Assembly (NCBI GenBank): GCA_026545225.1
Contig: CM048845.1
Span: 118,671,033-118,735,032, forward strand
DNA: 64,000 nucleotides
Origin: Cornus controversa
Taxonomy: Eukaryota > Streptophyta > Magnoliopsida > Cornales > Cornaceae
Reading direction: 5' to 3'
Part shown: positions 1 through 64,000 of the stretch, piece by piece
Numbering within the stretch: position 1 is the first letter of the stretch
How the letters are laid out: each line of letters begins with the position of its first letter
Translations under genes and position numbers: made by a program
Notes under the pieces: generated by a model
What the model saw: only the letters and a program-made list of their open reading frames with translations
The model's database searches: none
What the model was told of the DNA's origin: nothing

Positions 1-982
1 AAACCCAAATTTAATCATGAATAAATGTAATTCTATATTTCTCAGCTTTTGTAGCATGTGATGGGACCATATAAAAATCGTTAAATTCCAAATTTAACAG
101 TTAGACTACATTATCGCCCAAATTGATTAGGTACAGACTAATATGATATAAATGTATTATTTGGAATATAATCAGTTATATGCCCCTAATTTAAGTAACT
201 TGTATATGATGTCACTATCTTACTAGAAAACCATAGGTGAATTTGATGGCGTATCATTGAAAGGGTTGAAACAAATTATTAAAAAATGAAGTTTAAATTT
301 GGTAATAAAATATGACCAATACAAGTATGCAGCATCACATGTGTTGTGCACTTACATACACATGTGTATAGATATATTAGTGAACGCGAACAAAAGAGTG
401 TTTGAAAACATGTATAGAAATCAATAAATCAATGTTTGTAACAACACTACTTCGATCGAGATGCAAATAATTAATTAATAAACTGATGAGAGAAACCCAT
501 TTGTACCTTGAAGATTTCGTCGGTTGCAATTAAGAGATTTATGTTCTTAAGGTTGAGAGAAATTGAGATGGACAAAGGTTGAGTGAAATGAAGATAAGGG
601 TGAAGTGAGATAGGCTTTGAAAGCGATCCTATCATTTAAGACAGATTTTCGTCATTTTTTAATGGTACTGTAGCTCCTCTACAATATCAAAATAATGAAA
701 TCCAATTTTGGCATCCTCGTTTTGACGATTCCATATTTATAGTACGCGCTTTTAAAATTAAACATCCTACTTCCAAATTTTTAAAAAAAGAAATATGTTG
801 TACCAAACACGTTTTCCACTTCCATTTTCATTTTTTCCATTTTGAAATCAGAAATTCAAAATCTGCAACCTTACCAAACAAGCTCTTAGTTAATCAATAT
901 GATTTTTGCATCTAAATGATCAAAATGAATATGGTTTACCATGCGACACCACTCTATTCACTTTCTTTCACCATGTCATAGT
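1..982. other. AT-rich flank, no gene seen
   Basis: No open frame with recognisable protein content and no clear transposon ends were seen. The sequence is AT-rich intergenic DNA of the kind that fills the spaces between genes in this window. Confidence 0.5.
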
Positions 983-1066
983 GTTAAAGAAATTGGAATT
1001 CAAAGCGCCAAGATATTGACAAAGTTTTAAAGAAATTGGAATTCAAAGTGCCAAGATGTTGACACA
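983..1066. repeat. 44-bp tandem duplication
   Basis: Two neighbouring copies beginning TTAAAGAAATTGGAATTC start at 983 and 1027, so the period is 44 bp. The copies differ at only a few bases. A second short echo follows at about 1090-1140, where a phrase ending in ACCCTCAATT recurs. No function is suggested. Confidence 0.75.
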
Positions 1067-1324
1067 CCACACCCATTTGTGTTACAGAGATTTGAACCCT
1101 CAATTCTCCTTTTTGCTTATAGGACTTGAACCCTCAATTTTCATTTTGGAAGATAGAAGAGATACCATTAAGCTATATACCCTTGGTGATTACCAGAGTG
1201 AAATTTAATTGATGAAAATGGAGCATCTATTGATCCAAAATTTAGGAAAATTGGCTTGTGAGTTGTTACCAAATAATTTTTTATGCTAATTAATCTAGGT
1301 CAGTTAAGGATAGTTCATACCATT

Positions 1325-1762
1325 TAGGGGTGTATAAAAAATCGGTTGAATCGATAAATTGAATTGGACCAAACTGGACCGGTCCATTTGGTCCCATTTT
1401 TTCACAGAGTGGTTCGATCATGGTTCCAAAATCATGGAACCATTAATGGTCGAATTTTGGTTTGAGGTTTCACATGATTAATTTATATATGATATATAAT
1501 AAAATAATAACTTATTATTACTCTATATTTTTCATATTTCTTATTATTTTATAAAAATATATATTTATATATTATATATAATATATAGAATAATAATATT
1601 TTATGTCAATTTTCAACGTAGAATTGTATAAGAAAATAGTTCCCTCACGGTTTGATTTAGTTCTATTAGTTTTACTATCCAGTTTAGTTTCAATTTTAGG
1701 ACCAATTTTGTTTCAAAATACTCTTAAACTAGTCTAGTCTAAATGGTGTGCACTCCTCACAG
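1325..1762. mobile_element. hAT-like non-autonomous repeat, GGTTCGG type
   Basis: The segment opens with TAGGGGTGTATAAA and closes near GTGTGCACTCCTC. It is full of inverted GGACCGGTCC and GGTTCCA phrases, as in a common class of short plant repeats with hAT-like ends. The 8 bases before it (ATACCATT) resemble GTACCATT just after it, a possible target duplication with one mismatch. No transposase is encoded. The right edge is uncertain by a few bases. Confidence 0.5.
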
Positions 1763-1775
1763 GTACCATTGATAT

Positions 1776-1937
1776 TAGGGGTGCAAAAAAAGCCAGTGGA
1801 ATCGAAAATCGAGCGGTTCAGTTCCAAAATTATGGAACCGTTAAATAACAGTTCGGGTATGATTTGAGATTATATGGAATCAAACTAAACCGTTTACTGT
1901 ATATATAAAATATATTTATATATTATATTATAAATAT
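1776..1937. mobile_element. Left part of a second GGTTCGG-type repeat, split by the TRIM element
   Basis: It opens with TAGGGGTGCAAAAA and runs through GGTTCAGTTCC and an inverted GGAACCG phrase. After the TRIM-like insertion the same kind of sequence resumes at 8011-8130, with ACCAAACCG and GGTTTAGTTCCA phrases. The right terminus is missing, because a CACTA-like end begins at 8131. This repeat was therefore present before the TRIM arrived. Confidence 0.5.
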
Positions 1938-2126
1938 TGTTAGATTATATATTTCCTATTATATATTATGTTAGATTATATATGTTCTCCTAAACCATCT
2001 AGGACTAGGATTTATTGTCTCCTATGTTTACTTAGTCTCGAATATTATGTGCCTATATATAAGCCTTTATGTATTGTTCATCATATAAAAATTTAATTTA
2101 ATATAATTTTTTCTTTATTTCTAACA
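1938..2126 (+). repeat. 5' LTR of the TRIM-like element
   Basis: It runs from TGTTAGATTATATAT to TTCTTTATTTCTAACA. A TATA-like stretch (CTATATATAAGCC) lies at about 2053-2065. It aligns along its length with 7785-8010, including the phrases TCTAGGACTAG and TGTCTCCTATGTTTACTTAG. Confidence 0.75.
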
Positions 2127-2319
2127 TAGTATGAGAGTCTACCAATCTCTAGTAGTCTTCACATTCCGTTGTGTGTCAAAGTTGCTGATCTTAACGAACC
2201 CCTTTTATGATTTTCAAATCCGTTTTTACTCCAATAAACAGTTTTCGGTCTTATCGTCGCTTCAACGAGTTCACTTTTTTGTAACTTCTTTGTATGTGTT
2301 CGCAACCACTGTTGGTAAC

Positions 2320-3045
2320 TGTTAGAAAATAATGTTTTGAATTTTCTACTATTTAATTAAGTATGCAATAGCTAAACAACACTTGATTAAAATAAATAGT
2401 ACATTTTATTTATTAGATACACAACAATAACACAAATAAATAAAACCTGAGTTTAGACCGAGGCTCAAATTACATTCGATCTCCTTAAGACAATTATCGT
2501 CCCGCAATGGTGTTGAACGGACTCTTGATGACTGTCTCCCAAGATACAATAATTTGTCTCTCAATTAGTAGCAACACTTCAAATTAACTGAGGTTCTGCG
2601 AATCGCCTATGTGTTAGTACTCTCTCTTATACTTGACTCTCCTGAACCGTTGATTCAGACTAGACCACAAAGACTTACTAAACTACCACTTGTGTTAGGC
2701 TATATAGGAAGGGAGACTTGATACGTAGAGAGAAGAAGAAGAAATCAGAAAATTATGCTTTAAAAATGAGGCTAATCGACCTATTTATAGACTAGTAAGT
2801 GCCTTTTTACTTTTTTTCGAATAGGCGTGTGACATGTTGTTTCATTTTAAATGTTAGGAATTGTGATCTTTCACTATAAATCAATACTTAAGTGTTTGTT
2901 CGTAATTCACACTTAACTGTTTGTGTATGTTCATTACTTAACAGACACTCTACCATTATGTTATATCCCAACGATGTCATGGCAGACATTCTGTCACTCA
3001 TGTCATAACTCATGCAACATGTAATTTTCATTCAATTTTTTAACA
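2320..3045 (-). repeat. 3' LTR of the copia element
   Basis: It runs from TGTTAGAAAATAATG to TTTTTTAACA on the plus strand and is followed inward by the polypurine tract (about 3046-3060, ATCCCCCACATGAAT on the plus strand). It aligns with 6833-7513. Confidence 0.85.
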
Positions 3046-3639
3046 ATCCCCCACATGAATGAAAATTAGCCTCTAATGCAAAAAAACTCGTCTGACACTA
3101 GAAATAGTACAATTGGAAAGTTTTTATATCGAGATAGATAGCTTTTGGCCTTGAATCTTTTCTAGTGTAATACTATCGAATTTACTTGGCTAACTAGTGA
3201 CATAAAGTCTTGAACTATTCAACTATTTCTATAAAACCAAATAATAATATACACACAACACTTTTCTGCACAAAGTTGGTTCTTTTAGTTGTGTTCATTT
3301 CAGCCTTGAACAAATCCTGGTATTCATGAGTGCTCTAGAGAACTTAGCATTGTTATTCTCATAGAAGCGGCCCACTTCACACTCATATAAGTGATTCTCT
3401 ATTAAGAGTATCCTGCTATACCCCACTTGGATTTTCAAGATATATAAATCACTAAAAACATAGCTTAATCTAATTCACATGACAGATAGCACTGTGTCAT
3501 CATAGAAATGGGTAGAAAATATACATATCCTCAGTGCTATTGATAAGCCACTCAAAACTTCAGTTGTTCTTTTGAATCTAATTCTTGGGATCTCTAGTCA
3601 GTTAGATAGGGTTTCCATAAGGTGACTCAGTAGATATAC

Positions 3640-6600
3640 ACTTTAAGCCCATTCCCCTCGATGACTTATGTATTTGCTTTTTTGGTAAACCTTTTGTAAA
3701 AGGATCTGTTATATTGTCCATGGACTTCACAATTTAATGAAAATTATTCCATTTGAGAGCAACTGCTTAACGATATTATGTCTCCTTCTTATATGTCGAG
3801 ACTTACCATTATATATATGACTCTATGCCCTCCCAATTGCTGATTGACTATCACATTGTATACAAATCGCAGGTACAGATTTCGGCCAATTTGAATAAAG
3901 GAAGTTACGAAGCCACTCTGCTTCTTCACTTGCCTTATCCAAAGCAATAAATTCAAATTCCATTATGGATCTAACAATACACGTTTGTTTTGAGGATTTC
4001 CAAGATACAACAGCACCACCAAGAGTAAAGACATATCCACTTGTAGATTTTGAGTCTTTTGTATCTTAGATCCAGTTAGTATCATTGTATCCCTCAAGAA
4101 CAGCTGGATACTTTGTATAATGTAACCCCAAATTCAGAGTGTATCTCAAATATCTTAATACCCTGATTATTGCTGTCTAGTGATCATTTCCTGAATTACT
4201 TGTATACCTACTCAGTCTATTCACTGAGTAAGCTATATCAGGTTGTGTGTAGTTCATCACATACATTAGACTGCCTATGATCTGAGAATACTTGAATTGT
4301 GATATGTTAGGACCATTATTATTTGACAGATTTAAATCTACAGGAGTTTTTGAAATATTCCTATCATTTTTATTGAATTTATCTAGTATTTTCTCAATAT
4401 AGTGAGATTGAGATAACATTAGACCTTCTGATGTTCTAGAAATTTTAATTCCTAGAATGACATCAACAATACCCATATCTTTCATATCAAAGTTATTGGT
4501 CAGCATTTTTTAGTAACTTTAATGATGCCATTACTACCCATGATTAACATATCATCCACATATAGGCAGACAATCACATATTCATCTCGAGTTCTCTTAG
4601 TATACACATATTTATCACACTCATTGATTTTAAATCCATTTGATAACATCACTTTATCAAATTTCTCATGCCATTATTTAGGTTCTTGCTTTAATCCATA
4701 AAGAGATTTAACAAGTTTACACACTTCTTCTCTTATCTTGGAACTATAAACCTTTTTGGTTATTCTATATAAATTTCTTCATCTAATTCACCATTCAAGA
4801 AGGTTGTCTTAACATCCCTTTGATGTATTTCAAGATTTTGCAATGCTGCAATTGCGATTAACATTCTAATGGATGTAATTTTTGTTACTGGTGAATATAT
4901 GTCAAAGTAATCTAAGCCCTCTTTTTTTTATAACCTTTAGCTACAAATCTGGCTTTATACTTATTTATTGATCCATCAGCTTTCATATTCCTTTTGAAAA
5001 TCCACTTATAATCAAGTGGTTTATTTCCAGAAGGAAGATCCACAAACTCCTAAGTATGATTTTGCAAGATAGATTCAATTTTACTATTAATAGCCTCTTT
5101 CCACAAAGGAGCTTCTAGAGAAGACATAACTTCCGTGTATGTTTGAGGCTCACTTTCTAATAAATATGTTAAGAAATCAGGACCAAATAACTTAGACATC
5201 TTAGTTCTCTTACTACGTTTAGGTTCATTCTCAGTTTCCTTATCTATTGACTCTGGTTCTATAGTTTCTTGTCCCTATTAATAGTATCACGATCTCTTTT
5301 AAAAGAGATCTTATCTTGTATATTTTTACAAGGAAACACATTTTTAAACAACATTGCATTCCTGGACTCAATAATGGTATAGACATGTATATTAGTAATG
5401 TCAGATTTATGCACAAGGAATCTATATGCACTACTATTATAAGCATAACCAATGAAAATACAATCAATGGTTTTAGGACCTATTCTAACTTCCACACTTT
5501 CAAGTATTGATAGGAAGGTATTCGATCTTTTCATAACTCATAAGGTGTCTTATCAGATTTCTTGTAAGGTATTTTATTGAGAATATGGTTGGCGGAAAAC
5601 AAAGCCTCACCCCACAAGTTCTGAGGTAACTCAGAACTTATCAATAAGGCATTCATCATCTCTTTAAGAGTATGATTCTTGTGTTCAACAATACCGTTTT
5701 GTTGAGGTGAGTAGGGAGCCATGGTTTGATGAATGATACCAAATTATGAACAAAGGTCAGCAAATGGTGCTTCATATTCATCACCCCTATCACTTTTTAA
5801 TATTTTTATCTTTTTGTCAGTTTGATTCTCTACCTTATTCTTGTAATGTTTAAACATTGCTAAGGCTTCATCTTTGCTACGAAGCAAATAGATATAACAG
5901 TATCTAATGCAATCCTCAATAAAAGTAATGAAATACATTTTTTCACCTCTAGTTTGCACAAACTTTAAGTCACATATATCACTGTGAATTAATTCTAGAG
6001 GTTTTGTATTCCTCTCTATGAAGGTAAAAAGAGTTTTTGTTGACTTTGCTTCTACACATGCTTCACATTTATTAGTTGAGTCAATAATACATTTGGGTAG
6101 TAAATTCATATTAATTAATCTGCGTATTGTATCATAATTAACATGTCCTAGTCTACCATGCCACATATCAGAAGACTCGATCAAATAAGAAGAAGCATTG
6201 ACATTATTATAAAGTTTGGAAATATCGGTTAGTACATTGAGCTTAAATAAATTCTCACTTAAAGACCCTTTACCCATATACACCCCACTTTTAGTAATAA
6301 GTACATTTTGATCAATAAATACTAATTTGAACCCATTTTTGCTCAGCAAGGCTCCAGATATCAGATTCTTTCGAATTTCTGGTACATACAACACATCATT
6401 GAGTGTAAGTTCTTTCCCTAAGGACATCTTTAGCACAATTTTCCCTTGACCTTCAACTCTGGCAGTAGCGGAGTTTCCTATGAAGACACGTTTTCTAGGT
6501 TCTTTTACTTTATAAGCAGTAAATTTACTCATCTCTGAGCAGATATGGCAAGTAGCTCCAGTGTCCACCCACCACCCTCGAATTTTGTCTACCACGTTGA

Positions 6601-6835
6601 TCTTTGAAATCATGGCTGACAAATCTCAATCTGATTCTTTAATAGCCGTTTTCTTCATGTGCACCTCAGTTGGCTTTAATTTGTAAAGCTTTTGTACTTT
6701 TCTAGGACAATCTTTAGTACGGTGCCTGTTCCTTTTGTATCCATAGCATTTCTCATTAAATTTGGGAGGAGCCACCCGTCTAATTGTTAAATACACTGAT
6801 AGGTTTAATAACAAATAATAAATGATATAACACAC
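3640..6835 (-). pseudogene. copia gag-pol remnant
   Basis: Recognisable parts on the minus strand are: a CCHC zinc knuckle (about 6720-6775), an aspartic protease signature WWVDTGATCHIC (about 6535-6575), an integrase core with HGRLGH and SDICDLKF phrases (about 5560-6120), a reverse-transcriptase C-terminal part with ILGIKISR and GSLMYVMNYTQPDIAY (about 4177-5100), and an RNase H part (about 3650-4175). The reading frame is interrupted several times and the gag N-terminus is lacking. It is not expected to make a working protein. The lineage within copia was not determined. Confidence 0.85.
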
Positions 6836-7513
6836 AATTAATTAAGTATGCAATAGCTAAACAATACTTGATTAAAATAAATAGTACAGTTTATTTATTA
6901 GATACACAACAATAACACAAATAAATAGAACCTAAGTTTAAATCGGGGCTCGAATTACATTCGACCTCCTTAAGACAATTATTACCCCGCAATGGAGTTG
7001 AATGGACTCTTGGCGACTGTGTCCCAAGATACAACGATCTTATTCTCAATTGGTAGCAACACTTCAAACCAACTAAGCTTTTGCGAACCGCCTATGTGTT
7101 TATACTCTCTCTTGTACTTAACTCTCTTGAACTGTTGATTCAGACCAAATCACAAAGACTTACTAAACTACCACTTGTGTTAGGCTATATAGGGAGGGAG
7201 ACTTGATGCGTAGATAAAAGAAATCTGAAAACCTGATGTTAATCGGCCTATTTATAGACCACTAGGTGCATTTTCAATTTTTTTGGAATAAATATGGCAT
7301 ATGTTATTTCACTTCAAACATTAGGAATGATAATCTTTCGCCGTGAATCAACACTCATAGTTAACTATTTGTGTCTGTTGATTACTTAACAAACACTCTA
7401 CCATTATGTTATATCCCAACGATATCATGACAGATATTCTGCCACCCATGTCATAACTCATGCAATGTCACCTTACATCGCATACATGTAATTTTCATTC
7501 AATTTTTCTAACA
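6833..7513 (-). repeat. 5' LTR of the copia element
   Basis: It aligns with 2320-3045 from TTAATTAAGTATGCAATAGC up to the end CTAACA. The inner 50 bases or so do not match the other LTR, so the junction with the coding part was altered. Confidence 0.82.
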
Positions 7514-7784
7514 GTAACATTACCAGATTACTTTCACGAGCCATGACATCTGTGTATCAAAGTTGCTGATTTCAATGAGCTCTTTTTTTTATTTTCAAAT
7601 CAATTTTTAGTCCAACGAGTTGCTTTTGGTCTTCCCATCGCTCCAATGAGTTGAATTTGTCTACCGAGCCCCACTATTTTGCATTTTCTTTGTATATGTT
7701 CACAGTCATAGTTGGTAACATCACCAGATTGCTTTCGCGAGCCGCATTCAAAATTTTGTCTCCAAACTCAAGTTGACTTCATAA

Positions 7785-8010
7785 CTCTAGATTATATATT
7801 TTCTATTATATCTGCTGTTAGATTATATATCTTTTCTTAAACAACATAAATTTCTTACACCTTATCCTAAACTATCTAGGACTAGAATTTCTTGTCTCCT
7901 ATGTTTACTTAGCCTCCAATATTATATGCCAATAAATAGGCCTTTATGTATTATTCATAATATTAATATCATTTTAATCAATACACAATTCTCTTTCTTT
8001 ATTTCTAACA
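7785..8010 (+). repeat. 3' LTR of the TRIM-like element
   Basis: This is the partner of 1938-2126, with shared blocks around TGTCTCCTATGTTTACTTAG and a shared end TTTATTTCTAACA. The first bases have decayed from TG. It is longer than its partner because of small insertions. Confidence 0.7.
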
Positions 8011-8130
8011 AATATTTTAATGTAATATTATTTATATTACATATATTATATATATTTTTTCTATTTTTCAAGGCTAAAATTGTGGAACTGAACAGAACCA
8101 AACCGTTTTTCACAGTTTGGTTTAGTTCCA

Positions 8131-8494
8131 CACCACAACAAATCAGGCTTTTTGAGACCAAACTCAAAAGGTCTCAAATGCTATATTACTTGCGACCAAA
8201 ACAGATTGGTCGTAATATGTAATGCATTTGCGACCAAAGTATTCTTTGGTAGCAAATTATGGGAGTATTAATGACCAAAATAATTTTTGGTCACAAATAC
8301 ATTTTTTATTTGAGACCAAATTATTTTGATCATAAAAATGTAAGGCATTTTTGACCGAAATATTCTTTGCTCGCAAATTATGGGAGTATTAACGACCAAA
8401 ATATTTTTTGGTCATGAATATTTTTTTTATTAGTGACGAAATTGTTTTTGTCGCAAAAATGTAAAGCATATACGACAAATTAGTGGTAATTGTT
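8131..8494 (+). mobile_element. CACTA-like terminus with subterminal repeats
   Basis: The segment starts CACCACAACAAATCAGGC, close to the CACTACAAGAAAA start of plant CACTA transposons. It continues with repeated GACCAAA and TTTGGTC phrases typical of CACTA subterminal regions. Two direct copies of a unit of about 122 bp lie at 8223-8345 and 8346-8468. No matching 3' terminus (CTTGTAGTG) was found nearby and no transposase is seen. It is probably a fragment. Confidence 0.5.
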
Positions 8495-8502
8495 TTAATA
8501 TA

Positions 8503-9341
8503 GGGAGGTGATATTCGCAATCCCATTTTTTACATTTGCACACCCTTCTTAAAAGAAATGATATTTCTAACCTTAACTTTATAACTGAATGATTATTTTT
8601 AAAAAAAAATTACACAACTACCATTTCTGATATCCCCTTTCTATTTCCAATCTTTAATATTTTTGGCCTCTTTTGACATACTCCAAAAATAAAAATTACA
8701 ACAAAAAAAGGACTCAAAAAATAGTTGTCTTTCTCTTTTGACAAGACTAAAAAAAAAGTTATTTATGTTGAATAAATTATCTTTTTTGATAGAACCCCAA
8801 AAAAATGTTAACTTTATTGAATTAATTTTCTCTTTTGACAGGATCTAAAAAAAAGTTATTTTTGTAATACTCAAAAAAAAGTATACTACAAAAAAAAAAA
8901 AAATGTTCTCTGTTGAATAAATTATCTCCTTTGATAGGATTGAGAAAAAAGTATGGTACGCAAAAAAAAAAATATATATATATATGTTAAATAAATTATC
9001 TCCTTTGACGACACTGAGGAAAAAAATTATTGTACAAAAAAAAAACCCAAAAAAAGTTCTTTATATTAAATAAATTATCTCTTAATTTTGACATGATCCA
9101 AAAAAATAAAAGTAACAAAAATAAAATAAAATTGAGTAGCCATTATCTCTTTTGACAAGACCCCTATAAAAAGTTCTCTTTTGAATGAATTGTATCTTTT
9201 GACTATATAAAGGGTAGTTATGGTATTGTAAAATAAGAGATGATGCATTATTGAGTTTAAGGACATTATTGTCATTTTATTTAAAAGATTAAGACAAGTG
9301 GAGTGCAATTGTAGAAAAGTGAAATGCGAATATCACTTTCC
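8503..9341. mobile_element. MITE with 8-bp target duplication and internal minisatellite
   Basis: The ends are inverted: GGGAGGTGATATTCGCA at the left and TGCGAATATCACTTTCC at the right. The flanks carry TTAATATA on both sides (8495-8502 and 9342-9349). The interior has about eight imperfect repeats of 60-80 bp holding a TAAATTATCTC TTTTGAC phrase, poly(A) runs and AAAAGTT. No transposase is present. An 8- or 9-bp duplication leaves hAT and Mutator-like origins both open. Confidence 0.75.
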
Positions 9342-9349
9342 TTAATATA

Positions 9350-9673
9350 ACATTAATAAATTATTACTAAGATGAATTTCTTTACTAATTAGTGTTGGTA
9401 TAGACCAATTTTTGTGAAACCAACCAAACATGTGCACCACTAATTGACACGAAGATTTATGATAGAATCATGTGACTAATGTCATCAATTTAAATGAAAG
9501 TTGGTGGATTAGCAGTGTAAAGGCCATTGAATTAGGAGATGATGATCCAAGTCTATGAAATACGTATCAACATCAAGAAACACAAGCAACTAATCTAAAT
9601 TTTATTTGTCTAACTTGGTACCATGTTGGCAAAGTGAGGCTAAACAATGACTAAGTGGTTGGTAACTTTGCTG
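9350..9673. other. Intergenic, nothing recognised
   Basis: AT-rich sequence between the MITE and a TRIM LTR remnant. No gene or clear repeat end was seen. Confidence 0.4.
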
Positions 9674-9895
9674 TTAGAAATATTGAAAGAAATAAAGAAA
9701 TAGAATTATATTTATTTAATTGATTGAATGGATATATTATCTTAAACTTAATGAAGAATACATAAAAGTTTATTTATAGACACATAATCTTGAAAGCTAA
9801 GTAAACTTAGGAAATAAAATTTTTTAATTCAAGATGATTTAAGAAAAAGTGTAAGAAATCTATTAAAAATATATATATAATTTATAATACAAAAT
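9674..9895 (-). repeat. Solo LTR remnant of the TRIM family, inverted
   Basis: Read on the minus strand, this resembles the TRIM LTRs at 1938 and 7785: it begins TGTTAGAAAT on the plus strand (the reverse of the LTR end) and contains CTAAGTAAACTTAGGA and TTTATTTATAGACACATAA, the reverse of the shared LTR core. Just beyond it, TTTATTTTTAGCATGTTATCAAAGG (about 9918-9942) resembles an LTR end plus primer-binding site in the opposite direction, so the locus may be a composite. Confidence 0.5.
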
Positions 9896-10071
9896 ATATA
9901 CAATTTATCTTTCTTTATTTTTAGCATGTTATCAAAGGTGATTTTTCTTCTTTTTATTATTTGCAATTTTCTAACATTTACGATTCAAAAACCAAAACTC
10001 AGATCAAAACCTTCCTCTCTCACACGGTCACACCGGCCATCGAAAACAAAGATTGAATCTGGCCTTCTCTC

Positions 10072-11172
10072 TTAAAAGTTAAGCAAATTAGCACAAGGAC
10101 TCAAACTCTCTAGCCATGGGCTTCTCAGCAGGGTCCACAAAGGGTCCATCGTGGAGTCCATGCTGAACTTGGGCACTTCAAGGTCCATCAAGTTCTCCTT
10201 CTTGGAGCCCAATAATCCAATTGATGTAGAGGGAGCTTCCTTCTCCTGCCCTTCTTCTGTCTTGAAGACAATGTTGTTTGGGACAGCAGGTGGTGTTGCC
10301 CCAACGATGTGATCTTGTGGGTCATGACAGTATAGGGTAGCCTGCGTTAGGGTTGATGAAGGCATCAAATGGTTGATCATCCTGGATTGTCCTTCCATAG
10401 CTGCCCTTTCCTCCAAAACCTTGTATGAAGTTGCTTTCCTATAAATTTTGCAAAGTACTATGTCCTCCTTCATCTGCACCAGATATATATATATATATAT
10501 CAACAAAATCAATATTTAATTTCAAAAATGGCACTGTCAAATCATTTCAAACGAAAATTTCGTTAACTGAATATTGAAAAACTATACCTTAGACGAGGGA
10601 CAAGTATCTGCAAGTCTGTACTCATTCATGACCCAGTCCGTCTTGCGTCCCCGTGGTGCCTTTCCCCTGTAGAAAACCAAAGTTTTCTTGAGACCCAAAA
10701 CGTTTTTGGGGTCTGACAGACACCGAATCTGGCGGTCGGAGCCGGTGGCTTTCCAGAACCCATTCTCGGTGGTCCGGCTAGGCCTTCCACCGTGACCATG
10801 CCTTCTGTCTCTTGGAACAAAAAAGTACCACTCTCTTTCCCCTATCTTTGCCAACCCTGCATTTCTCGAATATATATGACACGATTAATATATATATATA
10901 TATATATATACACACATTCACACATATATATGTATGTATATATATATGTATTTGTATATATAATATACATATATAGCAAAGTTACTAGATAATAATATCT
11001 TACCAGGTAACTCCCAAGGGTCATGGTGATATATGTTTAGAAAACCGATGATATTGTAAGAGAGTTGTTTGCCAGTGACAATCTTTCTAAGGTAGAAGTT
11101 GAGAAGTTCTTCTTCAGTTGGGTGGAAACGGAAGCCTGGTAGCTGATCAAGCTCTGGGGTTATGTTATCCAT
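10072..11172 (-). CDS. NAC-domain transcription factor, three exons
   Basis: A plant-specific nuclear DNA-binding regulator. The exons on the minus strand are 11172-11004, 10856-10588 and 10473-10072, giving 279 residues. The introns (11003-10857 and 10587-10474) start with GT and end with AG and keep the frame. The NAC domain spans about residues 8-162. Its blocks are [14 protein letters not shown], then HHDPWELPG at the first junction, [14 protein letters not shown] with [24 protein letters not shown] with WVMNEYRL, and [10 protein letters not shown] starting exon 3. Intron positions are those usual for NAC genes. The C-terminal part is short (about 115 residues), acidic to neutral and not recognisable, as is normal for NAC activation regions. 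Both introns and the upstream region hold TA microsatellites. The exact Arabidopsis relative was not determined. Confidence 0.93.
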
Positions 11173-11290
11173 TTGTTACGTACTATTGGGCAAGTGATGA
11201 TGAGAATTTAGTTGGTAACTTTTATTCTATATTTTTCTACATGCAAGGCCTTCTATATATATATAAAGGGGAAGAGTTTTGTGTGTGTGC

Positions 11291-11321
<31 letters not shown>

Positions 11322-11330
11322 GTGGAAAAA
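11173..11330 (-). promoter_or_regulatory. NAC gene upstream region with TATA-like tract and GA microsatellite
   Basis: Reading toward the NAC start, the minus strand has TTTATATATATATAG at about 11255-11269, a plausible TATA region 80-100 bases before the ATG. A (GA)n tract lies at 11295-11321, which reads as (CT)n on the coding strand, a common feature of plant core promoters and leaders. No experimental start site is implied. Confidence 0.4.
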
Positions 11331-13266
11331 TGGGGGGTCGTTCTAGGGGGTGGGTCCACACGCTTCCAGAGGTCAGTGATGAGACTAGACCGGTCTTTTC
11401 TATGCCACGAGATATTCCTTTCTTGGTCTTTTGTTTTAATTTAATTTAATTTAATTTTTAGGGAGTCTTCAATACTTGTTTGTTTGTTATTAAATAGTTA
11501 CTAGTGTTTTGTTACCAAAGAACAGAAAATGCTGAATCATTCAAATTATATTTAGTTTAAAGTTTACTAAAAACAGAGTTAAAAATATTGGAAGATTTTT
11601 TTTCGGGAAAAAAAAAATTAAGTGATACCTACATATCATCATAGCACATCACATTTTCCTTTCTGTTGTGAATGCGAGAAATTCGTAAATTTGACTAAAT
11701 AATTATGCAAAATAAAATGATTGTAACTTGTCTAATCATGCTTAAACTTAGACACATCGAGTTTGATGCAAATCCTTAAATTCAAAATGTAAACATCAAT
11801 CGTGTTGCTTTATGATGTACACACTTATCTCACTTAAAATTGGAAATTTTGGTGACACTAATTGAGATTCACATTATTTGTCATCTCAAGGTTTCAAGTA
11901 TTTTCAACAGCATATATATATATATATATATAATGAATTTTTACTCTATTTAAAAAAAAAAAAAAAAAAAAAACACAAGAAATTGTATTTTCAACTAGAG
12001 AATGATAGCCGGCAAGCTGTGGAAATTATTATTTTTATGTTGTAGCATCATAGCTGGTCATCTATAGCAGCCAGAAACCAGGAAAAGTTGAGTCCTTTCG
12101 ATTATTTAAATTCAAAAGACAAATTTCCGCGTGGTTGGTTTTCTTTGGAGAAAATGACGAGCCAAAAAATAAAAATTCGTTATGACTTGGAGTCAACCCC
12201 CAACGACCGCACTTGCAGAGTCTGGAGCTGGAATGAGAATTCTCTCTCCTTGCATATTGCAGTGGTCTTTCTACCGTTTTCTTTTCTTCTCTTCTTTCAG
12301 CTGCAGACTAATGTGATGTATATATCTATGGTTTGAAAGTGGGTTTTGTGGAGGACCTTTATTTGTCCAATTCAAGGTCTAAATTGTGGACAATGTGGTG
12401 TTAGGGTGTGTGAACGAGCTGCAGTGGGGTTAGATTTTATGAGGGTCAAGTCTAATTGGCTAGTACGGTCTACTTCCATTGCATTGGTCTTTCAAATTGC
12501 GAATAATTACTTGTTCAGACCTTTCTTACTTTTTTTAACTTAAGACTTTTCTGTTAAATGATTTAAATATTAAAGTTACACGTATTTTTTCTAAACTTAA
12601 GCTCAGTAAATGGTGCATAACAAAAGAGAGATATATACTTTGATTTTGTAACTAAGGCCATATTTGGTATAATAGGAGGGAAAGATAATAATAAAAAAAA
12701 TAGTAATTATATTTGGTCATGGAAAGTGCCAGGTGAGATGGCTGGCTGATACAAGTGCATCCATTGGATGCAATGAACATGGATCTTCTTGGAGCAAAAA
12801 ATTTTGCCATCTGATTTGACTCGAGACATCTTCCCTCCAAGACAGAGTAGATATGATTACACCGAGAGTTGATCGGGTATACTCTGATAATCAATATAAT
12901 ACTCTGAAAATTTGGACGTCAATTATTTTAAAGAATTTGAATTGCTTTATATTATTATTATTATTTTTTTATTAATTATTGTGAAATGTCTTGTCTCTAT
13001 AGTTTATTATTTTAGGTGAGTTGTTTTTATTTTATATGCATTTTATCATTTTATGTGGATTGCGTATGTTTTATAGCTTCCATTTATTTCATGTAAATTT
13101 CTCTGTTTATATTTTTATCATTTTATGTGAATTGTTTATTGGTTTTGTATTGTTTTATTTAAATCTTTTAAATGCTTTGGTTTGGGCTAGGGAGGAATCT
13201 GGATTAGAATGGTTGGACTAAGGACATGCTTAAGTTGTTGGGCCAGGGTTATAGTTATATTATTAT
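11331..13266. other. Intergenic AT-rich region
   Basis: No gene was recognised. The stretch contains a TA run at about 11913-11931, a poly(A) run at about 11950-11972 and TTTTA-rich sequence toward 13150. Short open frames here lack any recognisable protein features. Confidence 0.4.
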
Positions 13267-13447
13267 GAGAAATGCTAAACGTCATGAAATTTTATCATGA
13301 ATTACCATCATGAATGATGTGACAGGTAATAATATCATTGGGATTCTGTGTATGGGGGGAATCCCATCAATACTAACTTACCATTTAATTGCCACATCAT
13401 TCAAGATAAAAATTTATGAAATATTTTCATGACGTGTAGCATTACTC
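13267..13447. mobile_element. 181-bp foldback MITE, Mutator-like
   Basis: The ends are long inverted repeats: GAGAAATGCTAAACGTCATG at the left and CATGACGTGTAGCATTACTC at the right. The 9-bp flank TATTATTAT is present on both sides (13258-13266 and 13448-13456), although it lies in an ATT microsatellite, so the duplication is not decisive. There is no coding capacity. Confidence 0.7.
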
Positions 13448-13549
13448 TATTATTATTATTATTATTATTATTTAGTTATTTAGTTTTTAGAAAAAAAATA
13501 ATAATATAATAAAATAATTAGGACAAAAGAAAATAAGAAATTAGGGTTT

Positions 13550-16450
13550 TTGCTGTTGGCTTTACGTACAGAACTAAGAGAATAAACGAAAGAGAGAAGG
13601 AAGTGAATGAACGATCGGGTAAATAAGTTGATTTGTCAAAGAGGCAAGTTCGAACTATTCTCTTCCCCTTTGCATCGTATACATATATAATATTTGTATA
13701 TACATGTTGCTGGAATATATGTATAATATATATATTAATTGTATAGACATGTTGCTAGAAATTTGTATGCAATTAATTATAAAATTAAATGATTTTGCAT
13801 GCTAAGAATAATTTTGTGAATTAAACATGAAGATTTTGTAGTTTTGGTACTGTTTTAGGGCATTTTTTTGCATATATATATACATGTATATATGACTGTA
13901 TAGGCGGTATATATATATATATATATTAACATGAAATTGGGTTTACTGTATTCATCATTTTTGAACGTTTTTGTTCCGATTAAAAGATAGATCTTACTTT
14001 CTAGAATAATCCTTGAAAGTTTGGTTGTGAACCGTTGGGTAGATTGACGGGAAATTGAGTTTGAAATTTTAGATTTTCGAAACTTGAAATTTGGCATTTT
14101 TGATTTAGGCCGCGAGAGGGGGTGATTTTGGTATCAATACGTAGCTTAGATCGATACGAGTTCAATGGTATATTCATATGCGCGATTCGGTGACTGGAAG
14201 TGATTGGGAAGTTTGGTCACCATTGTTGAATCGTGGGAGTTTCAGGTAAGGGAAGAAGAAAAGAAAAGAAAAAAAAAAAGAAAGGGGGCAGCGCGCCACC
14301 GGTGCGTGCTGCCTGCGTCGGCGCCGTCCGGTGACTAGAAATTCATTTTTGGGCCCGACTCGTGGGGGCCCACCTCTGGGTCCGATATGGGCCCATTCCG
14401 ATTTATTTTAATATTTGTTTTGAATTTTTGAAATTTTTGTAAAAACTTGAAAATTCAGAAAATTATTTTTTTAAAAAATACTTTTATAATTCTAAAAAAA
14501 TTCCCGAAATTTTATGTCAACTTCCTGGGAGTTTAAGGAGCTTGGGATTTAAATTTATGTCGAAATGATTTACCATTGTCTTTAAATTAAATTTTAAATT
14601 GTCTAAAAACTGGGTTTTTCAGCTTCTTTAATTTTAGAAAATACTTAGAAATTTCCAAAAATTTTGAACTTTTTTTTGTAACTCTCTAGAGGTTAAATAC
14701 ACTTGGGTTTAAATTTTCAACTCAAAATAATCTTTCCTTGTTGTTCAATTGATTTTTAAAGTGTCCAAAAGTTGAATTTTCACCTTCTTTTATTTTTAGA
14801 AAATATTTTAAAATTCCAGAAAATTCTAGAAAAATTTAGGTAACTTTATAGGATTAAAATGCACCTGGGTTTTAAATTTCATGTGAAGATGAGTCTCCCT
14901 TGTGATTGTGTTGGTTGTAAACGTATGCCTCGAATTATGTTTTATTTTCTTTTTGCTAGAAAAATATTTTTTTTAAATTCTCAAAAATTATAGAAAATTC
15001 TAGAATGATTTAATAAGATTCTTAGAAGTAGAATAGACCCAGAAACCTAGATAAGAGTTAGGTTTAGACTCCCTCGTAGATTTGAGTGCACTGGGGGTTA
15101 GATTGGGTGTTTGCTTTCTAAAGTGCTTAAATTGTGTTATTTGATTTACTTGAATGTATTTTCCTTTAAGGATATAAATGCCCCTTAAATAATTGATTAT
15201 AGTTTACTTGTGAACGATTTGTCTTATGGTGATAATTTCATGTCGGATAATTTGAATTACTTTGTTTGTGTAAATAAAAATCATAATGCACCTTGTTTAT
15301 TTTATGTTTCATATTGGGAATGCATCTATACATTTTATTTGGCATGTAAGGATTGCCCGGTGTCAGGATCGCCCATACCTAATAAGGTATCTATGCATTT
15401 TATTTTGGCATGTAAAGATTGTCCGGCGTGTCAGGATTGCCCATACCTAATAAGGTATCTCTGCATTTTATTTTGGTATGTCAGGATTGCCCGGCGTGTC
15501 AAGATCGCCCATACCTAATAAGGTATCTATATATTATATTTGCTTTGTCATGATTGCCTAGATTTAATAAAATGCATGCATATGTTTCTTTATTTTTGAA
15601 CTTAAAGAATGTGTTCATTGTTAAATGATAAGGGTTTGTTGGGACAATGTATAAGATGATTTTAATTTATGAAAACATGACTAGGTAGTGAATGACTAGT
15701 ATGTATATACTTATACCTATTAAGGTATCAAAGGATAAAATGGTGGCATGTTAGAATTGTTTGAACTTGATAATATTTCATATTATGTTTATTTCTGCTG
15801 AACTTAAGAAATATGTTCACTTTTGCATAATAAGGATTTGGGTGGAACATTATAAACAATGACTGTTGTTTTGGAAATATAAAACTGGGTAAAAGAATAA
15901 CTTGTATGTTAAATCTATGAATTTCTTTTGTATCCTTTATACTGAGGGTATGTATATTGGTTCTTTGATTAGGATGTAGTAGATAGAACTTGCTCGTGGG
16001 TTTAACCCACTCTATTGACATTTCAGGTCCCACGCAGGTTTCCTCGCGAGGATAGAGTACTAGGGTTGGTTGTGGTAGACATCTACTCTCATCGGTCCTA
16101 GGGTAAGAACCTACCTTATTATTCAAGAGTCAAACTATGAACTCGTTTGGAGATTTTGGTTGTTAGTTTTAGATTAGAGTCTTAAACTTTTGTTTTTATG
16201 ATTAAGGGGTTCTTGGGTTACTGGACTTCCAAATTGTATTATCAAACATATAATTATTTGTTTACCAGTTATTTCAATTTAGTGGAATTTTTTGTTCAGC
16301 TTTTAAAATTTATTTTACTGTCTTTTGTATTCTATGCTTGTTGCTACCAGTTGTATGTATCTTTCAAGTTCTGTGTATGTGACTGGCCACCTCATGCGTG
16401 AAATTTTTTTTGGGGGTATTTCAATAAAGTCAGTACTTGATAAGATATGA
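13550..16450 (+). mobile_element. Ty3/gypsy LTR or leader-like remnant
   Basis: This long non-coding stretch looks like plant chromovirus LTR or leader sequence. It has a GC-rich patch (about 14285-14400), several repeats of a phrase such as AAATTCCAGAAAATTCTAG, and the tandem block at 15341-15540. No terminal TG/CA pair or target duplication could be fixed and no coding domains are adjacent, so edges and family are tentative. Confidence 0.35.
15341..15540 (+). repeat. Three tandem copies of a 66-68-bp unit
   Basis: The phrase CGCCCATACCTAATAAGGTA recurs three times with small changes, preceded each time by a GGCATGTAAGGATTGCCCGG-like phrase starting at 15341, 15407 and 15475. Head-to-tail units with few differences suggest local duplication inside the LTR-like region. 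Confidence 0.8.
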
Positions 16451-16846
16451 TCAGAAAAGTAATTTTGTAATTAAATTGTGGCGTAACTTTTGATGTGTCC
16501 AACTCTCCTTTGTATAAGATTGTGGCGTACCTTTTGATACAATTTTTGAATAAAATCAAGTTAAGCAACATTCACCCAAACCAACAAGTGATAATGTGTT
16601 ATACAATCTCAATGAAAAGCACTTGAGTTGGCCACATGTATCAATATTTGTCCGTTTGACATTGTTGTTGTAACGATGAAAACACTTTTATTGGTAGAGC
16701 TGTCATAAAAGTGCGATGAGTAAAAAACATGCTAGGCGTTTGGTGATGTATTTTATAAAACACTTTTTATACTTATAGTTGTTTAGTAACAATGCTGCTT
16801 AAAGTACTTTTATTATTAATTTTACTATTTTAACCTGTCACGCCCC

Positions 16847-18330
16847 AAAATCCGAGTCACCGGAATCCCCATTCCGAGTCCGAATTTTGAGAGTCAACCC
16901 GTTCATTTAACCACATAAGCTATTCCAAAAATCCTATAATCGCGAAATCAATATTGTACACATGTGTTTATATGTGTGTGCACTCATCATTATACACTCA
17001 GTGGGCCCCACAATGGTGTATGCATTTATCCTCATCGAGTGAAGTCTGAAATCAATTAAGTTTCAGGTTAGTCCAGTATTGGTCGGCTGATGGACTCCCT
17101 TTCAGCCGGCTGAAAACTGGGAGCATCATCAGTCAACTAAATAATTTCTTTGGCCGGCTGATGGACTCATTTCGGCCGGCTGATAAGATCCTTCAGCTGC
17201 TGCTGCTGAGTCTGAAGATTCCAACTATCGGGACTTTTGATGTACCGGTCGGCTGATAGACCAATCAGTTGATTGAGAATCCCCAAAACCTGATACTTTG
17301 TTATTTCAAATCCCCAAAGATTCTTATGTACAAGCCAACTCATATACATAGATCAAAATTATCATTACGTATACTAAAACCATCCATTTGCATATAAAAA
17401 TATGTAAAAAGATCCTTAATTATCCCATATTCAAATTACAATGTGTCGATAAATGTCTAAACATGATATGCAAAACATATAGTGGATAATCTCGAACAAG
17501 AGATCGAGCACTCCAATCCCAAGTACCTTAAGCCCCGTCGATCACCGGTGCCTTATCTATAAAATATTTGGGAAAAGAGGTGAGTGCCAACATGCCTAAT
17601 AGAGATACCTAAACCAACTTATGCATCGACTCGACACGACCTACATGAAATGCAATCATGACGTTCCTATGTACTACATGACATACTCTCAATGCTCGTA
17701 AAATGTAATCACGGCATTTCTACACACTACGTGGCATACATGAATGATCATGTTCAAGGAACCCTAATGTAATACATAGATATTTCAAATGTTCAACAAT
17801 ACTTAATCAATAGAAGGCCACACAAACATTAACATGAATATCACAATTCAATTGCAAGACTTGAAACACCAAGTCACAGAAATTTTAAAATCACATAAGG
17901 TGGGAGTAGTCGTAGATCTACGGGTCAAGAGCTTTTCAAACCAATTCCCCAAATTTGATTTTTGTGGTGAATTAAATGATATAATTCTATTTACATTTTC
18001 TCTCTTTCTTTTAATTTGCTCCTTATTACTACTAACTCTCTACTAATCACATATTAACATTTTCTCTTCCCAACTTATCTTTAAGTCCCTCAAGTATTCA
18101 TATACGCCCTTATACAAATTTCTGAGACTCGTGAGAGTCTTCCGAGTCATCCAACTCCTCCCGGGTCCCACACTTGAACTCAATTTTTTTTGAAAAAGTT
18201 TCATCGTATATAAAACACACATTTAAACTAATTTCTCATGTTTTATCATAATTAAAATATAATTAATTGTCATTAAAAATTAAAAGAAATTCCAAGGCTT
18301 TACATACTCATATAATAATAAGATGTGCAT
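16847..18330 (-). mobile_element. Probable solo LTR of a Ty3/gypsy element
   Basis: The left edge reads TGTCACGCCCCAAAATCCG, the reverse complement of the GGGGCGTGACA end common to plant Ty3/gypsy LTRs. This places the LTR on the minus strand with its 3' end at 16847. The interior has a repeated GGCCGGCTGATGGACTC phrase (about 17080-17180) and GAGGTGAGTGCCAAC. The other edge was not fixed, no matching target duplication was found, and no internal domains are attached. Confidence 0.4.
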
Positions 18331-18335
18331 TAGTC

Positions 18336-19202
18336 TAGAGGTGCAACTTGAGGGTCAATTCAAACCAACCCAAGCCCAATCCAATTTTTCACAGGTTTTG
18401 GCCAATATTTTTAAAATTAGGGTTGGGCTTGAGTTGAAAAATCTCAACACAAACTTATTTATATATATTTTTTAATTTTAAATATACTATATAAGAGGTA
18501 ATATTGTATTTATAAAAAATAAACATGGATTATATTGTCAAAAAAAATAAGTGACCTAAAATATCAGACAATTATCGTCAATGCAATTTCAAAAACTCTA
18601 ATTTTGACTTTCATCAAAAAGTGCATTTTGAATTCAAACTCTGCTCCTTAAATGTGATTCCTTTCATCACCAAACATTTCTTAACGCATTTTTTGGGATT
18701 AAAAGTACTTCTCAAGAGTTGAGAAGTAGTCCCAAACGGGCCCATATATCTAATCAGCAAAACCCATTACTTTTATTTGCAAAATGGTCACAATCATTGA
18801 GATTACTATACAAGTGCTATTTTGTGCCATGTTATATGAAATATAATATCAACAAATAGATGATTGAAATAGAATAAGGAAAAGAGAATAAAATAAAAAC
18901 AGAAGTAAAAGTTTTAACTTAAGAGGAAATTATGTTTATAATTGTATCTGTATAATAAGTATGTAAGCAGTAGGTAATGAAGTATATAATAAATAATTTA
19001 ACATATATGTGCAAAATTAATTGCTCGATTCGGTTCAAACCAGTTTTGTAATTTTTAAATCCCTATTCGAATCGCGAAATAATGGTTTCATTAATTTTGG
19101 AACCATGTTCTGATCGAACCGTTAGAGAATTGGTCCGAACTGTCCGGTTCGGATTGGACCGGTTTGGTTTTTCGGTTTGAGTGGACTTTTGCACACCCTT
19201 GA
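18336..19202. repeat. hAT-like GGGTTGGG and GGTTCGG repeat remnants
   Basis: The segment starts TAGAGGTGCAAC and continues with AGGGTTGGGCTTGAG. It ends with GGACCGGTTTGGTTTTTCGG and TTTTGCACACCCTT, the right-end type of the same repeat class. The middle (18540-18760) is different sequence, so this may be two remnants side by side rather than one element. Confidence 0.4.
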
Positions 19203-19754
19203 TTAATGGAATGCAATCGGCCAGCCATTTTATATAGTGTAACATTGTCCTTCTTTTAATTTTTTATTTTTATCAGCATTAATTAATTAGTTAAGGGAAA
19301 AGGTATGTTTTTTTTATAATTTAAAAGTGAAAGGAAATGAGGAAAATAAGAGAGTTATTAATATAACTTTCATAATGCATGTATTATCCCAAACCTATAA
19401 AGAAAAAAATTATAATGACTTTTTAGTTCTTGTTTACTCTTTTTTATAGGGAACACGTAGGTAACCGTTTATGTTTACTGTTTATTATTTAAGTGTTTAT
19501 ATAAACAGTGTTTATGTTACGATTTTGTTTATCCAAAAACCTGAGTATTGTTTGATAACAAAAAAATGTTTGGCCTATTTTAAAAATCATAAACAGGAAA
19601 ACATGTTTGATAACCTTAAACTATTTTTTTTAAAAATCAACACAATAAATTACATAAAAAGTCAAGTTCATGCTAAAACAAATCTATAAAGTAATAACAG
19701 AGTAAGAAATGCACATAAAAAGAAACCAATAATATTTGGTTACATATATATCTA
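19203..19754. other. AT-rich spacer, nothing recognised
   Basis: Intergenic sequence left of the Tat-group LTR. No gene or repeat end was recognised. Confidence 0.4.
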
Positions 19755-20234
19755 TGTACACACAAATTTCGTGTCCAAAAATCTAGGAACGAAAATCAGT
19801 AACAAATAATCAATTTTATTAATTTAAGAAAAATGGGTTACAAATCTCTGTAGATCTTCACAAAATAAAGATAAAGTCCTCTGATATATTCGATCTCCTT
19901 GGTGATCCGGATTCAAGGGCTGTTAGAGTTTAATCTTGAGTTCGGTTGAAACTTTGGTGAAGAACGACACGTGGATGATGTGCTTGTTGTTCTTCTCCTT
20001 CTGGGTTTAGATGCTTTGAAACTTTGGATCTTGAGTGAAGAATTTTGCAGAGTTTCGGCTTTCTCTGAGAGTCTTCTCGTATTCTTTACTCCACCCATGT
20101 ACCTTTATTTATAGGCTTACCGGAAGGGTAGATTTGTAACTTTTTTATTTTATTTATAATTATCCTATAATTTTCTTTCATAATAATTGTGATAATTATC
20201 CAATATATACATAATAATTATTTTTGATAATAAT

Positions 20235-20279
<45 letters not shown>

Positions 20280-20466
20280 CCATTAGATCCATTTTCAAGT
20301 GGGCTTGGACTTCCCAAACAATTTAGATCAGCCCATAACCTATTTATTTGTGGTGGGTTTGTGTTTCAAATTATCTGACTCATTGGGCCACATTTCAAAG
20401 TGGGCTAAATTGAAGATAAACCCAAATTATATTTTGGGTCCATTTTGTAATTTTTTAATGTCTACA
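19755..20466 (-). repeat. 3' LTR of the Tat-group element
   Basis: On the minus strand the LTR starts TGTAGACATTAAAAAATTAC (from 20466) and probably ends TGTGTACA (19755). A TATA box is read on the minus strand as CTATAAATAAAGG at about 20106-20118. The start is well supported by the adjoining polypurine tract; the 3' edge is an estimate. Confidence 0.65.
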
Positions 20467-20487
20467 AATTGCCCCCACTTCAAGTCT
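20467..20487 (-). other. Polypurine tract of the Tat-group element
   Basis: The minus strand reads GAAGTGGGGGCAATT immediately before the LTR start TGTAGACA. This is the primer site for plus-strand DNA synthesis in LTR retroelements and fixes both orientation and LTR edge. Confidence 0.7.
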
Positions 20488-20599
20488 CGTGCTATATTGA
20501 ATTTGTCACGTATCTAAAGCGGGACTTGAAGTATTTAATTTTCGCAAAGTTGTTTTTTTTTTTTGCGAAAATCTAATTGCAAAGGGGATGTCTTCTTTG

Positions 20600-20850
20600 T
20601 GAAGTTGAATTGGAGTCTTGAACACAATAGGACATTTTTTCTTGTCCAAACGGAATTGAAGAGTTGAAGATCCTATTGCAAATAGGATTTTTTTTCCTTA
20701 TTCAAGTGGAATTGAGGACTTGAAGATCCTATTGCAAATAGGATTTTTTTCCTTGTTCCAACAGAATTGGAGTATTCAAAATCCAATATCAAATAGGATT
20801 AACTCACCACTATATATATGCAGCCTACGCTTCAGACCCTTCACATCAGA
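20600..20850 (+). promoter_or_regulatory. Promoter of the antisense PMD gene with palindromic repeat array
   Basis: A TATA box (CTATATATATGCAG, 20810-20823) precedes a likely start near 20840-20850. Upstream are about four imperfect units of 55-56 bp. Two carry the perfect palindrome ATCCTATTGCAAATAGGAT (20670-20688 and 20726-20744) and a third a diverged version (20781-20799). A fourth, weaker copy is at about 20620-20640. The array could bind a dimeric factor; that is inference from symmetry only. Confidence 0.5.
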
Positions 20851-20924
20851 GAATAATTGAGAGAGATCCCACAAACCGCTATTGAAAGGAAATTGAAAGA
20901 AACACGGTAAGCTCTTCTATCTTT

Positions 20925-21480
20925 CTCGCTTTTTTTTTCCTTCTTACTATCGTATTTTTTTCCTTGCCCCTTTTTTTCCATTCTTTTCTTTTTTTTTTTC
21001 CTGTCTGTATTACTTTTTTTTCCTGTATCTTTCTTTCTTTTCTTCTTCTCTCTTTCTGTTATACGTACGTATTGTTACCTTTTTTTTGCAGCCACTACCT
21101 TCTTTTTTTTTCTGTTTCTTTCTCCTTTTTTTTCTTCTACCGCCACTCCCTATAACTTGCCATAGTTGTACACCTTAATTAGGACATATATACATATAAT
21201 AAATTTCCAAGATGATGGCTCATGTTAGCAAAACCCATATGCAAGGTGCACTTTTGCATCTTCCACATATACGGTGCACTTTAACTTCACCCATGTATAC
21301 CCACGTGACGATTTTTTTCTACTTTTTTTTTTCACTGCCTTTTCCTCTCTGTTGGGCTTCAGGCTGACTATGCCTTCAATTTTTTTTTATTTTTCTTTTA
21401 CTACCAATATGCCTTCACTTTCCTCTTTATTTATTTTTTCTTTCAACTTCCTTTTTTTTTTCTACTTCTTTTTTTCATGA
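20925..21480 (+). other. Pyrimidine-rich stretch in the PMD leader intron
   Basis: Long T and CT tracts dominate the plus strand. Two short open frames here encode only phenylalanine, serine and leucine runs and are composition artefacts. Confidence 0.5.
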
Positions 21481-21864
21481 TTGAATGTGTAGAAACATAA
21501 AAAAAAAAAATAAAGATTTCTATGCTACCTACTAGTTTTGAACTTAAGACCTCAAGGAGATTTATTATAACACCAAACCATCTCTTCTGTACCACTTTTG
21601 TGTATTGTAAACTCTTGAAACAAAATATACATCTGGCTGAACTTTGAAAGGAACATTTTTTTTAGTAGTAATTTTGTTTTCCATGACTACTTTTAATCAA
21701 ATCTGTTTTTTTTTTCATTTTTATTTTCAAATCAACTTCCACTTGTGGGCTCTGCTTGAATTTTGTGTTGCCTCTGGAACAACACACAGATCCATTGAAC
21801 TCATCGAGGAAGACAACTTTCTGTGAGTTACTCAACTCTCAGAATATGGAGTTCAGACCGCCAT

Positions 21865-22190
21865 TCATTAGTCCCTTCGGGGTCCCTTAATGCCTTTCGG
21901 GGTCACTTTTATTATCCTTTCGGAATCACTTTTATTGTCCCTTCAAGGTCTCTTAGTGCCCTTCAGGGTCACTTTATCGTCCCTTCGGGGTCACATTTAT
22001 TGTCCCTTAGTGCCCTTCGAGGTCACTTTATCGTCCATTTGAGGTCCCTTAATGCCATTTGGGGTCATTTTTATTATCCCTTAGTGCCCTTTAGGGTCAC
22101 TTTTATTATCCCTTTGAGGTTCCTTAGTACCCTTCGGGGTCACTTTATCATCCTTTCGGGGTCCCTTAGTGCCTTTCGAGGTCATTTAGT
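21865..22190 (+). repeat. Minisatellite in the PMD leader intron
   Basis: About fourteen degenerate units of 20-25 bp built on CCCTTCGGGGTCACTTTTAT and a variant CCCTTAGTGCC follow each other. The array keeps one frame open for over 100 codons, but the product would be a simple repeat and is not taken as a protein. Confidence 0.8.
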
Positions 22191-25100
22191 TCCGTTGGAA
22201 TAATTTAGTTAGTCCTTTTCGGACATTTTTTTTTCTCAATTTCTCTCACACTTTTTTTTTATTGTCAGGTAAACAACATTCAACTTCTGCCAATCATGGT
22301 TTTCTTCAAAAGCTTCAAGATAAACATCGTAACCATTTTAGAATAAGAGAACGATGTTATGGAGAATGGAACTACACTTGATGTAGGGACCCCACTAGTT
22401 GGTCGTTTTGCCCCATGGGTGTCTCCACCTAATGTTTTATACCACTTGTTACAATGGTGCAAAGAATTTTCCTGTATACTTATGAATCTTGGCTATAACC
22501 AGAATAATGTACGAGCATCAATTTTAGAGGCTTTAGTGTTGAAATTTGCACTTCATAAAGTTAAAAAAGAAGAACCTGAGCAATTTTCACTCATGAGTCA
22601 TAAAATACGTGCAAAGAAATAGAATGGGGTGTTTCCTTTAAAGTTTCTGTTGACTTGGTGTACACACAAGGTTATTGGGAATGGTCAGAGGACATTTTGG
22701 GTCATCACGACAAATTTCTTAGAGATAACAAATTATACGGTGCCATGTTTGCTTCTTTGTTCTCATATGATCGACGTGTGAATGTAATCAGAACATTCCT
22801 TGAGTCTTGGTACCCTTTAACTAATACACTTCACTGCTCAATCAGGGAGTTATCGATTTCCCTTCGGGATCTGTATGTGATAGGATGTCTCTCATTTTGT
22901 GGAAGATTTTATGTAGAAGTCATTCCTTATGCAAAGGAATTATCTGCTATTAACAAAGATAAAAATTCTCTTCTTCCTTTGAGTTATCGGTACTTATTTT
23001 TAGTTTTCCACCAGCTTTGCAAACAATATAAACGAGGGACCGGATTGTGAAAATTTCTGAATGAACAAAGCTTTGGTTCAGAGGTGCCACTAAGTATAGT
23101 AAGTCACCACCGAGAAGAGGATCGAGAAACAAGACTCAACATCCCAAAAATACTTACAACCCTTCTGGAATAATTAATCCCGTTAAGAATTGGTCACCAC
23201 AAGAAGATGAGATGTTTACTAGTCTTAGAATAAAATTAGAGATGAGGAACAAATCTTATTTAGCAGCATTTATAGCGTGTTGGTTATGCAAATTTGTCTT
23301 GCCTACCAGTCCTGGAAATATAATTCATCCTGAGGTGTTTAAGATTGCTAGCATGATGGTAGACGGTAATAAATTGTCTTTCTGTTCCTGTTCTAGCCAG
23401 CATTTACAGAGGTTTAAATGACATTGTTTCTTCCCCTGATCTTGGAAACTCTAATGTGACAATCCCCATACACTATGTATATGGCTGGTTAGCTGAATAC
23501 TTCAAAACAAACTTTTTTGTCCTAGACCGTAATTACCTGCCCAAATGACTCGGTACATGGGGGAAGGGTTTGTGAAGCATTTTGACAAGACAGAGGCCCA
23601 AGAGTTGTTCAGGTTATGTAAAGGTGTTGATTTATCTTGCTTATCCAGAACATCGCCGACAAAGAGACTACTAACAGATAATGAACAATTACTTCTTTAT
23701 GACTTCGAGTATTTGGCTAGCCTCCGGTCCAGCTACCTGAAATTACGCCAAGGTGACCGACGTATTATTGAGCCTTACAGTCTACACAGATTTGGTAGAC
23801 AGTTTTGTTATCACCAGGATATTCCGGGCAGACTGAAAAAGGATATTCGTACTGGTGCTTTGGAAGAGATTTTGACACTATAGAGATCGACCACTCGTTA
23901 TCATACTGAATGTGAAGTACAAATTCCTTTAAACTTTAATTTCTAAAAATTTTCTGTCACCAAAACTTCTGCTGAATGGTGGTCAAAAGTTTATATTGAT
24001 CCATTCATGGTGAAAGGAGGTACTTCGGGGCATATTCAGAGTGCAATTTCTCCAAAAGGAAAACCAGCCAAAGTTAGAAAGGTTACAAACGATGGACCTA
24101 AGTCGACCCCTTCTTCTAAGCCAATCTCAGGGGCAGCCTCTAAATCTCATAATGATCATGATGTCGATGAGAGTTCTGAAAGTCATGTAGAGATGACCAA
24201 ACATATTCTACCACAAATCAACACTTGTCCTCGTACTCATTTAGTGATAGATTCAGATGAAGATATTGGAGGAAATGATGAGGATCGCAACTGGAAGCAT
24301 ATGACTGACAAGGTGAAGCATATTTTCAAGTGGGCGGATTTTATTATTTCTCACGGCATGGATTGATACTTTGGAATGTCTTCCAAAAGTAACGAACCAA
24401 TGCGAGTAAGGTTCCCAACCTTTATGCCATATTTTATTTATTTGTTTATTTATATTTTTACTTTTATTTATTTATTTTCAGGTAGAAGAAAGCCTCAAAG
24501 AAGATCTCGTTCTCATTGATAACCCTACTGGTAGTGGAGCGTCTGTTTGTGGGCCATCTTCATTTGATTTGGTACCTAAGATAAATGCATTGTCACAAGT
24601 CTTACCAGTAGGAAGAGAGACTTCTTAAGGTTTGGATGTTTTAGCAAGGCATGAAATCAGTAACCAAACGCCCTAGGTAGTCGTGCAAGAACTTAAAAAA
24701 GTTGATTTATTCTCATATCAAATTGCCCCGTCTGAAGTGTCAGCCTTCAATGCGGAAGACATCATTGTAAACGTCTAATGCAAAAATGCTTTAGCCCTTG
24801 TCAAGAGTATAAAAAGTATCGTGATCAACACTCCCACTCAAAAGGTTCCATCCTTGGGGCCCAAGCTTGAAAAACTTTACAATGAACTCTCAAAACTCCC
24901 TGGAGATTACTCTAGTCTACAGACACGAATCGAGTCATATATGAAGAATGTTGCTCATTATGTTGATTCAAAATCTTCTTATGCTTCTATAATGACTTCA
25001 GATTAGCAGTTAGAGCAACTCACTCACATTGATACATTGCTCGTTGATGCCATTACTTTGGAGGATACTGATTCCAAGCATGTGCAATCACTTCAAGGTG

Positions 25101-25379
25101 CTTTGAGTGATGCTAAGGATAAATAGGCTATGTTGTTGAAAGAGTTGTAACAAGTAAGGGAGAAGGCTAAACAACTTAGAGCCTCCATAGAAGAGAGCAA
25201 TGGACAATTATCTCATCGGAAGGAAGCCATCGCCAATCTTAGAAAAGAACGAGCCTCAGTTGAAGAAACTAACGTTCTCGCAGCTTAGGATCTTGAAGTA
25301 ATGAGGGCTACAGAAGAATTATTACAAACAGAACGTTAAGAGATTCTAGCTTTACAACTTTAAAGTGAATCATCATCTT

Positions 25380-25749
25380 TTTATTTTATTTTATTTTATT
25401 TTATTTATTTATAGAACAATCTATTTAGCTAGCAAAGTAGAATTGTAGTCTTCAACCTCATCAATAAAAGAATCGTCATTACTTTTAGAACCAACATTGT
25501 CATTAGTTATTTGTTCTGCCATTCACAGTTTATATTCTTGCGGGCCAGGAGTATTACACATTTTTTTTTGTGGTGACTGAACTTGGAACAAACCTCCAAG
25601 CTGCCTACATACCCTCAAAAAGGGATCAAGTTATTAACGTAGTTCAAATTTTTTTTTTTGGTTGACAATTTATACTCATGTCAAGGAATGCTTTTTTTTT
25701 TGGTGCCTTTTACAGTTTTAGCTCATGTGGGCTAGGAGCCTGGCACCAT
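25380..25749. other. Linker between PMD gene end and integrase end
   Basis: This stretch contains a TTTTATTTTATT run and the phrase AGGGATCAAGTTATTAACGTA, which I associate with the non-coding 3' region of Tat elements. The two opposed genes converge here. Confidence 0.4.
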
Positions 25750-28700
25750 CAAGGGTAGTAGCGTTTCAAGAACTTGCCATTAATGGGCCCAACTAACACT
25801 CTATCTTCATCAATAATCTTATATGCTCCGTTGGTGTAGACTTCACGAATCCCATTTTGACAAAAAAATGTTTCCAGTGCTATGATTCATGATGATAGGC
25901 CTGCGAACAGCAAGTACCAAGTCTCCAACCTGGAATGACCGATGTTGAGATTTTTTGTTGAAGGCTCTGAAAGCCGAGCTTGATAACATTATAATTGTTT
26001 TTGAGCTTCTAGCCTCTTCTCATCCATCGATTATTGAAGACGTAAAATGACGTTTTCTCACTCGTGAGACCTTCTTGTATGGCTATCCTTGATGAAGGAA
26101 TTTGTCGTTCCAGGGGGAGAACAACTTTCACACCATAGACGAGAGAATAAAGAGTTACTTGGGTAGGTGCGTTGTATTAGATTTAGAAATCACTTTCTTC
26201 AATAAATCACAAAGTGTTTTATTAAATGCCTCTGCAAGTCCATTAGTTGGAGCATTGTACATGGAGGATTTATGCTGTTTCCAAATTTCTTACAAAGTTG
26301 AGTCACCCAACTATTTTTAAAATTTAACCCATTATTAGTAATGATGTATCCAGGGACACTATACCGATAAATGATGTTACACTTGATGAAGTCAACAACT
26401 GTCTCCTTTTTGACTTCTTTAAAGGGTGCAACTTTAGCCCATTTAAAGAAATAATTAGTAGTTGCAAGGATGTATAAGTGACCTTTAGAAGACTTGCACA
26501 GAGGTCCTACCACATCCAATCCCCATGCATCAAATGACCATGAAACAATTGTAGGATGTAATGGCTTTGGTGGTTGGTGTATGTAATTAGCATGGAATTG
26601 ACAGGCTTAGCACTTTTTTGCATACTCCATACAGTCTTTGACCATAGTGGACCAATAATACCCCATTCTCTTTACGCAAAAGTGAAGCCTAGGGCCAGAT
26701 TGATGTGCACCAGATACCCTAGAATATGCTTCCTCCATTGCATGAGCTGCTTCGTCTTCTCCGAGACAATGAAGAAAGAGACCTTCAAATGATCGTCTGT
26801 ATAACGTGTTATTATAATAAATGAAATGAGATGCTCGCCTATGTATCTCGGTCTTGTGGTGTCGGTCTTCAGAAAGCTTTTCAGGTTCCAAATACTCAAT
26901 TATAGGTTACCTCCAGTCGTCCCCTTCGACAATAAAGACAGAGATTACATTACTCTCCTCAATTTTATCTTCAAGGACTTGAGGTAGCACCCATTGTTAG
27001 CATACTGGAACATTGACTATTTCATCACCAACTAATGCCAATGTTGTGGCTAAATTTTCCAAAGCATCAGCCATACTATTTTCCTTCTTAGGAAGATGTT
27101 CTAGAATGACATTGTCGAATTTTATCAACAAGTGGGAAACATACTTGTGGTACGGTATTAGATTCTCCTTCTTGACCTCATAATTCTTAAGGAGTTGATT
27201 GATCACCAATTTAGAATCTCCATATATTTTGAGATCCATGATGTTCATCTCCCTTGCCATTTGAAGACCAATGATCAATGCTTGGTACTCAGCAAACATT
27301 ATTTGAGTAGTTTTCAGTTATCGCAAATGCATATGGAAGGATTTGCTTTTATGCAGAGACAAACACTATGCCTACCCCCGTTCTATCAGACCGTGCTGCT
27401 CCATCAAAGAACATTATCTATGGAGGAAGAATGTCAATTTAAAAGATTTCTTCATCAGAAAAATCTTCTGAAATTTTCCAATCAGCTTGGATAGGATAAT
27501 CAGCTAGGAAATCTGCCAGGACTTGTCCTTTTACTGCTTTTCATGGCACATAAATGATTTCAAATTCATTGAACAAAATTAACCACCTTGTCAAGTGTCC
27601 AGAAAGGACTGGTTTTGACATTACATACTTGAGAGGGTCAGCTCTTGTAATGAGGTGTATTGTATGTGCCAGAAAATAGTGCATTAATTTCTTGGAGGCA
27701 AAGATCAGTGCGAGACACATTTTCTCAATCGGATGGTACTTTAGCCCTATTGGCATGAGCCTGCAACTTAAGAAATACAGTGCTTTCTCCTTGTGCTCTT
27801 CATTATTTTATGCAAGAAGGGCGCCAAGAGATTTTTCTTGCTCGACAATGTAAAGTATGAGAGGTTTTCCAAGTACAGGTACCCCTAACACTGGAGGATT
27901 AAGAAAGTATTGCTTAATACTATCAAAAGCATTTTGACAAGCTTGATCCCACTCGAATGAGACATCCTTCTTTATGAGTCGGTTGAAAGGATGACAACAA
28001 CCAGCTAAATTTGAGATAAACCGACGAATGAAAGCAAGCTGGCCTTGCAGGTTTTGAAGCTCATAAAATTATTGGGTGGTGACATCTTTTGTATGGCATC
28101 AAATTTAGATGGATTGATTTTGATACCGCGATGGCGAACCACGTACCCAAGAAATTTTCTAGAAGTAACACCAAACACACACTTGAGATGATTCATTTTG
28201 AGTTGGTATTTTCTAAGACGATTGAAAACTGTACGAAGATCTTGTAAATGACCCCCTCTTTTCTTTGTCTTAACCACAAGGTCATCGACATAACACTCAA
28301 CAATTTTATGAAGTATGTCATCGAAGATCCTTTGCATGATGCGTTGGTATGTTGCCCCTGCATTCTTAAGTCCAAAAGGCATAACTTTGTAACAATGAAT
28401 ACATTTTGGGGTGCGGAATGTAGTTAACTCTTTGTATTTTGGAGTCATCCTAATTTGGTTATACCTAGAATAACAATCCATGAAAGAGAGAGCTTCATGT
28501 CTGGTTGCTGTGTCGATAGTGAGCTCCGGGATAGGAAGAGGAAAATCATCCTTTGGACATGCCTCATTTAGGTCACAAAAATCTACACAGATTCTTATCT
28601 ACCCATTTTTCTTTTTCACTAGCACAATCCTCAAAATCTATGTCGGATACTTGACCTCCCGAATAAATCCCATGTCAATCAATTTGTTGGGTTCTTCTTC

Positions 28701-29180
28701 TATCTTTGGGATAAGTTCTGGATGGAAGAAACGTTGAGATTGTTTAATTGGACATGTCTCATGTTTGACAGCAAGGTTATGGACTGCGATTCTAAGGTCA
28801 AGATCTGACATTTTCTCGTATGTCCAAGCGAATACATCCTTGTATTTTGACAGTAATTGAAAGTAGTCATTTTCTTTTGAGGTGTTTAAGAATGAACTAA
28901 CAAAAATTGGTTTGGGCTGGCCCATCGTCCCCAAATTAAATTCTTTGAGTTGATCAACGGTCACTTGCCCCCCGTCTTCAAGTGTTGAGGGAGCTTCTTT
29001 GACCTCATCATCAGAATTTGATTTTTCCTCGACAATAATGTGATAAGTGGTGGCATAAAATACTTCATCCTTTCTTCCATTCGTGTCGGATTCCTTAGAC
29101 TGGGTAGTGAACGCAATAGTTTGTCTTTTTGCTTTTAGTGTAACGTCATTAGTGACGTCCACCTCTGTTTTACGTTTCAT
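25750..29180 (-). pseudogene. Tat-group pol remnant: RT, RNase H, second RNase H, integrase
   Basis: Recognisable phrases on the minus strand are: RT with VMPFGLKNAGATYQR and YVDDLVVKTKK (about 28240-28400) and FLGYVVRHRGI (28130-28170); RNase H with KMCLALIFASKKL (about 27690-27730); archaeal-type RNase H with EYQALIIGLQMA and IYGDSKLVINQLL (27190-27295) ending in ADALENLAT; integrase with LHFCVKRMGYYWSTMVKDC (about 26630-26690), LDVVGP (26505-26522) and ITNNGLNF (26313-26340); and an integrase C-terminal part to about 25750. Several interruptions show it is broken. Confidence 0.85.
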
Positions 29181-29208
29181 TCATGAGGGAATCAAATTCT
29201 GAACTTCA

Positions 29209-30160
29209 CTATCTTTCACCATAAGTTAAAAAATCAGGAAGGGAATTTATTTCTCCTTTAATATAATCTATATTAAAATCAAAAGCAGAGAGGAGAGCCT
29301 GCCATCTAGCAAAGATTTGCTTAGAGGCAATATTCTTGACATCCTTCTGGAGGACATCTTTGGCTACCTTACAATCTATTCTTAAAAGAAACTTCTGGTT
29401 GAGAAGGTCTCTTTCAAATTTGAGGATGCTAAGGACAATAACAAGGATTTCCTTTTTAATAGTGGAGTAATTCTGTTGGGAAGATTTCCATGTTTTGGAT
29501 GTGAATCGGACCAATTGTTCTTTTTCATTTTCCACTTGTTTGAGAATGCCACCATATCCTTCTTCAGAAGCATCTGTTTCCACAATCTTAAAAATTGAAG
29601 GATTAGGGATACATAAACATGGAATAATCTTAGCTTTTGACTTAATTTTCTGGACAGCTTCTGTATGACTCGAGGTGTAGGGTGGAGGATTATTTTTGAG
29701 CCTTTGATATAGAATTGCAGTGTCTTGTGCAAGATTCTTGTAAAAATCAGAGATGTAATTAAGGCTACCTAGAAAGCTTTGGAGTTGGGTCTTATCTTTT
29801 ATTTCATTAGGGAATTTATTAGCAAAATTAATAGATATGTCTATTGGGATAATTTTTCCTAGATGAATATTGTGTCCTTAAAATTTAACCTTAGTTTGGA
29901 ATAGACTGATTTTGGGAGCAGAAACAACCAAACCATCATGTTTCATGATCTTGACAAAATGATATTTCAAAGATATTCCTTTGAAATATCTTTTATGCTC
30001 ATTTTTTGCTGATTTTGTGCAGATGAGGATTTGTTCAAAGTACCAACGATCATTGCCATCAGCTTGAGGAGGATAATGGTAGTTTTCTGGAAAATAAATT
30101 TGGGTAATTTCTTTGGTGGGAAGATGGACTTCATCACCCAATTCTGCCAGAAATTGCAAT
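29209..30160 (-). pseudogene. Caulimoviridae pol fragment: RT end and RNase H
   Basis: The minus strand contains TDASEEGYGGILKQ (about 29540-29580), an RNase H start, and ASKQIFARWQALLSAFDFN followed by YIKGEINSLPDFLT (29215-29325), phrases characteristic of caulimovirid polyproteins. Upstream on the same strand are SAPKISLFQTKVKF (about 29880-29920) from the RT end, and a different protein region near 30060-30130 (EITQIYFPENYHYPP). It is broken and rearranged. Confidence 0.75.
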
Positions 30161-30796
30161 CTTCATAATTTTGAGATAGGTGTAACAAAATATCTCATTG
30201 CCGGATTTTCTGGACAACTGAGGGGATGGTGGGACAATTATCTCACAACAGAACAACAAAAAACTATTATTCTAGCTGTCAAAAGAAGGCCTAATGGAAC
30301 ATTTAAACATTCTTGGTTTATAACCTTTGTCAAGAATAAATTTTCTCAAGAAATCTCGTCATGGTTTTATAACTAGTGGACCCAATTTGGTCCTGATCCA
30401 AGAATTTTACCCATTCCCCTTCAAAAATCCTTTGATGCCTATGATCGCATGCTCAGGACAAGCTCCTCTTATCTTGTTGATCCATTATATGAAGTAGTGG
30501 GATGTAATTTTTCTTCTAATTGGAGATCAATAGGGGTTGGCCTGGGATAATATGGGTTAAGTTGTTGAATATTGCATTGGTCAAATTGTTATTTTATTTG
30601 GTCAATTTCTTTTGAACCATAATTAGTTTTCTTTGAAAGAGTGGCAAAAGTTTTCTTTTGTTTTATGTCATCATGTTCTTTAGAGGATGAACTAGCTGAT
30701 TATCTCATTCCGCATTAATGGTATTCCTCTTCAAAACCTAGGACCAAGAAATATAAAAAATTTAAAAGAACCCCAAGGAAATCTTTTAGGTCTAAG
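30113..30796 (+). pseudogene. Caulimoviridae coat-protein-like fragment
   Basis: The phrase LIAGFSGQLRGWWDNYLT (about 30198-30250) matches the conserved coat-protein core of caulimovirids as I know it. A lysine/arginine-rich stretch follows near 30740-30796, as expected before the coat zinc knuckle. The block is interrupted by the insertion at 30797. It is broken. Confidence 0.6.
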
Positions 30797-32970
30797 ATGA
30801 CACACCCCAACCCAATTTATATCGTAATATAACAGATTGAATAATTAAAGTGTATCTAACCATCTTCAATAACATCAAACATAACTGACATTAATCCACA
30901 TCAAAGTGCATGTTTAACAATCGACAAACACAACCAAACCACACACTTATATTACAAGTAGTAACAATCACTAAACATTTAATTATGAGGTTACTATAAA
31001 ATTCATTTACAATAATTACATGTTAGACAAAACACTTCCTCTTTCTCATTTCCTATTCAATTCCCTAAGACTCTAGACTCAGCAGTGACTACAAACCTTG
31101 AATCTGAAAAAAAACATATATATAACAAAAATGAGCTTAAAGCCCAGTGAATGTAACACTAATACATCAGAATAATAATCATGGATATCATTTGATAACT
31201 TCAAGCTATATAGATATTATAACTTTTTACTCTCCTTCTTGGCCAGAGTATGAACCTTATATAACTTCATGCCTTATAGGCATCTTCATGCTTTATAAAC
31301 ATCTTCATACCATATAGGTATCTTTATGTCATATAAACATTTTTAATACTTCAACGTATACATTCAAATAATAAACTTCTAGTGAAAACACTTACCTTGG
31401 GTATCTTCCAACTTGTTTACTTATCCCGTTGTTGTTGAGGGTGTAGTTCTTCCTCCTTGCCTATACAACATTATACTCACATCATATAGATTTCTAAATA
31501 TAATTAGACAACAATCATCACAAACTTCATTCATACAAACTTGAAGGATCAATTATGATAATCATAAAATATAACCTCATTGAAACATTTTGTCAAACAC
31601 ATTGTAAGCAAGAATATCAAGCTCATCTTTTACATTCCTCTACAAGTATACATTGCTGCATCACCTTCAAAATCAATACTAATCTAATTAAGTACTCTAA
31701 TTATACCACACACTCATATCTTTCAAGCTAGTACTTCCACACTTGCAATTTCAATGCTATATTTCCTTTCTTATGCGCTGTCCACATTTTCACTCTAAAT
31801 GAAGGACTTTCCAATATCTAATTGGCCTACAGTTTTTATTGTAGATAGGACACATATTCAATAACATCATACTAAAATTAGAGCATGATTCAACGATTAG
31901 TTTTTTATAGAGAAGCAAAACAATGGACTGTTTCCAATTCTGTCTCTCCCACAGTCCCTGTTTTTCACCAAACTTTAACAATTAATCTGTTTCGAAAGTG
32001 TTTTATAGGCATTCTGTCTCTCCCACAGTATTTTTGGAAAGATCTACCAGTTTTCTTTCCAACCCAACAAACAGAGCTCAAATCCAAATTTTCTACAGTG
32101 TTTTATAGGCATTCTTGTAAGGTGACTCCAGGCTGTCTGCAGAGCTCGTTTTTCATCTTCTTCACTTCTTTTTCATGCAAACTTCATATATAGTACTTCT
32201 AGCTCCTAATAATCATCATAGAACATGTTTATGACATGATTTCTTTCATTTTATACCTACAAAATGCAATCAAAATCATAATAATCAACTCTACCATTCA
32301 CATAGTATCACACTTTTTCTCTACACACACACATACAAACATATATGATGATTTCATGTCTTCCTTCAATGATTTGCTATACAAAATCATGTGTATAAAT
32401 TATAACCAACATAAGACATGAAAGCTAATGAATCATAGAACTCACAAGTATTTCACTTGAGTTTTCCTTCTTTTCCTTCTTCGCCTTTGCTTAGTCTCCT
32501 TTCTCCTAGCTTCTCTACAAATCTAAAACACTAAAACTTGTTTTGCCAAACAAGGCACAAGGGTTACTCACCCCTTTGATACCAAATTTTGACACCTAGC
32601 CCTATTTTATATTATTTGCACTTCACCTCCTTCAACATTTTAAATTTATACTTCACCCCCTTAAGTTATGTGTCTTCTAGCCCTTCTAAACCACTTCATT
32701 TTCCACCAGCACCTCACTAACTCTAGATTAATATTTAGATATACAAAAACATAACTTCTAATTAACACATTATAGTGGTTAATACCTACTAGGATGCATG
32801 AAATAACTTCACAATACAACCCACACTAGGCATGCTACATGCTACCTCCTCAATGTAATATACATACAAAATGCTAATATATAATTCATGTTTATTCCAA
32901 AATTAAATTATGCTAATGAGAATGATCATGTATCGGGGTCTCATATAAGCCTTCAGAGCAACTCATGAAC
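30797..32970. mobile_element. 2.2-kb insertion in the viral fossil, possible gypsy solo LTR
   Basis: The insertion is flanked by the near-identical 9-mers AGGTCTAAG (30788-30796) and AGGTCCAAG (32971-32979). Its left part reads TGACACACCCCAACCC and, near its right end, CGGGGTCTCA (to 32943), resembling the two ends of a minus-strand Ty3/gypsy LTR. The interior phrase GCCCAGTGAATGTAACAC is also typical of such LTRs read in reverse. About 27 extra bases (32944-32970) follow, including CAGAGC, the tail of a primer-binding site. The repeat family is therefore uncertain. No coding capacity is seen. Confidence 0.5.
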
Positions 32971-33643
32971 AGGTCCAAGAAGAAAACCTTTTTCAAGAAA
33001 AAAATTCCTACAGGTTTCAAATGCGGGAAAAAAGGGTCATTATCAAAATCAATGTAAAGTCAAGGACAAAATGAATTTCTTCTTCATTGAAATAAGAACT
33101 TATACTTGTGGAATCTACTTCCATGGGTTGAAGTAATGATAAAAAGGGAGTCCCAAAGATGATTTATTGATTAAGATTTTTAATTAGAAGAAAACTGGTA
33201 TTTATACAAACATGATTATTACAGATTTGGGCTGAAGAGAGTTTGTATTTTATTTTTATTTTACTCCTATGTGCAGTATGGAGTTTATTGAGCATGAAAG
33301 AGGATCACCCCATCTTGTCATTAATTATTGTCCTTTAAATAAAGTCCTACAATGGATCAGATATCTAATTCTAAATAAAAGAGATCTTCTTAACAGACTA
33401 TTTAATGCCAAAATATTTTCTAAATTTGATTTAAAATATGAATTCTGGCAAATACAAGTTCTCAATAAAGATCGTTATAAGACTGCCTTCGCTGTCCCTT
33501 TCGGACATTATGAATGGAATGTTATGCCTTTTGGGCTCAAAAATGTTCCATCTGAATTTCAGAAAATTATGAATGAAGCAAGTACTATAGCCTCCACAAA
33601 GTTTAAAACTGTAGAACCAAATTGAGTTAACTTCCACTGGTTC
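32971..33643 (+). pseudogene. Caulimoviridae zinc-knuckle and RT fragments
   Basis: A CCHC-type knuckle phrase (KKGHYQNQCKVKDK, about 33028-33069) is followed by non-matching sequence and then a reverse-transcriptase block with FSKFDLKYEFWQIQV (about 33416-33460) and AVPFGHYEWNVMPFGLKNV (33491-33547), highly typical of caulimovirids. It ends at the MITE insertion; the same sequence resumes for a short distance at 34184. It is broken. Confidence 0.8.
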
Positions 33644-34183
33644 TAGGGGTGCACAAAAAATTAGCGAATCTGGTCCGATTCGGACGAATCCAATCCAATC
33701 CGTTAGCTAATGGATTGGTGGCGGATTAAAAAATTAGAATCCGTTAGCCACGGATCGGATTACGGATTAGAGGGTCAGAAATCCGATCTGATCCGCAATC
33801 CGATCCGTGGCTAAATATATATATATATATATATATAATTAGTAATTATATGTATAATAATATAATATGCTACATACTTACATGGGTAAACTTAAAAACT
33901 CAATATATATTATATTTGTTTATTTAACAATTGTGTTCATTTGAGATGTGAATTAAAAAGTGTTATGAATTTTTTTCTTGGAATTTTTGAAGTAAACAAA
34001 AAAAAATTCAAATAGGAGTATAGGCCCAATCCGCCAAGCCAATCTAATCCGATCCGTTCAATCACGGATCGGATTGGCAAATAGCCACGGATCGGATCGG
34101 ATTGAATTTTCGCCAATCTGTAATCCGCTGATCGGATTAGGATTATGCATAATCCGATTCGATCCGATCCGTGGTCACCCCTA
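33644..34183. mobile_element. 540-bp hAT MITE with perfect 8-bp target duplication
   Basis: It starts TAGGGGTGCAC and ends GGTCACCCCTA. Both flanks are ACTGGTTC (33636-33643 and 34184-34191). The interior is rich in GGATCGGAT and ATCCGATCC phrases that fold back on each other. No transposase is encoded. The perfect duplication suggests a comparatively recent insertion, later than the viral fossil it interrupts. Confidence 0.88.
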
Positions 34184-34650
34184 ACTGGTTCTAATATTTT
34201 TATATCGACAAATTTGCAAGTAAATACAAAAGGACTTAATAGTAATTTAATTTTTGTGCCCGTTGACCCTTTTTCAAACATGAATTCTATCATTTTTGTT
34301 TCTTATTCATTGATCAACCTAACCCGATTAAAGGTTAATATTATTATTATTTTTTTTTTCTTTCTTTTCTGTGATAACTAATACTACTATCAATTATTAT
34401 TTTATCATTTTCACATTGCCAGCCACGAGAAATTATTACACGGATGAAATGCAATGGGTGTGCCACGTCAGCATACGAAAGGTATTTGCTTCGTTATTTT
34501 GTCTGAATACAAGGCTATTATGGTCATTCGAAACTTACCATCTTTTTCCCTAAATGACATAATTACCCTTCTGTATCAGTATCCCTAAAACTCTGCAAAA
34601 CCCTACTCGAACCAGTATCATCGTGAATAAACTGAAGAAGAAGAAGAGAA

Positions 34651-36066
34651 ATGGGGAAAATACCACCATCATTCAGGACATCACGATTTCCAGCAACCAC
34701 TCTTCTAAAAAACCCTCCATCTGTCCACCCCGAACAACACCAATCTTCAACTCCGACCCCTCCAAAAACCCGTCACTTTCCCAAGAAAACATCCAAGAAA
34801 AAACTTCCCAAATCCCCTAGCCTCACCCCAAACCCCCAACCCCCAACCATCACCTTGAACTCCCCCAAACTCTCAGACGCCAAAACCCTCTGCAACTCCC
34901 TCATCACCTCCACCGTCGTCGATGCCAAAATCCTCAACAACTCGCTCCTCCAATCATTCGCCGCCATCTCAACCCTCTCCGATTCCATCTCTCTCTTCCG
35001 CCACATGATCAAGACCCAGCCTTCCTTCTCTCCCGACCGATCAACCTACCACATCCTCCTCTCCCAGTCCTGCAAATCACTCGATCCCTCCCTCTCCTCC
35101 GTCCGCCAAGCCCTCAACCTCATGCTCACAGACGGCTTCCCTCCCGACAAGGTCACCACCGACATCGCCGTCCGAACTCTCTGCGAGGTTGACCGTGAAG
35201 AAGACGCCGTGGAATTGATCAAAGAATTGTCACTCAAACACTCGCCGCCAGATACATATACATACAATTTTCTCGTCAAACGTCTATGCAAGACCAAGAC
35301 TTTGAGTACTGTCAACAGTTTCATCAAAGCAATGCGTGAGTCTTTTGAAATTAAGCCTGATCTTATTACTTACACAATCATGATTGATAATGTATGTAAT
35401 GGCAAGAATCTCCGTGAAGCGACACGGTTGTTAGGAGTGTTAGCTGAGGAAGGGTTTAAGCCTGATAGGTATGTGTATAATACGATTATGAAGGGTTATT
35501 GTATGTTGAGTCGAGGTAGTGAGGTGTTATCTGTATACAAGAAAATGAAGGAGGATGGAGTGGAACCTGACCTTGTGACGTATAATACTTTGATCTTTGG
35601 GTTGTCCAAGGTGGGGAGAGTAAAGGAAGCTAGGAAGTTTTTGAATGTTATGGCGGAAATGGGTCATTTCCCGGATGCAATAACTTACACGTCGTTGATG
35701 AATGGGATGTGCCGGGAGAGGGATGCATTGGGGGCATTGCAATTGTTGGAAGAGATGGAAACAAAGGGGTGCAGTCCGAATTCGTGCACTTATAATACGT
35801 TGCTTCACGGGTTGTGTAAGTCGAAGTTGTTGGAAAAGGGGATTCAATTGTATGATGTGATGAAAGCAGGTGATATGAAGCTCGAGACAGGTTCTTATGG
35901 GACCTTTGTGAGGGCACTTTGTAGGAATGGTAGGATTGCGGAGGCTTATGAAGTGTTTGATTATGCAGTGGAGAGTAAGAGTATGACAGATGTTGCTGCT
36001 TACTCAACACTCGAGAGTACTCTTAAGTGGCTGAAGAAAGCAAAAGAACAAGGACTTGTTGTTTAA
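34651..36066 (+). CDS. P-class pentatricopeptide repeat protein, At2g17670 orthologue
   Basis: A 471-residue, intron-free PPR protein; family members bind organellar RNA in mitochondria or chloroplasts and affect its splicing, editing or stability. Residues 1-70 are rich in Pro, Ser, Thr, Lys and Arg with almost no acids, consistent with an organelle-targeting leader. About nine to ten 35-residue PPR motifs run from about residue 130 to 447, with phrases such as PDTYTYNFLVKRLCK, PDRYVYNTIMKGYC, PDLVTYNTLIFGLSK and PNSCTYNTLLHGLCK. No E or DYW extension is present. The start MGK..P.SFR and the end YSTLESTLKWLKKAKEQGLV match my memory of Arabidopsis At2g17670 (about 463 residues), which supports the ATG and full length. 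Early codons are C-rich and later ones G/T-rich. A poly(A) signal AATAAA follows at 36144. Confidence 0.95.
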   Translation: MGKIPPSFRTSRFPATTLLKNPPSVHPEQHQSSTPTPPKTRHFPKKTSKKKLPKSPSLTPNPQPPTITLNSPKLSDAKTLCNSLITSTVVDAKILNNSLLQSFAAISTLSDSISLFRHMIKTQPSFSPDRSTYHILLSQSCKSLDPSLSSVRQALNLMLTDGFPPDKVTTDIAVRTLCEVDREEDAVELIKELSLKHSPPDTYTYNFLVKRLCKTKTLSTVNSFIKAMRESFEIKPDLITYTIMIDNVCNGKNLREATRLLGVLAEEGFKPDRYVYNTIMKGYCMLSRGSEVLSVYKKMKEDGVEPDLVTYNTLIFGLSKVGRVKEARKFLNVMAEMGHFPDAITYTSLMNGMCRERDALGALQLLEEMETKGCSPNSCTYNTLLHGLCKSKLLEKGIQLYDVMKAGDMKLETGSYGTFVRALCRNGRIAEAYEVFDYAVESKSMTDVAAYSTLESTLKWLKKAKEQGLVV

Positions 36067-39000
36067 CTGGTATTTTTCTTATTCTTGTACGGAGTTCTCA
36101 CTAGTACTTTCTAAGAATTATTTTTGCGACTATTTTGTATCTCAATAAACAGGTAGTGAATCCCCCCTGTATAAATTTGAGAGAATGAATTTAAGGCACT
36201 CCCACCATGTCTCCACATCTATTACTTAATGAATTTCAAAATTTTAAATTAAAATTAGAACAACACAACTTAAAATTCAAGGATTTTTTTTCCTAATCTG
36301 AGGAATGATTTTTAAGCTTTAACTGTAGGAAGCAAAGAATATAACATTGTAGGTTATATAGTTAATTACAATAATTGTGGAACATATAATATTTTTAGAA
36401 TGAATATTCTTGATGCAGCTCTCATTCCTTCCCTTTGCTTTCTTTAAGATAAATTTGATAATTTAATTCTGTGGTTAATTCACATGACACTCGTGGAGAA
36501 TGCATCATAAATGAAGACTCGAAATGTTATATCATGTTTTCTGTTGGATTAGAATGAAATGTAGAGTCTGTAGTTTGTGGTATTTTGTGCTTCTCACATG
36601 AAGAAAAAAAGTTCAATGGAAGTGTTTGTTGTACAAAATGAAGTCCTTGTGATGTAATTCCAAAGAATGGGACTCTGTTACATACATATTGATATATCTG
36701 AGTTAGTGATACACTATCCTTAACATTTCCTATCCTTGATTCTCTCAGTTTCTATAGAATCATTTTAAGCTGATTAACACGTGTACCGTTCAAAGGCATC
36801 AGGGAATTTTTTTTTAAAATTTAAATATTGAGGGATACTTATAAATAAAAAATAAAAAATAAAAAATTAATTTTGAGGGATGCCTTGCATTGATTGAAAT
36901 GAGTTCAATTTCAGTCTTTTAGGATTGCACCTTTTGCTCTGTGTGTGCCTGCGCGTGTGCATGTGCGTCGCACGCAAATGAGGTCGGGGAAGGCCGGAAG
37001 GGCCTCTTCTGGTCTGGTCTACTAGAAGTTCAGACCAAATGATTAGCACTTGATACTGGCACATGGAGTACAATGGTTTAGTAATATTGTGGGAATGGGA
37101 ATCCCATTAATCCTAAACTGATTGCTCATTTTCATAATAATCTTTTGGTAACCTCAAAGGATCCTCACTCTTAATGAGAGTTTCACCTTAAAAGCTCGTG
37201 GCAAGCCAAAAGAAAAAAAAAAAAACTGGTGCACTAGGCTTCCTTTTCAACATCCGTCAAGCTTTAGCTCCTAAAATTTTAGCTTGGATGCTCAAAGCAG
37301 CCTTGGGACCTTTCTTTTTGACTATTTTCATCCCCATTTAACAGAGAACTGAATGGATTCTGGCTCTAAAGGGTGTTTATTTTCATTCCCATTTTCATAA
37401 TCATCTTTTGGTGTTTTGCTGCAAAAGCTGTTGTGGTAGCTATCTTGCATGACAATAGATGAACCTATGGTTTGTCTTCCTTTTGCTGGCTCTAATTCCG
37501 AGCTTGCTGAGCTAGAAATGAAAGCGAGCAACTTATGTTTTGTCCTTTTGGCTGGTTTTTTCTTCTCCATATCCATGCATAACCATAAGGATGCCTACTT
37601 TTGTTCTAATTTAGCTGCACCATTTTCTTTTGCATTAAGCTTGATTAGAGTCTGTTCCTTTGCTACATATAATTTTGTTGCTTGATTTTCTTCCTGCTAG
37701 GTCCTACACCAGGCTGAGGCTGTTGTGGTTTCTCGTTTGTTTCAGTTTTGGAATAGTCTATGAACTTTCCTTGATTAAATGGAAGTAGTGCTTGCCAGTG
37801 TAGTACTTCCCTGTTGAACAATATACCCACTCTTATTGACACCCAACAAGATGACTGTTTGGCATCCTTTGGTCAAAGGAAAGAGGAGTTCCTGATTCAA
37901 TGAAGGAGCCATATGATGCAAGACAGTGTATATACTTTTGAACTCGGGGGCTGTCTGGTCTCCTTACCTTGAAGTTGGATGTTGCTTGGGTGCTATCTTC
38001 CCTTTGACTCCAATCTCCTCTTTCCTGAAATCAAGAAAATTTGCTACAGCTAAAAAGCAATAAAATATTTTTCTTTGAAGGTGCTCTGGACTCCAAACCA
38101 GCTTAAAGCTGTTCATTGAAATGGTCTGTGGTGCTATTAAGTCTTTCAGGCTTATGCTGTACTGAGGAGGAGCAATATAACCAACTAAAAGGTTGAGCCG
38201 GTTAAACTGACTTGAGGCTCTGAAAGTATTGGAAGATATGCTGCCACCATTTTGTACTAGTGTTTTGGTCCTGTGGGTTGTTATGATTACATATAATCCT
38301 TAATTAGCTTTTCCTGAAGTCGTCAAGGATTCAGTATGTAACTATGCAAGTAGCGATTTTTTTCCTGACTCAGTCTTCCAATAGTCATCAGGTTGATGAA
38401 TTTTGTTTTTGTGTTGGCGCCCCTTCAAATGGGTAATTAAGTGACATTAGTCTCTAAAACTTCATTGTTACCATTTGCTTCCATTCTATTCAATAAATTA
38501 TGAGGTAAAATTCAATCTTTCCTCACTTCCTTTTTTCTGATAGAGTTCATTCTGGAATACTCTGATGATGCATGTGTACTTAATTTGAGTCTTTTCATGC
38601 ATATGTTCGAGGAAAAGCAGATAACCCGTTGGGAATAAGTTGTGTTTTGCTTGACGAGCACATAATACTTATCTTTTTAGTGGGGATTACTGATTAAGTC
38701 ACCTTTTTTTGAACTGATTTACGCAGCAAAGGTGGCTGAGCTAGTGACAGTCATTGGAGTACCTTTTCTTATTCTTGTTTTTCTTATTTCTTTCTGTTCT
38801 TGTAAGGCTTTAATTATTATTATTATTTTTGGTAGGTGCCAACTGTTTCCCCCATATTATACAATGGTTGATATGTCACTGTGTTGACTGTTTTAAATCT
38901 AATTTAGTTTTATGAAGTTTAAATGACTATTTGTCATTGTCTATTTGAAAATTTTACAGAATCCCGGATTTGTGTTATGGTCTTGCCTTAAACGGGTAAT

Positions 39001-39098
39001 GAATTTCTTATGCAAGGATAGAAAATTGATATCTTGTAGGGGGGACAATTCCTCTATGTTAATGGAGTCCACAAGGAGATATATGCATCTGAAAGCAT
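36067..39098. other. Intergenic region, no confirmed gene
   Basis: Sequence here is less AT-rich than the repeats. A minus-strand open frame of 82 codons at 37328-37576 starts MDMEKKKPAKRTKHK and is hydrophilic; it is unrecognised and could be a small gene, an exon or chance. A plus-strand open frame from 38945 to 39151, preceded by TTTTACAG, looks exon-like, but no partner exon was identified. Both are left unassigned. Confidence 0.35.
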
Positions 39099-39100
39099 TG

Positions 39101-39480
39101 GGAAGGAGATCAACTGATGATTGTAGACGATGTAATCCCACGAGTGCATAAATAAATTATAAAGTGATGGATGTGTTTGAATCGATTTTTTATTTTGATG
39201 ATGGTGAATTGGTGATGATAATGATTTGTCTGAGGATCATTTCTCCGGCCTTAAGTTTTTGCTGAATGATTCTAAAATAAAAAAGATTGTTACCTTTTTG
39301 GGAAGGAGATCAACTGATGATTGTGGACGATGTAATCCCACGAGTGCATAAATAAATTATAAAGTGATGGATGTGTTTGAATCGGTTTTTTATTTTGATG
39401 ATGGTGAATTGGTGATGATAATGATTTGTCTGAGGATCATTTCTCCGGCCTTAAGTTTTTGCTGAATGATTCTAAAAATA
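39101..39480 (+). repeat. Recent 200-bp tandem duplication
   Basis: Two head-to-tail copies of a 200-bp unit start at 39101 and 39301 with GGAAGGAGATCAACTGATGA. They differ at only about three positions over 180 bases, so the duplication is young. A small extra AAATAAAAAAGATT repeat follows the second copy. Confidence 0.9.
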
Positions 39481-40531
39481 AAAAAGATTCTAAAATAAAA
39501 AAGATTTTTTTCTCCATATTTTCACTTATATAATCATTAATGGCCGACCTGTGCATTAATTTGACTTCATTACCCATTCTTTCTGTCATTATAGAACAAG
39601 CCCTGAATGCTAACATATTTAGGCTTCTAACAATACTTGGCACTCTTCAAAACCATCTCCTTTAGTAGTGTTATCAATTCTTGATTGCTTATTCACCTTA
39701 GTGAATGAGAGTTCTCGGGGTTGTTTTACGGAAGAAATACATTGTCATAGAGAGAGTGACAGAGTGCGATTATCATAATTGCTTCGATTCTTTCCTTGAC
39801 AAATGCACAGAACTGTACGTTACTAGAGCATCTTTCGGTTTGTTTTATAGATTGGACGTGGCAATAACAATGGGAGACAAGGAGAAGCAAGGCCTCCTTT
39901 GTTTATATATATATATATAATATACACACACACACACACACACACACATAGCATGTGATTGCAGATATGAGTATTCCCTTTTCTACTGCCAACAAGCTGC
40001 CGCCCTCTTCCATGCCTAAGCTTTTGTTTATTCTGTTTAGGCTTTGCATCAATTCCCAGTAGCTAATAAAATTGGATTTATGATAACAATTTTTATTATA
40101 CCAATTGGGAATTAGTTCTGCAACACAGCCATTTCTTTCCTACCAATTTTAGTTGACCTGGAGGTTCAATTACTCTCTATAAAGATTATTAATTTTGGAA
40201 ATGCATGCATGCCGGCCATTGATGCTGAGAAGTAACAGATTCTTCTTGTTTCAAAGATAAACTATTTAAAAGATTGAATTTCTGGTTGAGAGGATGGAAC
40301 CACTAATGATTGGGAAGGCAACAAGGCACATACAGCTATGGTGGTCAGTACTCTGCACCCCTCTTGTTTACAATCTCAGTATCATAACCAAAATTGTAAT
40401 CAAAGCTATACGTTGCCCATTTCATGACCATAAAATTAAGAAAAGAATCAGACATTGCCGGTTGTTGGCTCGAAATGAACCACATTGACATAACATGCAT
40501 ACTGCTTTGGTATGAACAAGCTCTGTTCTTC
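39481..40531. other. Upstream intergenic region of the DUF241 gene
   Basis: No gene was recognised. A (CA)n microsatellite lies at about 39924-39948 next to a TA run. Short open frames have no recognisable features. Confidence 0.4.
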
Positions 40532-40540
40532 TTATAAATG
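40532..40540 (+). promoter_or_regulatory. TATA box of the first DUF241 gene
   Basis: TTATAAATG at 40532-40540 lies about 80 bases before the ATG at 40614, a normal spacing for a plant gene with a short leader. Confidence 0.5.
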
Positions 40541-40613
40541 GAATGGAACATCATTCTCCAGTCAAACTTCACTTGAACATTGAGCAATTTCAAGATTTGC
40601 AGAGAAAGCGAAA

Positions 40614-41543
40614 ATGGCAGTCTCTTCTGCAACTCTTGGTTTGCAATATCATATCAGGTCCATTAGCTTGCCTTCCAGGTTACATCCTCAGTCTATTAAG
40701 ATTGAAGCTGAGCTAAACAAGCTGAAATCCTGGGAAGCATCATCATCATCAACAACAACAACAGTCCCTTTAACTGCACAGACTATTCGAATTGGTCTGG
40801 TTGGCCTTGCAGAGCTATACAATTGTGCCCGGGAACTCATTCAGTCTCCATTGATGCAGCAATCTCTTCTCCAACATCATCATCCTGGAGTGCTAGTGGA
40901 AGAAGCACTTGAGGGATCAGTCAGTCTGCTTGACTCGTGTGGCGCTGCACGAGACTTGATTTTGATGATGAAGGAACATGTGCATGACCTTCAATCGGCA
41001 TTACGTAGAAAGGGTGGAGATTCAAGCATTGAAAGCAACGTCAGTGCTTATATATGCTTCAGAAAGAGAATGAAGAAGGAGATTGCTAAGTGCCTTAGAG
41101 CACTAAAGCAAATGGAAAACAGAACCAGTTCTTCTCCTCTCTTGGATGCAGATCACTATCTATCAGTTGTGATCAGAATCCTAAATGAAGTCACTGCCAT
41201 CACAATCTCTGTCCTTAGATCCTTCCTGTTGTTCTTGTCTGTCCCGGCTCTCAAGACAAAGCCCGGTGGGTGGTCATTGATCTCAAAACTGATGCTGACA
41301 AGGTCAGCAGCAACTTCTAAGACCAGCCAGAAGATCTTCAACGAAGCAGAAAGTGTTGATTTGGCTCTGCAGTCTCTCCATGGATGCATTCGGAGCAGTG
41401 ATGCCAAGGTTGATGTACAAATGGCGCGAAGGAGATTGCAGGCACTTGATGGTAGCATTGAAGCTCTTGAGGCTGGATTGGATTGCCTGTTTAGATGCCT
41501 AATCCAGAATAGAGTCTCTCTTCTCAACATCCTGGCTAACTAA
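40614..41543 (+). CDS. DUF241 (BPS1-like family) protein, first copy
   Basis: A 309-residue, intron-free plant protein of the DUF241 family, whose biochemical role is not established. Family signatures are the N-terminal HIRSISLPSRLHP (residues 13-25), the LKSWEAS phrase (about 38-44), SLLDSCGAARDLI (about 103-115), DLQSALRRKGGDSSIES (about 125-141) and the C-terminal ALEAGLDCLFRCLIQNRVSLLN. It appears mostly helical, with a hydrophobic stretch around residues 192-212 (VTAITISVLRSFLLFLSVP) that could be a membrane-associated helix. The start is supported by a TATA box at 40532 and by alignment of the HIRSISLP phrase with the copy at 43243. It is the first of three related copies within 8 kb. 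Confidence 0.92.
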   Translation: MAVSSATLGLQYHIRSISLPSRLHPQSIKIEAELNKLKSWEASSSSTTTTVPLTAQTIRIGLVGLAELYNCARELIQSPLMQQSLLQHHHPGVLVEEALEGSVSLLDSCGAARDLILMMKEHVHDLQSALRRKGGDSSIESNVSAYICFRKRMKKEIAKCLRALKQMENRTSSSPLLDADHYLSVVIRILNEVTAITISVLRSFLLFLSVPALKTKPGGWSLISKLMLTRSAATSKTSQKIFNEAESVDLALQSLHGCIRSSDAKVDVQMARRRLQALDGSIEALEAGLDCLFRCLIQNRVSLLNILAN

Positions 41544-43242
41544 AGATAGAAACCATTGTACATCTGAAATTGGTCATGGCATCCAAGTTTTAAAGGATTT
41601 GCTAATGTTCCAAAGCCTAATTTTGTACAAGTGTTGTACCAAATTATGGTATAGTTCTTTCCATTCTCAATTTTTTGGTTGGTGTAATGAGAATTTGCAT
41701 GAAATATACATGGAAATTACTAAATTAAATACTTTATTCTTATTCATGCCTCTACATTGATGTAGCACAAGGACTTGTAATATTACAGAACAAAAGTAGT
41801 GACTTTATTTCAGACTATTTATGATAGCATAATCCAAATCCTACTCAAATAAGAGAACTCAAAAACCTTAAAAAAAATGTAAATTAATTCAGAAATTCTC
41901 CCTAACTTGCATAATGACTAAAAAAAATCAAGTCAGATGTTTCCTTGGTTTAAACAAAATCATAAATTTATATGATGATGGATCATCAAATAGTGGAAGA
42001 GGTGCCATATGATAAAGATGGATTATCAAATCCATTCAATCTAAACTCAACCCAAAAATGACCATCCACCAAACTGCATATGTTCATGTGATATATATAT
42101 ATATATATATCTTCATTTTTTTCCCTCTTTTTTTTGGCTAAAGTTAAAACATTACTAGGATTAATAGTGGTTTTACAAAACATGAGTTTGAGTTGAGGGC
42201 AGTTACTTTATGTAAATAATGTAAGTGTGTCCCTAACCAGCACCATCAATTAACTGAAACAAGAGTGGACAATGACCCAAAAATATGCACACACCATTTT
42301 GTAAATGTACACACTAATTACCTATAGCTATTTGGAAGCAACTCTTAGTTGTGAAGTGGATTCTATAGATTCATCAGTCTGGAGAGACCTTTCAACAACA
42401 TTTTCCTGCACATTTTTTTTTGTGGTGAAATCTGAACATTTTTTTGTCTTCTGATGAAGCCTTATGGTTTGCAGAGTGGACCCATAAACAGATCATGCAT
42501 GTTTCAGTACATGTGGCAGTCATACTTGTAACATATGCCACATAACCCATAAACTGACCATGCATGTTCCAATAAATGTGCCAATCGTACTCACAACATG
42601 GACAGATTGCTTTAGTCTGATTTGTTACTCATATGAATAATTTTATTTATTTATTAATTAATGGGTGTTTTTGAAGAACTCTGTAAGTCCCCAGTTTTAT
42701 TAATTTGGCATCAAGTTTCTGTTGCCCTTAGATCACAGATTTCCTTGGACCCAGCCTTCTGGATCCTCCAGTAGCATCAAAGGACCCCCAATAACCGATC
42801 CAACGCATTAGCCCTCTGATCAAATTAAGTATGTGCAGGAGACTGAGATGAGGAGTGCAATTTTTGTAAATAAGGAAGCACATATAGAGAGTTAAGTCCT
42901 ATTCATTTCTCAACTCCATTGTTGCAGTAGCTGTTGAACTTGTTCCCATCTTCCTGCACCAGGACTGAGATTTGCACCATAGTTTCTTTGATAAAACTAA
43001 ATATGGTCCTTGTGTCAACATTTTTGCAAAAGGACTAGTGTGTATTAAAACATGATATTTACTATAAAATTACATTTTTTTTTGGGAAACAAAATCAAGA
43101 AAGAGAGCAACATTTAGTGTAACATCATATATTTGTATTGTATTTTCTTTTATAACTACAGAGTTTGTTCATGTACATAGCTGTTGAATTGAAAATTGAA
43201 TTCCCTTAGCATAAGCTTAATACTTTATCCACTAGTATCACA
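41544..43242. other. Spacer between convergent DUF241 genes
   Basis: The two genes are convergent here and no further gene is seen. A direct duplication of about 65 bp lies at 42480-42605, sharing CCCATAAAC and GACCATGCATGTT-like phrases. A short TA run is at about 42091-42109. Confidence 0.45.
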
Positions 43243-44139
43243 TTAGTGTGAGACTGTGTTTAGGAGAGAGGCCCTTGCTTTAATCAAGCGCCTAAACAAG
43301 CACTCTGAACCATTCTCAATGGCTTCAATGCTAGCCTCCAAGGCCTCCAGGCTATTTTGTGCAATTTGCATCTTATCTCCTTCATTTGCACCACTTCTGC
43401 TTAGGATGTGCAGTGCAATATCTACGCCTCCCAACTCGTTCACATTCTCCTGTTGGTGTTCACATCCCACTGTCCCTTTGTGCAACAATTTTGAAACCAA
43501 TGACCATGTTGTTGGCATTGGATTTGAAATTGGCACACACAAGAACAAGAGGAGGGTGTAGAAGACAGAAATGCTGATTATATTAACTTCCCTTAGCACT
43601 CTGATCAACGAGGCAATGTGATGATCCGCGTCCAATAGTCGTGAGGCCTCAATTTTGTTGTCCAGTTGCTTCAATGCTGCGATCAACTTTTTGGCATCCT
43701 TCTTCATCTTCTTTCTAAAGAAAGTGTATTTGGCTATGCTGCTCTCAATACTCAAATCTCCCTTTCTTCTACGCATAGCAGATTGAAGATCTCTAACATG
43801 TTCCTTTATTTGTGAGATGACATCCCTTGTAATACCACAAATGTCTAAAAGCCTCAAAGATTTACCCAACAACTCATCAGTCCATTTCTCGTGTTGATGG
43901 TGAGAGAGGGCTTGTTGTGTCACCGGCAAATTGTAAAGATCATCCAAGCATTTGTACAACTCTTCCAGCCTGGATACACCATTACAAATTGTCTCCACCG
44001 TTGGTGTAGAGGATGCCTCCCATGTTCTGAGCTTGTTCAGCACCTCTTCGATTTTGAGTGTGCTAGGATGTGATCTGCAAGGCAAACTAATTGATCGAAT
44101 GTGGTAAAGTTTATTGGACTTTGAAGAAGTAGTAGCCAT
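43243..44139 (-). CDS. DUF241 (BPS1-like family) protein, second copy
   Basis: A 298-residue, intron-free DUF241 protein on the minus strand. It shares the family phrases YHIRSISLPCRSHP (residues 12-25), RTWEASS (38-44), RLLDICGITRDVI (96-108), DLQSAMRRRKGDLSIES (117-133) and the C-terminal LEASIEAIENGSECLFRRLIKARASLLN. A hydrophobic helix, IISISVFYTLLLFLCVP, lies near residues 189-205. A TATA box (TATAAATAG on the minus strand, 44204-44212) is about 65 bases upstream of the ATG. It is only moderately similar to the 40614 copy but very close to the broken copy at 47434, so the latter arose from this gene or a near sister. Function is unknown. Confidence 0.92.
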   Translation of the reverse strand: MATTSSKSNKLYHIRSISLPCRSHPSTLKIEEVLNKLRTWEASSTPTVETICNGVSRLEELYKCLDDLYNLPVTQQALSHHQHEKWTDELLGKSLRLLDICGITRDVISQIKEHVRDLQSAMRRRKGDLSIESSIAKYTFFRKKMKKDAKKLIAALKQLDNKIEASRLLDADHHIASLIRVLREVNIISISVFYTLLLFLCVPISNPMPTTWSLVSKLLHKGTVGCEHQQENVNELGGVDIALHILSRSGANEGDKMQIAQNSLEALEASIEAIENGSECLFRRLIKARASLLNTVSH

Positions 44140-46319
44140 TGTGCTTCTTCTTTTTTGACAGACAGCTCAAAATTGTGATGGGAACACAAACCTCCATGCT
44201 TTTCTATTTATACCAGCACATAGAGAGAGTCATCAAAGGAGACAAGATGAGTCAGACTGTCTATGACAATGTGAAGAGCATGTGATGCCAATGTGGGCTA
44301 TCCTTTGAATTCGCTTATCTTGTTACACATTTTTCCAACATAGATACAATAATTGCTATTACTTTAGTCCCTAAAAGCTATGGAATGGGCATGAGGTGTA
44401 TTACTAATATGTATTTGCTGTACAATTTGCTTCCCCTGAATTGCGCCATTACTGCCACACCGCTCTCTATTTGCTACTATAAAATTGAAGCTAGCCTCAT
44501 CACCATAGACAACAATAACAAACATGTTTATATAACATAAATAAGATATGGGAGATATTGAGATGATTTGGTAGATATTCACAAGAAACGTAGAGATCGA
44601 ATTGGGATATCAAATCTGTATTCTTAGGTATATAAACATTAGTGAAGCTAATATTATATGAGTGCACGAGTGGCTTGTAATTCGCGTGTCTCCATTATAT
44701 TAAAAGGCCTTTCAAATACCCTCCTATTACTCAACCTAAGCTTAGCCTTTTTGGATTCCGTAATTTAGATTGCTTTTAGAAAGAGTTAAGTGTAAATATC
44801 AAGAAAAATATATCATGGAGTTGAATATGTATAAAAGCACTCATGCTGTCACAGCCTTTCGGCACAAGTTTAGCCTAATTCATATGCTGCAGTACTTTCA
44901 ATTTAAATTCTTCTTACCACACACTGACACACACATGTATATGTAAACTGTAATGTACAAATTCTAATTTTAACTCCATTTATTTTGTTTTTGCCACAAA
45001 TTAGAGTTCGAAATGACACTGAATAAGAAAATTTCAGCCCCCATAAAAGATTAATTAGTACTCTAGTGTGTGTGTGTGTGTGTATCTCGATAATGATGAA
45101 CATAAACCCCTCTCAAAGTTATGTATATTAAACAAGAGAAGGTCCATTAATCTACAGAAAGATTCATGGATCAAGTACTAATTACATATTAGCTGTACTT
45201 GTTGATAACATAATCATGTGTTAAATGTACTTTAATTGCATTGGTAGGTTGCAGACCTTGAGGGAAACATCATGACCACATGCCACTCGTGCACAAATTT
45301 TTAAATAATGTATGTCTTCATTATGTCTTAAGTACCATATCAATCTAATTAAATCTTGTAAATAATTAATAATATGGTTGTTGACCTCACTCTCTAGATC
45401 TCAATATCTAGTTTGCCCGTCTTTATGTACTTTTTAATCTTTTGTTAATAATGGTTTTCCTTTCCAGACAAGTCATTTTAGAATTCATCATGATCCTTTT
45501 TTTTGTTTTTTGTTTTAATTGTAATCAACTTTAATGAATTGATGAACCTATTAGTTGGTGATGATCATTGAGGTTAAGACTCTGAACTTAGAGAGTTGTT
45601 CATGAACAAATTGGACTTTGTTAGTTAAAATATCGGAGTAAATGAGTTTCAAAAGTTGAATGAAGATTCTTCATCTTTTTCCTAACTTTCTCAACCAGAT
45701 ATAGAAAAAACAGTAGATAATCTGGACATGTCATTGGCGTCGAAGCCAAATGGAGACACTCGGAGAACAAGCCATTCGTGCACTCATTATATTATTAACT
45801 TCAATTTTGTTTATGTACTTATAATTATCACCATCTCAATCTCTAAACATTTTTCAAGTCTCCACAAATCCGGATCTCATCTCTCCGTTACACGCACACA
45901 TTTAATTATTGTTGTTGCAGGCCACGTTTATGGAGGCATGGTAGCTTGAATTATATGGTAGCAAACAGAGGGTAATGTGAGAATAATTCTACAATACCCG
46001 GGGTTGAAATTCCACCGGTGATAAAATTTTATTTCTCATTATTATAAAAAATTATAAAAAATAGAATCTTATTAGTAGTGAAAATTTTCCATTATAAGAA
46101 ATCTCCGTCATATATAATAATTTCTCGTAATGTGGCAACAATGGCGCAATGCAGGGTAGGTAAATGAGAGGTGGCTCATTGCAATTTGTACAACAAACAC
46201 TGAATACTAAGACACCTCATACGACAAACGGTTTATGACTCATCCTGTGTCCCTTCATTCGTGTAGGTATAAATAGAACAACATAGAGTGTGACATATAT
46301 ATTAGTAATTGGCATATTT
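44140..46319. other. Upstream region of second DUF241 gene, intergenic
   Basis: Beyond the TATA box no gene was recognised. A block at about 45170-45345 resembles 49510-49780 in the same direction, with shared phrases such as TTACATATTAG.TGTACTT, so a dispersed repeat is likely. A (GT)n tract lies at about 45066-45082. Confidence 0.4.
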
Positions 46320-47345
46320 CGGTGATCAAAACTTGATTGATCGAGTTGTAATTTTTGACTTTATTCTATGTATCGATCATCAATAATTTCGAGTTGATAC
46401 TCAAGTGCATGGAAGCAGTTAAATCGGTAAGAACACCATAAAGTACAGGTAAGTAAGGTGAAGACACTTTGCACTATATATTTTCGAGCTTTTTTTTTAA
46501 AAACTAGGGTTTCTGAATTTTTTTTCTGATTTTTCAAAATAGGACCGGTTCCCAAATTTTAGGACCGGCTCAACTTTGTTCGGTACTTTTTGTTTCTGTA
46601 GATTTTTACAAAGTCCCACCAGTCCTAATAATTGGCACCAGTCTCACTTAGCCTGTTCTAAATAGGAAATAATTTTGATGAAAATTTTGATTCCTCTTAG
46701 GTTTAAAACTTTTAGGAGAGTTATATTTTGATATTTAACTTCTTTTACAAGTAGAATTAGGATTCCGTTGCCTATATATATGTATTTGTGTTTTCTCTAT
46801 AATTATGTCTTGAGAATTATTTTTAGAGAGAAAAAGTATATCCAGGGCAAAATATTTTTGAGAGCACACATCTATATTTTTCGTTGATCTTACTTGCTGA
46901 AGAAGAAAGGTGACCATATTGCACTATGAAGCGAACATAATATTTGCTGAGTATTTTTATTTTTCTAGGAATCTTTCTGTAAGGATCGTATCATGACGTT
47001 AGTCGGAAGTTTGCAGCAGTTGGACTTGAAATTGTAATTGTAAGCCTGAGGTGTTTCGCATCAGATTCTTAACATAGTGAAGAGGAGTGTGAGTATGAGA
47101 CAGAGTCTGCAGTATTTTGATTCATTATAGTAAATTGATTTTCTGAGGCTTTGTGCCTCCCCCGTGGTTTTTTCTCGATCTGAGTTTTTCACATATATTT
47201 GGTGCATTCTTTACTTGCACTTTAAGTATTTACTTGTATTAATTGTTTGGTTAATTTTTAATTGGACATAAAATCAAATTAATTTGAAAAATTAAGAAAA
47301 CGAGCAAGTGAAACTATTTACCCCCTCTAAGTTTTAAATTACTTT
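46320..47345 (+). mobile_element. copia-type LTR or leader remnant
   Basis: The segment has a TATA-like CCTATATATATG at about 46770, a CCTCCCCCGTGGTTTTTTC phrase (47156-47174) resembling the CCCGTGGACGTAGG motif of many plant copia LTRs, and TATTTACCCCCTCTAAG at its right end, similar to copia leader sequence. No coding domains and no confirmed ends were found. It abuts the DUF241 pseudogene's own leader. Confidence 0.4.
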
Positions 47346-47433
47346 CGCAGCCTCTTCCACACCGCACAACTCACATAAAGAGTCTTTGTTCCCATCAAAT
47401 TTTTAACCTTTATGTGGAAAAAGAAGAACCACA

Positions 47434-48002
47434 ATGGCTACTACTTCTTCTTCAAAGTCCAATAATCAATATTACCACATTTGAGCATTGAGAGCAGCAT
47501 AGCCAAATACACTTGCTTTACAAAGAAGAAGAAGGATGCCAAAAAGTTAATTGCAGCATTGAAGCCAATGGACAACAAAAACAACATTGAGGCCTCACCA
47601 CTATTGGATGCAGATCATCATCACATCGCTTCGCTGATCAGAGTGCCAAGGGAAGTTAATATAATCAGCATTTCTGTGTTTCACACTACTTTTGTTCTTG
47701 TTCTTGTCTGTGCCAATTTCAAAGCCAAAGCCAGCAAGGAGGTCATTGGCTTCTAAATTGTTGCACAAAGGTGCAGTAGGATTTGAAGACCAAGAAGAGA
47801 ATGTGAATGAGTTGGGAAGAGTAGATATTGCGCTGCACATCCTAAGCAGATGTGGTTCGAATGAAGAAGATAAGATGCAAATTGCACAAAATAGCCTGAG
47901 GCCTTGGAGGCCAGCATTGAAGTCATTGAGAATGGTTCGGAGTGCTTGTTTAGGTGATTGATCAAGGCAAGGGCCTCTCTCCTAAACATGGTCTCACACT
48001 AA
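47434..48002 (+). pseudogene. DUF241 pseudogene, third copy
   Basis: A broken host-gene copy closest to 43243-44139. It keeps the start MATTSS.KSN..Y.HI, but about 340 bases (corresponding to residues 15-128 of the intact copy) are deleted. The deletion puts a TGA directly after the 16th codon. Downstream sequence still aligns (SIESSIAKYTC, KKDAKKLIAALK, LLDADHH, VDIALHILSR, EDKMQIAQNS) but in shifting frames, to a final VSH stop at 48000-48002. Leader sequence from about 47384 and some 3' flank also match the intact copy, so this was a DNA-level duplication and not a retrocopy. Confidence 0.9.
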
Positions 48003-48490
48003 GGTGAGCTAGTGGTGGATATCATCCCAAAATCATATCCTGCATAGGCATCCTTGTTTTAGAGGTTATGCTTAGGGATTTGAACTTTGTGTTCAATAGT
48101 TTTATGTACATGAACCTAACCCTGTAGTCTTTCATACAAGAAAAATACAACACAAAATTCAATGTCATACTACATGTTCCCTCATTCTCTATATATATGT
48201 ATGTATATATGTATATAGCTTGGTACTATAATATTGAATTTTCATTCCATTTGAATGAAGATCTTCCTTGATTGACTCCACTCTCTAGGTTTCTATAGAT
48301 GTGTGTGTATATGTATATGAATCTATAATTATATATATAAATTTCTTTGTGGATCTCTGTGTATATACATATAAATTTTGTTTGAAGATTTCTGTGTTTA
48401 TATACATACATAAATCTGGTAATAGATGTCTCTGAAAAAATATATATCTAATTTTGTTTGCAGATCTATATATATACATATACAGAAATT
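48003..48490. repeat. AT-rich minisatellite-like stretch
   Basis: From about 48300 a degenerate unit of 55-70 bp with GATNTCTGTGTATATACAT and AAATTTTGTTTG phrases recurs about three times. There is no coding content. Confidence 0.5.
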
Positions 48491-48656
48491 TTCTCTTGTT
48501 CACCGGTGAACAAGAAATTCTTCCACACCATATATGGTAACCATTGGATATGATTGCAATGATTTTTGAAAGTTACATTTTTTACACTTAGATGATATCC
48601 AACTGTTACCGTGCTTGGTGTGTAAAAAATTTCTTGCTCACTGATGAGTAAGAGAT
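48491..48656. mobile_element. Foldback MITE-like element
   Basis: The two halves are inverted copies: TTCTCTTGTTCACCGGTGAA and CAAGAAATT at the left answer AATTTCTTGCTCACTGATGA and GTAAGAGAT at the right, and the inner CCATTGGATAT answers ATATCCAACTG. Total length is about 166 bp. A target duplication was not fixed. A (CT)n tract follows at about 48661-48682. Confidence 0.6.
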
Positions 48657-48682
48657 CATTACTCTCTCTCTCTCTCTCTCTG

Positions 48683-50099
48683 TATATATATATATATACT
48701 ATTTAAGAGTTTATTGAACATTGCCTTGCCAAACTCGAACTGGACAATGTCAAGCTGGCTCAAACACAAGTCGAGTTCAAACACTTTTCTCACCCTGTCA
48801 AATCGAGCTCAAACACTCCTGTGCTCGGCTCGGCTCGACTCGACTCAGTCTGATTAGAGCCCCAAATAAACGTCATGCATGGATGTTAGGCCAAATCATT
48901 AGGAGCTTAGTGTATTTTACTTTCTTTTTATTAAACATTGCCTCAATTTCTCTGTCTACCACGAGAACGGTATACTCTCTCCCTATCTCTCAGTCTTTCT
49001 CTCTCTCCATGGACTCTGTCACCGAGTCCTCTCTCCTCTCCAAACTCTAGACCTCTGATTTCAACAACATTCACCTTATCCGATTATCTCCATCCTTTAC
49101 CCATTTCACAACCAAGAAACCCTAAACAAATATAACTTGAGAGTTATCTTGACGTTACAAGTTACCTTAAAATATAGAGCATATGAGAACTTATACATTA
49201 TAACAGTGATGCCAAGTCACATGGTTGACGTGATATCACCACTGTGACACGGGGGGTGATGGCAGGTCTCCAAGGTGGTTCACCGCTTTATCACCATCCT
49301 ATGCATACCTTTCATGTGTTAGATGATGATATACATCAGTCATGTGACATGTGACATCACACCGTAGCAACATACAACAATTGAATTGGCACTCCAAAAC
49401 CATTGATAGACTAAGTAAACCCTAGTTGGTTTAAAGCTGGTAAATCTCAGGATAATTAAATCAAGGAGTTGATGCCAATATAACAGCATTTTAGCACAGG
49501 ATACATAAACCTACTTTATGTACTAACTACATATTAGTTGTACTTCATGATAATTAAATGTTGTACTAAACCTACTTTTAGTACATTTTCAGGTTGCCTA
49601 ACTCAAACCTTACGAAAGGAAAAAATAAATAATTAAATGAATAAAGCAACTTTGCAAACCTCACGAGTCAAAGGGAACATTGTGACAACATGCAACACTA
49701 CTTGCACAAATAATAAAATACATCTTTATCATTTGTCTTACCCTACCATGTCTATGAGTCTATCTATATCTTACCAATCAAATATATTTCTAAATAATAT
49801 TCATAAATTTCTAAATATTAATGCCAACCGCACCAGAAGGGAAGAACAATTACACTAAACTAAATGCTATAGGACTCCTTATTTTATGAATTAGGGGCAT
49901 AAAGAAATTGGAAAAGAAAAGAGAAAAAATTGGCAGAAGAAATTGTTGGAACCGTCAAGCCAAACAATTTTCAAAGAGACAAGTACACCATTATAAATTA
50001 TTTATACATAAAAAAATTGGAATACCAAAAAGTTGAGTGGAAGCAATTATCCTCTATAAGATATATGTGGCTCCATGGTTGCTAGACTCCTGAACTTGC
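48683..50099. other. Intergenic, degenerate repeats
   Basis: A GAGCTCGGCTCG-type repeat patch (about 48725-48850) resembles another class of hAT-like plant repeat. The block 49510-49780 resembles 45170-45345. No gene was recognised. Confidence 0.4.
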
Positions 50100-51070
50100 A
50101 TACTAATAACAAAAGGCAATTATACCATTTCTTATTAAATTTGTTATTTATTATTAAATTATCTATATTATCTTTTCTCTTATATAAATATTAATTATAC
50201 CATTTACCAGGGACGGAGCCAACTAAGGCTTAGGGGGGGCATGTGCCCCCCCTCAACTTTTAAAAATTTTCAATATACTATGTATATTTTTTGAAAATTT
50301 AAATGTGCCCCCCTCAACTCTTTAAAATTTTAAAAGTGGCCCCTCTAAAAACAAAAATATTTTCCCATTTTGTATATATATAGTATGTTAAATTCTAAAA
50401 CTGCCCCTCAAAAAAAAAATTTATTTTGTATATTATCTATCAATATTAAAATTTTATATTTATTACATTGTGCCCCCTCAACAAAATTCCTGGCTCCGTC
50501 CCTGCCATTTACCTAATTTTATTATTATTGTTATCAATTTATCATAATAATGAAAAAAAACACACGAACTTGTAATTACTAGCCATTTTATGAAATGATT
50601 AACATATTATTAAAACTTTACTATTTATAATAAAACTTATTATTCTCAGTTTAAAATTTTTTTACTGTAAAACAACTACCTTATTTTCATACAATATATT
50701 AATGAAAAATAAAAAAATTACTTAAATAAAAAAGTACCTTCTTTTTTATTTAGTATATTCATGAAAATTTAAGGAATTACTTAAATTGTTTAAAAAATGA
50801 CTTAAGTTTCTTATTAAAAAAAATTAATTTCAAGAATTAAATGTCATTTATGCGAATTTGATGGAGAATATGTCATCAAAATAGTATGAAATTTTTTCAT
50901 GATTTATTTTAATAAGAAATATCGATTAAGTGTAATTCAATAAGAAAGGGCATTATGCTCATTTAATGAAAAATAAGTAACAAAATGTGATAGTTTAGGG
51001 GAGTTTTGTATACAAAAATGTTCAAGTTCAAGGGGGTTTTCTACTATTGAGGGTAAAGTACAGGTTTTTT
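50100..51070. repeat. Dispersed repeat, copy 1, holding a MITE
   Basis: Apart from the MITE at 50208-50504, this stretch aligns in direct orientation with 51355-52015. Shared phrases include TTTATTATTAAATTATCT, ATTAATTATACCATTTAC and GGAGAATATGTCATCAAAAT. It is probably a non-autonomous transposon of unknown class. Confidence 0.7.
50208..50504. mobile_element. 297-bp hAT MITE with 8-bp target duplication
   Basis: The ends are CAGGGACGGAGCC and GGCTCCGTCCCTG, a well-known plant MITE terminus. The flanks are CCATTTAC on both sides (50200-50207 and 50505-50512). The sister repeat at 51355-52015 has ATACCATTTACCTTAATTTT at the same place without any insertion, which confirms both the element and its duplication. 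Confidence 0.92.
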
Positions 51071-51354
51071 TTTTTTTGCTTTGATTTTTTTTAAAGTACG
51101 TTTGTTGAAAAGTGAAGTACATTTTTTAAAATAAAGGTTTTATGGAAGGAGGGTTGGTAGCTTTCAAAAGAGATGGAGGACTGCATCAGTAATCCTAGGG
51201 TATTGTATAATTTCTCCTCTCAAGTGCATTGTTAGAATTATCTACCAGAAAAAATTGTAATAAATATATTCTTATTCTCTTCTTTGTGGTTCAAATCATT
51301 AATATAAACGTTTGCTTCCACTTAAACTATTCATTCTCCTTATAAAATATAGGG

Positions 51355-52015
51355 TAAAGTGCAAAAAAATCTCTGAACTATTGCTCTTTTGCAAATAATG
51401 TCCTTGAACTACGAATTGTTTCATTGAACTAATGATTTGTTGCAATTAAGGACATACCAGTCATAAAAGACAATTTTACCCTTTCTCATTAAATTTGTTC
51501 TTTATTATTAAATTATCTTTATTGTCTTTTTTCTTATAAAAATATTAATTATACCATTTACCTTAATTTTATTATTGGTATTAATTTATCATTACAATGA
51601 AAAAAATGCACAGAGTTGTAATTACTACTAAATTTAGCCATTTTTCTAAAATATTAAAATTTTACAATTTATAATAAAACTTATTATACCTAGTTTACAA
51701 AATTTTACGGTAAAAAAAAATACTTTTTTTCATACAATATATTCATGAAAAATTAAAAATTACTTAAGATTCTTATTAAAAAATTAAAGGTAATTTATGC
51801 AAATTTGATGGAGAATATGTCATCAAAATATTTTGAATTTTTTCATAATTTATTTTAATAAGAAAAATAGGTTAAGAGTAATTCAATAAAAAAGGGCATT
51901 ATGGTCATTTAATGAAAAATAATTAGGCATGTGGGGGTATTTTGCAATAAAATGTGATAGTTCTTGAAAATTTTGTGTACAAAATATAGTTTTAGGAGAG
52001 TTATTGGGTTTTTTT
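51355..52015. repeat. Dispersed repeat, copy 2, without the MITE
   Basis: It opens with AGGGTAAAGTGCAAAAAAAT and closes near a poly(T) run after GTTTTAGGAGAGTTATTGGG. It matches copy 1 at 50100-51070 in the same direction and shows the empty site for the 50208 MITE at about 51560. Confidence 0.7.
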
Positions 52016-53098
52016 TTTTTTCCGCATGTTATCCTAAAATATATTTCATGGAAAAGATTTTACATATAATTTTTTTATATTTTTTTATACTTTCTGGTGC
52101 TTGGCATCAATTAAAAAAGTGTCCATTGATAATGAACAAGTCTCCCACAAATACTCGTAACTCCAAAAAAACAAAAATTGCCATAATTAGCTTTGCGACC
52201 TGTCAAGCTTACTACTCATCTCTCTCTCCACAAACAATAAAGCATCGGCTCTTATCCCTACACACGTGACACCTTAGCCTTATCTCCATTCTCTTTCCTT
52301 GTCAGTACTCAGTCAGGCACGAGTAAATCACCTCTTCTGCTTGGCGCATTTCCATGATTCCATCCCATTCTTAGCTTGCCGACACCGGAAAATCAAAAAT
52401 GTTTACTGCCAAAACAAACAGAGCCTTTATATTGAAAATTATTCGATCCCAAAATCCGAAAATTGGTATTTGACTAATAAGAGAAATTAAATAGCCAGAG
52501 GGAAGAAGAAAAAAATAATAATAAAAAATTTAATAATATGTATATGTTACATATTATAAAGTTAAATAATATGTTTATAATATATTATATATTATATTAT
52601 ATAATCTAATCTAATTTGTTTAGTTAATCAGTTATTGAATTCAAATTGTTGATGGATTATCGAATTTAATGTTAAAATTCATATTTTGGATAATGAATAT
52701 ACTCTTATGTTTCGTTGACTACATTTTGATGTTATAAAAGAAAGTTGAGTTTACGACAATGATAGAAAGTCCCCAATAATTGACCCGTTTATTAAGCAGT
52801 CTCACGAAACTTTCCCTCCTAATCTAAGGCCACTTTAGAAGTGGAGATACCACATAACAAAAAGTTAAGAGAATCCGTAATAAATTTTAGACAGCTTAAT
52901 TAATTCCAAAGATGAAATCAGCGACCAATAATCACACTGACGTCCTCATCTTTCTCACAGGTCACTCAGTTCGAATTCTTTTTTTAAAATATACAGTAAA
53001 TGGGGTGACTCACTGCACAACCAAACACCACCTTATAAGCTATATATACTTAAGAATAGACTTTTGTTGAACAATAAGAGCAAGCGCAGACGAAATTA
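52016..53098 (+). promoter_or_regulatory. Upstream region of the acyl-activating enzyme gene
   Basis: The proximal part carries a TATA box (CTATATATAC, 53040-53049) about 50 bases before the ATG at 53099, so the leader would be short. Farther up is AT-rich intergenic DNA with a TATATTATA-rich stretch at about 52530-52605. No other gene was recognised. Confidence 0.45.
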
Positions 53099-56000
53099 AT
53101 GGAGGGTCTGGTCCAATGCTCTGCAAACTATATACCTTTGTCTCCTATAAGCTTCTTGGAGAGAGCTGCCATATTTTATGGACGTAAGGTCTCTATTGTT
53201 TATGGGACCACAAGCTATTCATGGAGAGAGACACATGAAAGATGTCTAAAGGTGGCTTCTTCTTTGTCCCAATTGGGTATTAGCCGTGGAGATATAGTAA
53301 GTTTATCATCCACTCCTCTTCATGATTCTCTATTTTTTTTTTTTTTTTTTACGTAATATTTGAATTAATTAAGTTGTTGATCTAAATTCTTGCGAGTTTA
53401 ATGACAAATATGTCTCAGACCATTGATTAATTTTATGTTAAGGTTTCGTCTTTGAACATTAAAATAAAATATGAATAATCTTTCTTTTTCAGTTAATTAT
53501 GATATCTGATTCTAATGAGCTTGAATGACAAAATTAAGGTCTCTATGATTTTGTGTTAACGTTTTATCTTTGAAACTCAAAATAAAATATAAATAATCCA
53601 TTTTTTTCTCTTAATTATGATATCTAATATGAATAATCCGTCTCTCTTAATTATGATATTTGATTCAGATGAGTGTGGATGGCGAAACTCAGGCCTCTAT
53701 GATTATGTATGGGTTGAAGTTCTACCTCTAATCATCAAATAAAATGTGATTAACTTGCTCTTTTCCCTCAACTACAAAATTCGGGCGTTTAAGAAGATTG
53801 TCTCTTACCACCGAATAAAATGTGAATATATCGTTATGCTTGTAAAGTTATCGAGGTCAATCTTGCGTCATGTGAGAGAAATGGATCAACTTTACCAACA
53901 ACACTATGTAAATGAGTCAACTGTACATTAATTATTTTTTGCATTATATTTTGTGTAATCTCGTTTAATTTATTTCGAAGGAAGGACATCAGGATTAGTG
54001 GTCCCATGAAATTTAATGAAACAGTATCAAGTGGTACCATATTTTGTCCTCGTGGAACTCTAATCATCATGAATATGAATAAGCAAGTACAAAAAAAGGC
54101 AAAAACATCGATGATTAGAACGGTAACTGAATTGAACTGAACCGTTCACTACGATTCTGGTTCTAAATTTTAGAAACTGTTTATTATGGTTCCAATTTCG
54201 ATTCCAAGTCAAGAAATCGGAACTGGAACCGAAACTGTTAGAAATATATATATATATATAAATTTTAATGCCTTCTAAATTCTAGTATTCTATTTATATA
54301 TAAAGTATAAAATATATAATATATAGATAAATACAAGTAGCTTCTAAGTTCTAATGTTCTATATATTTATATAATATAAGATATATAAATAAATACTAAT
54401 AGCTTCTAATCTATTGTTTTAACTAGGTTTGTATGACTGTGTATCTTACCAATATTTTAGAAAAAAAGTTGACAAAGAACTGTTGGAAAATCGGAACAGC
54501 AAAAAACGAGAACCGAACCGAACTCAATGGTTCCGATTCCAAAATTAAAGAACCATTGAAAACTGTTCCGATTTCACCAAGAACCGTAAGGAACCGTACC
54601 ATGTGCACCTCTACTCATGCCACACAACATGTTAATATATAGGGTAAATTACCGTGACTTCCCCTAAAGTTTGGACTAATTACCGATAGATGAAACTTTT
54701 CAAAAAATAACTCTGACACCCCTTGTCAGAGCTAAAAGTTCAAACGGTGTTAACTTTTTATGTTTATTTATCGGTTTATCCTTTGTTATTATATTTTAAA
54801 AAATCATAAAAAATGTCAATATAATAACAGTAATGTTTTGTATTTTGAGACATATGCCTTTAAAGAAAGAGACCCAGATTAAGAAAAGATCGATTTAGTG
54901 GTGGTGGTGGAGCTTGGAGGGGTGAAGGTGCATGAGATGACTTGGTGGTTGCTGATAAGCTTGGTTGGTGGATAGTGTGGGTTTGGTGGTAAATTAGGGT
55001 TCTAAAATCCAAAATGGTGCAGCTGAAATCTCAAATAGGATTTTTAAAATCCTTTGTATATATGTGTATATGTATTTATATACACACAAATATATTGTAT
55101 ATAGGGGTTGGCAGGAGTTTTAGATTCTATGATTGTTAGATTGTTGTGGATTTTTGTATGTAGATGAATGAATGGATTGGGGAAGAGGCTTATCAATTAT
55201 AGATGGAGAACTTTAGAGAGGGAAAATGGAATGACGTTGGGGGTTTAGATGATGGTTGTCATCGAGACAGTGGTGATGGATTGTAGAAGATGGTGGTTAC
55301 CGTGGCTAGCTTTGATAGTTTGGACTTATTGATGATGGAACTATGGACCACTGAGGTGGTGGAAGAGAAGATACTGTGGCAACTTCGAGGAAGCGTTGGT
55401 CGGTTGGTTGCACGATAGATAACTGGTGCCGGTGGTGATGGTAGGGTGGGGAAGAGAAAGAACAGAGGAGGTGGTAGCAAATAGAAGATACGAATGGAAG
55501 TAGATTTGATAAAGACAGAAGGTGAAATTTTTAGAGAAAGAGAAGATAGAGAAATGGGCAAACTAAAAAAGAAGAGTAATTATAGAACTCAAAAAATAAG
55601 TTTTTAGTGGACCTAACTGTGCTTAATGGACTGGGGGCTATCAGTAATTTTAAGTAAACCTCAAGGGAGGTTGATCACATTTTTTTCAAAAGTATCATTG
55701 GATGGTGATTAGTAAACCTCAAGGGAGGCTGATATTGACGCTCCACCAATATCCTTAAACGTTCCAATCTCTTATTTTTCATAATAATATTACAACACAG
55801 TCCACATATAACAAAATACTTACTTCTTATATTTTTAATTCCATATTTGCCCTTATTTATTAAAATTAGAACTCTCAAAATTACAATTCATTATTCTCTT
55901 TCACATTTCTTTCTCTCAACGATAACAACAGTAGAAACCATTACTAGTTTTTGCACCATTACATTTATTGTCACGACACAAATTTCGTTTATTCCTCCTC

Positions 56001-59000
56001 CATTGTTCGAGCGCAAAACTGATAAAATGTTATATAATAATGTTGTCATTATTTTATACTTTGACAAAAGAAAATTTACAAATACCTACAAATATTCTAC
56101 TAAAATTAATAAAGTGATTAGTATGGGGCGAATCCATAGAGACTGCATTGGTTTTGTTGTTAAAATAACAAGATTTTATCTAATTTAATTTAAAAAAAAA
56201 TTGTTTTGTTGTTAAACTAACAAGATCTTATCTAATTTAATTCAAAGAGAATTTGTTTTGTTATTTTAAATTAAGGTGCTGAAATTAAATGTCATAAAAT
56301 GGAAACAAATAAATGATATATACTTAAGAGAGAGAAGTCTAGGGTCTTGACTTCACCATTAGCATCATACCATTACCGATTGAAATTACTTTGGAGGAAA
56401 TTCTACAATATGCATAAATAAGATCCATGGAACGATAAGCATACAATTAAGGCCTAAACAATAACTCATCTTTGGTTGACACGAATCGTCTACCTAAAGT
56501 AGGATGTAGCACGACTAAGGTTTTGACTTTACCACTAGCATCATAGCATTATCAATTAAAATTATTTTGAAAAAATTCTACAATATGCATAAATAAGATT
56601 CATGGAATGATAAACATACAATTAAGGCCTAAACAATAACTCATCTTTGGTTAACACGAATCGTCTATTTAAACTAGGGTGTAACACGACGCGTCTTCCT
56701 TAGACATGGCCTATTAAAGTTCTTGTCTCATACACATGTTCACAATGAGTCATAATTCACCTCAATGAATTATCAAGTTATAGCATTAAAATCATCTTTC
56801 AAATTTTATTTTATTTTTCTATCTCTCATAGGAATGATTTGAGTTCAATCATGATAAAATAACATCTATTCAATTGTCATTTATTACACAAATAATATAA
56901 AATAGTTCTCAAAATTATACAACTATATACATAAAAATAATAATTTTTAAATATAATTCAATCAATAATGATACTTACCTAAGGCCTCATCAAGTCCTAG
57001 AAATGATTTAGCTTATCAGAGCAAGTGTTGAAGCGTTCGAAGATGACTCCAAAATTTTTGCCGACTCTACCTCCATAGGCTACTGAAAAATGTATTCCCG
57101 TATCTCTCTTGGCTCTGCTTTGCTCTCTTTTTTTCTTGAATGAGTCTCTGTCCGTGTCTATCCCGTTTTCTCTCCTATCTCTTCTTCTATTTTTAGGTCC
57201 CCCTAAAAAAATAGTCTCCTTGAGAAGTGCATTTAAAATGCAAATATAACATATAAATATGTATCAACATGTATCTTCTCTTCCTACTCGGCTCTTCTTT
57301 CTGTCTCTCTCTTATTCCTCATCTTCTCGCTCAACGTTTGGCTCCCTCACCGTTGGCCCAATTTTACTCGGCTCTCCTCTTCTCTCTCCTCCAACCGACA
57401 ACCCATTCTTATTCTCTCTTTTCATTCTTCACTTATCACCTTTAGCTGATATATACATATGTATATATATATATATTTGCTTTCCGCTGGTGGGGACATG
57501 GTTGTCGGCTGGAGTGGGTGATTGATTCCGGTGCCGGCGGTGGCTGCCTTCTCGGCTGAAGGTGGTGCAACAATGATGCTTGCTCGGCATCAATGGTCGT
57601 GGAGATAGTTCATGGTGGTCCCGCTGCGGGTGTTGACTGCTCGGCATGGTGAAGCTTGGAGATGATGGAGAAAGCCGATCTTCATGGTGGTGAATTGGAG
57701 CATGGTGTTGCCGAATATGATGGTGGCTGAAGTGTTTGCGGCACTGCTCGCGTGGTGGTTAAGGTGGGTCTCGGTAGGAAGTGGTCTGAAATGGGTTAGC
57801 CGGTGGTCGGTTCACGGTGAGGAAGTGGGTGAAGAGTGGTGGTGCTTCGGCTGGTTGAGGTGGTTTAGGTGGAATGGTGACCTCGGCAGTGGGTTTGTGG
57901 GGGAGAGCTTGGTTGATTGGTTTCCTCGCTGCCGTGGGAAGTGGGTCTTCTATGGCAGCAGGATGGTTTGTTGGAGAATGAGAGTGCATGTTTGGGCTTG
58001 GTAGGAAGTCCGGCTTCGGTGTGGACTGTGGGCTGCACAGATGGTGCTAATGAGCTGGGCTTTGTGTTTTTGAACAGTGTGCATAATATATATATATGAA
58101 TATATAACTATATACTATAATAAGAATATCCATATATATAATAAATAAAATAACTATATAAATAAATACTAATATATATAATGTACATATACAATAAATA
58201 ATAAATATATAAATATTTATATAAAAATATAAAATAATAATAATAAAATACAACCTAATAAAAATCTAAAATACTAAAATATAAAAGTATACTACTAATA
58301 AAATAGAAGAAAATAAAATAAAATATAAAATTATATAATAAATTAAAAATAGAAAATAAATAAACTATAAAAATAATAAAAAAAATTAAAATATATATAA
58401 ATACACAATGTACAATTGGACCGTTGGATGAGCTAACCTAAGACATTATCGAAGTGCCAAATATTTTGAATTGATTGAATTATTGGAAAAATTCATGAAA
58501 TCAACAAAAACATAAAAATAATATAAAAATACCAACGTAAACACAATTAAGGAGTTAACATATACAATTAAAGAGGCTTAAATATGCAATATTCAGCGCT
58601 TATCATCCATCATCTCCATTTTTTGTTTGGGTAAAAATAATAATATCCACCAAAAAATTTAATTAAGCTTTTATATTACTGGGATAACATATATCAAGCA
58701 CATAATTCATATGAAGAAATAACGAGGGAACAATGATTACGGTAACTAGTCAAAAATGCTAATGGCTTCGACAGAGGAGGGGGAGATATGACGATGATAG
58801 AGGAGAAGGAAACTGAATGTGTCGTGATGGTAATGGTGCAAATTAATATTGGTAATGACTTCTAGTGTTGATATGGCTGAGAGAGTGAAATATGAGAGAA
58901 TAATGAATTGGAATTCTAAGAAGGATGTATTCAATTAGGATTTTAAAAGTCTGGATATATTCAATCTAGACTTTTAAAGAATCCCTACAAATCTGGTGCT

Positions 59001-62000
59001 ATTCAATTAGGATTTTAAAAAGCGTCTACAAAAGTTTAGGTGTATTCAAAATTTCGTAGATTTTGAAGGATTTCATTAAGTGGTGGATTTTGGTGAATTT
59101 GAGTGTGGAAGATATAAATACCAAAGCCCATAACAAATCCAACATTTTTTTCATAGATTTTTGTGGACTATTTTTTTTTTTTTTTTTACAGAATACAAAT
59201 AGCCTTTCTCCATCTCAAGGAACACTCTTTTTTTTTTCTCCTCTTAGATTCTCTCTCTTTTTATTGGATTAGAAAAACTTGTAAAACTCGAGTTTTCAGA
59301 CAAGTTGATCAATCTCTCGCAGTATGGGAGGGATTAATCCATCTACACTGTTTATTAGGGATCAATCCCTTAAGCTACAGGGATTGATCATGAAGTCTAA
59401 TTAATAATCCAATATAACCTAGGTTCAAGATTCTCCAATTATCTATCTAATGATTTAACCTAGACCCTATAAGTAAAGTCTATACTTTTTTCTCTTTTTT
59501 TATAATGTGCAATTGAAATATGAGAAATGGTTGATATGTAATTTGTGTTTATCAAGTGAATTACTTTATTATCCCTGCTCTTTCCTAGGATATTTGCGCT
59601 ACCCAATAATTTTTAGATAATATATCAGATGATAGATTATTCATTTTGCATTATAACGACCCCTTGAGTCATTGGTTTATTTGTACACAAAAATTGAATT
59701 CAAGGATACAAATAAATAAACTAGATTGAAGAAATCAATACAAGTCTATAAAAATTCATCAAAGTCTCTAATAGAAGTCTATACAAATCAATAAAAGTTT
59801 GTAATAGAAGTCTATAAAAATTCATGAATTCATATAAATCTATCACTTAAAAAATGTCTTTCAAAGTCCTTTAAAATTCTAATTGACTACACCCTCCTAA
59901 GAGTCCTAATTTTAATAAATAAGGGCAAATACGAGATTGAAAATATATAAAGCAAGTATCATTTTATATGTGAACTGTATTGTAATTTTATTATAAGAAA
60001 AAAAGAGGTTGGAGCGCTTAAGAATATTGGTGGAGCCCCAATATCAACTGCCTATATATACGTGTATATATATATACCTTTTCCTGAGTATATGTTTACA
60101 TCTATTGCTTGACTCCACTTTCATTTCTTACACCGCATAGGAGGGATCCTGATAATAATAATGTTCCATAAATAAATAAAAAATTCTAATAATGAAATTT
60201 TTCGAAACACTGACCATGCTTGTGACCATATATAACTTGCATGTGGTTTTAGCCCAATGTATTACACCTAGTTTCTCGGGGCACATACTTTACAAAATCC
60301 AAAATGAAATATTATATTTGATACATATCTAATGTCATGAGAACCTGAATTAGTACATGTTCAGGCAACAACAATCCTAAGTAATTCATGAAGTGAATTG
60401 TTTTTCACTCATAGCAAGTGTAACAAATTCAATTTTCTGCTCTAGATTCACAATTTAAAAAAAAATCTCATTCAAAACAAATAATTATCATAGAAGGTCT
60501 ACATTATGCATTGCTTTTGTCTTGCTCTCTTGAATTATTCCAATAATTTATGAAGATATCTAAATTTCCATTATTTTTAAGGGTACAAACAATTTCTGAA
60601 TCCTAAATTTGTTATTATGGTTGAGACCCTGATTTTCTCACATGAGCAGGTTGCAACTTTGGCTCCAAATGTACCGGCACTGTATGAGCTGCATTTTAGT
60701 GTTCCAATGGCCGGTGCAGTTCTCTCTGCACTTAACACAAGGCTAGACTCGACCACGCTAGCATTGATTCTAGAACAATTGGAGGCCAAAATGTTTTTTG
60801 TGGACTATCAGTTTGTTAAAGTTGTTCTTGAAGCATTTATCCACCTCTCCCAGAAAAAATGTAATCTACCATCGTTGGTCTTGGTTTCCGAGTGTGATGA
60901 AGCATCATCCTCATTGGCAAAAGAGGCCCCTGAGGGCAGCTTAGACTACAATAAACTTATTGCAATGGGACAATCTGATTTCGAGATTAAACATCCAAAC
61001 AACGAAAGTGATCCAATCTCAGTAAACTACACTTCTGGATCAACAGGGAAGCCTAAAGGAGTGGTTTATAGCCACAGAGCTGTTTATCTCAAATCAGTCG
61101 ATGAAATTTTACAGAGTAACATGAGACAGATGATGCCCGTGTTTTTATGGACAGTTGATATGTTTCGCTGCAATGGGTGGTGCTACACTTGGGCAATGGC
61201 TGCTATTGGAGGCACCAATATTTGCCTAAGAAATGTCTCAGCAGAAGCCATTTTTGATGCCATATCTCTTCACAAAGTAACACATTTATGTGGTGCACCC
61301 ATTATTTTAAGCATGATTGCAGAATCACCCGCTACTAACCGTAGGCCACTCCCTCACAAGGTGGATTTAAAAGTTGCTGGTACATTGCCACCATCGCAAG
61401 TTATGAACAAAGTTAAGGAATTGGGATTCAATTTGTCTCATGGATATGGCATGACAGAAGCACTCGGTCCAGTGATAGCTTCAGTGTGGAACCCTAATGG
61501 TGACTTTTCATCCTTAGATGGAAATACAAAGTTAAAACGTCGGGAAGGGATTCACACCCTTATGATGGAAGGAGTTGATGTGAAAAATCCAACTACAATG
61601 ACAAGTGTGCCACATGATGGAGAAACCATTGGAGAGGTGATGTTTAGGGGCAACACTATGATGTTGGGGTACCTTAAAAATTTACCAGCAACTCAAGAAG
61701 CCTTACGCAAAGGATGGTATAAGACCGGGGACCTAGGAGTCATACATCCGGATGGGTATATAGAGATGAAGGATCGTGCCATACACATGATCATTTCCGG
61801 GGAAGAGACTATAAGCACACTTGAGGTTGAAGCAGTGTTAGTCAATCACCCTATGGTTTTAGAGGCTGCTGTTGTTGGAAGACCGGATGATCAGTTAGGG
61901 GAGGCAGCTTGTGCCTTTGTGAAGTTGAAGGAGGGATGTAACGTGAGTGCGGAAGAGATTATTGAGTTTTGTGGTAAGCGATTGCCACGTTATATGGCTC

Positions 62001-62122
62001 CTAGAACGGTATATTTTGGGGATTTGGCTGTTAATTCAACAGGAAAGGTACAAAAATTTGTTCTCAAGGAGAAGGCCAAGGCCAATGCCAAAGGCAGCCT
62101 TCCTCTCCATAATGGGAATTAA
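53099..62122 (+). CDS. Acyl-activating enzyme (AAE1-type acyl-CoA ligase), two exons
   Basis: A member of the ANL (AMP-binding) superfamily, which adenylates a carboxylic acid with ATP and transfers it to CoA. Exons 53099-53296 and 60650-62122 give 556 residues, the length I recall for Arabidopsis AAE1 (At1g20560). The intron 53297-60649 begins GTAAGT and ends GCAG. The join GDI|VATLAPNVPA is the normal family sequence. Motifs are the P-loop YTSGSTGKPKG (193-203), MFRCNGW (237-243), HGYGMTEALGP (330-340), TGDLG (425-429) and STGKVQKF with the adenylation lysine (K532). Departures from family norms are R for H in MFHCNGW, GTLPP for GAAPP (310-314), and AIHMIISGEETI where close relatives have SKDIIISGGENI (about 442-453). 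The C-terminus HNGN lacks a peroxisomal SKL signal. Substrate is unknown and activity may be altered. A poly(A) signal AATAAA lies near 62183. Confidence 0.9.
54113..54615. mobile_element. GGTTCGG-type hAT-like repeat in the intron
   Basis: The segment contains inverted AACTGAACCGTTC, GGTTCCGATTCC and GGAACCGTACC phrases and ends with TGTGCACCTCTAC, the diverged right end of the repeat class seen at 1325 and 19202. Its left end is degraded. No coding capacity. Confidence 0.5.
54642..55729. mobile_element. MITE-like element with GGGTAAATTACC end, in the intron
   Basis: The left end, GGGTAAATTACCGTGACTTC, is a common plant MITE terminus. The right part contains two inverted counterparts, TAAACCTCAAGGGAGGTTGA (about 55657) and TAAACCTCAAGGGAGGCTGA (about 55713). 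The final terminus is lost where the Mutator-like element starts. The interior is GT-rich with GGTGGTGG phrases. Class uncertain. Confidence 0.5.
56342..56695 (+). repeat. Two tandem copies of a 177-bp unit
   Basis: The unit starts at 56342 and again at about 56519. It shares CTACAATATGCATAAATAAG, ACAATTAAGGCCTAAACAAT and ACACGAATCGTCTA. The copies differ at about one base in ten. They lie inside the body of the Mutator-like element. Confidence 0.85.
57480..58080. other. GC-rich segment inside the Mutator-like element
   Basis: This block is clearly richer in G and C than its surroundings, with repeated GGTGGT and GGCTGGAG-type phrases, and is open in more than one frame on both strands. None of the frames gave a recognisable protein. 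It could be a captured host gene fragment, as in Pack-MULEs, or simple-sequence expansion. Confidence 0.4.
58920..59897. mobile_element. PIF/Harbinger-type element nested in the Mutator-like right repeat
   Basis: The ends are GAAGGATGTATTCAATTAGG at the left and, inverted at the right, CTAATTGACTACACCCTCC. A TAA target duplication (58917-58919 and 59898-59900) matches the TWA preference of PIF/Harbinger. Repeats of TATTCAATTAGGATTTTAAA are subterminal. No transposase frame is seen. Its insertion splits the right terminal repeat of the Mutator-like element, so it is the younger of the two. Confidence 0.75.
60047..60649 (+). other. Intron end before exon 2
   Basis: AT-rich intron sequence with no repeat ends recognised. 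It finishes with a weak pyrimidine tract and the acceptor ACATGAGCAG at 60640-60649. An upstream in-frame ATG at 60617 belongs to the intron and is not the start. Confidence 0.6.
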
Positions 62123-62789
62123 AGAGGGTTAAGTTGTTTGTTGTTTGAAAGACAAACAATTCTTCGGCATTATCAAAATATCAATAAATGGCCCACCCAT
62201 TCACTCACTCCTACACATTAGACTCCTACTTATGTATAAGTATCCACTTTTCTAACAAAGGTTAGGATGCATTACAATAATAGTTAAAATTTAGTTTACA
62301 GAACTCTCCACCAAAATATTTTAGGTATTTACAAATTCTGTACTCTTTTAAAGTCTTCTCCAATCTAATAATTTCAACAAATTCTTTAATGTTTTAAAAG
62401 CCTCCATCTCTCTACAACACTCCATAATTTACTATTACTTCTAATTTTTTATATTATTGAAATGAAAATATATGACATAAGATAAGAAAAATAATATACG
62501 TGTAGTTGAATTTTAATGGCAAACTTAAAAAAAGAAAAAAAAGTATTATACCCAAATATATCTATCTGTATTCATATATTTTCATTTCTTTTTTCTTTCT
62601 TATGCCAAACTATAACTTTTTAAAACACGAAAAGCAAATTATATCTAATGCTTATTTTTTCTTTACCGTATTTTACTAACTATGCTCTACAAGTAGCATG
62701 GTGTAGGGGAAGAAAAATTCTCACCAATAGGAAGAAGACACTTGAGCATAAAAAAAGTCAACATGGTACATATGACATGATCTGGGTCA
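62123..62789. other. 3' flank of the acyl-activating enzyme gene
   Basis: Probable 3' UTR to about 62200, then AT-rich intergenic DNA up to the hAT MITE. No gene was recognised. Confidence 0.4.
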
Positions 62790-62797
62790 GTACTGAG

Positions 62798-63494
62798 TAG
62801 GGGTGGCAATTCGTGTTCCCGTGTCGTGTCGATCTATAAACATTCTACTAAATAACTCAAACCTAACTCAACCTATTTAATAATTGTGTTAGAAACCTTC
62901 AACATTAACCCAATCCGTTTATTAAACGTATTATCCGTGTTAACCCGTGTAACCCGTTTAATAAACCTGTCCTATGATGGCACGACTTGTTTAATAACAT
63001 TTTTAATCCGTTTAACTTATATCATATGAGTTTCTCAACCCCTACAAATCTCTCTGAAGATCATATAAAAATAAAGTACATATCAATACATAAATCCTAA
63101 AATCAAACTATATTATAAATTTTGTATCTATATATAAACTCAAAAACATACTAAGGTGATTCAACAACTGGGAAAACACCATAACAATCCCATCATTGCA
63201 TTTTATGGCTACATCAGTCCTGTAAACAAACAAATAGATTACAACAATTGCAATATATATAACTATGTATATATAAGTTTGTATTAAACCATAATATCTG
63301 AATAACTCATTTCGTAATCGTGGTGTAGTCGTGTCGTAATCGTGTCATAGGTTATACAACGTAAACCCAAACCCAACCTAATTTTTATGTGTCGTGTTCG
63401 TGTTGACCCATTTATTAAACGTGTCAACTTATCTCAAACTCAAACCCACTTAATTCATGTCGTGTTCGAGTCGTGTCCAATTTTGCCACCCTTA
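62798..63494. mobile_element. 697-bp hAT MITE
   Basis: The ends are TAGGGGTGGCAA and TTGCCACCCTTA. The flanks GTACTGAG (62790-62797) and GTATTGAG (63495-63502) are an 8-bp target duplication with one mismatch. The interior is rich in CGTGTCGTGTCG and AACCCGTTTAATAA phrases and their reverse. No transposase. Confidence 0.88.
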
Positions 63495-63516
63495 GTATTG
63501 AGAAAGATATGCGACA

Positions 63517-64000
63517 ATTAATTGTGTTAACGTGGACATCATATGTGACAGCTACAGTCAACCGGTCAAAGAGAGATCATCAAATCAGGTTCAAATTAGG
63601 AAAGATTAGATTCTTTCCTTAAGAGAAGGGATTGATACAAATCATCCTCAAATCAAAGAAGAATCACGAAATAATCGGCACCAAATTAACACTAGAATGG
63701 AAACACTCCTTGTATAAATATGTATCCCATGTGAAAGGGAGGGTGGGGGAGAGAAAAACATGAATTCTTGTATCCGTTCATGGCTAAGCCGGTGAGATTA
63801 TAAACGCAACCCTTGAAATATTTCAAGAAACATAAAAGAAAGTCTCCACTCATCCATGGACGTAGGTCAAATTGTGTCGAACCATGTAAATCTTGTGTGT
63901 CTATTATTCTCGCATTTATTTTCTTAAGTGTTCTTTGTGCTTTAGTTGTTTGACTTTTCGTCGGACGATTTTTTGCACATACACATGGAAAAGGCAAAAT
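63517..64000 (+). mobile_element. copia-type LTR, runs off the window
   Basis: The phrase CCATGGACGTAGGTCAAATT (63855-63874) followed by GTGTCGAACCATGTAAATC is a near match to a hallmark of many plant copia LTRs, CCGTGGACGTAGG...CCGAACCACGTAAATC. A TATA box (CTTGTATAAATATG) lies at about 63709-63722, with the right spacing. The left edge is estimated. Whether a full element follows cannot be seen from this window. Confidence 0.65.

Follow-up and report, generated by a model that had tools for sequence, protein, structure and literature searches.

An antisense plant-mobile-domain gene in a family of Tat-type Ty3/gypsy elements of Cornus controversa

Introduction

Does the plant-mobile-domain (PMD) gene that lies antisense inside a broken retrotransposon of Cornus controversa belong to the element around it and, if so, what could it do there? 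Plants use PMD proteins of their own to silence transposons, and the question has already been raised in print whether the PMD genes of retrotransposons oppose them. The stretch of DNA analysed here, referred to as the window, comprises 64,000 nt of the forward strand (GCA_026545225.1, CM048845.1: 118,671,033-118,735,032). For comparison, 20 sister copies were fetched and the best 150 reverse transcriptase (RT) matches listed in the same genome were surveyed; 74 of these are termed close (at least 77% identity) and the other 76 more distant.

The host element

The minus strand at 19755-29190 holds the 3′ part of a Tat-type Ty3/gypsy element, with an LTR, integrase, a second RNase H, RNase H and RT:

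19755-20466, minus: 3′ LTR (TG..CA, 712 bp); it has a TATA box in the sense direction of the element, and 16 of 20 sister copies align to it over 200 bp or more
20467-20481, minus: G-rich tract adjoining the 3′ LTR, a probable polypurine tract by position and composition only
25752-26906, minus: integrase region, broken; rve match at 26199-26606
26997-27317, minus: additional RNase H (RVT_3), flanked by the RNase H and the integrase region; E 1.8e-17
27544-28068, minus: RNase H, broken; profile matches to RT_RNaseH pieces
28008-28598, minus: RT (PF00078, E 1.5e-26)
28641-29180, minus: pol segment upstream of RT; the element is truncated beyond it

The RVT_3 domain lies between the RT_RNaseH pieces and the rve match, which is the hallmark of Tat elements; the rve match itself is weak (E 0.0011, below its cut-off). 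The element ends near 29200, at a pararetrovirus-like patch, and no second LTR was found in the 64-kb window. Two scans of IMG/VR, with the RT and one PMD piece, returned no relatives. The element in the window is probably a 5′-truncated member of a Ty3/gypsy family of Tat type (Ogre/Retand-like), in which an antisense accessory gene has its fixed place. Ogre elements are recognized by an intron between GAG-PROT and RT and by a PBS for tRNA-Arg. Elements of the Ogre/Tat group with a PMD extra ORF were reportedly described by Steinbauerova et al. in 2011; such an ORF is frequent in Ogre but is by itself no proof of Ogre.

The antisense PMD gene

The PMD gene occupies the plus strand between the integrase and the polypurine tract of this minus-strand element. 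The sequence-only reading had placed it there, and the LTR, pol and PF10536 matches bear this out. Its predicted architecture is the following:

20626-20800, plus: tandem array of 3.2 units of 55 bp; two perfect dyads fall within it (20670-20688 and 20726-20744)
20811-20818, plus: TATA box of the PMD unit; of 18 sister copies that could be read, 17 have a TATA-type match downstream of their final dyad
20907-22268, plus: predicted leader (5′ UTR) intron, from splice-site ranks and sister copies
21862-22190, plus: short tandem repeats within the leader intron; comparable sequence is present in 19 of the 20 sister copies
22296-24405, plus: PMD exon, broken, from PF10536 pieces and frames
24406-24481, plus: predicted 76-nt phase-0 intron; splice sites shared by all 20 sister copies
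24482-25361, plus: second coding exon with a coiled-coil-like tail, broken; weak matches to coiled-coil families only, 40 genome matches scored
25463-25468, plus: AATAAA, a possible poly(A) signal by consensus match only

PF10536 is matched by three pieces of the plus strand, which follow one another as in the profile (positions 2-59, 91-151 and 272-301), with E values of 2.5e-4, 3.7e-4 and 1.1e-3, each below the Pfam cut-off of 34.9 bits; the open sister copy L012 exceeds this cut-off with 116.3 bits (E 2.2e-33). The six longest plus-strand stop-free stretches at 22341-24370 have a summed length greater than that obtained in any of 1000 first-order simulations, and the longest of them alone was matched in 5 of 1000. 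With rough donor and acceptor matrices, typed from general knowledge, both sites of the leader intron take first rank (donor 20907, 1/232; acceptor 22268, 1/263), while the short intron ranks 2/263 for its acceptor and only 23/232 for its donor. Excision of 24406-24481 makes frame 1 continuous with the frame of the tail. Two PMD pieces gave no match in PDB sequences at E up to 1, two PMD proteins matched no NCBIfam family, and an AlphaFold model of one PMD piece from single-sequence input was unusable (mean pLDDT 35.6).

The PMD gene as cargo of the family

A PMD match lies downstream of 87 of the best 150 RT matches listed, antisense in 86 of these 87 pairs and not antisense in the remaining one, while upstream-side pairs number only two. 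The RT-PMD distance is 5025-5090 bp in the middle half of the 87 listed pairs, and 4961 bp in the window. When Pfam PMD hits are used instead, 23 of 150 RT hits are paired, 23/23 antisense and none upstream. By similarity class, PMD stands beside at least 54 of the 74 close and at least 33 of the 76 more distant RT matches listed. Twenty of the close matches have no listed PMD match; the four of these that were examined carry the cargo after all, which leaves 16 others. In all 20 sister copies fetched, PMD, coil and pol follow in the same order, and the splice sites of the short intron are kept, with intron lengths of 68-93 nt. The sequence-only reading would have been refuted if other copies of the family lacked the PMD block; this check was run, and the block is present in 20/20 fetched copies and in the 87 listed pairs. 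The TATA box, predicted leader intron, short intron and coil exon described from the window recur as sequence features in the sister copies. With the gene present in so many related copies of this genome, it is almost certainly true cargo of the element family. As far as sequence comparison goes, the family shares the place and direction of the gene together with its TATA box, introns and coil exon.

A separate insertion that landed by chance in the window copy, as a MULE or as a host gene that had been captured, would be in keeping with the known occurrence of PMD in MULE transposons and host genes (PMC5418596). Against it stand the shared place and strand (20/20 fetched copies and 86/87 listed pairs), inverted repeats of which none spans both block ends (25 of 38 listed), and the long branch of the family PMD, outside the PMD genes that lack pol in the fetched 4 kb. 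Neither MULE hallmark was found, that is, a block-spanning inverted repeat among the same 25 of 38 or a transposase match in the scanned pieces. This explanation is extremely improbable, and an insertion private to the window copy is refuted by the position and strand shared with the sister copies. PMD may have been captured long ago, when the family arose.

Among other PMD classes, three of five fetched are antisense to Tat-like pol, with pol at 42-44% amino acid identity. A more distant family in the same genome has an RT about 71-74% identical and a PMD piece 55-60% identical to those of the family described here. A tree of PMD genes of the same genome, built without named references such as MAIN/MAIL, places the family PMD on a long separate branch, to be read with a long-branch warning; in the same tree, subject to its long branches, the Tat-linked PMDs fall into more than one group and require four label changes.

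Decay and coding constraint

The window copy is broken, as the sequence-only reading had held in calling it the fossil of a system. Along reading paths chosen by eye, PMD plus coil contains 12 in-frame stops and four unexplained frame changes, and pol nine and six, respectively, which amounts to alike decay (5.4 and 4.4 lesions per kb). CpG depletion was considered as a shared clock for both and rejected: the observed/expected ratios of the PMD coding part (0.53) and pol (0.51) are similar but uninformative, because the whole window is equally depleted (0.52). The label fits this copy but not the system as a whole: open frames for PMD, coil and pol exist in sister copies.

Between the window copy and L012, dN/dS in the own frame is 0.378 for PMD, 0.323 for coil and 0.385 for pol; in all three cases the other five frames give higher values, by a small margin for PMD (best wrong frame 0.409). 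Among recent copies, unconditioned, PMD has 0.461 in its own frame against 0.506-0.793 in wrong frames (19 copies), and coil 0.604, which is not the lowest (others 0.447-0.780; 20 copies). In a set conditioned on open frames, the medians are 0.339 for PMD (11 copies; 54/55 pairs with dS above 0.01), 0.558 for coil (12 copies; 65/66) and 0.357 for pol (14 copies; 88/91); these pairs are non-independent and one PMD row includes masked letters. As judged from these ratios, the coding frames are under constraint between diverged copies, and the signal is weaker among recent ones.

Possible roles of the PMD product

The PMD gene would be transcribed from its own predicted promoter against the gag-pol transcript, and its transcript may be spliced to encode a protein of about 1000 residues with PMD and coiled coil. 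As an accessory factor, this protein might act in the nucleus, where its likeliest task would be to tune how the element is transcribed or silenced, perhaps in competition with host MAIN/MAIL1 and their partner PP7L. We lean towards an accessory protein of the element; that it counters host silencing is a tentative proposal, and rather doubtful. The question of opposition is testable, because several copies in this genome have frames for PMD, coil and pol that are still open.

There are two other explanations. The antisense transcript itself, and not the protein, could matter if it pairs with element RNA into dsRNA that enters small-RNA silencing or makes the element limit itself. The arrangement of the two transcription units makes them overlap, and the idea is in print (PMC7264820), but such a role needs neither pol-like constraint on PMD and coil nor open frames. 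It is unlikely as a replacement for the protein, and both roles may coexist. Alternatively, the PMD gene could be a selfish passenger that hitchhikes without serving the element. The weak selection signal among recent copies speaks for this, as does the greater divergence of PMD than of pol between Tat families (20-21% vs 42-44% amino acid identity, where both matched); the presence of PMD beside close and more distant RT matches, and three further PMD classes likewise linked to Tat, speak against it. We consider a mere passenger quite unlikely.

Returning to the accessory protein, spliceosomal introns can persist in such a gene because the genomic RNA holds their unspliceable complement, and retrotransposition thus leaves antisense introns in place. 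If they are spliced as predicted, antisense accessory genes would allow LTR elements to retain introns. The repeats upstream add a further element: the dyad core CCTATT-N3-AATAGG is found in 19 of 20 sister copies, with two to four in each, and the 6+3+6 dyad in 55 of 101 flank-anchored repeat units, some of which are not true units. Conservation of the dyad above that of the repeat unit was not shown among these 101. A bolder and improbable proposal is that PMD is a self-contained, intron-bearing regulatory gene, whose antisense placement would keep reverse transcription from removing its two introns. The protein, with its coiled coil and presumably a dimer, would read the dyads ATCCTATT-N3-AATAGGAT, which are spaced by about 55 bp and closely precede the TATA box of the gene, and would set its own level and thereby the escape from host MAIN/MAIL1-PP7L silencing.

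Comparison with known systems

The sequence-only reading had put forward the complete architecture as what is notable here. This architecture is not new, because PMD in Tat/Ogre, the promoter of Grande gene23 and the counter-silencing idea for retrotransposon PMD (PMC8616336) have all been published. What is added to what is known is the conserved antisense introns and the recurrent dyad repeats before the TATA box.

With Ogre/Tat elements, the family shares the additional RNase H between RNase H and integrase and the PMD (PF10536) ORF; Neumann et al. (2019, PMC6317226) report such an extra ORF for 57% of Ogre elements. It differs in its LTR of 712 bp here and in the predicted splicing and promoter of the PMD gene, which are absent from the available portion of that description. 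With Grande and Retand, it shares an antisense gene between pol and the 3′ LTR and tandem repeats in the corresponding region (PMC7264820, PMC11963269). Grande gene23 has its own promoter (PMC7264820), which here is predicted from the TATA box; in Retand, the antisense TRP28 (PF04195) ORF is found in 97% of clusters, some of which show Smc (coiled-coil type) matches (PMC11963269). The domain here is PMD, not TRP28 or gene23, and PF04195 had no match in eight plus-strand window pieces or two L012 exons; introns are not reported for gene23 or TRP28 in the accessible parts of both sources. Finally, as with the Gypsy PMD-A1/A2, a Gypsy-encoded PMD is related to the host silencing proteins MAIN/MAIL1 (PMC5418596; Nicolau et al., 2020, PMC7156037), and Ikeda et al. 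(2017, PMC5418596) describe Gypsy-only PMD clades, with PMD-A1/A2 apart from the host PMD-B/C.

Element and Antisense Gene

On its minus strand, from about 29190 down to 19755, the window carries a Tat-type Ty3/gypsy element with its 3' part preserved, and profile matches place its pol domains in the order reverse transcriptase (RT), RNase H, a second RNase H of RVT_3 type, and integrase. Past the integrase come an antisense block and a 712-bp LTR with TG..CA ends, adjoined by a G-rich tract. No second copy of this LTR was found within the 64-kb window; therefore, either the element is truncated at the 5' end or the rest of it is located elsewhere.

The antisense block holds three plus-strand pieces that match the plant mobile domain (PMD, PF10536) in order, and the following gene model is predicted for it:

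20811, plus strand: TATA box
20907-22268, plus strand: leader intron
22296, plus strand: ATG
22296-24405, plus strand: PMD exon
24406-24481, plus strand: short intron
ending at 25361, plus strand: coiled-coil-like exon (coil)

With generic scoring matrices, which make the ranks rough, both leader-intron sites rank first (donor among 232 candidates, acceptor among 263), and the short intron has an acceptor of rank 2/263 and a donor of rank 23/232. Splicing of the short intron links frame 1 to the frame of the tail in phase 0; the tail matches coiled-coil families weakly (best E 0.018).

At 29209-29877 the minus strand next to the element carries a pararetrovirus-like patch of RNase H, whose best PDB match is chain 8r0s 'Enzymatic polyprotein' (E 2.8e-31), presumably a caulimovirus protein; 4ol8 (E 2.5e-16) and Ty3 7q5b (E 4.6e-16) match less strongly. 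With a plus-strand DUF7746 match at 30098-30376 (E 2.4e-13), the broken end (29209-30376) contains fragments in opposite senses. Elsewhere, the window carries three copies of a 68-bp tandem repeat (15360-15563) and an inverted duplication (43229-43757 and 47479-48015, 87% identical) overlapping a minus-strand ORF of 307 aa (43243-44166).

Pairing of PMD and pol in the Genome

Family members were searched for in the window's own genome (771.7 Mb), in which the Pfam PMD profile has at least 143 matches. The window RT gave 150 scored matches out of 12178 first-look candidates, and the window PMD piece gave 152, of which 150 were listed, out of 303; the two sets, as listed, were paired at distances of 2.5-12 kb. 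All these counts are lower bounds. The sequence-only reading had taken the PMD block for cargo of the Tat element, and the block is indeed present in other copies: among the listed matches, at least 87 RT matches have a PMD match downstream, 86 of them antisense, versus 2 control pairs on the upstream side. The distance is 5025-5090 bp for the middle half of these 87 pairs (range 3792-11499), and 4961 bp in the window. By RT identity to the window, at least 54 of the 74 listed matches at 77% or more are paired, and at least 33 of the 76 below. Among the 20 unpaired loci at 77% or more, one, when fetched, contains PMD beside an N run covering the place of the query piece, and in three others the coil exon lies at about 2.7 kb from RT (2.6 kb in the window).

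Conserved Architecture of Sister Copies

From 23 loci paired via Pfam PMD hits, 20 sister copies were fetched, and all of them keep the PMD exon, coil exon and pol in the same order and orientation, at nucleotide identities to the window of about 88-89%, 86-91% and 89-91%, respectively; the PMD match is split into two pieces in one. The promoter region and the tandem-repeat region were each found in 19/20, and an LTR match of at least 200 bp in 16/20. Among the copies readable at the site concerned, 17 of 18 have the TATA box, 18 of 18 the leader acceptor AG|GTAAAT, and 14 of 15 a donor GT at the corresponding place, judged by eye in less similar sequences. The short intron has a GTAAG donor and an AG acceptor in every copy and behaves as a real intron, because its length varies (68-93 nt) between fixed flanks. 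In sister copy L014 (2931-6023, PMD-gene strand) it is 93 nt long, divisible by three, and the unspliced gene is one open frame of 1031 aa.

The 55-bp repeats upstream of the TATA box carry the dyad CCTATT-N3-AATAGG, which occurs 54 times in the 20 copies (2-4 each in 19), never beyond base 1600 of the 10-kb stretches. To account for this number, it suffices that the dyads spread together with their repeat unit.

Some sister copies retain long open frames, of up to 703 aa for the PMD exon (without masked letters), 293 aa for the coil and, within the fetched stretch, 1216 aa for pol. The window copy had been called a fossil, a description that fits this copy but not the family, since such open frames give it members that look little decayed.

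Coding Constraint

Between the window and sister copy L012, dN/dS in the own frame is 0.378 for PMD (wrong frames 0.409-0.973), 0.323 for the coil (0.405-0.848) and 0.385 for pol (0.430-0.933); the evidence is the margin over the wrong frames, small for PMD, and not the value, and wrong frames too stay below 1. Differences at the three codon positions number 61, 64 and 96 for PMD, 23, 19 and 34 for the coil, and 97, 62 and 108 for pol. Our reading is that, in the long run, PMD and coil have probably been under a constraint similar to that on pol. In recent copies the signal is weaker, and the own-frame values are 0.461 for PMD (wrong frames 0.506-0.793; 19 copies), 0.353 for pol (0.423-0.888; 20 copies) and 0.604 for the coil, which is not the lowest (0.447-0.780; 20 copies), a pattern we read as probably reflecting mostly post-insertion mutation. 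As judged from sequence comparison, an antisense PMD gene with conserved signals is a family-wide feature, with coding constraint between diverged copies.

Other PMD Classes

In three of five further PMD classes fetched (L032, L034, L035), the PMD gene has a Tat-like pol of only 42-44% amino-acid identity on the opposite strand, and therefore the arrangement recurs across distant families of this genome. No pol was found in the 7.5 kb taken for the remaining two, each of which groups in the tree with a Tat-linked PMD. The PMD of the window family, 20-33% identical to other classes over aligned pieces, forms a long branch in the tree of the genome's PMD genes, which took in no named MAIN or MAIL sequence and whose branches carry no clade names. 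The Tat-linked PMDs fall into more than one group (four label changes), and the PMD genes clustered on C8 group separately, with no pol match in 4 kb. This cluster (G000:C8:6.64-6.92 Mb, L001-L007), with at least seven PMD matches of 364-400 bits and open frames of 595-1262 aa, could represent a local expansion of host PMD genes.

Proposed Working and Comparison with Known Systems

The PMD gene would be transcribed from its own promoter, its transcript spliced, and its product may be a nuclear accessory protein. Since only the complement of the introns is present in the genomic RNA, lying antisense would let them survive reverse transcription; retrotransposition reporter elements, with the mirror-image aim, have an intron that runs opposite to the reporter (PMC12786077). 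The element protein may compete with host PMD silencing proteins, an idea already in print (PMC8616336).

A search of open-access full texts, which was not aimed at the dyads, listed no account of an antisense PMD gene with conserved introns, and we do not claim that such introns are unpublished. PMC6317226 reports that 57% of Ogre elements contain PMD, PMC9289625 ranks PMD first in frequency among the atypical domains of plant Gypsy consensuses, and according to PMC5418596 clades PMD-A1/A2 are encoded by Gypsy elements only. With an additional RNase H separating RNase H from integrase, the window element carries the mark of the Ogre/Retand side of Tat (PMC6317226). It also resembles Grande, whose antisense gene has a promoter of its own (PMC7264820), in that the antisense PMD gene of the window family is likewise predicted to have one.
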